Below are positions 1 to 64,000 of a stretch of DNA of 64,000 bases, in pieces. The translations under genes were made by a program, and so were the position numbers. Every line of letters starts with the position of its first letter. Positions within the stretch are counted from its first letter, which is position 1. The stretch covers positions 2,036,775 to 2,100,774 of the forward strand of contig JAJEKV010000125.1 of the NCBI GenBank assembly GCA_021234155.1, read 5' to 3'. The DNA comes from Isoetes taiwanensis. Taxonomy: Eukaryota; Streptophyta; Lycopodiopsida; Isoetales; Isoetaceae. The notes beneath the pieces were generated by a model, which worked only from the letters and a program-made list of their open reading frames with translations, was not told the origin of the DNA and did no database searches.

Positions 1-1
1 A

Positions 2-781
2 TTTACAAATTGGAAGGTGATTCAGGATGTCCAGCTTATAGGCGTACCCAAATTGGGTACTAAATTTCAGATGTCAGAGGGATGGAATGGAGATATTGCT
101 GGGGCTTACCTTAAAGAACAGCTCATTGAAGATAGCAAGAAGGATATTGCTGCCCAACTAGATAGGAAAATTCGTGAAGAAGAATGGATTTCCAAGAAGG
201 GAGGGCCCAAAACTCAGAATGTAGATCATGATAAAGATGCAGAAACCAATTTCAAAGGTACTCATTTGAGTTCTAATGGCATTATCTTTAGCTGGCTAAG
301 GGAGGGAATGATGGATATAAGTAGCCTAAAGAGCGCTACCAGAATAGAAATGCTTAAGAATGTGAAAGAAGAGATGACTGATTTAGCATGTCGAAGAGAG
401 AGGGCAGATCTTTGGGATATGTGTTACAAATTTGCAGATGATCCAGACATGATGCAATCAATCTTGGAAGCCAGTAATATGAATTTGATGTTCACAGAAG
501 TTGTAAATGTTTTTGATAAAATTCTGCAAGCTGAAACTGGAGAATTTGAAAGGAGAAATTCATACATGAAGAGAAAACTTCCTGATACATATTCCAAGAA
601 CAAGAACATTCAGAAAAATATTAGAAAATGCAGAAAACGCCAGAGATGGCTAACTTATCAACCTGGCCATGATGATTTTGGTTTATTCAGAGGTGTAGGT
701 TTGAGGGAGGGTGTTGAATATTTGCAACCCTCCACCTCATCATATAGGCTACATCATCATATGACATGGCAATCGACATAA
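2..781 (+). CDS. Unrecognised protein, C-terminal part, open at the window edge
   Basis: The frame is open from base 2 to the TAA ending at 781, about 259 residues, so the start lies outside the window or in an upstream exon. The protein is hydrophilic and mixed-charge. It has a likely helical middle (about residues 105-185: MLKNVKEEMTDLACRRERAD, then FADDPDMMQSILEASNMN) and a basic stretch KNIRKCRKRQRW near residue 210. I see no signal peptide, membrane segment or catalytic motif. The length of the open frame and its ordinary amino-acid composition suggest a real or recently decayed coding exon. I do not recognise the family; a transposon-derived protein is possible. The last 40 residues may be read-through. 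Confidence 0.45.
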   Translation, partial: FTNWKVIQDVQLIGVPKLGTKFQMSEGWNGDIAGAYLKEQLIEDSKKDIAAQLDRKIREEEWISKKGGPKTQNVDHDKDAETNFKGTHLSSNGIIFSWLREGMMDISSLKSATRIEMLKNVKEEMTDLACRRERADLWDMCYKFADDPDMMQSILEASNMNLMFTEVVNVFDKILQAETGEFERRNSYMKRKLPDTYSKNKNIQKNIRKCRKRQRWLTYQPGHDDFGLFRGVGLREGVEYLQPSTSSYRLHHHMTWQST

Positions 782-1479
782 GGAGTCGTGTCCATTCATG
801 TAGAGTCGCATCTGTCTTTATATATCAAGCTAGCTGTGGAGCTTGTCCCACCAATTTTTCCTTTGTTCAATACTATATTGCATTGTAGTTATCTCTGATC
901 ATTCCTAAACTTCACATTATTGCATTTGTTTTCTTTTGCTTATAAGCGTTGGGCTGACTCCAAGGGCCAACTCCAAGGCAAGAATCATCATCATGAATAT
1001 GGTTGCAGGTCATGGCTATGGCTTGCGCCTTCATGTAGCCATCTATGCTGAAAAGTCGCTCCTAAGACGACAGAAAGGGTCTTTGTGAAGAAAAAAATCC
1101 TAAAGCAAATGTATAGACGTCTGGGTCCGGATTTGCTGCAAAAAGTCATGGTGGAGGGTAAGAATCAAAGACAAGCTCCAGATTTCATAATGAAGAATTT
1201 TGCCCCCTCTGTTATATGGAGAAACTGGCTATGACAATTCTGGGCTGTGTAATTCGTTTAAAAGCATAAGAAAAGGCATTTCGTTGCTTAGAGAGAGAGA
1301 TCGCTCACTAAAATGTTGCATTTGGGCAAGGTATTATTAATATGTAGTTCTATAATATAGCTTGTTTTTTTAAGCCTAAAAGATATACTTACTAATTGGT
1401 GGCAAAGAGCTTGAAAAATATTTATTTATAACCTTGCATTAATAGGCAATGTTGAAACGATGGTTCAAGAATGCTAACC
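782..1479. other. No gene seen
   Basis: Ordinary AT-rich intergenic sequence. No long ORF, RNA gene or repeat was recognised. Confidence 0.5.
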
Positions 1480-2010
1480 GATTTGGGTTGGCCTCCCACT
1501 TGGAAACCCTTCCAGGGTTTTAATGGAAACCCTTACGGCTTTCCATGGAAACCTTGATACATTTTTTTAATGGAAACCCTTGACTTCGAGTTTAATGGAA
1601 ACCCTTCCGGTTTTCAATAAAACCGGAAGGGTTTCCATGGAAACCTCTTCCATATTTTTCAGGTAATTTGAAAACCGGAAGGGTTTCCACTAAAAACCCG
1701 GTTGTTAAATTGGTTTCCATATTGTATAGAAGAATTTTGGGCAAGGGTTTCCATTAAAGTTCCCGGAAGGGTTTTTTCCACAAAATTACTTTTTTTTCAA
1801 AATATTTACACCGTGAGCCTTTATGGCTCACGCGAAACCCTTCCATGGAAACCCTTCCGGCCCGGAAACCCTTCGGTTTTAATTGGAAATGGAAACCCTG
1901 AAAGTGGTTTCCATAAAAACCCTTCCGAGAATTTGAAAACCCTGCACGTTTCCACTGGAAGGTTTTCATATTGGAAAGCCGGAAGGGTTTTTTCATCAAA
2001 ATTTTTTTTT
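1480..2010. repeat. Cluster of GGAAACCCTTCCGG-type motifs in both orientations
   Basis: About 15 copies or near-copies of TGGAAACCCTTCCGG and its complement CCGGAAGGGTTTCCA occur in about 500 bp, often facing each other to make small inverted repeats, for example around 1600-1660 and 1830-1880. Intervals are irregular, so this is not a simple satellite. Four more copies lie at 7378-7452. The overlapping open frames on both strands translate the motif itself and are not genes. The function is unknown. Confidence 0.8.
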
Positions 2011-2750
2011 TCAAAAACCCGAATCCTCTTCTTTTCATCATTTCGGGAATTTTTCATCTTAGCTTTTTCATCTTTCACTTTTTCAACCCTAATCCTCTTC
2101 TTTTCATCTTTGGAGTTTGGAGTGTTTTTTGTGCTTTTTGTGCTTTCACTGAGTTTATTTTTTGTTTTTAAGTTTCGATCCTGGTAAAGAATCGGTTGAT
2201 CGGAACTTGTTTCTATAGATCCCAAAATGGTATTGCGGATGCTCTGTTTTTGTATTATGCTTGGATTTTGCATGGCAAAGCTTGTTCCAGAAGCGCCCCT
2301 AATTTTGTCGTATCACAACGGCCCAGCCTGCATCACCGTTTCTATCAAAAATGCGCCTCTGGAATCAGGCTATCATAGATTGAGAATTTTTCTAGCATAA
2401 AGCAAAAATTTCTGATTTATTCTACTTGCATCTATATCCCATCGATCCGAGCCATCGGATCGCCATTCTGGGAAGGGACGAGCGCCTATATTAGACCATT
2501 TTCATTTTGGCTCGGTTATCGGCGTCTTCTCATAGCAGCTCTTCTTCTCCTCTCGTGGCTTCCCTCCCTTCCCGCCCTGCTGATGGTGGCGCATGAGTCT
2601 TTTTCATTTGTATTTTTTGTTGTTCATGCCTCTTTGTTGTTCTCCACCTGTGAGTGTTGCTATTCTTATATTTCTGTTCCATCGCCCTGCTATTCTTATG
2701 TTTATGTTCCATTGCCCTCTTGTTGTGTTGTTCTCCACCTGCAGGTGCTA
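2011..2750. other. No gene seen; T-rich
   Basis: The sequence is T-rich and gives only short, low-complexity open frames (F/S/L-rich). Nothing is recognised. Confidence 0.4.
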
Positions 2751-2910
2751 TTTATTTCCACCTCGAGGGTGATGCATATTTTTACATAATGGTTCTCCAC
2801 CCGCTGGGTGATGCTTTATGCTGTTTATTTCCACCTCGAGGGTGATGCATGTTTTTACATAATGGTTCTCCACCTGCTGGGTGATGCTTTTTCCACCCTA
2901 TGGGTGATGC
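2751..2910. repeat. Short tandem array around CCACC...GGGTGATGC
   Basis: Two units of about 74 bp (2751-2824 and 2825-2898) are near-identical. Each contains two CCACC(n)GGGTGATGC boxes that can pair as small hairpins, and a fifth box follows at about 2894-2910. The same box recurs twice at 5208-5240, so the motif family spreads beyond the array. Confidence 0.8.
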
Positions 2911-3238
2911 TATCTTTTTCTGTTATGTTCTTTTTTCCTCTGTTTTCATTTTCGGACCTTCTTGGTGCAGCTTGTGCTGTTTGTTTTCTCTGACCATTTA
3001 CGGGTGTTCTTTTTGGGAGTTTTTTGGTATTGCTTGCAGGATTCCGCCGTTTTCCGCCATCTGCTGGGGTTCTGCTCTAATACTGTTCGCCATCACCCCT
3101 CTCCTTCGGTTCTCCATAGACACATTCGGGGGAGGTTTTCGCCGTTTGCTGGGGTCGTGCTCTATTTTGCGTTCGCCATCAACTCGTTTCTCTCCGTTCT
3201 CCAGGCAACACATTCAAGGTTGTTGGCGACCATTTCTC

Positions 3239-3290
3239 ATTAGGGTTTTCCTCGAAAACCCGAAAGGGCGGGGTTTTTTATCCCGATGAA
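3239..3290. repeat. GGGTTTTCC...AAAACCC...GGGCGGGGTTTTTT block, shared with 40776-40820
   Basis: A GC-rich potential hairpin runs directly into GGCGGGGTTTTTTATC. A very similar block (AAACCC, then GGGGCGGGGTTTTTTTATC) occurs 37 kb away at 40776-40820. Two distant copies of one compact sequence suggest a shared element end rather than chance. The likeness to a bacterial intrinsic terminator is superficial in this nuclear context. Confidence 0.5.
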
Positions 3291-3484
3291 AAGTTGTCGC
3301 CATTACCCTTTTATTTTGCCTTGGCAAATTTCTTTTTAGGGGGTAGTCCGATATTGTTCCTATGGTCGGCTATCCCCTCTCTCTCCCCCTAGTTTTCCAC
3401 ACATTGTATACTGCTGCTATGATGAATGACAAGCCTATCTACCGATAGGCTTGTCACTCATGCATTAGATACATGCATTTTATG

Positions 3485-4284
3485 TGTTCTTTTCTTCTAT
3501 TGGTTCTTTATGGGCTTTAGGTTGGTGGACCGATATCTCTGCCACTTTTTCATCACGTGGTAGCTTACTCAATTTTATCTAGATACATGAATGTGGGTAT
3601 TTTCCATTTCTATAGGGGGATTGGTTATTTATCATGAATCGACTCTTTTGGACTGTGTACATATGTCCCTGATAGAAACAATGTAGAGCCAATGTAGAGA
3701 CAATGTAGAGATAATGTCGATATCCCTTAGTGATCTTATGACCCTCGTTGCTAGGGGCTACCGAGTCCTATTTGGCACCTTGTCGTTTGGGGTTGTGTTC
3801 TTGCAATTGTTCTTTTCAGTTTTCGGTTTTCTGGCCTTAGTATTACACGTCATTTGTATTTGTGCTATTTAGCTTTTTCTGGATTGTTCTTTTCTTCTAT
3901 TGGTTCTTTATGGGCTTTAGGTTGGTGGACCGATATCTCTGCCACTTTTTCATCACGTGGTGGCTTACTCAATTTTATCTAGATACATGAATGTGGGTAT
4001 TTTCCATTTCTATAGGGGGATTGGTTATTTATCATGAATCGACTCTTTTAGACTGTGTACATATGTCCCTGATAGAAACAATGTAGAGCCAATGTAGAGA
4101 CAATGTAGAGATAATGTCGATATCCCTTAGTGATCTTATGACCCTCGTTGCTAGGGGCTACCGAGTCCTATTTGGCACCTTGTCGTTTGGCGTTGTGTTC
4201 TTGCAATTGTTCTTTTCAGTTTTCGGTTTTTTGGCCTTAGTATTACACGTCATTTGTATTTGTGCTATTTAGCTTTTTCTGGAT
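3485..4284. repeat. Tandem duplication, exact period 400 bp
   Basis: Bases 3485-3884 and 3885-4284 are two head-to-tail copies that differ at only a few positions. The high identity implies a recent duplication. Each copy contains three spaced AATGTAGAG steps. No coding content is recognised. Confidence 0.9.
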
Positions 4285-4766
4285 ACGTCGCATGTTGCGT
4301 TTGGCACTTCCTTATACTCATTCAACCTTTCACCTTCTTCTCTTTGCCATGTTTTTTTGCACTTTGTCATGTTTTTGCATTTGCAAGCTCTTTTGCACCA
4401 TATTTATCCTTTGACGTCTATTCACCTCATGAATTCCACTCTCACCTTAGCACTCTTGATATTCATCTTCCTTTATCTGGTTTATGGTTTGACCTCTTTT
4501 AAGTCCTATTTGGCACCTTGTCGTTTGGCGTTGTGTTTTTGCCATTGTTCTTTTCAGTTTTTGGTTTTCTGGCCTTAGTATTACACGACATTTGTATTTG
4601 TGCTATTTAGTTTTTTTGGCTACGCCGCATGTTGCGTTTGGCACTTCCTTATACTCATTCAACCTTTCACGTTCTTCTCTTTGCCATGTTTTTTGCACTT
4701 TGTCATGTTTTTGCATTTGCGAGCTCTTTTGCACCATATTTATCCTTTGAAGCCTATTCACCTCAT
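4164..4766. repeat. Second overlapping tandem duplication, period about 338 bp
   Basis: The segment 4164-4430 is repeated at 4502-4766. It includes AGTCCTATTTGGCACC, GCATGTTGCGTTTGGCAC and CATATTTATCCTTTGA landmarks. Its first 120 bp are also the end of the 400-bp duplication, so two duplication events are superimposed. Confidence 0.85.
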
Positions 4767-7152
4767 TGGTTTAAACTTCATGTCGTATTTTCATATTGTA
4801 TATTCTTTCCTTGATTTTTTAGTTATGAGGAGCTTCGTCTATTATTTTGCCCTGCTCACTCGATCATTTTTCGTATCCTGCTTTCTGTCGGTATATAATC
4901 TGATGTGGTTTTGGGGATTATAGCATTGTTCATGTTGTTATTAAGGCGATCGTGTTTTACACTTTTTCTAGCCGTTGGGCTCTTGTTTGTAGTTATTTTC
5001 TTGTTGATTTGTTCATTGGCTTGCATTCCTCTTTTCTCGTATTTATCCTTGGGCTTAAAACATAACTTTATTGTCTTTTTTGGGGGACTTCATTTGTAGC
5101 TCGCTATCATTATGCACTGTGCTACCCTTACACATCATATTTGCTATTTAGCTATATTTGGACACAAATTTCTGTTTATCATGTGTTTTCTTCCACCCGC
5201 TGGGTGATGCTCTTCTCCACCCCCCGGGTGATGCTATCCCCTCTTTTTTCATGAATTGTTGATTTTTTCTCATTTCTAATCGCTCACATCAATTTGGGTG
5301 CTTGTAGTTTTGCAGTTTGCCGCTTCACCATTATGCACATTCGTGTTCTCCTTAATCATTAATGGGTGCCTTCTACATGTTCTCATTCTTCTCGCACTCA
5401 CGGTCGTTGGCACTCCTCTTCGTCTCACCCTCGCTCACACGCTTTCGTCACTGACTTCGACACTGGGCGGTTTCAGCGGTGCATTTGGGCTTATAGTTTA
5501 TGAAGTTACGCCTCATTTTTTCTTTTACGTTGTGCTCCGAATTACCTTTAGTTTCCTTCTTGACCTTCCTTTTGCTCGGTGCTAGTATGTCTACATTCTC
5601 TTCTTCGCTCTCATCCCTCGTTTGCCACAGTTTGTTTCCTATTGGGGCCTTTATTCATGGCTTTTTGCATATGGTATTTGTCTTGACATCACTACACATT
5701 TCTCCTATGCTACCACAGACGGACCTTGGCATTTTCACTCTCCTCATTATGAACTTCTTTGCTTTAGACTTCTTGTTGTCAACCTCTTTTTCTTATTGAC
5801 ATTCCTCGGTGGCTCATTACGTTGGTGTTTGTCTTGTATTGGTAAGCTTTGAGATGTTGCTTTTTAGGTTCACCTTACCACTCTTGATATTCATCTTCCT
5901 TTATCGGTTTATGGTTTGACCTCTTTTCGAATATTGATGATCCGTGATGCATTCATATCATATGCATTATGCTGGCGTTAGCGTGGTTTGTTTTTCATCG
6001 CCTTATTTGCGGGGTGCCGTCATCATGGCGGCGTGCTTTTTTTTTCATTGTTTTTTCTCTAATGTCCTTTCCTTTTTCAGGTCATTGGTGATGCCAAATC
6101 CATAGCGGGCGCGGCTCTTCTTTTTTTAAACCGTTTTCTCCCCACGGCTCGCTCGTATTTCTTTGGTTCTCTTCAACGTGTAGCTTCGGACTTTTCGGAC
6201 CACTGGTTTTCCTTTCTCCTCTGCCCTCCAAAGCGAGACCAATTTGCCCATGGTCATCGATTTCTTTAGCTTCGCTTGCCTTCATTCGCATGCCCCATCA
6301 CTATCCTTGAGCCTAATTTCTACGGTTCCTATCATCTCTTGATCCTCCGTCCGTGACCTCTTTTCGCTCCTCTCCTTTCTCTCTGCGTCCTTTATCCTAT
6401 CCATTTGCTTTTCGGGGTGGTGGCAGGAGTATCTTCTTGCTATCGGCTTCACCTGGCGGTTTTGCAACGACTAGGCTTATAGTTGAGGAAGTCCTTTGGT
6501 AGTCGGCCGGTTTTGTGTCTCTCGCGAGTCCCTTCCCAGAATTATATCACGAATTCCTGCTTCTATTCCTGAAACAACCGAGCAAGACAACTAAATTTCT
6601 GCAAATCTAATCAAGAGAAGACTATCTTCCATAGCCGGCCATACAAAAGCCTTCATCTGTAATCTATTCTATTCTAATTATTATTGTCAGCAGCTACGAA
6701 ACGAAGAATTCTAGTTGTTGGATTTACTTACCTGCCGATAATGTCATAGCAACGTAACAGAGGGAAAAATCAAGTAAGCAAGCAAGCTAGACGCTTCACC
6801 AGCTAAAGGAAGAGAGCCCAGAAATGCATTCTTGGACTAGCTTTTTCTCATTCGGACAAGAGCTGGATGGATATGGCGAACGAATAGGCCGAAGCAGCAA
6901 AAGGAACCCGATCCAACAAGGCCTTTTTAGAAAAAACAGCATTCCATACCATACCCATTTTCATTCTGCACTTCCAAAAATCGCCTCTGCGCGCCTTCAA
7001 ATCCGTGGCAAATTTTTAATCTTCAGAGCTCTTCAGATTGAGCTTCGTAAGACCATCAGATTGCCCTACAACACAAAAATTAATCCTATTTGACATGGAT
7101 AAGATAGAACTAAGCTATTCCAATGAAAACAAAGAAAAAGATTGAAGAAATT
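4767..7152. other. No gene recognised; pyrimidine-rich, two GGGTGATGC boxes
   Basis: T-rich sequence gives several 60-100-codon open frames rich in F, L and S, with no family signature and no consistent frame. These look like composition artefacts of a decayed element. Two GGGTGATGC boxes at 5208-5240 link this stretch to the array at 2.8 kb. Confidence 0.4.
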
Positions 7153-7240
7153 AATCGCCAGAAAAAACCCATTAACAAACATTCCGGATTATCAATCGCC
7201 AGAAAAAACCCAGATTATCAATCGCTAGAAAAAACCCACA
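7153..7240. repeat. Three-unit short repeat ATCGCCAGAAAAAACCC
   Basis: Three copies of (A)ATCGC(C/T)AGAAAAAACCCA occur. The last two are adjacent with a 27-bp period and the first is separated by a diverged spacer. Confidence 0.75.
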
Positions 7241-7377
7241 TGCAAACTAAAACAGGAACTTTTGCTTCCAAAAATTGTTCGTCCAATTCTGTAGCATGCA
7301 TTGAATATGCATTAAATGAGCTATATTTATGAATGGTGGATATCGTCGACCCAAAAATCCTCTTTGATTTTATTTTC

Positions 7378-7452
7378 CAATGGAAACCCTTCCGGGCTTC
7401 TAATCTGGAAACCCTTCCGGGTTTGTGGGAAAACCGGAAGGGTTTCCACATG
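7378..7452. repeat. Second cluster of GGAAACCCTTCCGG motifs
   Basis: Four copies are present: two direct near 7380-7420, and a facing copy CCGGAAGGGTTTCCA near 7435-7450 that closes a hairpin. It is the same family as 1480-2010. Confidence 0.8.
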
Positions 7453-8442
7453 AATAAGAAATTTAACCCAAATTGGGAGGAGATAGTGTGAGCGATGTTG
7501 AAACGTAAAAGCAAATTGTGGGAAGCAAAGGTCTAACACAAATTGAACAAAAATCATACATGTTATATACATGGGAAAAAAAGGTGCTTTTGAGATTGCT
7601 TTGTGTTCTTCAAACCATTAGCTATATGTTGTAGCCTTTTTTCTTCTTTTGATAAAATTTTTATTTTGCGGGGAATGCTCTTTTCCAAGAGTTAGTTTTA
7701 AGGAGACAAACATGTATGCATGCTACTTTCGACCTTTTTTTTTATACTGCCAAGCAACCAAGAATTACACACATCACTGACAAAAGGACTTAAAGCACAT
7801 GTGCTACATTCTAGGGTTGCGAATGTTGCAAATCTATAATTTATGATGTGACATCTTACTCTTAATGCATAACAATAGCATTTACAATGTGCAATAGTTT
7901 GAGCTATTTTAAAAAATTTCAACGGATTTCTCAATTTTCTAGTAATAAATAGATAATAAACTATGAGAATACTTCAAATGTGAATATGGGTTATTGTGAA
8001 TGATGGCACTATGACGATCAATGTATGGCCTAGTTATTGCGATTGGCTAGACAATGGTGGATAATTTGAGTTTATGGAGACTCGAAGACATGGAGTAGTT
8101 GAGGAGTAGTTAATCCTTGTTGCTAGAATGTAACAATTCAAACAAGACAAACAAGGTGCTGTGCACGGAGGGTTGCCCTCCATGGCCGGAGGGTGAAGTG
8201 GCTTAAATCATAGTTCAAAGTTTTTGACAATCAATTCAAACCCATAACCCTGAACATTTGGAACAAAATCTTTTTATATTTGCTTAATATTCGATCACGT
8301 CACAGTAAAATTCCATTTGGAAGCCTTCTCACGGCTATATCTGTTCTGTCTATACATAAAGAACCCAGGGACTCATTTTCTGGCTATACAGATAGACATC
8401 GTAAATGCTTTTCTTACAAGTAATAACAAAGAACCTCAGCTC
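7453..8442. other. No gene seen
   Basis: AT-rich intergenic sequence. No open frame above background, no RNA gene and no clear repeat were noticed. Confidence 0.45.
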
Positions 8443-8615
8443 AAAACAAGTTGCTTCTTAGTGTCCGTTTCTACTCCATGGTACATTTTCTGTGGCTTGC
8501 AAAAAAAAAATATGTTGAAAGCACCAGTGATAACATCATAAATACGCCTTGCATGCTAGGCTTTTGGGATCTCGTCAAGTATGTGAAGGCAACTTATGCT
8601 AAATGTTAAATATGA

Positions 8616-8745
8616 AAGACAACCTTGATCAACGCAGCTGGAAAATAAGTTGTTCCTTAATTGTTCCGTGGTAAAAATTCTGCGGTCTTGCAGAAATGCT
8701 CGGTGCTTGCAGAAAGACTTGGTGGATTTAATTGAAAAGATAGCG
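8616..8745. repeat. Dispersed repeat, second copy at 10405-10540
   Basis: Landmarks AACCTTGATCAAC, GTTGTT, TCTTGCAGAAA and GGTGGATTTAATTGAAAA occur in the same order and spacing at 8616-8745 and 10405-10540, with a partial third copy at about 8443-8530. The two full copies bracket the rearranged kinase fragment, so they may have taken part in the rearrangement. Confidence 0.65.
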
Positions 8746-8865
8746 CCCCATCTCCAGTTACTATTAAGGAGAAACAACCAATAAAGGTTCCTTCAGGTGA
8801 GTTTTTATACACTTAATAAATTATAGGATCCAACTAGGATGGAGTGTGAATCCTTATCTAGATCT

Positions 8866-8968
8866 GCTCATCTTGTGAAGTATATATTATATTCATATGT
8901 TTGATGAACCCTCCACATTGCTCATCTTGTGAAGTATATATTCATATGTTTGATGAACCCTCCACATT
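8866..8968. repeat. Head-to-tail duplication of about 50 bp
   Basis: GCTCATCTTGTGAAG through CCCTCCACATT occurs at 8866-8919 and again at 8920-8968. The second copy lacks 5 bp of the TATATTA stretch. Confidence 0.9.
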
Positions 8969-9329
8969 GATCCGATCCTTATCTGTAATGGAATGTTTGG
9001 AACTACATTTTTCACTACGTTATGAAGAATATAGTTTTTGATTGTTCCCATGCCCATTTTTCTGGATTTTCAAATGGCTTAGTCACTAATCCAGATCAGT
9101 TAATGGGACTCTATAGACATTCGCAATCTAATTGTTCACTGCAATACACCAAAAATGTATAGCTTAATCATCTTATTCAGGGGATTTGTGCCTTCATTTC
9201 TCTCTCTCTGCAGACGTTCTGCAGGGTCAAGGATTACGGTGGACTGTGTTATGCCATAGTCTTTTCTTTTTGTCTGTTTTGGTTGCTACAAATGGGATGA
9301 TCTTGAATAACCAGTTCCGCTTCTTGCAG

Positions 9330-9967
9330 ATAAGGTTAAGCCAGCTCCCAATTCTAAGTTGAAAAGGGAAGCCCCACAAGTGGATGGCACTGGCACTATT
9401 GCTGCTCAGACATTTACTTTTCGTGAGCTTGGTGCGGCAACAAAGAATTTTAAGCCTGAATGCTTATTGGGAGAAGGTGGCTTTGGCCATGTTTATAACG
9501 GTCGTTTAGAAGGCACGGGTCATTTTATTGTGGTCCAAGTTGTAGCCATAAAGCAGCTTGACAGAAATGGTCTGCAAGGCAAAAGAGAATTTTTGGTGGA
9601 AGTTTTGATGTTGAGCTTGCTGCATCATTCAAATTTGGTAAATCTGATTGGATATTGTGCGGATGGTGATCAAAGTCTTCTTGTTTATGAATTCATGCCA
9701 TTAGGGTGCTTGGAGGATCATTTGCATGGTAAGCTGTTGGCTTATATTTGAGCACCTGTTACTGTCTTGGACTCTTGGTGTCTTTTTACTAAGTTCTATT
9801 TTTCTAATGATCCACTTTGTGTTGTAGACCTTCCTACAGAGGCAGAGCCCTTGGACTGGAACACTCGCATGAAGATAGCTGCTGGTGCTGCAAGAGGTCT
9901 TGAGTACTTGCACGATAAAGCAAATTCGCCAGTCATATATAGAGATTTCAAATCATCCAACATTCAG
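9330..9967 (+). pseudogene. PBS1-like receptor-like cytoplasmic kinase (RLCK VII), N-lobe exons, truncated
   Basis: Two exons are visible. Exon 1 (9330-9728) follows a TTCTTGCAG acceptor and ends at a GTAAGC donor. Exon 2 starts after TTGTAG at 9828. In order they encode the [12 protein letters not shown] lead-in typical of PBL kinases, the glycine loop [10 protein letters not shown], the ATP-binding lysine in [26 protein letters not shown], and the catalytic loop [11 protein letters not shown]. Homology stops directly after this loop, replaced by unrelated codons and a stop at 9995-9997. The DFG motif, activation segment and C-lobe are therefore missing. Five extra codons (HFIVV) interrupt the beta2-beta3 turn. 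PBL kinases normally act under the plasma membrane downstream of immune receptors; this copy cannot be an active kinase. Confidence 0.85.
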
Positions 9968-10214
9968 AAACACAAACAGAATCTATATCCTACTTAGGTA
10001 AACGACTGGCAGTTAGACGCAAGAGGAAAGTACACAATTCATGAAAATAGCACTAAAAACTTATCAACTGCAATCAAAATTTCAAACCACGTCTTTCAAA
10101 ATAGTGAACATTGAAACATATAATCACTGAGTGCCACTATAACTATGTTACAGCTGAAACATCCAAGGAACTATCTTAAGAATGAAACTTGAAATGCATT
10201 TTAAGAAGGGAACC

Positions 10215-10381
10215 ATACCCAAGCAACTAATTGTGTTCCCCCGCTGGACGGTATCTATTGCTTTTCTGCCAGTGATCATTTCAAGTAATACAACCCCAAA
10301 AATGTATACATCAGATTTCAAAGTCAATTGACCAGTCATTGCATACTTTGGTGCACAACAGCCATATGTTCCCATGACCAG
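10215..10381 (-). pseudogene. Inverted C-lobe exon of the same kinase family
   Basis: On the minus strand one exon reads [19 protein letters not shown] and then [20 protein letters not shown], the activation-segment end and alpha-F region of an RLCK VII kinase. It lies only 250 bp from the truncated plus-strand part. The APE motif is APK, and a one-base loss disrupts the expected GEHNLVAW just before a GTATGG donor-like site. It supplies roughly the exon expected soon after the catalytic loop, but in the opposite orientation, so the locus was rearranged by inversion or assembled from two fragments. Confidence 0.8.
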
Positions 10382-11005
10382 AATGATATCAGTAGATGTT
10401 AAATAGAATGAAGAACCTTGATCAACTTCAGCTAGAAAACGAGTTGTTTCTTAGCCCCCGTTTTTGCTCCATGGTATAAATTGTGTGGTCTTGCAGAAAA
10501 GCTTAGTGCTTCTGCGTAAAGGTGGGTGGATTTAATTGAAAACATCATCGAGAATGTTATGTGCATGTGCAAGGCAAATGCATCTTTGGGCTCTTTGGGC
10601 GAATGACATTTTGTGATGAGGTATATGAAGAAAACATATTGTAAAGTTGTCGATAGTATCTCACATAGTGGAAAAAGAAAGTTGCAAATATATATCAATG
10701 AAATTGTCAGCAAAAGGATTTTTTATAGCAAAGTTATGCATACAATGCTTTGCACACTTACATGGATTTCGCTGCTGAAGTTCTATTATCTAATGAAGAG
10801 AAAGAACCAGTAAGAGCTGGTATACGGTATACGTGATTAAATCTGTCCTAAGTGGCCCCCGCTTTGTAGCAAATTGGAATTACATGCAATGGCTTAAATA
10901 GTTTCGTGACTGGAATAAGTTGCAAGTGTGGCTCTGTAAGAGGCACTACAGAGTCTGTGCTGGAGTGTTCTTGCTCATGCTCTAGTATAGGTGCTTCATA
11001 TTTTT
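10382..11005. other. No gene; contains the second copy of the 8.6-kb repeat
   Basis: Bases 10405-10540 repeat 8616-8745. The remainder is unannotated sequence between the kinase and PI4K fragments. Confidence 0.5.
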
Positions 11006-11836
11006 GCAGTTGCTCCTGTTCTACAACACAGACAGGCATGCTAGTAACATACTTGTAAAGAAGTGTAAAGATGAAGCAAGGCAGGATGGACGGCCCAGGG
11101 CACAACTGCAGGTCAGTGATACTGTAGAGTTGATCCCAATTGATCATGGGTTATGTTTGCGGAGGAGCTTGAAGATCCATACTTTGAATGGCTTCATTGG
11201 CCTCAAAGGCCGATGTCATTTATCGAGGACGAACATGCATACATATCTAATTTAGATCCTTCATGCGAAATACTTTCGAGGAAAGAGCTTTCCATGATTA
11301 GGGAAGCATGCTTACGAATGCTTATTCTTTCAACAGTATTTTTACAAAGAGCTGCAGCTACATGGCTTTTCCTTTCTGATATAGGCTCAACGATGAGTCG
11401 TCAACTATATGGCATGGATGAGGAGGAGAGTGAATTGGAGACATTCTGCATGTTAGCTAAGTTAAAAGTGGACGAGGACCTCTTGCAATATGATGAGGAT
11501 TGCCTGGATATGGCAAAAAGCTCAGAGGAACATATTGTAGACCAGATACAATTTGACATGGATTACGAGGAGCCATATATTATGCCTGATAGCCAGCACC
11601 ATGTTAGATCTCCGATGCAAAGATCTTTCTCGCCATTATGCAGCTCTCAGGTATCATCGCGCAAAGGAAAAAATACCTCTGATATTGCAATACATCTCAA
11701 GAAAGCGGCTCCAAGGGGAGCGTCGTTATTGCCAAGATCCAAACACTGCTGGAAACACAAGTTCATAACAACTATCATTAAAGCAGCGGCCCAGCCGGAA
11801 TGCGCTATCACTCAGAAAACCCTGCCTGCCTGCTAA
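11006..11836 (+). pseudogene. Phosphatidylinositol 4-kinase gamma, C-terminal catalytic part, frameshifted
   Basis: After a TTTTTGCAG acceptor the frame reads FYNTDRHASNILVKK, the PI3/PI4-kinase catalytic loop (DRHxxN), and LIPIDHGLCL, the metal-binding segment that plant PI4K-gamma proteins use in place of DFG. A one-base loss near 11158 moves the reading to the next frame, which continues ELEDPYFEWLHWPQ, LSMIREACLRMLILSTVFLQ and the conserved acidic tail. The N-terminal ubiquitin-like domains and the N-lobe of the kinase are not present upstream. Residues after about 11620 no longer look family-like. The family phosphorylates PI or acts as a ubiquitin-like kinase. This is a 5'-truncated, broken copy that starts exactly at an intron boundary. 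Confidence 0.82.
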
Positions 11837-12095
11837 AACCCCTGCCGAAACCCCTGCCTGCGAAACCCCTGCCTGCCTGCCCGCCCAGGCCGATTCACAG
11901 TCCACCTCTCCTCTTTACAAACCTTGCAATTTCGTATATCTGTATCTATCCGAAAACTAGGAATGTGTTTAGGTTTTTGTATAGCAGTCTTGCTACTCTC
12001 AGTATTCTTCTAGACTCTGTTCATTCAATCATTTCTTGCGAGAGCTGATTTATAAAACAAGTAATCCGATCACACTGTCTTTTGCCATGACCGAT

Positions 12096-12338
12096 CTATG
12101 CAGCATGATACCTGGTCGTTGTATCCAAGAAGCATTTTAAAAAATACAGTTTAATCTTAACCCGGCTTTCCATAATGAGCCTTGTTTTTGCGATTTCAAA
12201 TTCCACAAGGGCTTTGGCTGCGTTTGAAGCATGCGTTTGAAGCTGGGTCTGTAGAGATGTAGGAAGATCCGGCACACCCACATTATCAGATGACCGCCAG
12301 TTTACAGGAAATAGGAGGTTTTGAGCAGTCACCAGCAT
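12096..12338 (-). CDS. Possible orphan exon, unrecognised
   Basis: An 80-codon frame (LLFPVNWRSSDNVG... ASNAAKALVEFEIAKTRLIM) has good protein-like composition and begins just inside an AG-like acceptor. No partner exon or family signature was found. It may be a stray exon of a decayed gene. Confidence 0.2.
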   Translation of the reverse strand: MLVTAQNLLFPVNWRSSDNVGVPDLPTSLQTQLQTHASNAAKALVEFEIAKTRLIMESRVKIKLYFLKCFLDTTTRYHAA

Positions 12339-13558
12339 ATCCTAGGGATATTTAAGAATATACCTAGGATATGCCAAAAGCCCACATAAACAAGGGTTTG
12401 CCCCCCTAGGGGCAACCCAAAAAACAACTAGCTATACAATATAAAGCTAAATAAGATGGGGCATTGGGTATTAATGGCAGTAAAAGTTCTATGTAAATGA
12501 TCTAAACCTTGGAAATCATGTAGCCTATGGGGATTATATGGAGGTTTTAGCAAGGGCACGAAAGACATCACTAGCTCCAAGAGACAAGATGCTAATTTGG
12601 AAGATAGAACAAAGATGTATATGTACCAATTAGTTTGAACTTAAGATGCTAAAATAAACTATAACATGTAATTGCACTGCTAAGAAACAAATGTGGAGTT
12701 AAGGTGAGACATGTAAATCTCCTGGCTGGATGGTAAGAGAATATATGCCAAAGATGGCCTAGAGAAGCTTATGAGCGCTTTTGGAATATGGCAATGACAT
12801 GGTGTTGTTGTGGCCATAGATGTATTAGTAAGAAAATATTCTAACATATTTAATTGCATATGAGTATGTTGTGAAATGTCCACTCCTTATGAATAGAATA
12901 GGTTTCTTTAACTTCTAGGAAGACCAATAGGCCATGGGGCCCATACGATGGGTTAGTGCAACCATTACTACTAGGACGACAAAAAAAAAAACCTTGTATC
13001 GAAAGTTTTCCAAGGGAAAAACCTTTTGCAATAATGATCATACTAGACAGTCACTCAATTAAGTTGTGTAAAGAATATCATGGTGATTGTTGATGGCTCA
13101 GCAATTGAAGACATGCATCTAGTACCTCAAGTATGATATAATGCCAAGTCATGCACAAATGGTGGTCTAAGAAGCGGTGGAAGCGTGGAATGTAATGTAT
13201 TATCAAAAGATGTAGTCGTAATCATCACAAAAGCAGGACATCTCTGAAGTGTGTGATTTTCATCTTCAATAATCAGAATGGTAGCATGCACATAATCTCG
13301 CATCTCATAGCAATTGTGGTCGCTCTCACTTACATGTCTCAACTGTAGCTTATGGGCCATGTATGAATTGATCCAATAGATGGTTCTATTTATGCATGAT
13401 AATGACCAGTTTTAACCTGGACCAAGGCATGCACATCCCATATTTTTTGAAAAAAGTGACCAACATTAACACTCAACAACTTCACACCAACTCTAGCAAA
13501 CAATTGTCGTCCTCATGCATCCATAAATAACAAGCTATATATACATCTTAGCATTTTT
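12339..13558. other. No gene seen
   Basis: Intergenic sequence downstream of the P450. Only short background frames. Confidence 0.45.
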
Positions 13559-15428
13559 TTACAATCTCTCAAATATAATGGGCATGCCATGGTGTGGCTT
13601 CAAGGTGCCGCAGCTCATCGCTGGATTGTGTATGTAACTTGGAGAGATGCGAAATTTGAATCTGGAGAGAATAATGGCCAGTAATATTTTAGCTTCCAGG
13701 ACTGCAAATGCTTGGCCAATGCAGATTCGTGGCCCATCTGCAAAGGGTATGAAAGCCATCGGGTGCTTGCATGCATTTGCGACGCCATTAGCAAAACGAT
13801 CTGGATTGAACTCGTTGGCATCAGCACCCCATAGGGACGGATCATGATGAAGCGCAACAATTGGGATGAAAACTCCAGCACCATTTGGAACAAACAACTT
13901 TCCAAGGTCAATGTCTTTGGAAGCCCCCTTAGCAACGAATATGGCTGGAGGGTACAACCTTAAAGTTTCATTGATCACCATTGTCACCTGGAAAGGGAAA
14001 CAATGCATGAGGTTAAAAACTACTAACCAACCATTGAAGAAAATGTGATGTAAAATTTAAGCACTAACTAGCTATTGAAGAAATTAGAGTGCATGAAGGA
14101 ACTTACAATTTTCAGCTTGGTGATCATTTCGGCATTAGGAAGATTGCCCTTACAAATTTCTTGAACTTCTTTACGGGAAAGATCTTGCCAGAAAGGATGA
14201 TTTGCTAAAAGCATTAAAGTCCAAGTTAACAAGGATGTAGTTGTCTCATGGCCAGCAAAGTAGAATGTCTTGCACTCTTCAATCAATTTTTCATCTCCAA
14301 ATTTGCCATGACTCTTCTCACCAGCAGCAACTTCTGTTAGCATAAGACCTAGAAGATCGCTTCCAAATTCACCAAAATTTGCCGAGTTTTTTCTTGCTGT
14401 AACTACTTCTTCAAGCACAGAATTCAGCTGTTTTTTCAACCTCCATATTTCAAGATTTGTTGGAATGGGAATCAACCTGCAAGCAGTAAGAATGTCAGGA
14501 AAATTTAACAGGAGAACTGTAGTCTCAACATTGAGTTTGGCGCTGTTACCTAGCTGCAGGAAGCCAGTTTAATTTCTGGGCCTTATCAAAAAGCAGTCCT
14601 AGAGAACACAAAAGTTCAAAAACCTGCTTCCCTTTCTCATAGCTACTTCCAAAGGCTGTGTGAGATATCACATCTGCAGTTACGCACTTGAGCTGCTCTA
14701 AAACCTCAATTTCTGCCTCCAAACCCTGTTTCTCAATAGCCTGCTCCCAATTTTCAACCATCTCCAAGGTGCACTCTGTCATGGCACCCACCATAGCCTA
14801 AGAAAAGGAAAAACATATGGGAGTAAAAGGGATGATCCTCCAGAAGAATAACTTAGAAGCCAAATGAATAAGTAAAACCTCCAGAAATAATCCTCCAGAA
14901 GAATAGAAGAGAAATTAATACCTTAAGTTTCTCTGCATGAAACGCTGGAGACAGAATTCGTCTTCTTTGTGCCCAGTCCTCACCCTCTGCTCCTAATATA
15001 CCATTTCCAGTTAAAACATCAATAGCTTTCCGCTGAAGAGGCGTCCTGCCAAAATGACCAGCTTTCTTACAGAGCACTTCCCTAACCAAATCCGGGTCCT
15101 GTATAACCACCCTTGACTCATCACCCATCCATATTAGATAATTTTTTCCGTAGGTTTTAGAGTAGAGTTTCAAATCAGGCAGGAGGTGGGCGACAATATC
15201 ATGAGTGATTTCGTGGAAATCCTGGTCGAGAGCTTTTGCCCTCATGTCCAAAATTTGCAACAGATTTCCAAGTATGGGAAGAGCTGGAGGTCCTGTGATG
15301 CCCTGCCGGAGGAAAGAAGCTCTGATGGCTCGAGGGGTGAGGAGATAATGGTCGATGAGGCTCCATAGCTTCCAAGCAAAAAAAAATGCAAGCCCAAATG
15401 CGCAAGCACACGCCAGTAATCCGGCCAT
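13559..15428 (-). CDS. Cytochrome P450, CYP72-clan-like, four exons, apparently intact
   Basis: The exons are 15428-14922, 14797-14550, 14476-14107 and 13987-13559, each junction with GT...AG. Their sum is 1554 nt, giving 517 residues plus stop with no internal stop. The protein begins with a hydrophobic ER anchor (about residues 3-25) and a QGITGPP hinge. It then carries the I-helix AGHETT near 326-331, the K-helix ETLR at 382-385, the PERF-type motif FNPDRF near 435-440, and the haem loop FADGPRICIG with the ligand Cys at 464. All P450 essentials are present at normal length. The layout and hinge resemble the CYP72 clan (families that modify hormones, terpenoids or fatty acids), which is inferred from overall pattern. 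The exact substrate cannot be read from sequence. The start was chosen because the first ATG gives the complete anchor. Confidence 0.93.
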
Positions 15429-15689
15429 GTGATGGATGAATTTTTGGCAAACGGAAGAGGACCAAGAAATTTATTCTGCCACTGCCGTAGAATTCTTAGA
15501 TTGTGGTAATTTTGGATTTTCTCCATACCTGGAAAATAGCTTCGAAGCTTCCTGAGTAACAACAAAAATCTGCTGGATCCATTAACAAGCGACACTCAGG
15601 TGGGATTTTTTAACACGACACACAATAATAAATTGATCTTTGGATAAATTGGTGTGGTTGCTTTAACCTGATATATGTGGCTTCCAATC

Positions 15690-15975
15690 CAATGGTCTTG
15701 GGGCAACATCTCCCCATTGCTTTAACCTATACGGCCATGGTGTGAACTCCACATCCACATACACCTCCACATTTTGCCCTTGGTACGTGAAAGGGGACCT
15801 TGGCTGGTGAGATGATGAAACAAGCAACACCTTAGTCTTGGCCAAGTTCACGCGCATGCCTATGAACTGCCAAAAGGTGTCCTGAGCATCTAAATGGCGT
15901 CGCATGTCAGATAGAGTGTAGGCTAAGAAGTCCATATCATCAGCATATATGAGCTGCCTAATTATGTGGTGCAGG
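15690..15975 (-). mobile_element. LINE (L1-type) reverse-transcriptase scrap
   Basis: The minus-strand frame reads QLIYADDMDFLAY, then DMRRHLDAQDTFWQFIGMRV and NLAKTKVLL. This is the YADD catalytic box and following thumb-side sequence of a non-LTR reverse transcriptase. Only about 95 residues remain. No endonuclease or RNase H lies nearby. Confidence 0.8.
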
Positions 15976-16544
15976 AGCTGGGCTCCCTTCCCCCGTGTTC
16001 AGTGCGTCAATCTTCCAACTAACAGGCCAAAAAATGTTGAAGAGAGTGTTGGAGTGTTGCTAAGATATCTATCCTTCAAAGTATCTTGTTGCAAACACAC
16101 ATATGGCTTTGTTTGCCTAGTCTACATAGTATCGTACTGTTGTATGATTATTATATATCTAGTTTGATGGTACTAAATCTTTTCGGATTACAATTATGAG
16201 GACAAACACTTGTCTTTTTTTGTTTCATTTCAACATTATTCAATTTTTCTCTGAAACACCACTAGTTGAGAGTTACTATCAAGTAAATCGTCATCATAAC
16301 ACCAACACCGGTTATAAATTTACTAGGAAACTTGCCCATACATTGACACGCTATAAGTTTGGAAAAAAAAAAATTGTTTGTCAGCATAATTATATTTTAT
16401 TAGCAGGGTTGCCTAACTCGACGTGCAACAATATCTGCAATTCTATGCTATCCACATAGCCTGCCACATCACACCTTGCCATGAGAGAATACAAACCATA
16501 ACATGATGCAGAATCAATCTTATAATTATAATGTATGAAAAAAA

Positions 16545-17150
16545 GACATGGGAAAAGGGAAAGGGAAAGAGAAAAGGAAAATAAAGGGGAAAAGGAAAGA
16601 TAAAAGGGGCACGCGGAAAAGGAAAAAGGATGAAAGGGAAAGGGAAAGGGAAAGGGAAAGGGAAAGGAAAAAAGGGAGGCTGAAAAAGGGAAATGGAAGG
16701 AAAAAAGAGCAGAAGGAAAAGGGGAGAGGGAATAGGGGAGAGGGAAATGAGAAAAAAAAGGGGGAAAAAGGGCATGTGAAAAAAAAGGGAAGGGAAAGGG
16801 TGAGGAAAGGGGGAAAATGAAGGAAAAAAGACCATGGGAAAGGAGAAAAGAAAAAAGTGAAAGGGAGAGGAAATGATGGGAAAAAGGAGAAGAGGGTGGG
16901 GCAAGGAAGAAAAGGAGCACATTAAAAAGGTGGGGAAAAGGGAATGGAAAGATGACATGCGAAAGAAAAAAGGAAGGGGGAAAGGAAAGGGAAAAAGGAG
17001 AAGGGTGGGAAATGATGAAAATAGAAGCGAAAAAGCCCATCAAAAAAAGGAAAAGGAAAAAAGGGGAAGGGGAAATGGAATGGAAGGGAAGGGAAGGGAA
17101 GAGGACGGGAAAGGGGGTCCAAAAAGAAAAGAAAAGAGAAGAAGAAAATG
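16545..17150 (+). repeat. 600-bp polypurine (G/A) tract
   Basis: The plus strand is almost purely A and G for about 600 bp, built from irregular GGGAAA/GGAAAGG runs with rare C/T interruptions such as CATG. Six-frame translation gives long K/E/G/R-rich or P/F/S-rich open frames; these are composition artefacts, not genes. Such tracts can form triplex DNA. Confidence 0.92.
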
Positions 17151-17152
17151 TA

Positions 17153-17269
17153 TGGGGGAAACGTCACTTGGGACCCCTTTCGGGTGTGGACGGTGGGGTC
17201 CTGCAACCGGTGATAGTCGGGAGCAAGTCACCAGCCCATCGAAAAGGGGGACCAGGTGACATTCCCCCA
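17153..17269. repeat. Foldback element with arms of about 30 bp
   Basis: TGGGGGAAACGTCACTTGGG at the left end faces a diverged complement ending GGTGACATTCCCCCA at 17269. The arms continue through CCCC(T)TTTCG and CGAAAAGGGGG. The loop is about 55 bp. It lies directly at the end of the polypurine tract. Confidence 0.65.
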
Positions 17270-17429
17270 CAATATAGAAACAGGGGAGATTTTTTTTCTC
17301 CCCTTCCTCCTCTGGCTTCGTCGAGGCGCCAAAGCGGTCGCCTCATCCTTCGGCAAGCTTATCTTCTAGAATGATGGCGCAGGCTCCTTAGAAGCATTTC
17401 AAGGGCATTTTATTTGTTAAATCTTGCAG

Positions 17430-18325
17430 TTGTGGAGGTTTTTTTTTTTTTTTTTTTTTGAAGGTAAGATTTTTATATTAATAGTAAATGGATTACATTT
17501 ATTTGAGGCTCCACAATAGGCCTGATAGGAAGAATTTTACCACAGAATCCCAAATGGATTAAGTAGGAAGAATTAGCACATTTGAAGCAATCACCATGCT
17601 GGAAGCCATCATAAGATGATGTCTTTGTACTATGGTCAAAGCATCCTTGACCTCTTCCTCTTCACAAACAGAAGGATACGAGCATCCGCCTTCAAATCAA
17701 CCAGTACTAGAGGGCATGGCCCTCTTCCCCATCAGCTGCAACTACTATGGGGAATTCAGCTCACACCATGGAGCCCTACTAGACAAAATTCATCCATATC
17801 TTAAAGCTCAAACCGAAATATGTACTTGGAAGAACGTCTTTCAGCACGGATACTAAAGTACCTGTCACCCCATTCTAATAACTGCCTCACCCTCTTCAAT
17901 TCTGTGAGAACTACTATGGACCATACCTTTTTTCCTAGAAGAGTAAAAGCAAGCGATTCATACTTTCCTGAAGTGAAGAGTACTACAGAAGAAATCTTGT
18001 TGCATTTCCAAAGAAAATTATCATATACCTGCTTCCAACTAGATGTTGCAGTTCTCCAGACTTAGATCTAAGAACAGCTACATTTTTTCCACATGAAAAA
18101 GGATAAAACACCACTGTAATACCTGTAGTAAAGGCCATCTGAAGGACCCACCGAATAATGCAAGTATGTGAAGGTATTAAGGGAGTAACCATCCTTCCAT
18201 GCGTTAACTTGGCCTGCGCAACCATCTTGCATAGTTGTACTACAAGAGATCAAGTCCCTCTTCCAGATCTGTACTGCAGGATCATGGAATAAATTACTAC
18301 TCTTATATTTTAGTGTAGCCAAAAT
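17430..18325 (-). other. Possible poly(A)-tailed retrocopy or LINE remnant
   Basis: A run of more than 20 T at 17437-17459, followed by GAAGGTAAGATTTTTATA, reads on the minus strand as an AT-rich 3' end ending in poly(A). Upstream of it on the minus strand several broken protein-like frames follow each other (for example KRDLISCSTTMQDGCAGQVN and RQLLEWGDRYFSIRAE). The pattern fits a decayed, target-primed retrocopy. The parent family was not recognised. Confidence 0.35.
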
Positions 18326-20499
18326 AGGTTTAGCTAAACTACCTTCAAATCAGAGCTAGAAGATTCTAACACTTGGCTAAACTAAATGGTTTTTCTCCAT
18401 CACAATTTCTTGCTTTAGGCTAAACTTTCACAAAATGGAAAGGCAAATATTAGCCGTCACGCTATAGCAATTCAAAAAAAAATCAAGCATTTTGGCAAAG
18501 ACATTGAATTTATTGTAAATACATAAATCAAGACACAAACATACATGAACATATTCAAAAACCTAAAAAAAAGAGAACATTATTCCTTTTCCTCTATTCT
18601 ATTCTAATGCTTCGAAAAATATAAACCCTATTTGATATTTCTTAAAGTTAGTACATACATTAGTGTTGAATTTTGGGCTAATCTATCAAATTTTCCAAGC
18701 CCACTCTATCTAAGGTTTAGCTAATCGATGTCTTGATGGATATGTCTGGAGGTAAAGGTTTGGCTATTTAACCTAAAAATTAACTTGGGCGGCAAAAACA
18801 TTGGGCTAAAATTTTCTTTTTTTTGGGCATTTTTTCCATTTACTTTAGCCGTTTTTCTTGGCAAAATTGCTACAAAATAGCCATTTGGCTAACCTTAGCC
18901 GTTATTTTATTCCATGTGCAGGATAAGATGCACTCTCTTCCAACTTAGCAGCATGGCATCAAGCAGGCCTGCCCCCAAGGGGTGGTCCAGTTGCTCCCCT
19001 AGTGCACTGCCACACACTAGCATAGGCCTTCACTCCATAGTGCTCAACCTTCTCAAGGTTCATAAACCCTGAGCTGGCAACAGCAAAGAACTCTTGGTCT
19101 CCCGCCCAAGATATCTTCATTTGGTTTCCCATCCACATTCCATACCTCCAAATCCTCCTCTAGCTGGGAAAGAGGCGGGGGACACTAAAGCACAGACACA
19201 CAAAGTGCAGCAAGCAAACAATGTCAAGAAACATGAATCTATCATGCCTTACCACTATCTGCCCTCCAACACATCCATAGTGCCCTGGCACTGATACTTA
19301 AGCATCTGTTTGGTGCTCTAGACAATGTGACAGCCAGCAACACATAAGTCTGGAGTAGTATGTGTCACAGGATCATAACTATTTGGTCTAACTTGCATCA
19401 GTTCCACACTGAGTGCAGTCCCGCCCGCAATGAGTGCGGCCTTTTCTACACTGAGTGGAGCCCCAACCGTAGTAAGTGCGGCCTTCTTACGAAGAATCCA
19501 AGTAACAACTCAAAGGCAAAAGAGCTGTGCACACTCTACACCGACTGAAAGATCAAGCTGAAATATTAACCAAAGCCTAGCAATATCCTGAAAAGATAAG
19601 ACCCATATAACTCTGGAGAACACCTGCCATAGCATAGGCTCTCAGAGCGCCACAGATCTTGAAGCACATGTTTTGCTAGTTTTATGCCTGTCTATCTCAA
19701 ATGATTGAACAGTTGCTCGAAATCATCCATTTTCTAATCAAAAATCTGGGACAAGAAGAGAAATTACCAAAAGCAGCGGCAATGCTCTGGCATCCTCTCT
19801 ATTCTAGAAGATTCGCTGGCTAACCAGGAAATGGCTCTTTAGAGCTACAGCACAGCCTTGAGATGCGACGGCAGCAGCTCTTAGGCTGCTCATCCAGCCG
19901 CTCATCGCTATAATTTCTGCAAGAAGATGGGCGGCCGCCGCCGCCGCCCTAACTCAGCGCCCTAAACATTCGCCCTTCACCTTCGCCCTTCACCTTCACC
20001 CGGCGTTGTGGAGGCTTTTGTAGCATTCGAGCTCTGATTCTTGTTGTCTAGCAGTTTTTCTCTGGTATAATGGGATTTGAGGCAAAAAGATATGCTACAG
20101 AACATGTGTTTGTGACATTGAGCGGCTATGGAGATGGCGGGGAAGAACCAGTGCTGTTATGCTAGTTTTAGCGAGTTTTCATTTGCTGACGAGTCTTGAT
20201 TTGCTGCACTTTCTACTTTTCTAGTTTGCTCACATCCTAGTTCTTTTTATCTCTCAAGTTTTCTACACTTATGCAAGTTTTTGTTGAGCTATGTAAGGAT
20301 CGAAAGCATTAAACAAACGTCTTCATCTTCAATAGCTATTGAAGTACAAGCAGCAACATCAATCTGTGTGGCTCATTTGTAAGAAAATAGTATGTTGTTC
20401 CAACAGCGATTATGATTCTAGACTGACTAGATCTGGAGAGGTATTACTCTCTTGATGGAGAGTTGTTACTATACATGTACAAGTGCCCAAGTTAAATGG
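18326..20499. other. No gene seen; GGCTAA-rich and GCC-repeat patches
   Basis: Repeated TTGGCTAA/TTAGCC(G) words between 18310 and 18905 hint at a decayed transposon. A short GCC microsatellite lies at 19931-19949, followed by a small CGCCCTTCACCTT repeat. No coding signature. Confidence 0.4.
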
Positions 20500-22063
20500 T
20501 GTGACGTTCCAGCATAATATACGCCCCGAATACGTATATTATACTACCACATCACCCGTACATGTCATGGATGACATGTACTTGGTGGTTGTAGTAGGTT
20601 GCACCTAGGGGGCAAGAGTTGCACCTAGGGGGCAACTTTGAATATTGTGCATGTTAAATAAACATACACAATTAATAACCCCATGGACCCCATTGCCAAA
20701 TGGCTAAACCCCATTTGCCAATGTTTTAACCTAATCCTAAGGGTTTCTATTTAAGGGCTTCCCCTTAAACCCTAAACCCTTTTCCTCTCTTTGCATTTTA
20801 GGGTTTTCATAGAGTTCCTTTCCTTTTTCGCATTTAGGGTTCCCTTGAGCCATTCCGGCCAAGTCAGGACTCCATTTTGCATTGCTCGGCTCTGCAAAGC
20901 CGTCTTTGCACAACAGATCGTCGAGTAGCAGCCATCTTCAGCAAGATTAGAGACATGGATGCGTTCCGAGGATCCAGAGCAGGTCAAGGACTAGGTATCT
21001 AGTCATTCTGTTGTGCAAAGCCATCTTTGGGCTAGGCAGTGAGGTAGTTTAACATATTCATTCAGCCATAGAGGCCTTATAGATCCCGAGACCATAAGCC
21101 CTAACTAAGGAACCTAACTCTGTTGTTTAGGTAGATAGAGTAGATGATTGTTATTCATTTCAAGTTCTGTGATGATGTTGGTATTTCATTCTGTGACCTC
21201 CATGTATTGGGAAGGGGGGTAGAGACCCTAGCAGCTTTGTAGAAGATGATCCTAGAATAGTATCATTAGTACCCAATTATTGCGGCCTATACACAGGAGC
21301 CCACCGGGTTGAGGGTGGAGGGGTCAGACCGGTACCTCTGGTGTGTAAAGCCTACCAGGGATTCTAGTGAGCTAGGTCTAATGCCTTGTCACTGCGTGAG
21401 AACAAGGCATGGGCTCGACACCCGTGGGGTGATACCTCACTCTCCATTGGGTTTAAGTCGAATAAGGGCAGTGGCCCTCTAGCCATCTGTGTTGAGCATG
21501 GAAGCCCCTGGAGGGAGGGCAACCTTCCTCCTGCCTCATCGGGGCTGGAGAGATGCAATCCAGTAGTAGCCCTCTTGGCTACGTACTCGGCAGGCTACGG
21601 TCCAGTTCCATTACCTATCAGGCCACTCTGCAAAGTGTGTACAGGAGGGGCAGATGGAGTGGACTACCCAATAGCCATGTTCCTTTGCCAGCCAAATCCA
21701 TTGCCATGAATTCTGTCTGCAATGACTTCTGGAGGCCAAGCTGGCAGTTGAACCCAGGGTCGGATCCCCTTGTTGATATGGATCATGTTGATGATGTTGT
21801 ATATGTGATGATGGTGTTGTGCCCACCCTTCGAGGTGATTGTATTTACATACTGTTAGTTTGTGCTCATGTTTGTTTATTCACGCTTCCGCAGATAGGTC
21901 GACCCGATGGAAGACGGGTGAATGACACATCCATTCTTCCCTTGCTGGCTCATTCCACTGGGAGTGGAGTCAGGTGGATGGCCCCTGTCAGTGTAGCTGC
22001 CAGGGGGAATGCTCCTCCTTCGGATACGATGTGTGCATCGTATAAGGAGTAGGGGACGTCACA
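20500..22063 (+). repeat. 5' LTR of the H3-carrying retrotransposon
   Basis: The 1564-bp segment starts TGTGACGT and ends ACGTCACA, a perfect 8-bp terminal inverted repeat with canonical TG...CA ends. It is followed after one base by a primer-binding site. A TATA-like TATTTAAG lies at 20748-20755, ahead of AAACCCTAAACCC words. No second LTR is in the window, so the boundary rests on the terminal repeats and the primer site. Confidence 0.87.
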
Positions 22064-22064
22064 G

Positions 22065-22076
22065 TGGTATCAGAGC
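22065..22076 (+). other. Primer-binding site, initiator tRNA-Met
   Basis: TGGTATCAGAGC is complementary to the 3' end of plant initiator tRNA-Met and sits one base after the LTR end, as in many Ty3/gypsy and Ty1/copia elements. Pairing runs for 12 bases. Confidence 0.92.
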
Positions 22077-22277
22077 ATGATCTTGGTAGACCAAGACCGA
22101 GCACTGACTAATTTCCCATAGGACTAACAGTAGATTCAAGTCTTGGAAAATAGCCATCCAAGCAGGAACCTCAAAAATTGGGAAAAAATTTTCCAATTGT
22201 AGTACAGCAATAGGTTAATGCTAAGAGTAGTAATAAGTTTAGCAAGAACCCAACCTAAATTGTTCAAAAAGAGGTGA

Positions 22278-22350
22278 CCCCTCACATGAAAGTGCCTGAG
22301 ACCACTTAGGACCATGTTCCTAACTGCTCCTCGTGCACTGTGTGAGTGGT
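22278..22350. repeat. Nested-hairpin repeat, copy 1 (diverged left arm)
   Basis: First of five copies. The core CACTTAGGACCATGTTCCTA and the right arm are kept, but the left arm reads CTCACATGAAAGTGCC and pairs poorly. Confidence 0.85.
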
Positions 22351-22493
22351 GGACCCAAGTTGACCTAGTTAGATACATAATTTAGCCAATCTAATAGTGT
22401 AGTTCAGATTATTGCTTAAGTTCTAGCTAGTTTTGCATGCTAAAACACTAAGAAACTCCTTGTAAATTGAAAATTGGACCAAAAAAAAACCGA

Positions 22494-22564
22494 CCCCTCA
22501 CAGAGTGCGCCCAGACCACTTAGGACCATGTTCCTAACTGCTCCTCGCGCACTGTGTGAGTGGT
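22494..22564. repeat. Nested-hairpin repeat, copy 2 (71 bp)
   Basis: The outer arms CCCCTCACAGAGTGCGC and GCGCACTGTGTGAGTGG pair at about 15 of 17 positions. Inside, TTAGGA and TCCTAA pair around the loop CCATGT. Copies 1 and 2 are about 216 bp apart and lie just upstream of the TATA box for the H3-like ORF. Confidence 0.93.
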
Positions 22565-22671
22565 GGATACTTTTGGCTGAATAAACCCAATGTACTCCTC
22601 ATATCTTCACTAATACCCTCTAGATTGGCCCAATATGAAATTGCAGATCCAAACCCTAAATTTCCCCTATC

Positions 22672-22680
22672 TATAAATAG
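22672..22680 (+). promoter_or_regulatory. TATA box ahead of the H3-like ORF
   Basis: TATAAATAG lies 109 nt before the ATG at 22781, preceded by AACCCTAAATTT and followed by TAGGGTTCCTCATTTG. The same arrangement (AACCCTAAAA, TATA, CCTCATTTG) precedes the second accessory ORF. The match in order and spacing supports an internal promoter module; promoter activity itself is inferred. Confidence 0.6.
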
Positions 22681-22780
22681 AAAATTAGGGTTCCTCATTT
22701 GTCCTCAGCGCCTTCAGAAACCAGCTCATCCCCGAAAATGATTTTCAGGCGCCCGACCTCTAATTGCTTCAAACAAAAAC

Positions 22781-23976
22781 ATGGCCCGCAGCAAACAGAC
22801 AGCCCGGATCACTGTGCCCCCTGGACATGAGAGCGCCCAAGAGCTGGCCGCCCAACAGAAGGTCAGACAATTCCAGGAGCGAGCCCAAGAGGAGCAGGAG
22901 GCTCAGCCTGACCCAGATGCCGAAAAGGAGGCCCCCGAGCACCAGGAGGAGGAGCGTCCCCAAGATCTTGAGGAGGCGAATGAAGAAATTGCAGAGGAAG
23001 AAGCCGCAGAGCTGCTGAAGAGGGAACTCGAGAGAGAACTCTTCGGAGACCTCGACAAGGAGGAAAACGGGAGCAAGAAGAGGAAGAGGAAGGGCGAGCA
23101 AGGCGTGGAGAAGAAGTCAAAAGAGGAACGTCACAAGGAGAAAGAAGAGCGACGTAAGAGAAAGGAAGAGAAGATGCAGAGGAGGGAGGAGAAAAAGAAG
23201 AAAAGGGAGGAAGGGGAGAAGTGGAGGGCAAAAAAAGGCAAAGGCCCTGCACTGCCCAAGGACACTAAGCGGAAACTCAAGACGACCCCCACCAAAGGAG
23301 TCGCCATCTAGGAGCCCGACCCCGACAAGCCCCCGTCCTCCTCTGACACTGAGTGAGACGAGGAGTTAGGAGTTCCAGCACCAGGGGAAGGTTCGGGACC
23401 CTCGAACACAGGGCGGGAGGAGGAAGATGTAGTAGCAGGTGCACCCCCGTACCCCAAGTGGCCATCTCCCAAGCACCCCTCAGACAACAATAAGAAGCCG
23501 AAGCCCCAACGAGAGTCATATGTACTCAAGCAGGACCTTGAGTACAGAAAGAAGTTGAAAGAGTATACTTCGTACATGAAAATGCACGCAAGGTGACATT
23601 TGTCGAAGGAGGTCGGCCGACAAAGAAGAACACACTCAAGCCACCCCTTGAGAAACCAGCTCCACCAAAGAAGCCCGTTAAGAGAAAGGCGGAATCGAAA
23701 TTTTCCAGAGCAGCTCGAGAGATCCGACACTTCCAGCAGAGTTACGGCTTTCTTATCCCTAGAGCTCCCTTTGCAAGGCTCACAAGGGAAGTTTTGCAGG
23801 AATTTGATCCCTCGAAGAGAGTCACAGATGATATGTTGCTCGCATTACAGGAGGCGGCCAAGCAGCATATAGTCCAAAGCTTCGAAGACTCTGTTGCATG
23901 TGCTATGCATGCAAAAAGAGTGACATGTATGCCAAAAGCTATGAGGCTCGCTAAATATATAAAGAAGGAATTCTAG
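22781..23976 (+). pseudogene. Histone H3-like protein encoded within an LTR retrotransposon
   Basis: The ATG at 22781 opens MARSKQTAR, the H3 N-terminus with T3 changed to S, followed by I instead of K9. Tail spacing is kept for about 25 residues, then comes an E-rich helical segment, KKRKRK (a likely nuclear signal) and a K/E/R-rich coil. The first frame stops at TAG 23309. The same frame resumes through a second stop (TGA near 23354) to about 23590, where a one-base shift enters the frame of the histone fold (about 23698-23973). The fold aligns over its whole length with H3: AREIRHFQQS (alpha-N), PFARLTREVLQEF (alpha-1), ALQEA and FED (alpha-2), CAMHAKRVTCMPK (loop 2), RLAKYIKKEF (alpha-3). 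Loop 1 has the canonical H3 length rather than the longer loop common in CENH3. The undamaged protein would be about 398 residues against 135 for H3. The copy is broken but clearly descended from H3. Confidence 0.88.
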
Positions 23977-24120
23977 ATAATCATTGTAAATAATTTTTGT
24001 AAATATAAGTTTGCAATTTTTGCTAAGTTAATGTGTTAAATCTGCCCTAACCAAGGTGTATTACAAACTTCTGCATTTGAAATTGACAAATTTGGAGCAA
24101 AATTCAGTGTTTTTGGCCCC

Positions 24121-24192
24121 ACTCCTCACAGAGTGCGCCCAGACCACTTAGGACCAGGTTCCTAACTGCTCCTCGCGCACTGTGTGAGTGGT
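24121..24192. repeat. Nested-hairpin repeat, copy 3
   Basis: First of three copies that follow the H3-like ORF. The core loop reads CCAGGT. It starts a tandem array with a period near 204 bp. Confidence 0.92.
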
Positions 24193-24325
24193 CGAGCACT
24201 GATCTATGCCAAAACTTGTCCAAATGCAGAAAGTAAGCACACCATTCGACTCAGCTCACCTTAATTAGTAGGATTTGACCCTTAGTTTGTAGAAATTGGC
24301 CAACCCTAACTCAAATGGAGCTTCA

Positions 24326-24396
24326 CCCCTCACAGAGTGCGCCCAGGCCACTTAGGACCATGTTCCTAACTGCTCCTCGCGCACTGTGTGAGTGGT
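24326..24396. repeat. Nested-hairpin repeat, copy 4 (71 bp)
   Basis: The hairpin is almost identical to copy 2 (CCAGGCCA for CCAGACCA). The spacer before it resembles the following spacer (CCAAAACTTGTCCAAATG; CCTTAGTTTG) but is far less conserved than the hairpin. Confidence 0.93.
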
Positions 24397-24529
24397 CGAC
24401 CCCTATTCTAGGCTAAAACTTGTCCAAATGAAGCAAGTAAGGGCACAATCCGACCTATCTCGACGAGATATGCAGGATTCCATCCTTAGTTTGCATGTTT
24501 GACACCATCCTTGACCCAACCAGGCCCCA

Positions 24530-24600
24530 CCCCTCACAGAGTGCGCCCAGACCACTTAGGACAATGTTCCTAACTGCTCCTCGCGCATTGTGTGAGTGGT
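24530..24600. repeat. Nested-hairpin repeat, copy 5 (71 bp)
   Basis: It starts 204 bp after copy 4. The loop is CAATGT and the right arm has GCGCATTG. It lies upstream of the second TATA-containing leader. Confidence 0.93.
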
Positions 24601-24773
24601 CACACTCAATTTGTCCTAACTTGGCCTAACTTTCACCAAATTAGATGGAATTTGTTGCAATAGCAACCTTAGGATGTACCCTTTAACATGATTAGTTTGT
24701 CTTTTGCATACCAATACCTTAAAATCCTAGGTTTTCCCCAAACCCTAAAATTTTCCAAAATTAGGGTTTTGCC

Positions 24774-24781
24774 TATAAGTA
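24774..24781 (+). promoter_or_regulatory. TATA box ahead of accessory ORF B
   Basis: TATAAGTA lies 122 nt before the ATG at 24896, flanked by AACCCTAAAA upstream and CCCTCATTTG downstream. A GATTTTCCAGGCCCC leader segment is shared in diverged form with the H3 leader (GATTTTCAGGCGCCC), which indicates a duplicated promoter-leader module. Confidence 0.55.
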
Positions 24782-25179
24782 GACCATAACCCTCATTTGC
24801 ATCCTACACCCTTGCTCCTCACTCCAAGCCGATTTTCCAGGCCCCTAAGGCGCTTTTCCATCTGTTTGATATCCCAAGCTGCTCATAGTTAGGCGATGGT
24901 ACAGCGCCACAGCTCATGTGGCCGAGGCCGACATCAACTCCGTCTTCGACCTCTTCCAGAAGCAGATTGATATGGAGGCCACCATCAATGCCACCCCCTT
25001 CTACCTAAACATCATGTCTGAGTTCCATACTAAGATAGGACCGTCTCTAGTAGAGCTCCCACCTTGCATAGGATATTTTGCACCAAGTATGGCCCTCAAG
25101 ATAGCACTGCAAGACATACCTAATATAGACAAGTACCTAGAGAACAAAGCAACTCGCCTACCAAACTACATGTCTATCT

Positions 25180-25216
25180 TTCCTAGGATGGGTCCTAAGA
25201 CACAACAAGTGGCCGA
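25180..25216. repeat. 37-bp direct repeat, outer copy
   Basis: The 37 bp starting TTCCTAGGATGGGTCC and ending AAGTGGCCGA are identical at 25881-25917. In YR elements a short 'B' repeat flanks the 'A' repeat in this way (A1-ORFs-B1-A2-B2). Here the outer copy also reads in frame with ORF B, so it may instead be target sequence. Confidence 0.75.
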
Positions 25217-25725
25217 AGTGAAGTGGTGTTCTCATTGAGCTTTGTAAAATCGTACAGTACACAATTGGTTCCCCCACTGGGGTAGAACTATGAAAAAGAA
25301 CTTGAAAACTTCGAGTGCTCCGAAACTAGACAATCACCGAGAGCACGAAGAGAAAAAATATAAGGGGTGAGATGATAACAAAAGGCCGACGATCGATGCC
25401 CAACGCCCCAGGAACAAGTGCCCCAGCCCTGCGGCTCGTGGAACCGCGAGCGCGCAAAGGAGACTTTGGACAATATAAACCGTTAGACGTTAGAAATGAG
25501 AAGGGACTGATGCCGGATAAGATAGAAAAAACAACTCGGAGGCCGCAGGGCCACGCCGAGAGGATATCACGGTCGACCAACCGGTACAAAGAAAGAAAAA
25601 AGCAAAACGACAGAAAAGACCGGTTGGTACCGCCTCGGAGGCGACAAAAGCCACGCCGAGAATGAATAAAGAGACCAAATAAACCATCAAGCCACGCAAA
25701 CCGACTGAGAGGGAGGGGGGGCGGG
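25217..25725. other. Unique 509-bp segment between the YR element's repeats
   Basis: It lies between the outer 37-bp repeat and the 155-bp repeat and has no counterpart at the other end of the element. It contains ACCAACCGGTAC facing ACCGGTTGGTAC and two CTCGGAGGC...CCACGCCGAGA units. It is probably a further insertion or a diverged part of the terminal repeat. Confidence 0.5.
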
Positions 25726-25880
25726 AAACCAGGTAAAGGCGACCGTAACTAGGAGACAAGCTCAAGGAGAACGCCGATAACCAAAGACAAGGAAAAATGA
25801 GCTATAAAAAAGGGCAAGGAGTTGGTGGGTCCCCATCCAAGGAATGGCGGTTCTATTGCTAGCGCAATAGAACCGAAGCA
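25726..25880. repeat. YR-element direct repeat (A-type), inner end
   Basis: It matches 31780-31941 with small indels from GGAAACCAGGTAAAGGCGAC to ATAGAACCGAAGCA, in direct orientation about 6 kb apart. The end contains a perfect palindrome. Confidence 0.92.
25848..25875. other. Perfect palindrome, candidate recombinase crossover site
   Basis: CGGTTCTATTGC and GCAATAGAACCG are perfectly complementary 12-bp arms around TAGC. An identical copy is at 31906-31933. Paired inverted arms around a short core are the usual form of a tyrosine-recombinase binding and strand-exchange site; this role is inferred. Confidence 0.7.
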
Positions 25881-25917
25881 TTCCTAGGATGGGTCCTAAG
25901 ACACAACAAGTGGCCGA
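25881..25917. repeat. 37-bp direct repeat, inner copy
   Basis: Identical to 25180-25216. On the minus strand it lies directly after the recombinase stop codon and directly before the A-type repeat. Confidence 0.8.
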
Positions 25918-25919
25918 TA

Positions 25920-26990
25920 GAAGAGGAACCTACCTCAAAGACCAAGGTGGCGAGATACAATAAGGCGCTCCTGAACGCTGGGAAGAATATAGCGCGAATG
26001 GGAGGAGGCAGAGCGCCAACGTCCATGGGAACGGACAAAGTCTGAAGGGACGGAAGAAGCAAAGCGCGGGCGGTGGCGCCCTACGACACGACGTTGCTAA
26101 ACGCACGAGGCTCCAAGCCGATAAGACATAAAGACTCAAACCACCAGGAGCGGGCAGCGGCATATGACAACGGGCGGGAGGAAGCCAAGGAAGAGCGGAA
26201 AAGCGGACCACCCGAAGGTGGGTCAATGGTGCGAAAAGCACAGGCAGACAATAAACGATGCAGTAACATCACCGGACAAGAGGGAGAAAAAGTGCGAGCA
26301 ATGAGGACTTCCTGACCGGCAGCAGCTTGGTCGCGACTTGGATTTCGCGGATAAACAACCGACATGATCGGGAAAAAAAGAAAGATCGCTAATTCAGATG
26401 CAAGGCCTCGTGAGATACTGGAGGGAAACCAGCAAAGCAGATGGTAACAAGACATGCTTTCATAATACTACGCCAATGGGCCTGTGACGGGGCAAGTACA
26501 GCAATGATTTGGCGAACGTGAGCCGCAGTCAATGGTAGACGCACCCGCGAAGGGCTATGGACACGCGGGGCCGCCTGACGAACTAAGGTAGGAAGGGGTG
26601 CGGAGCAAGGAGACGGGAAGTTGACCAAGCCATGAAAAAGGCTTACAAAGCAGACGCGATACCTATGGAGTTAGGACCGCGGTGGGCAGATAACAACGAG
26701 GAGAAAAAACGCGGCAACATGTAGGGAGGAGGCGTGTAGTGCCGAATCACCGAGCCGCACTAACCATAAAAAGATAGCCAGGCGGAAGAATAGCTGAGCA
26801 AGGTAGACGATGCACGGGACTGGAGGACAGATACCAATGCTGAGGCAAAGAAGGGCAAAGAGGGATCGTCGAAGAAAGGTAAGATATCTGGAAAAACGAG
26901 ACAAAAAACACAGTAGTCAAAAAACCTATAATAAATCACAACAATCAAACGATGCCAACCAACCTTTAAACTATCAAACATAACCTAGAA
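25920..26990 (-). pseudogene. Tyrosine recombinase of the nested YR element, frameshifted
   Basis: On the minus strand in order: RASSTLLSYSSAWLSFYG (N-terminal helical region), SRVRLPLTAAHVRQIIAVL (start of the catalytic domain), GQEVLIARTFSPSCPVMLLH, then GPLFR and PLSYAAARSWWF. After a stop and a frame change it ends DFVRSHGRWRS, SRYILPSVQERLIVSRHLGL and a stop near 25930. SHGRW and SRYI supply the conserved His/Trp position and the nucleophilic Tyr. The HxxR box before them is destroyed by a stop, and the first catalytic Arg position reads P. The protein would cut and rejoin circular cDNA into the genome; this copy is inactive. Confidence 0.82.
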
Positions 26991-27029
26991 CTAAAGAACA
27001 AACTGACTAGAAAAACAAGAAAGATCTAT

Positions 27030-28022
27030 TCAATGGAAAAAATTACAACGTAAGGCAAATAAAGCGGCATGCCGACGAGAGCCCGCGATGGGAGAAGAGA
27101 GTGAAGGGAGTAAGGCATGTGTGAATTCATGAAAGAAAACTGCATCGTGAACAAAGGGCTGCCAAGAAGCGGAGTCGACAGCAAGCAACGGCCACCAAGG
27201 TGCAGAAGGCCACGCAAACACAACTAGTGTAAGTCGTGCTCTGCAAAGACGGGCGTGATGCAACACTTCGGGAATCAAGGCAGGCGGAGGAAAGCAGTAG
27301 TTATTGAACAAATGCCAATCATAAGATAGTGCATCAGGCGGAATTCGGTGAGGGTAAAAATCCTTAGTATTGAAGACTGGCAGCAAGGCATTAGAAGGGC
27401 TAGCAAAACGATCCACATGATGAGGGCCCCAGCGCGCCTCCAAGAGATGAAAAACAGAAGGGGATAAGGAAAACTCATCAAAGGCCCGGATCTTTGAAAG
27501 ATAATCAGCCCACTCGTTCTCCAATCGTGGAACCCACACCGGCTCCAACTGAATATGATACTGATAGCAAAAAATTAGCACTTCTAGAAGCAAAAAATGA
27601 AGTGTCGGAGAACGTGAACCGCCACTCTGTAACAGAAAAAACACATTCTGGTTATCCCCGCGAGCTATGACACGGGATGCAGCCAGTAAGGGAGCACACT
27701 CCTGCAAGATCTGAAAAAGAGCAAAGAGTTCGCGCCAAGTAGAAGATTGCAAGCGATCATCTGCTGAGAAAACACCAGAGAAGGAGAGAAGCTGAGAACC
27801 GGGACGTGAAAGCCAGCCGCCCCATCCCTCATCACTAGCATCAAAACCCAAGGTAGACTTGAGCACAGTAGGGGGCCACACAGGGGCTCTATCAAAGTGA
27901 CGTATAACAGTCTCCCAAAGCTGGATTTCCTGTGACGCAAGAGGGGACAGCAGGAGAGGGGTATCCCAAAGGTCAAGATCACGAAATCGGAATGGAGGCC
28001 CCAAGTCAAGGCAAAGACACAA
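27030..28022 (-). pseudogene. RNase H and connection region of the YR element (330-codon open stretch)
   Basis: This is the longest open frame of the element. GFDASDEGWGGWL (D), STWRELFAL (E), ARGDNQNVFFL (D) and LENEWADYLSK (D) give the four acidic residues of an RNase H fold in the right order. They are followed by GPHHVDRFASPSNALLPVFN and a region ending PSAPWWPLL, typical of the RT-RH polyprotein C-terminus in DIRS-like and Ngaro-like elements. It follows RT on the same strand with a frame change near 28030. Confidence 0.85.
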
Positions 28023-28029
28023 ATGGCCC

Positions 28030-28870
28030 GTGACTAGACGCAGAGACCGGATAAAACCAAGAAACCGAGCAATATGGCGAGGAGGACATACATAACGAGG
28101 CTAAATGTGGTAGAACAAAGAGACAAGACCCGCTCCTTTTTAGCCTGGGAAATGCGAAAGAAACCCTCCTGTGCATCCACTATGAAGCCTAAAAAGACTG
28201 TGCGGTGTGAGAGACGAAACCGACACTTTTTCCATGCTAAGAGAAACCGGCCTGTTGCAAAGTCAAGCCAATGACGCTGAACTGAGAGACTCGAGGAGGA
28301 CCGCATAGAAACAAAATATCATCGACATAGGGCAAGCAACGAATACCCTGACCTCGCCAAAACCGAACTAACTGTCTAACTAATTTGGTAAAGACAAAGG
28401 GAGCGGAAGCAAGACCAAAGGGGAGGACATTAAAGACGTAAAAACGACCTTCAAGCTCAAAACCCAAAAAAGTGCGGTGAGGAGGCCAAATAGCGACATG
28501 GTGATACCCGGACTTAAGGTCAACGCAAAGAGAAAATCATTAGGCGTACATAAATGTGAAAGCAGCTCAAGGGACTCATACCGGAAGGAGGGAATTGTTA
28601 AGAAAGAGTTCAAACATCGTAAGTCAAGGATAAGGCGAAACTTGTTTATGCCTTTGGGGACAACACCCAAGGGGGAGCAAAAGAAAGGGCAGAGAGGATG
28701 GGACGCAGACCGTGATGCAAGAGATCAGAAACGGCCGAAAGTGCAAAGTCTAGGTGGGGCGTATTAAAGAAGAGTGATTTGGGCGGAAAAAGCAGCGAGA
28801 TGGACGAGAAGATGACCAAGGGAGGCGATAACCAAACCGGATCTAATGCAAAAATTGCTAGGAGGAACAT
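28030..28870 (-). pseudogene. Reverse transcriptase of the YR element, frameshifted
   Basis: Three overlapping frames carry consecutive RT blocks: GINKFRLILDLRCLN, then FELEGRFYVFNVLPFGLASA, and the catalytic YVDD in CLPYVDDILF. The segment SHRTVFLGFIVDAQEGFFRI follows. At least two frameshifts separate them. The blocks match YR-retroelement RTs more closely than Ty3/gypsy by their FxVLPFGLxSAPxxFTK wording. Confidence 0.85.
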
Positions 28871-31779
28871 AGATCGCAGAAAGGAAAAGCGGTCTGGAGG
28901 CGATTTAGAACCACAGAAGCAGAAGCCAAATCATCAGCAGGGGAGGGGTCGATGCCAAGATGAGGGATGATAGAGGTGATCGGAGCACATTCTGAAAAAA
29001 ATGGGTATAAACCGTAAAGTCATGTTGCCAAAAGAAAACAAACCAAGTTAGTCGAAGTGGATAACCATGGGAAAAACAACACCTCTAAAGCTAACACCAA
29101 ACACAATGATTACAACACCGCGATAAACCCGGAGAAATAGAAAACATCCAACTATAATAAAGTAAGACAATTAACATCCAACCTTTTTTAGCAAAGAAAA
29201 ATATCTAATTTGAAAGTGAAAATTCAACCTATCCAAGAAAAAATTAGACAAGAAAACACAACCACACCGACCAATAGAACAAAAACTTAATTCAAAGAAA
29301 TCTATAAGAAAAACAATAGTAATTGAAAAGGGGACCAAATTTGTATTAATATTGAGAAACTATGACAACAGGAAGAAATATGCACGAGGGGAGAACTAAG
29401 AATCAAGGGCCGGGACGAGGAAAAACAAAGCCGGGCCTAAGCACCAAAGGACCGGGGTGGAAACCAAAGGCGGGAGGGGAGCAACAGGAGAGCCGGCTGT
29501 CAGGCGAATGGTAGACGTTTCACCGCACAGTGGCCTGTGGCGTCCAAAAGTGCAAAATGGGCGGATCCCGACCGAGACGAAAGGGGATTGAGGTGTGGGT
29601 AGAAGGTGGAGCCGGAGGGCGAGGCAAATGGATCTAGAAAACAGGAGGGCGCCGATCACGATGCATCTTAGAGCTAGTTTTTAATTTTTAGAATCATCGC
29701 CAGCAGGCAGGGCACGTGATGGTCATCAAAACTAAGGCGACGCCATAGCCCCTCACGATCAGCAATAATCAAGAACTTCATCCCTCCTAGCAGTGGCGGT
29801 TTACCTTCTTCAACAACAACGGAGGAGCGTCGGCACTCGAGGAGACAGGGGCAATCAATGGGCATGAAGCTCCCGGGCATCGGACTCGGTGGTACAAAGA
29901 AACTCGTGATCGGTAGGCGCGATGACTCTCTTAGCTGGGAATCGATCGGGAAGAGCTGTTTTCGAACTTCTGCGCTAAACACTTCGGACCCGCTTCATGA
30001 ACATTAGTGCTAGAAGTGAGTGTCGACCAAGACTCGGATCTGCGCCATCTCAGAATCAAGGGGTTTGCAAAAGCCGAGGCACCATATCTACGATCGAGAG
30101 GAGGGAACCGCATAGCAAGGCCGGCAAAGAGTGGCTCAAAACCTATGCCGACCCTTGTACAAAGGAAAAAACGATGCATTAAGCAAATGACACAGAAGAG
30201 ATAGCCCGAGAAGGGGACCAGCCGAGCTGTGAGTGAGAAGCGACGCCTGGGTATCCGATAGTGGAAAAAACGGGACTGATAGGCTTCAAGAGAAGCCAGC
30301 GGGGTATGCCGTGGTGATTACACCGTGAGGCAATAGAAACCCAGTGGCGCGGGCATCGCCAGATAGGTGGGGTGGACGGGCGTTGCTTTTGTACACCCGC
30401 TAGCCCTCCGAAAGCACGAAAAGAAACCCTCGAGAGGTACTAGGAATGTCGATCGCCATCTCGTGAAATGTCTAAAAACACAATTCACAAAATGTTAGTA
30501 CAAACAATGGGAAAAACAACACGCTTCACGAGATCCATGCCAACAAGGTGGACTTAAGCGCCGGAGCGAATTTGCAACACCCCCAACTAAATATAACCAA
30601 CAATGAGAATTGACGAGAAATGTAAATGACGAGGAAAAAAAAAAGGCAAAGAAGCAAGAAAAGATACACCCACAAAGACCAACGGGACAACGTTGGGAAG
30701 AAAAAAAAAAACCGAAGGACAAGAGACTAGCAACCAAATAATGTTAACAACTGGAAAGAACCAAAGAGATGGTAAAACAATACCAACACAACAAAGAAAT
30801 TAGAACAACACCTCAAGCCAACAAGGTAAAAAAAAAGATCCCAAACAAAGAGGAAGACAAGGGTTCCAAGGGAAACGGGTGCACCCAACCAACACGAAGG
30901 TAAACTGGGGTCGCGCATCAAGACCCGGTATCCCCTCATTGCAGAAATGGCTTAAGTTGCAGCCACGAAGACGGGGTGAAGGTGGAAAACAGAGGAAAAA
31001 CCCAAACCGGGTGGAGGCAGAGGGAAAAACCGAGGAAGGCAACACGAAGGTGGAAAAGCAATATATGGAAGATGGTCGAAAGAGAAAGAGAGGCGAAAAG
31101 CAACGGATATGGAAAGTCGAAAGTAAGAGAGGAGATGGATGGGTGAGGGCCCGACAAAGCCGAAAACGTAAGAGAAAAAGGCAGATCCGGTAAGGGTAGG
31201 GAGCCGGCCGCGGAGCCAACGTAGACCGGAAAGCAACAAATTGAGAATGATATAATCACCGCATCGGAAACACAAGCAATCGGATATGGAAAATGGTCAG
31301 AAAAGAGGGCTTAAGCTAGATTGAGACCCGACAGAAGCTTGGCTATGGCAAAGCCGAAAAACATGCCCCATCGCCAAACCGTCCGGGCAGAGGGCGTGAA
31401 TCTGGGCGAAACGCCCGAAAATTCATGGGCAAAGGTATCGGAGAAACCAAGACAAAAGGTCCGGAAGCAAAAGACCAGGCCTAATGGCAAGCAAGCCGGA
31501 TGCAAACTGAATCAAAACAAAAATAAGGAACAACAAAATCGAAAGCAACGAACTAACCGAAACCGCTCAAGAAATCCTTGACCATGCCATAACCGGGAGG
31601 AAACTGATGCCCAAGACTCGGACAACGATCCCAAACACCAAGAGGAGAACAAGAACCACAGACAAAACCGGATTAAAAACCGAGAATATCACAAGCATCG
31701 TACCTTGAAAAAACTTTCTTGAGTAGGGGCGTGAGACGGTGAGGGCGCCACAGCTTGAGAGGAGCCTTTTCTGAAGGTA
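28871..31779 (-). other. Upstream part of the YR element, no protein recognised
   Basis: This 2.9-kb stretch should hold the gag-like ORF of the element. Minus-strand frames of 60-140 codons exist, but none carries a zinc knuckle or another recognisable motif and they shift frame often. The plus strand is purine-rich between 30.8 and 31.6 kb. Confidence 0.4.
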
Positions 31780-31941
31780 GGAAACCAGGTAAAGGCGACC
31801 GTAACTAGGAGACAAGCTCAAGGAGAACGTTGATAACCAAAGACAAGAAAAAATGAGCTATAAAAAGGGCTAGGAGCTGAGGTGGCGTCCCCATCCAAGG
31901 AATGGCGGTTCTATTGCTAGCGCAATAGAACCGAAGCACTG
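31780..31941. repeat. YR-element direct repeat (A-type), outer end
   Basis: Counterpart of 25726-25880. It holds the second copy of the 12-4-12 palindrome at 31906-31933. Directly beyond it, GCCAATAGAAGGAGGTAC resembles GCCGATAGAAGAGGAAC at 25913-25929. Confidence 0.92.
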
Positions 31942-33296
31942 CCAATAGAAGGAGGTACTTTCTTACAACCACAGTTGTAGCTATTTTCTTATCCCTTCGA
32001 GGCCAAACCCAGATAGGGGAACCCTCAGTGCAGCCCCTAGACATAGAGCCAATGGCCATGGCGTACTTGAGAAGAGGCAGTCATGCCTTGCCCACGCAGG
32101 AGGAGGAAGAAGAAGAGGGACGCTTGGTCGGACTCGGAGGACACTCGACCCAGCGAGGAGAGGGAGTAGGTAGAGCAGCAGCTCCAGAGCTTTGAAGGAC
32201 TCAGACAACAAGAAGCCCCCACCTTTGGGCAAGGAATTACAAGCTTGACCCCAGTGATCATTCAACGAGAGGCATATTTAAGCCTCCATGATATTAAGAA
32301 TCTCCCGAGTGCGAGGCCGGGGGCTACAGAGTGGATGAACTCCTACACCTACTATGACAAGACCCGATCTCGGCGACTTCATCGACAGAGAAACTCAAGA
32401 CTTCCCTATCAGCATAAGGGAAGCCAGAACATACACAGTTCAAACATCCACAGATATTGAAGCCTACACCGGCATCAGACAGATGATGGCCGAGCAAGAG
32501 TTGCCGACGGAAGAGGAGTTCGTGGTGATTCAGGAGCGCATAGGAATCAGAGGAAAATCAACATCAGTACTTCTACCGAGCTCATCGGCATCGGCACCAC
32601 CAGTATCTGAAAAAAGGAGCATCAACCTGGCATCTTCCACGTACAGTGACTACAGAGAGATGGTGGAAATACCGATTGATGAGTACTCCGGAAGACACAG
32701 GGCAGCCCTCTCATCAGGCGGAGAAGCAGGGCATGACAAAGCCCTTAGGTTCTACCTTCCCTTGCTCTTAGATGGAAGGATAGCGGTCATACACCGGCAG
32801 TTCAGCCCACGGGGTGAAGAAGGAGTCTTCATGCTCATCGCGCTCTCAGGATTCGGAAGTCATGCTCGTATGGCCCCAAACATCGACCATGTCATCCTCG
32901 TCAAGAGAACGATAGCATTGAGCATCTTCGACTTCACAGTTCCCTACAGACGGGCAGGGCAGGATGGCAGTGACTACGGCCTACACATCGGACAGGAGGA
33001 TCGAAGACTTGGTGACCGCACTTCAAGGAGGCACGGCCACAAACATTCTCAGGAACCTAGGGCGATCAATTGGCACGGCCCAAGTGAAGAAATTTCTCGA
33101 GGACAACCCGAATTATTTGAAGAAATTCCAGGAGTAAAATTAGAAATGTTTTCAATCTCCTCATATGTTTTGAATGTAAAAATATTATTATATTGAATAT
33201 AAACTATGACCTTAAATATGTTTTCTTCTTATATAATTTTGTCCCCTCAAATTGCATCATCAAACAAACCAATGCATCAACCAAAACAAGGAACTA

Positions 33297-35540
33297 ATGA
33301 TCAGAGTTCAATCTAATGTGCATGCAGCTAGAGTACCTAGAAATGTTGATGAACAGAGGCAACGTGAATAAGAGCGTACTCCACCAAGGCGCTTTCAGCC
33401 AAGAAACCTACGTCAAGAGTTTGATGCAGTAACTCCAGAGGAAGAGCTATCACAGATCCGATCCGACATTCATGAGATAAGGGCATTGCTGGCAGTAGCA
33501 GCAACAGGAGGGCAGGACCAGAACATGCCATTGCCAGAAACACCGGCCGGCCGAACAGTGCAGCAAAGGAAGAGAAGCCGCAGAAGAAGATCACCTAGCT
33601 CAGGCGGCTCCTCCGACTCTAGTTCAGACACTGACTCCGGATCGGAAGAGCAGGAAGAAGAGAGGCAAGACCGCCGGGAGAACCCAAACCATGATAGGGG
33701 CAGGGCACAATCAGACTATCAGAAGAAAGTTGACTCAGCACTTAGCAATGTCTGGAAAGCAAGGAAGCTGGAGCAATTTTCAGGGGATAGCAGGTCAGGG
33801 ATGGAAGCAGAAGCATGGTTGGACGAGATGAGGGAATATGGAAATGCCTATGGCATGAAGGACAAGGACAAAGGCAGAGTAGCTACAGCCAACCTGAAGG
33901 GAGCAGTTAGGATTTGGTGGAAGGGCTACTCTAAAGCACATGGACTGAGCAGGGACAGTTGCAGGTTTAAGAAGTTTGCTAAGGCATTCAAGCGTCACTA
34001 TGTGTCGAGGGAACATAAGTGTCACATGATGCAGCAGTTTTACCGATTGCAGCAGGGCAACAAATCAGTTCAGAAGTACACGGAGGAATTCATGAGACTA
34101 AGGCTCTATGTGCCGAAGTTGAGTGAAAGGCACGCAGTGGAGGGTTACATAGATGGGTTGAATGAAGAGATTCGAAAGCTAGTAAGAGCAATCAACCCTA
34201 GGACGGTGTCAGAAGCAGAATCCAAAGCAGTCAGCTTGCAAGGGACGGGGCCTCAAGAGAATGCACCAAGGCATCAGTATTTCCATGACAAGGAAAAGGG
34301 CACGGGAGGCTATAGCCCAAGAGCAGCGAGCCCAGCAGCCAACAGGCCTCAGTACAATGCTAATTATGGGAAGCAGGGCAATGCAAACGCTGGCAAGCAG
34401 GATAAGAAACAGGTGACCTTCAAAGAGCCAGAAGGGAGATCCAACTATTCCAAGGCAGTGAGACAGTTTTTGCAATCCATTCCCAAAGAGAAGAAGCAGG
34501 AGTGCATAGAGAAGCAGCTGTGCTTTAGGTGTTTCCAACCAGGGCATAGGACAAACAACTGCCCCTTGATGATGAATGCAGCATTAGCGGAAATGGGATG
34601 GGAGACACCAATGGAAGCTGACGACGACGATGCACCAGACTATATTCATGGTGAGTGCCATATCTTTGCAGCCATTGATACGGAGAACGCAGAAAGCCAG
34701 TATCAAGTAATCTCCACAACTGGGAAAGCCAAGGAGAAATCTTTCATAGTCTTGATAGATACAGGGAGCACCCATAACTTTGCATCGCCAAGAATGGTAC
34801 AGACATTGAATCTTAAGCCCTTGAAGTCAAAGCCTAGACCGGTTGTGTTGGCCAGTGGTGCAATCATGCATATAGCAGGAAAAAGAATTAACTTCAACGT
34901 AGACTTGCCGGGAGTCAACGTAGCATTGGGAGCCGAAGTGATGAACATCGGCAAATATGATTTGATAATAGGAATGGAGTATCTTGGGCTAGCAGGAGCC
35001 ATCATTGATTATGGAAAGCGTAAGGTGACCTTAACTACACCGGAAGGCAAGATCATCAAGATAACAGGTAAAGAAGTAACACCAATTATACAATGCATGT
35101 CGAGTGAGAAATTACTTAAGTGCATAAGGAAGGAGCAAGTGGCCTACATCTTCAGACTCCAAGCGGACGATGAAGAGACGGAAGAAGAGAAAGAGGCCAA
35201 AGCATTGAAAAAGCTCCCAAAGCCGATAGCAAAGTTGATAAAGGAATTTCATGACTTGTTTCCTGGTGAGATCAAGCAGCTTCCACCCTATAGAGGAGTG
35301 TGAAATAGCACTCGAACCAGGGACGAAGCCAACAAGCAAGGCACCTTATAGAATGTCAACCGAAGAGTTGACGGAATTGAAGAAGCAACTGCAAGAATTG
35401 CTAAACCTAGGGTTCATAAGACCTAGTGTCTCTCCTTTTGGAGCGCCTATTCTTTTTGTGAAGAAGAAAGATGGGAGCCTTAGGATGTGCATCGACTACC
35501 GTCAGCTAAACAAGCACACCATTAAGAATAACACAAGGCC
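33297..35540 (+). pseudogene. Ty3/gypsy gag-protease-RT, broken and truncated
   Basis: The first plausible ATG in frame is 33297, with a premature TAA at 33369. The frame is then open to a TGA at 35301. In order: R/S-rich RKRSRRRRSPSSGGSS (33570), the gag domain from LEQFSGDS to AESKAVSLQ (about 33768-34245, including VRIWWKGYSKAH), the zinc knuckle CFRCFQPGHRTNNC (CX2CX4HX4C, 34519-34563), and a retropepsin with the active-site box LIDTGSTHNF near 34752. A frameshift near 35290 separates LPPYR from [11 protein letters not shown], after which RT blocks [20 protein letters not shown] and [15 protein letters not shown] follow. Homology ends at about 35540, before the RT catalytic site. The polyprotein would package and process element RNA; this copy cannot. 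Confidence 0.92.
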
Positions 35541-35545
35541 CCCAA

Positions 35546-35970
35546 AAAATAACTATTATTAGTCTGTTACAATGGTTTTTGCATAAAACCGCTATAATAA
35601 ATTAATGTTACTTTGTGGGTTAATATGTTGAATAACCACGAATATTTTCTTAACATAGTTCGCTATCATAGTTCTTTATAATAGTTCCCTATAATAGTTC
35701 TTTATAGTAGTTAGTTAATTTAGTTTATTACCATGTTTTATTGCTACACTTTAATTATGTTATGAATGAACCACTAATGATTTCTGTTTTAATTGTTTGT
35801 GGAAATTAAAGTGGTTTCTTAATAAGGCTATGTATATTTTTCGTACGAACTAATGTTGTTCCATACAATATTATATTTAACCTTTTTATTACTTAAGCCG
35901 TAATGGTTTTTTATCAAAATAGTGATATTTGGGACAAGGTAACTACTAATAGTTTTGTCATCAAGATAGA
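35546..35970. other. AT-rich sequence after the truncation point
   Basis: Bases 35640-35720 hold short repeats of TTCTTTATAATAGTT. AACTATTATTAG near 35553 loosely faces ACTACTAATAGTTTT near 35945, so a small transposon may be present, but the pairing is weak. Confidence 0.3.
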
Positions 35971-37800
35971 ATTCTCAAAACCAGTAGATAAATACAGAAG
36001 ATGAATGAATGCCCCATCTGGGCGTCTCCACTAAAATAATATCACAATACAACATGTAGCTACTACCCCCTTGTATACATCCATTAGTTTGTTCCTTGCT
36101 CATGTGCTTTTCCTGTTTCGTCTTCAATTCTGCAACTTGGTAATAGGACCTTCTTTAATTCTGAAAAATTCTGCGCTTGAACTCCCTCTGGCTATGCGAA
36201 TCATTGAGAACTATTTGCAGGCTTTTGGCTCTTGCATTTCCTTGTGCCACACTTCTGCCATATCGCTGCTCTAGTTTTCCTTTCTGCTGAAATAGTCTGA
36301 TCCTGTACTGATACCAAATGATGTAATGAGAGCACTGCATTCCACAAAAGTCTAGCAACGGACCAAAACCCTGCTGAAAGGAGCTGCTGCAGGAAATAAC
36401 AAAAATACTCTCCCAAGTAAGCCAAAATGGAAAAACAAAAGGGCCAACTCCTTATGAGTAACACCCATATACGAAAATTGTGATTGCATGCTGCTTCCAT
36501 ATAACCGTCTTACAGCAAACACCAAAGGGATCCACAAAAAATATGACGAGTTGTAGCGAATGGAGTCCCTGCGATGCAGCATCTGAAAAAACTAGAAACA
36601 GGTCAGCGAGGGAAAAACTCCAGCCAACATGCTCAACTTCCACTAAATACAACACGAGGGTCTTCACACACTCCCCAAAAAAAAAGGCGAACCATGGCAG
36701 TCTCAAACACTGCATCACATCAGCACAAGGGCTCTCCATCAACTCCAAACAAGACCAGCATGCAATTCAAGGAAATGGGCCAATGCAGAAAGCTCAAGGG
36801 CAGTGGAAGAGAAAGCTTGTTCACTGACAATGGAGATTCTGCTAAAATCATTACTTGAAGTGAAATCATGGATCCAGACATGACATAACAGTTTCGCACC
36901 CAACAAATGGAGGGCCCATATCCTCCAAGTATAGATATATTGGTCTGATGCTTCTAATAGAACCATCACTAAAATAATTGAATGAAAAATGACCAAGTGT
37001 TCAAGATGTTTGCTGCTGCCATGCCAAAAGATCTTACAGTGCATAAAATTTTATTTTGGAGCCTTGTACAATAGTATCTGGTGAAAATGTACTTTGCTAC
37101 CACCCAAAAGATTACTACAAATTGGGATAGAGTGCCGCGGGATTACGTGAGCGGACCGAATCAAAACAAGAGCATCCGAAAAGAAAGCGTGAAATCGAGC
37201 AAAGCCATGGGCAGCAGGACATAAAGGGTCTTCTCATAAAGTCTCTTGCAATCTCATACACCAAAACCACATTGGCAATGCTACAAAAACACCAATATGA
37301 ATCCAAACTAATCAGAAAGGAGATGTGTCTTCCCACAACCATATCAACACAAGGGCTAATAAGACACGAGGGCATTCACCAACCATACTGGCACAAGGGC
37401 CACAAGATATGCAAGTCTCCAACAACCAAAATGGGACGAGGTACACAAGACACTTCCAACAACCATCTGGTACAAGGGTCCTCCACCAAGCTAAGAAACC
37501 CATGTGATCAACAATATAAAGACATGCGGTAGGTAGGACGATATGAGTCTTATACACAATAAACAACACTTGGCATGAGGGCCCTCAAGCAATCAAGAAA
37601 TCAAGTAGGGGAGGGTGGGTGGGGAAAAGTGCAACCAAGAAGGAGACGCCGGAAAGCGGATGTGCTGATGAAGAAATGAAAGTGAACTATGATCATAAAA
37701 AAGGCCTTGAGGAATCATAACCGCCTAAGGGATCCTAACTACCTACAATGGTTTTGAGAACCTCATTTATCTTCTTATTATAATTCGAAGATAAATCTCA
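35971..37800. mobile_element. Non-autonomous element, copy 1 (shared ends, private interior)
   Basis: The left end (TTCTCAAAACCAGTAGATAA through ATCACAATACAACATG, about 85 bp) recurs at 37802-37885. The right end (GTGCAACCAAGAAGGAGACG through AAGATAAATC, about 180 bp) recurs at 40090-40266. The ends carry TTCTCAAAACCA and TGGTTTTGAGAA, a 12-bp terminal inverted repeat. The interior 36060-37610 shares nothing evident with the neighbouring copy and encodes no recognised protein. Confidence 0.6.
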
Positions 37801-37813
37801 TTTCTCAAAACCA
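37749..37813. repeat. Two-part perfect hairpin at the junction of two elements
   Basis: TGGTTTTGAGAA pairs with TTCTCAAAACCA (12 bp), and inside it ATTTATCTTC pairs with GAAGATAAAT (10 bp). The structure forms where the right end of copy 1 meets the left end of copy 2. Confidence 0.85.
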
Positions 37814-40266
37814 GTAGATAAATACAGAAGATGAATGAATGCCCCATCTGGGCGTCTCCACTAAAATAATATCACAATACAACATGCTGAAAAATAGAGG
37901 CAGACATTGGCTATAGACAACAGTTGGAGAAAGAAGCCATGTGTATCAGGGATTGTGTGAAGGTTCGTGATAGATTGCGGATCAAAAATGGGAAATCAGC
38001 TGGGCTATGTGTATAAGGATTTTGAGTCTCATATAGGCAAACAACTATATGCCTTGAGATTCATCCGGGAACATAAATGAGGCCGCTGTAGTGGCTCCAT
38101 CTCTCTTGCTAATTGAGTACCAAAACCATCACCATCCGGGAAAACTTCTCCTCTTTTAACACCTTCATCAACTGGAATTAGCTTGCATAATTCAGGGTCA
38201 AACTAACTTGCGACAACATGCATCATTGGGAGCAATCTATACCTACCATTTGACCACTGCAACTCACGTGGGAGCAATCTATACTTACCATTTTGACCCC
38301 ATAAATGGATGTGTAAGGAAGGACAATGAGAGTGACGCAAACGGGAATAGCCAGCTCCCCAACAAGCTACCAACATCATAAAAACTTCATGCCCAATAGA
38401 TGCCCTCAAAAGAATCATAAAAGCTTCCCCTCAAAGGAACATGATCCTGATGTGTTGAGCATTTCCACCCCTGGCTAGAAAAGATGAGTGACAACCACAA
38501 GGAAGAGAAAAGTGTTCACCAATGTTCTTTCTTTGAAGCAACAAGCAAGTGCAAACTGACCTGAAAACCTAGAATAGACTTTACCGCTTCAAGGTTCAAA
38601 ACTGAAGCTCATGAGCCTGACGTAAGTAAGATCCATTAACGTCATAAAAACTAAAATATCAAAATTACCAAGAAGATGCCTCAAAGCGAAACAAACCTGC
38701 ACATCACTTAGTAACAATTTAGAGTTTCCTCTCATGCATTGAAGATGAGATACATGACCAAGTACAATGCGTATGTCTATTGTGCAATATAGGTACCAAT
38801 GATTTTGAAGAAAGTAAGAACCTAAAGTACCACTTGTTATATTAGAAAATTAAGAACACGAGACTCATTCTCTATTCAGCAATACAACCTCCTTGTATAT
38901 GTTGATAACTCCCTTTAAATCATGAATGGCTAAGATCAATAGCTAAAGGCCCTCCCACCTCTATAAAGGATTCAAGAGATAGTAGTGAGTGAATATATTG
39001 ATCTTCTAGATCCATCGAATCATTATAAAGATCTTTCCGTCTAACTCTCTTTGATACTTTCATTCCATGACAACATCTGGCTTAGATAACGACATCGCAT
39101 AAAAGAACATACTAAATTACGTGTCTAATAAGAGAACATACTAGATTCTTGGGCATCGGGGATGTATTGCAGACAAAAAAAGAAACAAGTTGAGTAAAAT
39201 AAGCAACTCAATGGAATTCTCATGTTTCTAATAGTCAATATCCACAATCTAGGTCAACAAACCGGAGCCACCATTTCAAGAATTTTAGTAGCTTCGGTTA
39301 TGGTGTCGGGTTATGGTGTTGGAGCTTCGTTTCTTCAAGTGGTAGTTTGAGAACATTTCTTGCAAGGGCAAAGAACTCAAGAATTTTAGGCAAAGCAAAT
39401 AGAAGAATCTACGGTCCAGGAAACAGTGCATTGATGCTATTGTGGACAGAAATAGATGCATCGAAAGAGTTAGACCGGCCCTTGATAAGGATCATTTTGA
39501 GGCTGAGGCCAAATATGTGGCCATTTTGACTTTGGAATGAAGAGTATAGCAGAGAATATAATCTATTCAACTGGCAATTATCCCCTTCCATGGAGCATCC
39601 ATACTACAAAAGGACAGCAAAGCTCCACTCTGGCAAGATCTGGTGAACTTTTGGCGATGTTCTTGTGGGAAATTTGGCAATAGCAAACCGTGTTGAGAAA
39701 ATAAGAGCAAGTACAAATGATTGTCAAAGGAATTCACTGGCTTAGACAAATTCACAATGCAATAAACTCAACATTTTTCGCATGACGACGCGACTAGAAG
39801 ACCCAAGCACTAAGTTCCGCAGATAGGCATAATAATACAATCCCAGGGTAAGCAATTTCGGATGACAAAAAATACAAACAAGCTCGGGCAAGGATTCAAA
39901 AATAAAATAAAAATGTGTAAGAATGATTCTGACCTAATCGGTGATGGCAATCCAAACGTCTGAATTGGGTGATGGCTCCCCACAAAATGCCGATGTAAAA
40001 AACTATCAAGGCGATGCTGAAAAGTAATGAGACTAGAAAATAAAATTGCAATACGGGATGCCTTGAGCACTAAAACAAAGATAGGACACTGTGGAAAAGT
40101 GCAACCAAGAAGGAGAGACGCTGAAAGCGGATGTGCTGATGAAGAAATGAAAGTGAACTATGATCATAAAAAGGCCTTCGAGGAATCATAACCGCCTAAG
40201 GGATCCTAACTAGCTACAATGGTTTTGAGAACCTCATTTATCTTCTTATCATAATTCAAAGATAAA
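37801..40266. mobile_element. Non-autonomous element, copy 2
   Basis: It has the same 85-bp left end and about 180-bp right end as copy 1, in the same orientation, but a different and longer interior (37890-40090) that contains no recognised gene. The direct adjacency of two members suggests insertion of one next to or into the end of the other. Confidence 0.6.
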
Positions 40267-40416
40267 TCGTATAGATATACAAACATAAGTATAGAGAACC
40301 AAAACCATTAAGAAAATTGGTGCAAGCTTTTATATTAAAACAAAATATTCTCACACCGAAAAGCATGTGCATTAATGATCGGTAAATGCAATATTATGAT
40401 GTTTAACAAGATATAT

Positions 40417-40492
40417 AAATAAGAGGGCCCAGGGATTTGAACCCTGGTATTTCCGTTTGACCTAAACATGTAACTCATAAGAGCCAACCAAC
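40417..40492 (-). repeat. tRNA-like segment, probable SINE head
   Basis: On the minus strand, CCAGGGTTCAAATCCCTGG forms a T-arm with a perfect pol III B box (GGTTCAAATCC). An A-box-like TTGGCTCTTATGAG lies about 40 nt upstream. The D and anticodon arms do not fold cleanly, so this is a tRNA-derived repeat or pseudogene rather than a working tRNA. Confidence 0.45.
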
Positions 40493-43400
40493 ATAATCTT
40501 CAAATCTGGCTAAATTTTGATTTCATCAAATCTTTGTAAACAGAGTGAAATTTGATTCCAGCCATGTATATTATACTTATGCCAAAATATCCAGAATTGA
40601 ATAAATCTTTGAGCATAGTTTCGCATGATTGGTACTGCTCATTTATGATGAACTAAAGAACAAATGAGTTGCAAATAAATAGAACATTCAGAAATGTAGT
40701 GCAAAACATGATATAAAGAACGGACCTGAAAAAGAGCAGACTGATCTGTAGGGAATCTGTACTTATTACTGCTAAGGGTTTTCCCTAAAAAACCCTTCGG
40801 GGCGGGGTTTTTTTATCTTGTCAATGTCGGCTTGCTGATCTCTTTTTTGTTTGGGTCCCATAGGCCAATTGGCCTCCGTGGACGCTAAAAAATCTATTCT
40901 ATTCTATTCCAACAATAGCAATGGTAGATACTTGGATGATGTTCTTGAAGCTGTGACGAACTTGAAATCAGGCTGCACGACACGTAGCTTTGAGAGACAT
41001 GCATTAGGCATTCATAACACGACCCCACTGTCAATTTCAAAATCAATCTTTTCATTGGCTTCATCCCACGCCACTGACTGAAATTTGGATGTATAAGATG
41101 CTAAAACTAAGACAACTCTTTAAAAAAGCTTATAAAATCCTTCAAATAGTCTGCCAACTATGGAATTATCACTTTCGTCCTTTTGCAGCCAACTTGTTTG
41201 TTTTGCATCATACCTCAAGGTATACATAACAGAAAAACCACTTTAGAGCATGATGACATGCGTCTACATAAATGCAAGTTCGCACATCTCTATGTTGCAA
41301 CTGCACTACATTTAAGTGTTCATGCAACCAGCCAATTATGCAGATCATCAGACAAATTACTACTATGACTAGACTTGACACATAGACATTTTATTTTTTC
41401 TTTTGAAGCATAGGATACAATTGTTCCGATACATGCTAGCTATCCACATTGTTTCAAGGCTTGGCTTTTAGACATTATTTTTGTTCAATCCTCTTTTTGT
41501 TGTTTCTATACAACATGATTTGATTGCTTGATGCGAGGATCTACCTCTCAAGCGTAAGGGCGTGTTTGGGAGGAATGTTTGTAGCAAGAATAATACTCTA
41601 TCTAGTCTTGATCTTCGCCATATATAAAATCAATCTATTATGCATCGAGAAGTTTAATAATCTTCCATGGCTGGTAACATACCAAGCCTCCAGAATATCG
41701 CCTCCTCACAGCACCATACCACCACCAATCAGTTACGCTAAACTAGGCATTTTATCCATAAAAAGCAGATTGTGAAAAATTAACAAAGCTATCAACGAAG
41801 GTAATTACTTTTTAAGTCGGATTTTACTGCGGATATAGAGCAAGGGAATGAATACTAAGTGAAGCGGTTTCAAATGACAAGAATATCCAAACTCGGCACT
41901 AATTGGGAAAGAAGAGATACTTATACTTGGAGTAGGGATTGTACATTATCTAGTCGTGCTACAATTGCATCAAAATCAAACATATGGTGGCCAAGATCCA
42001 TCGCATGACTTGTGAAATTTATAGAACCACGGGGCCAATATAACGAAGAAAGAAATTAACATGTTGTTGGAGTCTGAGTATTTGAAAATGGAAGATGGAA
42101 TCATTTGCCTCCTCAGAAAACCATTTCAGCTTTGGTGGTTCAAGGTTGCAACAAGACGGATCTGCTGCTACCATGCACATGAAAGCCAAAGTTGTTATCA
42201 ATCACAGAGAGTATATTTTGGTCCAGCAATTGAGCCACAGTAGATAAAAAATGTTCCTAACATTGTTATTACCATATATGTGTTCTCTGGACAAACAAGT
42301 AACACATGCGTGTCTTTTATAACAGCAACATTATGGTACATGCATGTTCTTTATAGAAGAAAGCATATTGTTCCATAGTTATCCTTCTTTATATTTCAAG
42401 CGGAATATAAGACTAGAGATTAAGCTAGCACGAGTTGCAAAATGAGAGACCCGAAACAAAAGCGCTAAAACTTAAACCTTGACGATTACGAAAAAGTATA
42501 ACCATAAGAAAGTACCTTCCAGGGCCTAAATGTATCATCCAACACATATACAGGAGTCATTGAGAAAGATTTTAAGAAAATGCCCAAGAGCCACGTTTTT
42601 ATTTGAGCCAAATGCTACTGAATGTACGTTTTCTCTGAGCCTTGTAGCTACGGGATCTGCTAGAATGCTAGTTTAATATATGTCATCTGTTCTTAAGGCA
42701 TACATTACATTTTAATGGGATCAATACATTTGAGGAGGATGCTCAAAATACGTCGCATCATTGAAAGCAAATGCATGTGATTGAAATTGGCTCTATGGAT
42801 GTGACATTCTTGAAAATGAGGGAACTAAAGTTTGTCACTCAACTTACGGAGTTTGTCACTCAAATTAAGCCCGGCTTTGAAAGCATAGCGCATAATCCTT
42901 TTAGGTAGCTCAAAATGCCTGTTGTCGGCCGGTGTCTTTGGAGCGGATAAAAAAAAGTTTAGTTCTGATATATTAAAATTGAACATCACAAATAAGGAGA
43001 GTGAAAACAAACAGTTGTTTGAAAGAGCCGATACTAGTTCTGCTTAAGAGTTTGTGCGTGTAAAATATAATGAATTAAATCATGATTCATCATGCTTTCG
43101 TCACATTTTTAGCATGTTCGATCTAAGACATACACAATATTATCTTGGGCGGGGAAGAAAGGCAGCCAACATAAGTATAGAAAAGATCCCAAATTTGCAA
43201 CGATTTTTCCCTCTACTCCTGTCATTATATATCAATATAATCAGTGTAGTCCAAGTTGCAATTTGCACAATGTATCACATAAGTTATTTCAGACATTGTT
43301 CGCCGATAAAGAATCTTGCCATATGCTATCAGAAAGACTAGCATTGATAGAAAATCAATGCAAAGAAAGCAAACGAAAAAAGAAATGTAACAGTCATGCC

Positions 43401-46143
43401 ATGGAGGACTGAACTGTATAAAGCGAAAATGCAAAGTAGCAATGCAAAAGTTTAGACAAGGGAGCAATTTGAGCCATCACATTCCTAAAATTCCTTTGTT
43501 AGGAAGGGCGAAGTATATTGTTCTGCCACTGAACCCATAGAGCGATTGAGGAGAAATGAAAGAGATGTTGGAAAACTTTCATATCTTATGGTTTTATGGA
43601 CTATTATAGTAATGCCATCTGATTCCAGGCAGGTTTAGATGCAGAAGTGAGCTGGTTTTTCATAGTAAGGAGATAGCAACTACTGAGTATTGAGAAAGGC
43701 ACATAGCCTAGTCGGAGCTGCATGCCTAGCAAGAAAAGACCGACTTCAAAAAAAATGGGGAAGTTTAATCAAATTTCATGGATTTTCTAATTTTCTCCTT
43801 GTTGATGCAAAAATTCTTAGATCTAATGGCGTAAATTGATTTTTCTTTGAGGTGGCTTGCTACCTGGAAAGGCTAGAATTGTAAGAATTGTTGTTTGGGG
43901 GGGGAGGGGGGTGTCAGACAAGCCTGCTAATCATCCCTCAAATTTTGTACTAATTTCTTGAATTGTGTGCTCTGCCAGATTGCTAAAAAGTTGTGAATTG
44001 CGAACTTTGCAAGGTGTTGAAAAATCTTGTAAGCAATGTACCTAGACTCCCGCTTTCAATAACGAGCTTCATCCTCCTAGAAGTGCTAGCTTTGGAAGGT
44101 TCATTCACGTACTTGTAACCTTGCCATTCAATGTTCTCATTCTACGATTCTTTCTCCTTTGGACAGATTTGAATATTTTCAGTGCCACAGCTCTGGCACT
44201 CTCCCTTAGCATAGTTCGAACTATGCCACTCTTCACCTTCTTTGTCCAGACCCGTAGCTCTCCACATAGAGCTAACATTTTGAAATGTTTTTGGAAGGAG
44301 CTTGGCAGACACCATTGTACTCATCTGCAGCACAAACACCACGAGAACACGTACAATTGGCATGAAATTTGCTTCTTAGGATGCTAAATGCTTTTCTTTA
44401 TATCTCAACTTGCTCATATTTCATGCAACATCATGTGTTCCTCTCGTTCAACCTTCTCACGCACGTAGGCTTAAGCAGCTCGAACATTCTTCCAATAATC
44501 TTCACTTCAGAATGTTCATCTTTGAACATCTCATATAATTCACTCTTGCAAGGAAGAAAGCAGTACGTGTAAGTAAAACATAAACTAAAACAACTTAGGA
44601 ATTTAAAGATGTTGCAGACATTGCATTAGTTCTGTGGCAGTTGGACCATGACTTGATGTGCATTCAACTACTATAACACAACACTGTATATAATATATAC
44701 ATGTGTATAAATATGCAGAAATTGTACTCAGATGCACTGCAGATGTATATACAAAACTCAATATGTAACCAGGTTATACACAGTGTTACTGTGTAACAGA
44801 TGTAGATATTCAATACTTTTCTAATGGATGGAAGTACATTTGAATACTTTTATGTATTACCCTATATTTGCACAGTATCTTGAGTTCAAAAAAGCTTAGA
44901 ATGTAGTTGGGAACTACAAAAACCGAAACTATAGAAACACAGCTTGTCTTTTAACACATTTTCTACTTTCTGCCACATTGGATGTAATTGGAAGTACATC
45001 CAAGTACTTTTCTTGTTAAATCTAAATCATTCAGTCCCATTAAATCCAAGTACTTTTCTCATTAAATCTAACTCATGTGTAAATATATGATTATTGTAGT
45101 TGGATGTACTTCAACGTACATCAGATACATTCGTTGCACTGAATGCAGATAACATTACTAAACTTATCCAGGGTGCACAAAAGCTGTCTACTATCGAGGC
45201 TGCAACAAAGGGAATTAAAAGGCTTAAAATTGGCCTAGGGCATGTCCACAAAATGGATTGGAAGTGTCCTTTTCGTCCTGACATCCCTGTACTTTGGAAA
45301 AGTTTTGGTGTGGGTTAACCAAAAATCATTTACCAACTATTTTCGGACGTATGTCTGCCCTGTGTTGCCTTCCTGCCAGTGCCCACATGTTAGCACCTGA
45401 TAATGGTATATGCTTTCTTCTAATTGCTTAAGGTTTCTTGCTTGCATTTGAAGAATGCTAGAGGCTACTTCTTTTTGCTTTGAGTTTCCCATTCCACCAA
45501 CAATCATTGATAACAAGGAATGCTTAGCTGCTGATCTATCATTGCTATTTGTTGTTCCACTTCCTGTAGACCTTCCCGGATATTTTATAGCATAGTGCCC
45601 TTCACAATGCCTTGCGCTAGGTTTCCAATGGCAGGTTCAAAAAAGAAGTGCAGCCTTTCATCCTGAATAGTTTTAACGCTCTCTCTTTTGCACATGATAT
45701 AAATCTTAAACCTGATCATACATAAATCTAACAATTTCATCAATTTTACACTTCATTTTCTTTGTCACATTCCCAATATTGCAACCTTCTTGTCGTTTCT
45801 TCATCGTTCGTCATGGTTCTTATGTGGTTTAAGGTCAACTACGGGAATTCTGGCAAGAAGGAGAGAAATCCCCGCTAACATACAAGCATTTAACCATCAT
45901 TCAATTAAATTGGGATTATGTCTTAATTTTGGGATAAATTTTATATTGCACTTTTTTAGTAACTTTGTTAAATTCACTTTTTTAGTAACTTATTTGCCCT
46001 TAGACTAGAATAGACGTTAACATATAATCATACGCGGGAATATAAATTCATACCTTAACTTCAAATTACAAAATCATATATCATGGAACTCAAGTAGTAC
46101 ACAACTTTTATTAACTGTAGAAAAGATACATAGTAACTGTTTT
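40493..46143. other. Long stretch without a recognised gene
   Basis: A GGGGCGGGGTTTTTTT block at 40776-40820 matches 3239-3290. Bases 44840-45070 contain several AAGTAC(A/T)TTTG and CCAAGTACTTTTCT words in small repeats. A 72-codon frame at 45100-45318 (ALNADNITKLIQGAQKLSTI...) has protein-like composition and could be a stray exon, but no family was recognised. The rest is AT-rich background. Confidence 0.4.
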
Positions 46144-49068
46144 TCATTTTTCCACTAGCATCCCCAAGGATATGAGAACCTTATTCCTTACATCCTGAGG
46201 TATTGTAACTCTCGCTGTTTTACTAGGAATAGTTTTTGGAGTCCACGAGTACAATACGGTTTCAATGTCTAGCCAAAGATCAGGATCACTTGGATTTCTC
46301 CTCCACCTCTTTGTCCAACAATCTGAATATCTTTCTTTATCGGTGACATTACTCAACTGATGTACTGGACACCACCATTCCACGCGCACCTTATTGAAGT
46401 TAACATCACCTTCTTCTTTGCAAATATCCGAGATAGTGTATCCCAACCATACTGGATAGGTCTCTAAATCTGCTGGTTTTACTACTACAAATTGGTGGCA
46501 CTCCACGTCAGTAGAAGGTTCATAACAATCCATGCCTAAATATTTTGGCCTATCCTTCTTAGGACCAACATAGTGTTTATCAGATTGAGGAGGAGCATAT
46601 GCCTTCACAATGCTACTAATGGTACCATCATCTTCGTCAGCACCAGCTAATGTTTTCCACTTACTTTTAGGGAACCACCCTTCCAGCAGCTGTTCTGAGG
46701 ATGTGTCTACCTCATCCAACAAGTTGATCACCTTCTTCCAATAATCTATCAATGCACGATTAGTGTCATCTGAATTAGTTTGCCAATGCTTGATGTAGTC
46801 ATTGATGCCATCCTTAGTCAAGCCCAATTGCTTGACTTCTTGATTAGTTTTAGAGCTTTTGGTTGACCAGGAGGTATCATAGGCTTGCCATTTGCATCCC
46901 TGCGCCAAATTTCTGCCCCACCTCTCCACTTCTCCTCTGAAGGTCTCATTTTCCATTGCATGATTGGAATCCCTTCTCTCACCCAAAAAGTGAATTGAAG
47001 AGGTCTAGAATGACCTTCCATGTCGAGAGCATAACCATCCACAAAACTCTTCCAATCAGGCACTTCTTCTATGATAGATCCTATAGGAGATGGATTTGTA
47101 CATCCATGAAATATTTCCAATAGCACAGGGAAAGTTGGTAGCTGTCTGCTTTGTCTCAATACATGACTATATTTTCCAAACAATGCATCCACATCCTCAT
47201 GAGTATGTCAGGGCATTAGGAACCCCAAATTGACTCTTTCAAAAATACCCACAGTATTAAGTAGGATAGGGAAGAAAACATCCACCTATTCTTATTTTGA
47301 CCAGCACAATTATCTAGTTGCAAGAGGAGCTTTTGGGCGGATCGAGGTTTAGCCGCGAGATGTTGAAGCTCCAACATGTTCATTAGGTCCATTCCTCCTA
47401 AATCTTGCCTTGCTAAACTTTTCAATACTATTAGGGGTTCCATCCAACAATGCACTATGTAGTGCACGGCTATTTGTAGGATCTGTAGGTGACCATTGTA
47501 ACCCTTCTCATAGTTTCTTAAACACCTCATGATACTCCCAATGTGAAAATCTGGACCATCACTCCACAACTCTAAACTGAAATGGCCATAATAGGTCAGG
47601 AGGCTGCCCATGCAATATTGCTTGATCATTGAAAAATCTGCAAAGGGTATGATCTTCCACATGACTTAGGAATGTACTTGAATTGTGGAAGACAAGTCTT
47701 CTTGTTGGTCCATTTTATCATGTATAATACATAGATAGTTATTAGGTTCCATTGCGAGATAAGGTCCTCCACATCCAATAAGTTGATCTACATGATAGTT
47801 GATCTGTCATATGGTCCTTCATATGTTCCCTTATCTTTGCCCTTAGACTTGGTTGCCCGGTCTTATCTAGTGTCTCCTTCACTTAGCACATAAATTGCAC
47901 TTGGCAAAGTTGTTTGAAGTTGCTATGGTCACATGCTTGAAATGCTTATTCCATAGCCTACTAAAAGCTGGCTGGGATATAGAGGCCACTCCAAGTTTCG
48001 AAGCAATGCATTTATTTCCTCTAATATGCTCTTACGGGTACAATGGGATGGCAATCTCTTTTCAACAATAACTCTACCCTGTTCATCCTTCTTACTCTTA
48101 TGTGGCATGTTTTACGCATTGAAATCCACATATCTTTCAAATATTTCCTTTGCAGCTATAGTTCTTGAGGTAGGCCTTACGGGCCGGTGTTCCCATGCAA
48201 TGCAATTTTACTACCATTTTCATGTCTCTTTTTGCCGGTTATTGCCAAGAAGAGGTTGGAATTCCATGTATAGCCATCCATGCTTTTGAACATATCCACT
48301 TTCCATTCAATGGGAATCTTTTCTTCTTTGATCTTTCATCTGAATTGCATAGCCAAATATGGTGTACATAAAATTCCTCCTGCTATCACACTTATGTTCT
48401 GATATGTAGCTCTTGCTCCCACCAACTCCTCTATTGTGAACATTCTAACACAAGAAGCCCAACAACATTCACCTCCTCTAACCTTCATCATAGCCCCGGA
48501 GAACAATCATAATCGACTTGCATCTTTTGGTGGGATAATGTTTGAAAGTTGGAAGTGGCCTCTTGCTACTGCTTGTGTGAACATTGTTGACAATGGTTCT
48601 ACATCTATAGGAAGCGTGTAGTTCCCCTCCGGTTGAATCTTGTCCCTAGGCCATGCAACAATAGTTGGAACCTCTAGTTGCTTCACACAAGCTAGGCATT
48701 CTTGTTTTGCTGAACCCTTTTCCTTCAATTGTCATATAATTTTGAGATTGCCACACCTAACTTTGTCCTCCCCTAATCTTTCATCATTCACTTTGCATTG
48801 ATAGGATCTGCTAGAACAATAATCCCTTCTCCCTCTTGCCTCTCATTTGCATGCATGCGGGATCTTGACCTTCTTGTTTTTCCAATCGACCAGTATAAAG
48901 TACAATTTCCTTTCCTTTGGCATCATCCTTTTCATTTGAGGTCTTTTCCTTTCCTTTGCCATCATCTTTGTCATCTTCATCCTTTTCATTTCTGGTCTTT
49001 TCCTTTCTTTTCCCATCATCTTTGTCATCTTCATTAGTTGGGGCCTTGGGGGATTTAGCATTTTGCAT
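46144..49068 (-). pseudogene. DUF7869-type gene (probable transposase-like), decayed
   Basis: Minus-strand pieces follow in order: a K/E/D-rich segment with tandem KDDGKxKEKTxNEKDD near 48.9 kb, QLEVPTIVAWPRDKIQPEGN (48.6 kb), SRLWNKHFKHVTIATSNNFA then KCNLCA (about 47.95 kb), HDKMDQ (about 47.7 kb), QLDNCAGQNKNRWMFSSLSY (about 47.3 kb), HTHEDVDALFGKYSHVL (about 47.2 kb), and a 250-residue C-terminal region with YPVWLGYTISDI and VRVEWWCPV. The DNCAGQNKN and HTHEDVD signatures are those of the DUF7869 family, which is widespread in repeats of plants, fungi and animals and may be nuclease-like; that role is from memory and uncertain. Many frameshifts and stops are present, mixed perhaps with introns. 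The family name is confident, the exon structure is not. Confidence 0.7.
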
Positions 49069-49149
49069 GCCATTGACCTAAAATGCATAAAACCTATAGT
49101 AAGTTAGCATATCAAATAACATCTCCCTAACATGTTCTTAAATGAAAGT

Positions 49150-49440
49150 TAACTTTAATAATAACCTTAATAACCTATAATAACTTAATCTATAATAATA
49201 ATAAGTGAACCTATAATATATTAACTTATAATAACCTTAAATGTTGTAACCTTAGAAACAACTTCTAAATTCAAATTCATAAACTTTTAAACTTATAACC
49301 TTATTTATGAACTTAAAAATATTAACCTTAACTTATAAACCTTAAAACTATTAACCTTAAAACTATTAACCTTAAATCTATTAACCTTAAAACTATTAAC
49401 CTTATAAATCTTATAACTTATAACCCTTGTAATAAATTTT
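49150..49440. repeat. AT-rich repeat of (A)ACCTTAAA / CTATTAACCTT
   Basis: An irregular array of AACCTTAA(A)ACTATT words over about 290 bp. Confidence 0.75.
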
Positions 49441-49689
49441 TGTGGCGGTTATTATTTGGATGCGAACAAAGCGATTATTATTTCGGTTTACAATCCCTTT
49501 CCAACTTTTTGATCTCTCTTTCGATCCAACTTTCCAACTTTCTGTCTCTCTTTTCGATCTTCTCTTACGGTGCAATCGGCTTTTACGGCTTTTCGAGCAT
49601 CTCTGCATGCAATCGGCTTTTAAAGCGCTTTCTCGACTTCAATCTCGTTTGCTTCAATCTCAAATACGCTTCTCGCTTCTCTTCTAATT

Positions 49690-49870
49690 GCTTCTCGACT
49701 TTTCGGCTTCTATAAACTTCGGCTTTTACGCTTTTACTACTTTAAACTTCGGCTTCTATATGCTTTTCGGCTTCTATATGCTTTTTCGGCTCAATACAAG
49801 GTTCTATACAAGGTTTGTAGGCTCTATACAAGGTTTTACGGTTTTTTGGCTTTTGACTCTCTACAATCTC
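49690..49870. repeat. Imperfect array of CTTTTCGGCTTCTATA and CTATACAAGGTT
   Basis: At least four CGGCTT(C/T)(T)A units are followed by three CTATACAAGGTTT units. It is part of a longer pyrimidine-rich stretch from 49440. The open frames across it are composition-driven. Confidence 0.7.
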
Positions 49871-50112
49871 GACTTTGAATAACTTTGGTTTTTGTGTTAA
49901 AGCTTCTCATTTGCTATTGCTTTTCTCCAAATTATTTTGCTATTGCTTTTTCACCGGCTTCTTAAGGCTTCTCGAATCACTTCTTAAGGTTTTCGGGTTA
50001 GTATTTTTTGTTATTTACATAAAGTAGTTATTTTCCATAAAGCATGTTATTTACTTTTACATGCATCAGTCCTAAAGTGCCCTACCTTGAATTATCTGTG
50101 ATCTTGCCGATT

Positions 50113-50300
50113 CCTCTGCTCTTATTCTATTTCACTAGCTCTTCCTCTATCTGTTCTAATTAATGAACTAAAAAAATGAAGTTATTCTATTTCACTAGCT
50201 CTTCCTCTATTTCACTAGCTCTTCCTCTATCATTTCTAATTAATGATCTTAAATAATGAAGTTATTCTATTTCACTAGCTCTTCCTCTATCATTTCTATT
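50113..50300. repeat. Tandem repeat containing TTTCACTAGCTCTTCCTCTA
   Basis: Four copies of the block GTTATTCTATTTCACTAGC plus TCTTCCTCTAT, each followed by variable TCTAATTAATGA...AATGAA, occur with irregular 20-80-bp periods. A fifth partial copy lies near 50370. Confidence 0.9.
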
Positions 50301-50325
50301 TCATATACGCTCTATGATCTTGCTC

Positions 50326-50367
50326 TATGATCTAGATCATAGATCATAGATCATAGATCATAGATCT
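50326..50367. repeat. ATCATAG heptamer microsatellite
   Basis: GATCTAGATCATAG leads into four consecutive ATCATAG units. The array is self-complementary around GATC. Confidence 0.9.
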
Positions 50368-50779
50368 TCACTAGCTCTTCCTCTATCTGCTCTAAATAAT
50401 GAACTAAAACAATGAACTAAATATTGAACTAAACAAGGAGTATTATTATTATATATCTGCTCTAGCGGCTTTATATTTTGAGTTACGCATTACGCATTGC
50501 ATTATGTATTTTGTTAGAATAATATCTTTGGAATGGGAGAAAATCGGCGCTTGGCGCATTTCTATTTTAGGTTACGTTTTTTCCACTAGGTTAATCGGGC
50601 GTGCGGGCGTTTTTAGTTTGGATTTTCAATTTCATACGGCTCTATACAAATCGCGCCGGTAGCGTATGAAATAGATTCGTGAAAAGCGAGAAAGCTGGCG
50701 CTGGCGTTTTGAATTATGTATGTTCAGAATCGTTTTATGGGAGAGTAATATATCATTTGCTAATTACTTTCTCTCGTTC

Positions 50780-51180
50780 TAGTGCCATGGATTTTCCTTA
50801 TGCATGGACTTTGGCATTTCTAGTTCAAATACCTTTGGTGGTTCTAGAACAAATACACTTTCCACTGGGCGACCATCAACTCTGGACCACTGTACAAGAT
50901 ATTACTTGATTGTCTTTGTTCAAAGCGTTCAAAGAGAGTTGGAGAATCCATTAGGCAGTGCATATCGGGGGCCATGGGAACACTTCCATCGCATTTACGG
51001 ACATATCGGCTCCTCATGCTCTTAGTAAGGCTCATGCCAACAAATAAGTACGAGGATTTGATTTATAGTATCAAGGATCGATACAACACTCTAGTTTGGA
51101 GACTTCGACATTCGCGAGGGAAGATGAGGATCTGTCATATCGAGGGGTGGTTCAGGTGGGACTTTTTTTTGCGGGATTGG
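50780..51180 (+). pseudogene. Unrecognised ORF remnant
   Basis: Two overlapping frames read on from each other: QSVQRELENPLGSAYRGPWE and then LRTYRLLMLLVRLMPTNKYE followed by DLIYSIKDRYNTLVWRLRHS. The composition is protein-like and the frame change is abrupt, so I read it as a decayed gene. No family recognised. Confidence 0.3.
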
Positions 51181-52280
51181 GCGATGAAGTGGGCTTGTGT
51201 GACATATTGTAGAGATAGAAAGAATTCGGCGCTGGCGCATTTTTGCAGAAGAAGAAATGTACATACTTTTTGGAATATGAATACAAACTCGGCGCTTTGG
51301 CGCAATTTGCACTATAATTTTTGTCATTAGTTTATTATGTTTTTTTATATGCAATGTCGAAAACATTGAATCCTTTGATGCCCTCCGGCCCGGTATGACC
51401 AACCCCAAGAAACTACATATTTTCATTAATGTGTAGTTTCATGGGGTTGATATACAACTAAAGAACATCAAAGAATCCAAAATTCACAACATCACGCTTG
51501 AGATGTTATGATATATTCATTTTTTTTTGAATATCCAAATATACATACCTTTTTCAGGCGTTCTTTTGGCCATGCTACAAATGTGCCCACGCTTTCCAAG
51601 CTGTATACGCCACGGGATGTCTTCTTGGAAGAGCCTCATCTTCATAATTTGAGTTTAGAATAGAAATCTTCTGAAACTGTTTCCAAGAGGAACACCATGA
51701 CACATAGAACTTGGATTCAAATCTTGATTTTACACAATCCTACTCGGCGCTTCAAGTTTCTTTGTTAAAAGATAGCATTCTTCTCGAACAGCGATATAAA
51801 GAACCGAATGCATTGTAAAAATAGAGGGCGAAAAATTGAGAACAAGAGAATGCATTGAATTCACCATAGTTCAGCGGACATCGAATGGGAATTGAAGGCG
51901 GCTCGATCGAATGGATTGAAGGTGGCTCGATCGATCGAATGGGATCGAGCGGATCTTGGGCGCTCTCGATAGTCGATTGTTCTTGGGCTCTCGATACTAG
52001 GAATGATCTTGGGCGCTCGATAGTAGGTGGCCGATTAGGTGGTAGTAGATTGCCACATATCGTTTCTTGAAATTAATAATTAATTGTTATCTTGAAATTG
52101 CACTAAAAAGAAAAACACAATTTAAATTTGTAAATGGCGGGGACAGGCGGTTAATTAAAGCGGTATAAATTTAAAAGGGCAATTTGAATTCTGATTTGTA
52201 AATCGGCGGCCCTAGATTATGAGCATACATATAAGTTTAAACCAAAACCCCGGTCTCATACTATCCGCACTTGCAGTTCT

Positions 52281-52402
52281 ATGGCGTCTAGAGGATCGGC
52301 GCGGCGGCGGGGTAGTAGAGGTGGGCGGCGACTAAAGCACAAATCCCAAGCACGGAGGCTGCTGAACAAGCGAGAAAGCCACCGAATCAACAAAGCGCCT
52401 CG
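52281..52402 (+). CDS. Possible short first exon, Arg/Lys-rich
   Basis: ATG at 52281 opens MASRGSARRRGSRGGRRLKH and continues KSQARRLLNKRESHRINKAP up to a CGGGTAATT donor-like site. The basic composition suggests a nucleic-acid or nuclear-targeting region. No downstream exon could be assigned. Confidence 0.25.
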
Positions 52403-53489
52403 GGTAATTGATCATTTTTTGTTTTGTAATTGATTTACGTGTCCCTTTTATTGTTAGGTTTCTAGGATGTTTTCAACTTTGTGTATTTTACGTGTATGCG
52501 TGTCTCGTGTGTATTGTCTACCTTTCATATTGTTTTACGTGTCATTTCTCTTGCTTTTACTACCTTGTTTTTTGTGTGTTTTTGTTATAATCTTCTCCTT
52601 TACTCGATATGTTTTTTGTTGGAACAATTCTCCATTTTGTATAATGTAGACCGTGTAAGTCTTTACTTACGTATTCTCAGTTCTTTTGACAAGTCTTTTT
52701 TGTAGCCTAGTATGTCTCTTATAAAAAGAGAAGTATACGTGGGTCCCCTCTTAAAGCAGCTTCGCGCGATTTATAATTATGAGTGGTTTTGGTTGTCTCT
52801 GCTACTTTTCCTGTGTACAATTTATGTTTTTGAAAGTAAAAGGCGTCTATGAAAAGCGGCGGCTCGTAGCGATTTCATTACTCACCACATGATTGTAACT
52901 TTCGGGATCTTCTAAAAATGTGAAAAGAAAAGCAAAAGCCCTTGGGGGTCCGGGGACATCCGCACAGAAAAAAACCAAACGGATGAAGATGTATCGATTT
53001 GCAGATTTGGCACTGCGTTGTGACCATTGGCGATCTGACCCGAAATAATGAAGGCTCGGGTAGAGCCTCCATGTCGAAGAAGATCTACGAGAGGGCTCAC
53101 GAATGGTATGTGGAGATCTTCAAGACTAAGCGGAAAGAGCGGATCTGATTTTCATGTCTAGAGTTAAGGAAGCAGATCAAATGAAGAAACAAGGTATTAC
53201 GATCACATGCGAAGAAACGGGGCGATTCTTTTTGTTCCGTATTACTTGAAGCGGGTCAGAAAAATAAAAAGTATTGAAGAAGTTAAATTACTGCAGTGCT
53301 AGTTCCTTTAAAAGGCGCCCTAAGAGCGGATGAGGCCATGAGATAACCTCTTCAAATTTGGTTTGGTCGGTGGTGATCTATTGACACAAAAAAAAAATAT
53401 GTGAAGGTCTCTCATTTGTGAGAAGAGCAATCAGTACAAGGCCGTCGGCTAGTGCGTACCTACAAGCTTTAAAGAGAAGGAAGATGCAA

Positions 53490-54040
53490 GTTCTAGAGCG
53501 AGGAAACACCGGGCGTTCTAGGCATTACGGATATGACTAGTGATGATGACAAAGCGAGGCGGTTAGAGGCCATGAGCAAACTCAAGAAATATCGCGACAA
53601 GTATCCACTTTGGGCCTTAGCTTCACGCATCCTATCCATGTCGGCGGGCTTTTCAGGTCCACGAAGGCTATGTTTGTCGTGAGAAGATTTGACAAGCGAC
53701 ACGCAATGGAAATAGTCAACGGCATGATAGAAAACCGGGGCGGTGCCAATGCCGCCGGATGTGGTGCCTTTTGATATGAAGGCGAAGAAGGTGTTGATAT
53801 GGAATAAACTTGAAGATTTAAGCGGCAACCTCGATATTCACTTCATGATAATAGATGGCGGCGCATTCGATGGAAGCCTTGAAGGTTTTGATCGATCAAG
53901 CACAAAAAGCTGGAAATCGGTTATTCTATAGGCGTATTGGTCGAATTGCCGATTCCTCGGTGGCTCCACAGCGGCCGGAAGAATTAGCGAAATCGGTAGC
54001 TACTTAAATGACATGGGAAAGACATTCCTATACAAAAGGT
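53490..54040 (+). pseudogene. Unrecognised ORF remnant, frameshifted
   Basis: Successive frames give MTSDDDKARRLEAMSKLKKY then RDKYPLWALASRILSMSAGF, FVVRRFDKRHAMEIVNGMIE, KKVLIWNKLEDLSGNLDIHF, and MEALKVLIDQAQKAGNRLFY then RRIGRIADSSVAPQRPEELA. Together they suggest one gene of about 180 residues or more with several frame changes. No family was recognised. Confidence 0.35.
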
Positions 54041-54544
54041 ATTTTATGTTCCACACATAAGCGTTCCAAATCGCGCCCGAGTGCGTTTTAAGCTAATCGC
54101 GTATTTACAAGAAAGCTGGCGCTGGCGATTTCTTCATATGGCTGCGATTTTCTAAATCGTGATTAGCAAAAGCGTGCTGGCGCGTTTTATGTTGTTATTT
54201 GTGTGGCGGATTTACAAAGCGGCGCTGTGGCGAATTCTTCATCATGAAGAAATCGCGCCCGGGCGTTTGTAAATAAAATCGGATGATCTAAACAGCGCTG
54301 GCTGGCGTTTTTATTATTACTTTCGCGACTGTTTATTTTTTTTTTTATCTAGCGGCCCATATTTTGCGGTCCGTATGTGGGCGATTAGCGACGCTTCGTA
54401 ACCAATGGATCGAATATGGAAAACCAATGCCCGACCGGACAAAGGGCAATCTAAGAGTGCGAATTCAAATTACTAGAAAGGACAGCATGCCAAACCATAT
54501 CTGAGGACAAGACCAAGGGCACTAGATCAAAGAAGAAAAAGGGG

Positions 54545-55560
54545 ATGCACAAGCTGGCACGGAAGAGCAAAGCGGTGCCAAAGGATGCACGCAAGATTGT
54601 TTTTCTTGACCGGGTATGGGAAAAGTGGAGCAATTTTGGGGCGCCCTATTCGGAAAAGAAGTTGCCAGATTCGTATGGCAGGTTTCCTCCGCAAGATACG
54701 TCTATTTTTGATATAGGTATCACAGAAATGAGAAAGGCACAAGGATTGGATGATGCAGAATTAATCTCTGTTCTAGATAGTTGCATCAGAAAGGAAGTTA
54801 TCTACAAGAAAACGTCTGCAGCAAAGCACTTGACATCTTTCGAAGATGCATGCGAATCGATAAAAAATATGAAAGTCCTGAAAAAAGCTGTTGGTGAAGA
54901 ACTGCAAAGGCTCTCAGGAGACATGATGTTATCAGAGATAGGCTTAATGCAAAAGTACAACGTATCTAATGATGACATTAAGAAATATGTATTTTGGTCA
55001 AAAGATTTTGTGAAGCAGCAAAAGGCGAAGAATGTGGCAACTCTTAAGGGGATTCACACGAAAGTTGCGTCTGACCTAAAAAGAAAAGTTGCTTTGGTGA
55101 AGAAGGCGGCGATGAGAGCGAGTCTCCTTTTTTCTATAAGGTGTCCACTGGTTATAAGTGTGCCATGCCAGAGGTGGGTGAAGGGCCAACCGACATCACT
55201 CTATTTGTTCTTGATAGCCGTGGCACGAGATGGACCACCAGGATGATTCTGACACCTTCTTCAACACATGCAGTGGTTTGACGACCGAGATGCATTATAC
55301 TATCGTGACAGTTTTGCCACTCAGGCATTTCCTACGCATATGCACTAGGCTGCTGCAAATGATGTCGAATGCATTAAAGTGATGAGGCAAGCGGTAATGA
55401 TAGATGAAAACAAAGATAGTGAGTTTAGTACCGAAAGTAAGATCTCACATGTGCTAGTCCTTATGATAGCCATTATGGATGATAAAGAATATGAAAGACT
55501 CAAGGGGAAACGGAAGGTGAGAAGATTGCTTGGCGGTGCTATCGGCTAGATGAACCCCTA
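54545..55560 (+). pseudogene. Unrecognised ORF remnant, longest in the CpG-rich island
   Basis: The frame from 54545 to about 55120 is open (FLDRVWEKWSNFGAPYSEKK; LKKAVGEELQRLSGDMMLSE; then a lysine-rich helical stretch). After a frame change it continues VSTGYKCAMPEVGEGPTDIT then LFVLDSRGTRWTTRM, and after another, MQWFDDRDALYYRDSFATQA and ISHVLVLMIAIMDDKEYERL. The whole would exceed 330 residues. It starts 235 bp after a cluster of GCGC palindromes. I recognise no domain; a coiled-coil or nucleic-acid-binding protein is possible. Confidence 0.4.
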
Positions 55561-55801
55561 TTGAAGAATGTTTTTATGTCGAATCAATTGCGAAGACAAA
55601 GGGAAAGGGACTGCAGATGTGGATGTGGACGGGAAGCGAAGAGGAAGAGGAAGAGGAAGAAGAAAAGCGGGTCGACCACATCCTTAATTCACCAATCAAG
55701 TATGAACTCTGACGGCGCATAAGGGGGAGGCTGAATAAGTACGGGTTTTCTTTGGCCCTTCGAAGTTTTTCGATTGAAGCCTTACGCCCTTTAGAGTCTA
55801 C

Positions 55802-56077
55802 GTGTTGGGAGTTTCATGTTGGAGGTTTATGTCGGGCGGGGAAGCTCTGAAGCTAGCTAGGAAATGCCAAAGTGTGGTCTCTCGATGGTCAAGCCAAGGA
55901 CTTCCTCGATTTTTTTTCGAGAAAGTGCTAGAGGTGGCACCTAGGGGTCCGCTAGGTAGTGCAAAAATAAAGCTTCCAGCTCTAAGTCCGACTTACGCGC
56001 AGATCCGGCCGCAGCGGGAAGAAATGAGAAAGCATCTAGAGGGCATAAAGAAGAATATCGACAAACAACATTTTTAA
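55802..56077 (+). pseudogene. Unrecognised short ORF remnant
   Basis: A 91-codon frame contains GGEALKLARKCQSVVSRWSS and a charged C-terminus REEMRKHLEGIKKNIDKQHF before the stop. It may be the end of a larger gene. Confidence 0.3.
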
Positions 56078-56525
56078 CTATGCGGCCGAGGCGTGCCTAT
56101 CATTCCAATCACATTGGAAAATCCGGCGAAGTGGATGTAGGTAGCGCAAAGCGAAGAAGACAAAATCCTAGATGATACGGTGGATTAGGAAAGCTCGAGT
56201 CGGGTTAGCATAAAGAGTAATGAAGTATCAACCATAGTTCAAACACTAAGTGATGTGGTCGACACTTCCGGCGGGGCAAGAAGGCACCGAGAGTAAGCTC
56301 ATCATTGCGGATGTTGAGCGGGGAACCAGAAAGGTATGTTATTCAAGCGAATGAAAATGCGGCGCCGGCGCGATTTCAATTCTTCAAACGAGAATTGAAA
56401 ATCGCGCCCGGTAGCGATTTCAATTATTCCAACAATTGAAAAATCGCCAAAGCGCGATTTCAATTTTCTTTTCCTTGTCTCACAAGTGTGTGCTTTATTA
56501 TTACAGACCTAATCCGGTTTCCTCC

Positions 56526-57040
56526 AAAATTACGGTGTTCGATTTGAATGGAGTGCTCGCAAAAGCGTTACCTAAAGCACAATTTCCTTTATCATGGTAT
56601 GCACGAAACCATTTGAGACATATCTGAAATGGGTATATCGGCCGATCGAAGGAGATGTTAGACCAAGCTTTCTTTTTATTTCGTTGTGCAATTTGGTCGT
56701 CGATGGAGAATAGAAATATCTGAGGAAGTTTTGAGAGTAGTTCACGAGTTACATAGAGATTGGGCATCTGTTTGGGATCGAGCAAATGTAAGTCATTCAA
56801 TAACCCAAAGGATCCTAAGGTAAAAAAAAAATATTTGTGAAATGCTTGGCGACATGATGGATGACTTGGGCGTTCAGGGAGAAGGAAGACATCATTATAG
56901 TTGATGATGACGCCTTGAAGTGTTGCTTCAATCGAGTCCACGATCACTAAATCCACCATCCTATCATCACGAGGATTTTGACAAAGATGACTTCTGCGCC
57001 CGTTTTTGTCGGCATCTTGCGAAATAGCTACTGGGAAAAA
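56526..57040 (+). pseudogene. FCP1/NLI-interacting-factor-like HAD phosphatase remnant
   Basis: The plus strand reads KITVFDLNGVLAKALP, where DLNGV occupies the DxDGT nucleophile position of FCP1-like phosphatases with the second Asp replaced by Asn. In shifted frames EMLDQAFFLFRCAIWSSMEN (the RPGxxEFL...IWSS block), DWASVWDRANVSHSI, and DIIIVDDDALKCCFNRVHDH (the VDDxPxK...N block) follow, then IHHPIITRI. The order and spacing match the family. At least three frameshifts or stops break it. Members dephosphorylate proteins such as the RNA polymerase II tail and occur in plants and in some large DNA viruses. Confidence 0.55.
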
Positions 57041-57073
57041 AAAAGGTCGAAGAGATACAAACACTATACCCAT

Positions 57074-60000
57074 AACTTAATCGGACGGGGGAAATTGTGG
57101 GGACCTAGAAGATCGTTCTAGAAAGGGAACTTTTTGATATATATATATATGTATCTGGGAAATACACTTTCAAAAAGTTTTGAATATGAAATATACTTTA
57201 CACCAAACTCTTTCGAATATATATTGTGTTCTTATATCAGCATTATTGGTTACGTATGCGTATTGTTCTTTTTTATATTACGTGTATGGTTTGCTATACT
57301 TGCAATAATTTGTATGTATATACCGTCAATAATTTAGGTGTCTATAAATACGTATGCATGAAATTGGCAAACCATCGGCCCCGGCTTCCATATACGCTTG
57401 TTATTATGGCACATTCTATTACACGCGGATGAACCCATGAGACCTCTGCGCAGTGCATGAGCTAGAAATAGAACTTCGGGACTGGCTTGATGTCGTTGCT
57501 ATGAATCCCGTCGCTTCTATCCTGATCCCTTTGATGTTGTAATCCATCTTATATGGAATCCAGAGCATGGTTTGTTCATGATCGAAAGGATCTCAACACC
57601 GCTGCGGCGCTTTGTCGACGATGATTCGGATTAGTTTTTAAAGTTTATGTTCCACTATAATACGTTATTTATGGGAATAAAATGCGCCCGCAGCGCGATT
57701 TGACCCTTTAAAATCTACGTTACGTAGCAACTTGCTTGCTGTTATTTATTCGTAAAACACTACAATTTCAATGTTTAGATTTCGTTGTCGTCGGTGATTG
57801 TACGAATTAATAAGCAATTTCCTACTTTTTATATTGCCAACATTCTTTCATAATATGGGTCATTTGGACCGAATATTTGGATGCCCTTGCATTTCAACAT
57901 AAAATGCATCTTCCTAGCCCGAAAATGAACTCAGTGCAAAAGTGTGGTTAATTCAATATAATGGTCAATAAATAGCTTATACGGCGCGATTTTGGAATAG
58001 ACATAATCCCAATTTAATTGAATGATGGTTATTTCTTGGAGTGGTTAGAGCTGGTGGGAACGAAATCTGGTTCATGATTGTGTTTTAGTTGACGTGGCAA
58101 GTAGTTCCGAAAAAAGGATTCCTTAATAACGCTATTATGTACATAGGAAAAAAACAGTTATGTATTTGAAATGCTATGGTTGTCTTCTTATATAGAAGAG
58201 AACCATCATTCTAGGGAATTTGGCATCCCAGCTCTCCTTTCGGACCCAGGCTTTCTTTGGCACAAGCCTGCTATATCGCAAGCTTTCTTTGGCCCTTTCT
58301 CTTATAAAAGCTTTGTGTCTTCCTGCATTCCTCATTGGCGTTTCCTCTGAGCTGAATCTTGTTGTTGTACGGAGTTTTCCCTTCAGCTATTCTTTCGTTC
58401 CAGATTTTGTGCCCCAGTTTTGTGTCCCCTGGTTATAGTCATATGGATTGAGCTCAGGGTTTAACCTGCTTCCTCATGGAATTGATGATACCCACTAGAG
58501 AGCTGATCCCGAACAAAGGGTGGAATCTTGCTTGCTCTCTACTCTATGCATGCTTGTGGTCACCTTACTTTCTATCTAATTCTCAGATATCTTTTTCCAG
58601 CCTGTTCTTCGCCTCTACGCCTTGGCTGGCTATTTTCCTTGCGTGATTCAGATCTCCTCTCTGCCACTTTGATGTATAGTTCCTGCATGGTTTTTGTCAG
58701 ATCTTTGAGTTAGGTTGTCTTTTTCGATCTTACTTCTTGGCTTTTGAGTTCTCAAACTTCTAGTCACAAATCGATTTTATGGATAAGAGAGTGAAATTTT
58801 GCTTTTTGCTAGATCGATTGGCTACTCCTAACCTCTTCTTACGTATCCCTCTGATTTGAACCTTCTGCTTATAACCTCGCCTTCCGATTTGATCGGCTAT
58901 TTCTAGGCAAACAAATTTCGGTTTATAGAAGTTCCAGTTCTTGATTCTGATAGGTCTATCTTGCCTTGCCCTTTTCCTTCTCAGGCCTTTCCTCGAAGCG
59001 CATCTAGCCCATCCGATTGCCGTAGCATCGGCCGGTTGATGAATCGGCAGGATCGGCTATCTAAGCCGATCAAGCAGGGGTCGGCTCTTTGGTTGTTCGT
59101 CCGCAGGAAAACCCCACCCTGCAGTTGTTTACTTTCAGGGGTTACCGGGTCCTCGTTTTCCCTCAATTTTTTGCTATAAATTGCATGGGGTTTCCAGCTC
59201 CCAGTATCCCTTGATTCTAGATCTTTAAAAAAGAAGCCTTAAATTTATATTTGTGCTAGGGCCTAGGTCAAGTTATGGTGCTTTTTTTATAGGTTGATGC
59301 ATGGGGCTTGGTTGGTTCTGTCCGAGGTCTTAAATGGATGGTTATGATAGTTTCTGTGTTGAGATTGATTACTCTTGTCCTTGCCTCATCTTTATCGTTT
59401 CTATGTTGAGATTGGTCCGTCTAGTCCTCGCCTCATCTTTCCCTTGTTGTTTGACGCCATGCATAGGTCAATTGTGCCCCCTTTTGTTATAAACATTATA
59501 ATAAGGGGTCCTTGCGTATAATATTAATATGTAGCATAATAACAGTGGGTTTTCTTTGTGTTTTTATACGCATTTCACAAAGGTTTTCTTAAGATTTCAT
59601 GGCGTATTCGAATGGATGTACTAATGCGTACATCTAGAGTGCACCATTTCTTAGTCGTTGATTTAGCTTTTTTTTTTCAATGGTCCAATATCAAGGGCTC
59701 ACAACAAAAGCCCTCTTTTTATTTTAGGGGCTGAACATGCAAACCTCGTGGACATCATTTTAGGGCACGAAACAGGGCTTGCAAATCTGCAACAACAGGG
59801 ATTAACAAGATAAGATTACAGGGATTTAGGTCAAAGACCTCTGCTTCTGATAAGTGATTGCATCTCCAATCTTTGGCTTCAGTCTGGGGCAAACATTATA
59901 AGAGTTACTAGTCATGGTGCCCAGCGTTGCTGGGCATGATTTGGAATCTACAAATGTTGGGACGCCTTCAAAACATTGCATTTGACGACATTGCATTGTT

Positions 60001-62979
60001 GGAACTTTGCACTTCCCTTCAGCTACATCCCTTATAAATTGTCTATATTAATCTCACCATTGAAATTGATATGCGAAATCACAAACCCAAGATAACTACA
60101 TGCTTCTAATATGAAATTTGGAAAAGGTAATAAACATCATTTAGCAAAGGCCTAAAGCATTAGAAAAGGGAATGCGAAACTCTAAAACCAACTTTAAAAG
60201 CAAATTGTCAAGACATGGAATTTCCAGCATCAGTCGCCACGACTTTCCAGCAGATGACCATGGAGGAGAACAAAGCTTAAACAATTTTTTTCAAAACCCT
60301 AACCCCCATATGTCGATATGTCGGGCAACTATTACCAAAATCATACTCCACAGATAATTTGCAAACCTTATGTCTTAATTATATCTTAATTATATCTTAA
60401 TTATGTCTTAATTAAGGTAACGCATGTGACAGCATATCTCATTCCTAAAAAAAAAACCTTCACCCAATAAAATAAAAAAACACCACCCCACCCCCACCCC
60501 CAACCACAGAAACCCCCTTCCATAAAAATTGCGAACCTTATAATTACACACTTAGACAGAGAAGAAATCATAATGAACCTATCTACGAATCATTACAATT
60601 AACTTAAGCAAAAAAGCATAATTTTTTGATATAATGTGCAGCCAACGAAGACATTTTTTGGCCAAAGTTTAGAATCATGAGTAAAGGGGTACATGCTCTA
60701 TGGGAGCTACATTTACATATGCATAGAGCTTTTAAATAAAGCGCAATAAATCTTGCATTATTAGACATTGCTTTATAGCAAGAAAAACCAATTTGATAGA
60801 TTTTTACGATGTGTTACAAAGCCCGAAAAAGGCGAAATATGGAACAATGTTTTTGACGGAAAAAGGTTCTTTTAGGGTGATCAAATTGCATCCTTTTAAA
60901 CGTTCCCAATTGTTCTTGCATGTAATGCTTGTCTTCATCAATGATACACGAGAATGTAAAAGCAGGAGAAATACACAACCTAATATCCCACATGGCTCCA
61001 CCTTTTTGTCATAATTACATTTTTGTCGAAGCAACCTAGAGTGAAATATTCAGTCTATGAAATAAACCAAATGATGCTTTAAGTTGATTGAGAAAGAAGT
61101 ATAAAAGACATACCTTTTGCTTCCAAAATTCTTGAATAGAGATAGCAAACAAAGCCCCGTTCAAGACTACTTTAACTAAGGTCTTGAACTATGCAATACC
61201 ATACCTTGGCTAGAATGCCTTCCTTCCCTTAGAATCACTCAAATTTGAGCATCTACTCCAACTATATGAAGGATTGAAAAATTCTTAGTGGTACAAATGG
61301 GACCGTTTAGAATACTTTGATGCATCTTTCTTATCATTCCACTTTCTTCCATGGGGCATTTTCCTAGAATTTGTCAAAAGCAATCCTTAATAGTTTTATT
61401 GTAATAAGTCATTGGACCGAAACATAAAGCTTAGCTTAAGGAGGACCGTGCACATCGAATAGAATGGTTACGAGGAGAAGCTTAAGTTTGGAGACATTAA
61501 TCCCTACTCAAAGTCTTCCAATGCATTTGATAAAAATCTGCATTACGAAATAAGCAAAAAGTTAAGAGATTGCCCACATATACGGATACCAAATGTTGAA
61601 AGCCCTTAATGCCATAGGAAAACAATATTTTTAGGAATGCATGATAGTTGAAAAATCTTAGTCTGCCTATAATAGTTATGGGTCCGCATAGAACCAAATC
61701 CTTGAGGGAAACAAACAAAGTATCTAAGAAGATTACCGGGACATAATATCATGCTATAAGAACTCATCACAAATAGGAAGTTTAGGGGCGGTCTGGGGAT
61801 CACCTTTGCAAGCCAAATTGCATCAATCTACCACACGCAAGCCATTTTGCATCCTTACGGATCACCATCGGGACATGATACATACCGATACTAAAAGTTG
61901 AAGAGCATATATACATCTTTGAAAGTTGCCATTGGATCCAATATACGTATCAAACCTGGTTTGAAGACCTAAACTACATTTCAAAATAGTGATTCTTGAT
62001 GGTAAAAAGGTTGAGCAGAACAGGAAAAAACTTAATGTTATGAAATAATAGAGGGAAGAGTATATATAAATCAAAAAATAGATTAATACCTCATTGCAAA
62101 ACATTCTATTGCCGTAGCTTGCGAATTAGAGCTTGCACGAATGATTTTTTCTTGAATCAAAGCATGAAAAAATTAGTTAAAGTCTTATGGGTTAATGAAA
62201 CAACAATTCTCGATGAATCTTACTCTGTTGTGTGACAAATTAAGCCCAACTACCATGAAGCATCGCCGAACCTGGCTCAAGAATCCACTTGGTGGGAGCT
62301 TGGTCACCATAAGTCGAGAAAAAAAATGGAGCTAGGCAGCCAAAGCATTCATGCTTTAGAAGATTATGGTATTTGGCGGTCCGGAAGCATCATCGACAAT
62401 TGCTTTATAATGATTCTCAATATTCTATTTTGCGGTGACAACGTTTTGCTTCATATAACATTGGAAGGCTGATCTTCTCCGGCTTTTCTTGCTTCCTTTT
62501 TGGTATTCCCTTTGAAGCTAGCTGTTTTTAACCTTCATGTTTTTAGACTTATCGACTTCTTGATAATCCTCGTTGAAACCAATCTTCGCTTTTCTCCATG
62601 ATAAGACTAATAAAGCTGAGGTGTTATGAGGTCTCCTTGTTAAATCACGGTCCATAAGTATAAGATTATCTTCAGCTTGACATGTTCCAAATGCTAGAAC
62701 CCAAGTATTGTATTCATATGTTCCAAGTATAATGTCCTAGCAAAAGCCCTGCCTAAGCAATAACTTTGCATAAAGATCATAGAGATCAATCTGTATAATT
62801 TGAGAATCTGTCTTTGCTAAATCTAGTTTTGAGCTTATAGGCTTTGAAGAAAATGATAATCAAAACAAAGGATGCTAGGTAACGCATCCGGAAGTTTAAG
62901 GCTCGACACATCTCAAATCCATTCCAAAAGAAGTATAAATGAGAAACAAAAACTTTAGAGCTAAAAATAACTAAATCCT
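57074..62979. other. Long stretch without a recognised gene
   Basis: It contains an AT dinucleotide run near 57137, two roughly 60-bp related units around GTTGAGATTG and CTCATCTTT (59350-59450), an 11-bp repeat TTATATCTTAA (60370-60417), and C-rich CCACCCC runs near 60483. Small open frames at 58.2-59.2 kb are S/F/L-rich and not convincing. Confidence 0.4.
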
Positions 62980-63301
62980 GGGTGAAAGCATGCTAGGGTG
63001 TACCATCTAAAGTTCTTTTTAGGGAGTGCAAAACTACCCAGAAAAGTACCCAACACTGGGTACTGGGAACTTGCATTAATATCTCAATAAACAATAGGTT
63101 TGAGAGTTTATTCATCCCTTTTAGTCTCTAATAGTATTGTCATCCTCTAATACTATAGATTGATATGTTATTGACCTTCAACTCAAAATTTTTGGATTGA
63201 TTTTAATGGAAAGAAAAAGTAGAAAGTACCAGTTTTAAAAGTACCCAGTGTAGGTACTTTTGAGGGTTCCAAAAGTGGTACACCGTAGCATGCTTTCACC
63301 C
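62980..63301. mobile_element. MITE of 322 bp with 26-bp terminal inverted repeats
   Basis: GGGTGAAAGCATGCTA(G)GGTGTACCA at 62980-63005 is matched by its complement at 63276-63301 with one mismatch. TCCT lies on both sides and may be a 4-bp target duplication. The interior holds further inverted AAAAGTACCCA...TGGGTAC words. There is no ORF. The superfamily is undetermined. Confidence 0.85.
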
Positions 63302-64000
63302 TCCTGGTCAAATTTAACAGTGGCCTCCACAATCTGACTTATTGAAAACTATAGAAACCCAACAACACCAGAGAGAGACATACGTTTTCTAAAGATCCTT
63401 GCAAGTCCTTGTACCGCCATATCCGATCCCATATATAATAAAGTAAAACGGGTAAAGAGGGCTCTACCCTAGCCACCAAAGCCCATCGGATCCGTCTCGG
63501 AACAAGCGGCCAGGGCATCACTCCATCTCTGTCTTCGTCTAGGGTTATTGGCTGTTCGACTTAGCTTACGCCATAGCCACGTCCAAGCCATAAGCGGCGG
63601 TTGATCCACCTCCACGGCTAGAGAAGGGATCGAGCAGGTGGCCCACGTTGCTCTTGAAGAAAAACCTAAAGCAAGTTAAAGCGTAACATCTAAGCCGTCC
63701 TATTTGATTGAACGATCTCGGTATGGTCAATTTAGGGGGCGTGATCCATTACTTATACTAAAACATTATAATATAAGATAGGTGCGGCGGGGGGTATATC
63801 AAATATATTCACCATATCACGGAGCTTTTAAAGATACGTGTAGAACATGGGGCATAAAAGCTAACACGTGTCTAGTAGGTTTTGTTTTTGTGCCGTTTGG
63901 TTATTGGAGCTCCTGGACAAAACCACGAGGGCATTCAATTTGGAGATTTCGTCCTTGTTATACGATTTTGCTGGAGATGGCCACAATCTTGTTGAGGCGA
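63302..64000. other. No gene seen at the right edge
   Basis: Intergenic sequence. No supported feature. Confidence 0.4.

Follow-up and report, generated by a model that had tools for sequence, protein, structure and literature searches.

The window, that is, the whole 64-kb stretch of DNA analysed here, contains a histone H3-like gene carried by a retrotransposon. With a probability of roughly 0.6, we regard this gene as the dead representative of an accessory gene that a chromovirus lineage obtained by capturing a host H3 and has conserved, and that codes for a long-armed H3 variant. The homology to H3, the position of the gene in the element, its conservation, the purifying selection on it and the recent insertion of one copy are established. 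Beyond what the first-pass annotation of this DNA had described, the window copy turned out to be broken, and further types of H3 gene exist.

The first open piece of the gene (22781..23308, + strand) begins with the ATG at 22781, which opens 176 codons starting MARSKQTAR; it holds the start of the H3 tail (22784-22807), followed by an acidic and basic linker. The H3 start claimed by the first-pass annotation was borne out, being unique among all 2768 ATGs of the window (both strands): the residues after this ATG match H3 residues 1-8 at seven of eight positions, compared with 3/8 for the runner-up. The last open piece (23593..23973, + strand, stop at 23974) lies in another frame and, starting at about 23704, comprises the alpha-N helix and the histone fold. 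A profile search, which had been suggested for the ORF, supported the claimed H3 fold as well, as this C-terminal piece matched the core histone family PF00125 of Pfam with 82.8 bits (E 3.1e-23), and the best solved-structure matches (60 best listed) were H3.1, H3.3, H3.2 and their kin. The fold is identical to human H3.1 at 43 of 89 residues (48%) in a gap-free alignment, and the window copy shows two odd residues, an isoleucine at position 9 of H3 and an alanine at position 123, neither of which is typical of the other copies. The site for the H3.1/H3.3 chaperone is altered in the window's family (DMLL at 87-90), so ordinary chaperone loading is doubtful, and another route may serve.

The reading of 22781..23976 as a single ORF did not hold, because the gene is interrupted by a TAG at 23309, a TGA at 23354 and a frame change at about 23577-23592; therefore, the full protein cannot be made from the window copy. 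We rejected the possibility that the two stops lie within an intron. Our intron scan found 12 GT-AG pairs that would keep the frame open, one of them with a donor near consensus; the acceptors have no pyrimidine tract, and in the open-frame copies the reading frame continues across this region. The fold was modelled poorly from its single sequence (pLDDT 58.5), and a Foldseek search with the predicted fold gave no match at E ≤ 0.001, the top five being chains of nucleosome structures. Protein database searches, which require shared 5-residue words so that remote relatives may escape, gave no match at E ≤ 0.001 either with the complete gene as query (171 candidates; stops written as X and scoring confined to region 225-395) or with the fold (14 candidates), and scans of IMG/VR found no relatives.

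The carrier of the window gene is a truncated Ty3/gypsy element that runs from the 5' LTR to the start of the reverse transcriptase. Its 5' LTR (20500..22063, + strand, 1564 bp, with the ends TGTGACGT...ACGTCACA) can be aligned along its length in nine of the ten fetched copies of the window's own family, hereafter family A. It is followed by the primer-binding site (PBS) TGGTATCAGAGC (22065..22076, +), presumably of the initiator-Met type, whose exact 11-mer is present in 7/10 family A copies. Five hairpin repeats of 75-80 nt (22277-24603, all +) surround the H3-like gene, two in the leader on its 5' side (22277..22353, folding z -3.99; 22491..22567, z -6.05) and three on its 3' side (24118..24195, z -4.53; 24322..24399, z -5.92; 24526..24603, z -6.04). 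Such repeats around the H3 gene occur in relatives too, and they are a possible packaging or dimer signal. The TATA-like motif TATAAATA (22672..22679, +), a candidate promoter, lies 109 nt upstream of the H3-like ATG, and TATAAGTA (24774..24781, +) lies upstream of a second accessory ORF. The telobox-like sequence AAACCCTA was seen at 20767, 22651 and 24740, beside a TATA-like motif in the LTR and upstream of both accessory ORFs; these sites at TATA-like motifs make up three of the five plus-strand sites of the window.

The second accessory ORF is broken in the window, where its 5' part (24896..25179, +) is separated from the remainder (31941..33134, +) by a nested DIRS/PAT-like element of 6.8 kb (25180..31940, - strand). 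This nested element is foreign to the surrounding one, carries split direct repeats of 37 bp and about 158 bp, and gave RNase H profiles at 27033-28022 that are weak and under Pfam's cut-off. Then follow gag and protease (33372..35300, +; PF03732, PF19259 and PF08284), with the gag frame opening at about 33372, and the start of the reverse transcriptase (35242..35562, +), at which the element ends. The latter was matched in 7/10 family A copies, and a Pfam match of its own was not found. A protein database search with gag returned seven proteins at 21-27% identity, the four named ones coming from angiosperms. The H3-like gene had been placed between PBS and gag on the same strand; it does lie between LTR/PBS and gag on that strand, but it does not adjoin gag, as the second ORF and the DIRS-like element intervene. 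A second LTR was looked for within the 64-kb window and not found, and an Rfam scan of 20400-36000 together with a tRNA scan found nothing. Elsewhere in the window, we observed tandem repeats at 3485-4616 (spacing 338-400 bp, 95-99% alike) and a partial cytochrome P450 gene, likely of the host, at 14853-15428 (- strand). This P450 fragment, the PBS type and the angiosperm relatives of gag, although of low identity, make a plant host likely.

Relatives of family A were searched for in the 1.66-Gb genome. With the fold as query, the best 150 of 9328 first-look candidates were scored and showed 72-99% identity, while the linker gave 159 matches from the best 150 of 11071 candidates scored; first-look candidates are not equivalent to copies. 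Ten family A copies, picked for long open frames, were fetched, and all of them have the H3-like gene as an uninterrupted frame of 394-421 aa; the order leader, TATA-like motif, H3 ORF, second ORF is common to the ten, and gag-pro was present in eight. PF00125 was matched at 78.5-147.2 bits by all six full-length proteins tested, and a charged arm of ~280-300 residues lies between the H3 N-terminus and the alpha-N helix in this family. Hence, the further copies that the first-pass annotation had proposed to search for do exist, with the gene at the same place in the ten fetched copies and in both copies of a cousin family (both broken). Its idea that an element captured H3 and added a charged linker is likewise strengthened by this recurrence at the same place, the conservation and the low pN/pS given below. 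A chance H3 pseudogene in a single element copy is excluded by the other gene-carrying copies and the conservation.

The second accessory ORF reads without a break through 504 aa in one family A copy (L014), and its relatives were found in families A and B (those in family B, described below, at 25-27% identity). It had no Pfam match or convincing PDB match, and structure prediction for part of it reached a pLDDT of only 31.6. A movement-like protein was considered and dropped, since Pfam and PDB gave no support. We also do not claim a shared origin of the leaders of both accessory ORFs, because their similarity is marginal (score 109 against a shuffle maximum of 107). In another copy (L009, G000:C1080), a second LTR is followed by PBS and leader again, and the linker is matched once more 7.9 kb further along; this arrangement probably represents tandem elements with a common LTR.

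Conservation of the tail and promoter was examined in 30 family A copies, including 20 further ones that are high-ranking fold matches listed as stop-free in the fold, regardless of the state of their N part. In a scan that takes the best match per stretch and is thus biased towards a match, MARTKQTARK was found exactly in 18 of the 30, and the residues were kept in 30 (A1), 26 (R2), 30 (T3), 30 (K4), 28 (Q5), 28 (T6), 27 (A7) and 30 (R8) copies. Position 9 is K in 19/30 and I in 11/30; in the latter K4 is kept, as if one subfamily had lost K9. The start codon is ATG in 29/30, and TATAAATA occurs no more than 160 nt from the ATG in 24/30, at exactly -109 in 22. The canonical tail of ~37 residues directly before the fold is absent: residues 1-8 or 9 are kept, and then comes the long linker. 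Because the fold fits H3 and the canonical tail is absent, the encoded protein is an H3 variant rather than a canonical H3.

Selection was assessed by pN/pS from pairwise NG86 counts, in which pairs are not independent. Copies were taken from a similarity ranking, and each was listed as stop-free in the fold, so that the values come from a non-random sample and not from a tree-based test; one copy (L055) belongs to both copy sets. Among 11 open-frame copies of family A, pN/pS was 0.116 for the fold (pN<pS in 55/55 pairs) and 0.287 for the N part, and in a close subfamily it was 0.110 and 0.163, respectively (21/21 pairs each). The second set of 20 copies gave 0.118 for the fold, with pN<pS in 189/190 pairs. 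Thus, the selection among copies that the annotation had proposed to look for was detected in both sets. For comparison, the fold pN/pS was 0.057 in family B (21/21 pairs) and 0.025 in family C (3/3 pairs), and seven host H3 genes gave 0.054 (21/21 pairs). These values indicate that the H3 fold is under strong purifying selection, and it appears to be constrained nearly as much as host H3. In most copies of the second set, the gene is broken early, outside the fold; these are therefore mostly dead copies whose differences still bear the mark of selection. In neutral-drift simulations, which are weaker than the pN/pS test, 72 of 1000 runs were stop-free and 1/1000 was also as conservative as observed. 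The alignment of the 11 open-frame copies contains 163 invariant columns out of 431, 64 of which fall in the last 95. In the second set, R83 and K122 are kept in 20/20 copies and H113, R72 and T118 in 19 each, while D123 (motif PKD) is present in 11/11 open-frame copies and 20/20 of the second set; we take these residues to be H3-H3' bundle and DNA contacts.

The class and recent activity of the element are best seen in one family A copy, L018. Together with the adjoining L056, it contains PBS, gag/pro, RT, RNase H, integrase core and 3' LTR in chromovirus order and spans 13.3 kb by coordinates. Between its 5' LTR and its 3' LTR (L056:2122-3699), the identity is 97.6%, with 18 mismatches and one gap. 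Plant substitution rates are about 0.5-1.3e-8 per site per year, and the LTR divergence read with these rates gives an insertion age of roughly 0.4-1.2 million years. In this single family A copy examined, the integrase ends in a chromodomain (PF00385, 41.5 bits; cut-off 25.1) located after SH3_Tf2-1. Because of the alikeness of its LTRs and this chromodomain, the L018 element is a recently active chromovirus. Judged by eye against what we take to be the aromatic-cage motif, its chromodomain keeps the tryptophan, whereas other aromatic residues of the cage seem to be missing; it is therefore uncertain whether the integrase can read H3K9me directly. A hAT transposon was rejected as the identity of the element, as LTRs, PBS and gag-pol are found in place of terminal inverted repeats and a hAT transposase. 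Integrases of the Ogre/Tat lineage are not known to carry a chromodomain; membership in that group was rejected because the chromodomain is present here, and having an additional ORF ahead of gag is a positional likeness only.

A genome search with PF00125, in which the best 150 of 8705 candidates were scored, revealed further families. Fifteen matches had 164-165 bits, and all seven of these fetched were ordinary 136-aa H3 genes. From the other 135, ten were fetched for long frames, and all ten (L019-L028) have a frame of 418-464 aa with a near-canonical H3 fold at its C-terminal end; they form family B (n=7) and family C (n=3). Both families are without the H3 N-terminus and have a different N-terminal domain of ~200 residues instead. 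The domains of B and C are interrelated (C vs L021, 30-32% identity) and had no Pfam or PDB match. The exact PBS 11-mer was found upstream in 6/10 copies of these families and gag-pro downstream in 7/10; for one copy (L023), neither was seen, only an LTR-like stretch. A fourth type of H3 gene, that of the cousin family, was reached via the second ORF. The two copies read both have the PBS and are both broken; their H3 fold is 50-56% identical to host H3 over the aligned part, and the parts aligned with family A are 46-48% identical. One copy keeps MARTKQTARK and a TATA at -109, and the other has a decayed start (6/10 residues) and a TATA at -105. In a tree of H3 folds, all element H3s fall together beside the host gene L035 with a support of only 0.40, which fits one or several captures.

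As for function, the H3-like gene would be transcribed from its own TATA promoter, and its product would pair with host H4 and enter nucleosomes or H3-H4 complexes. Pairing with host H4 is the simplest reading because the fold appears constrained nearly as in host H3, with bundle and DNA contacts mostly kept, and we consider such pairing and entry into chromatin probable from the sequence evidence. The long arm might then anchor the element's particles, cDNA or integrase to chromatin, determine the chromatin state nearby, or do both. It is likely the effector part, its end being a genuine H3 N-terminus in family A and another domain in B and C. Since the latter families have no H3 N-terminus, a function common to all families cannot lie in the tail. 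The leading candidate uses, we infer, are the tethering of particles or integrase and a self-made chromatin state; an arm serving as a tether or targeting device and one serving as an anti-silencing device are compatible, and each is plausible at somewhat less than even odds. More tentatively still, the element H3 may enter chromatin with H4 and have its distal tail modified and recognised, either by host factors or by the integrase chromodomain, creating a private chromatin address for integration or expression, with the sister families having swapped the tail for a new domain on the same effector platform.

It is also conceivable, though unlikely, that the protein acts outside nucleosomes as a tail mimic or decoy, its free H3 N-terminus occupying readers or writers of H3K4/K9 and thereby blunting silencing. 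The invariance of A1, T3, K4 and R8 in 30/30 copies would suit such a role, as would the full tail of a cousin copy that is only 48% identical over the aligned remainder; however, the fold is more constrained than the N part (0.116 vs 0.287), families B and C keep the fold and not the tail, and K9 is replaced in 11/30 copies. Less probable again is a histone-like condenser that packages element cDNA in the pre-integration complex, by analogy with the supposed role of giant-virus histones. The core histone fold speaks for this, as does the arm, parts of which are basic (+5 to +8 per 25 residues), but no H4-like partner was found among the element frames scanned with Pfam, and the conserved H3-H3' bundle residues point to host H4 as the partner.

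CENH3 normally has a longer loop 1. The alignment with canonical H3.1, the sequence aligned here, is gap-free through that loop (89 residues), and the 60 best structure matches listed are H3.1, H3.2, H3.3 and their kin; both observations speak against a centromere device, i.e., a CENH3-like decoy placing the element in centromeric nucleosomes or competing with them, which we consider very improbable despite weak CENP-T_C profile matches (below cut-off) and the inclusion of centromeric lineages among chromoviruses noted in an excerpt of PMC3059260. We give equally little credence to a captured host H3 that merely hitch-hikes unused, by analogy with fungal hAT transposons. Decayed copies accompany the published hAT capture of H3 (excerpt of PMC6710886), and here the window copy and both cousin-family copies are broken; nevertheless, the low pN/pS (55/55 and 189/190 pairs) and the conservation of tail, promoter spacing and position across families largely contradict this reading.

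Overall, these element families open a long-standing question to direct test, namely whether a mobile element can control chromatin by supplying a histone as opposed to recruiting host factors. They also provide naturally occurring variants of H3 that retain the K4 end while the remaining tail is rebuilt, and the sister families in which the tail was swapped out constitute a natural experiment on the role of the H3 tail. Our literature search (open-licence PMC, where absence is no proof) found no retrotransposon with a core histone, and, to our knowledge, no LTR retrotransposon that maintains a gene for a core histone has been published.

Several known systems are nonetheless comparable, as far as the excerpts of the cited papers describe them. 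hAT DNA transposons of Dothideomycete fungi captured histone H3 and, like the present case, are mobile elements carrying a host H3 in tens to hundreds of copies (PMC6710886). Most hAT-H3 copies in Pseudocercospora fijiensis are truncated and RIP-inactivated, and 23 in Pyrenophora seem protein-coding (PMC6710886). In contrast to those DNA transposons with an ordinary H3, the present carrier is a retrotransposon with a long-armed, diverged H3 that occurs in several families under purifying selection. The lone H3s of viruses (xenomavirus, Dishui Lake phycodnavirus and MAGs) resemble ours in that some are N-terminally extended and thought to act with host histones (PMC9145170). However, they belong to DNA viruses, have 35-68 extra residues if extended, and are 73-87% identical in the fold to host-like H3 (PMC9145170), whereas here an LTR element encodes ~280-300 extra residues and a fold with 48% identity to human H3.1 (window copy). 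The bracovirus H4 is another captured core histone, whose extended N-terminal tail is the effector once in host nucleosomes (PMC5423620, PMC9145170), but this is H4 in a polydnavirus of parasitoid wasps (PMC5423620). Among retrotransposons, a giant Ty3/gypsy element of orchids acquired and kept an extra ORF for an enzyme, an m6A demethylase, and thus differs in its cargo (PMC9289625); a screen of 121 angiosperm genomes reported 15 extra domains, with no histone among those named in the excerpt (PMC9289625). In the excerpt on Ogre elements (PMC6431247), the word "histone" occurs 0 times; compared with those elements, the extra ORF here is a histone and the integrase has a chromodomain.
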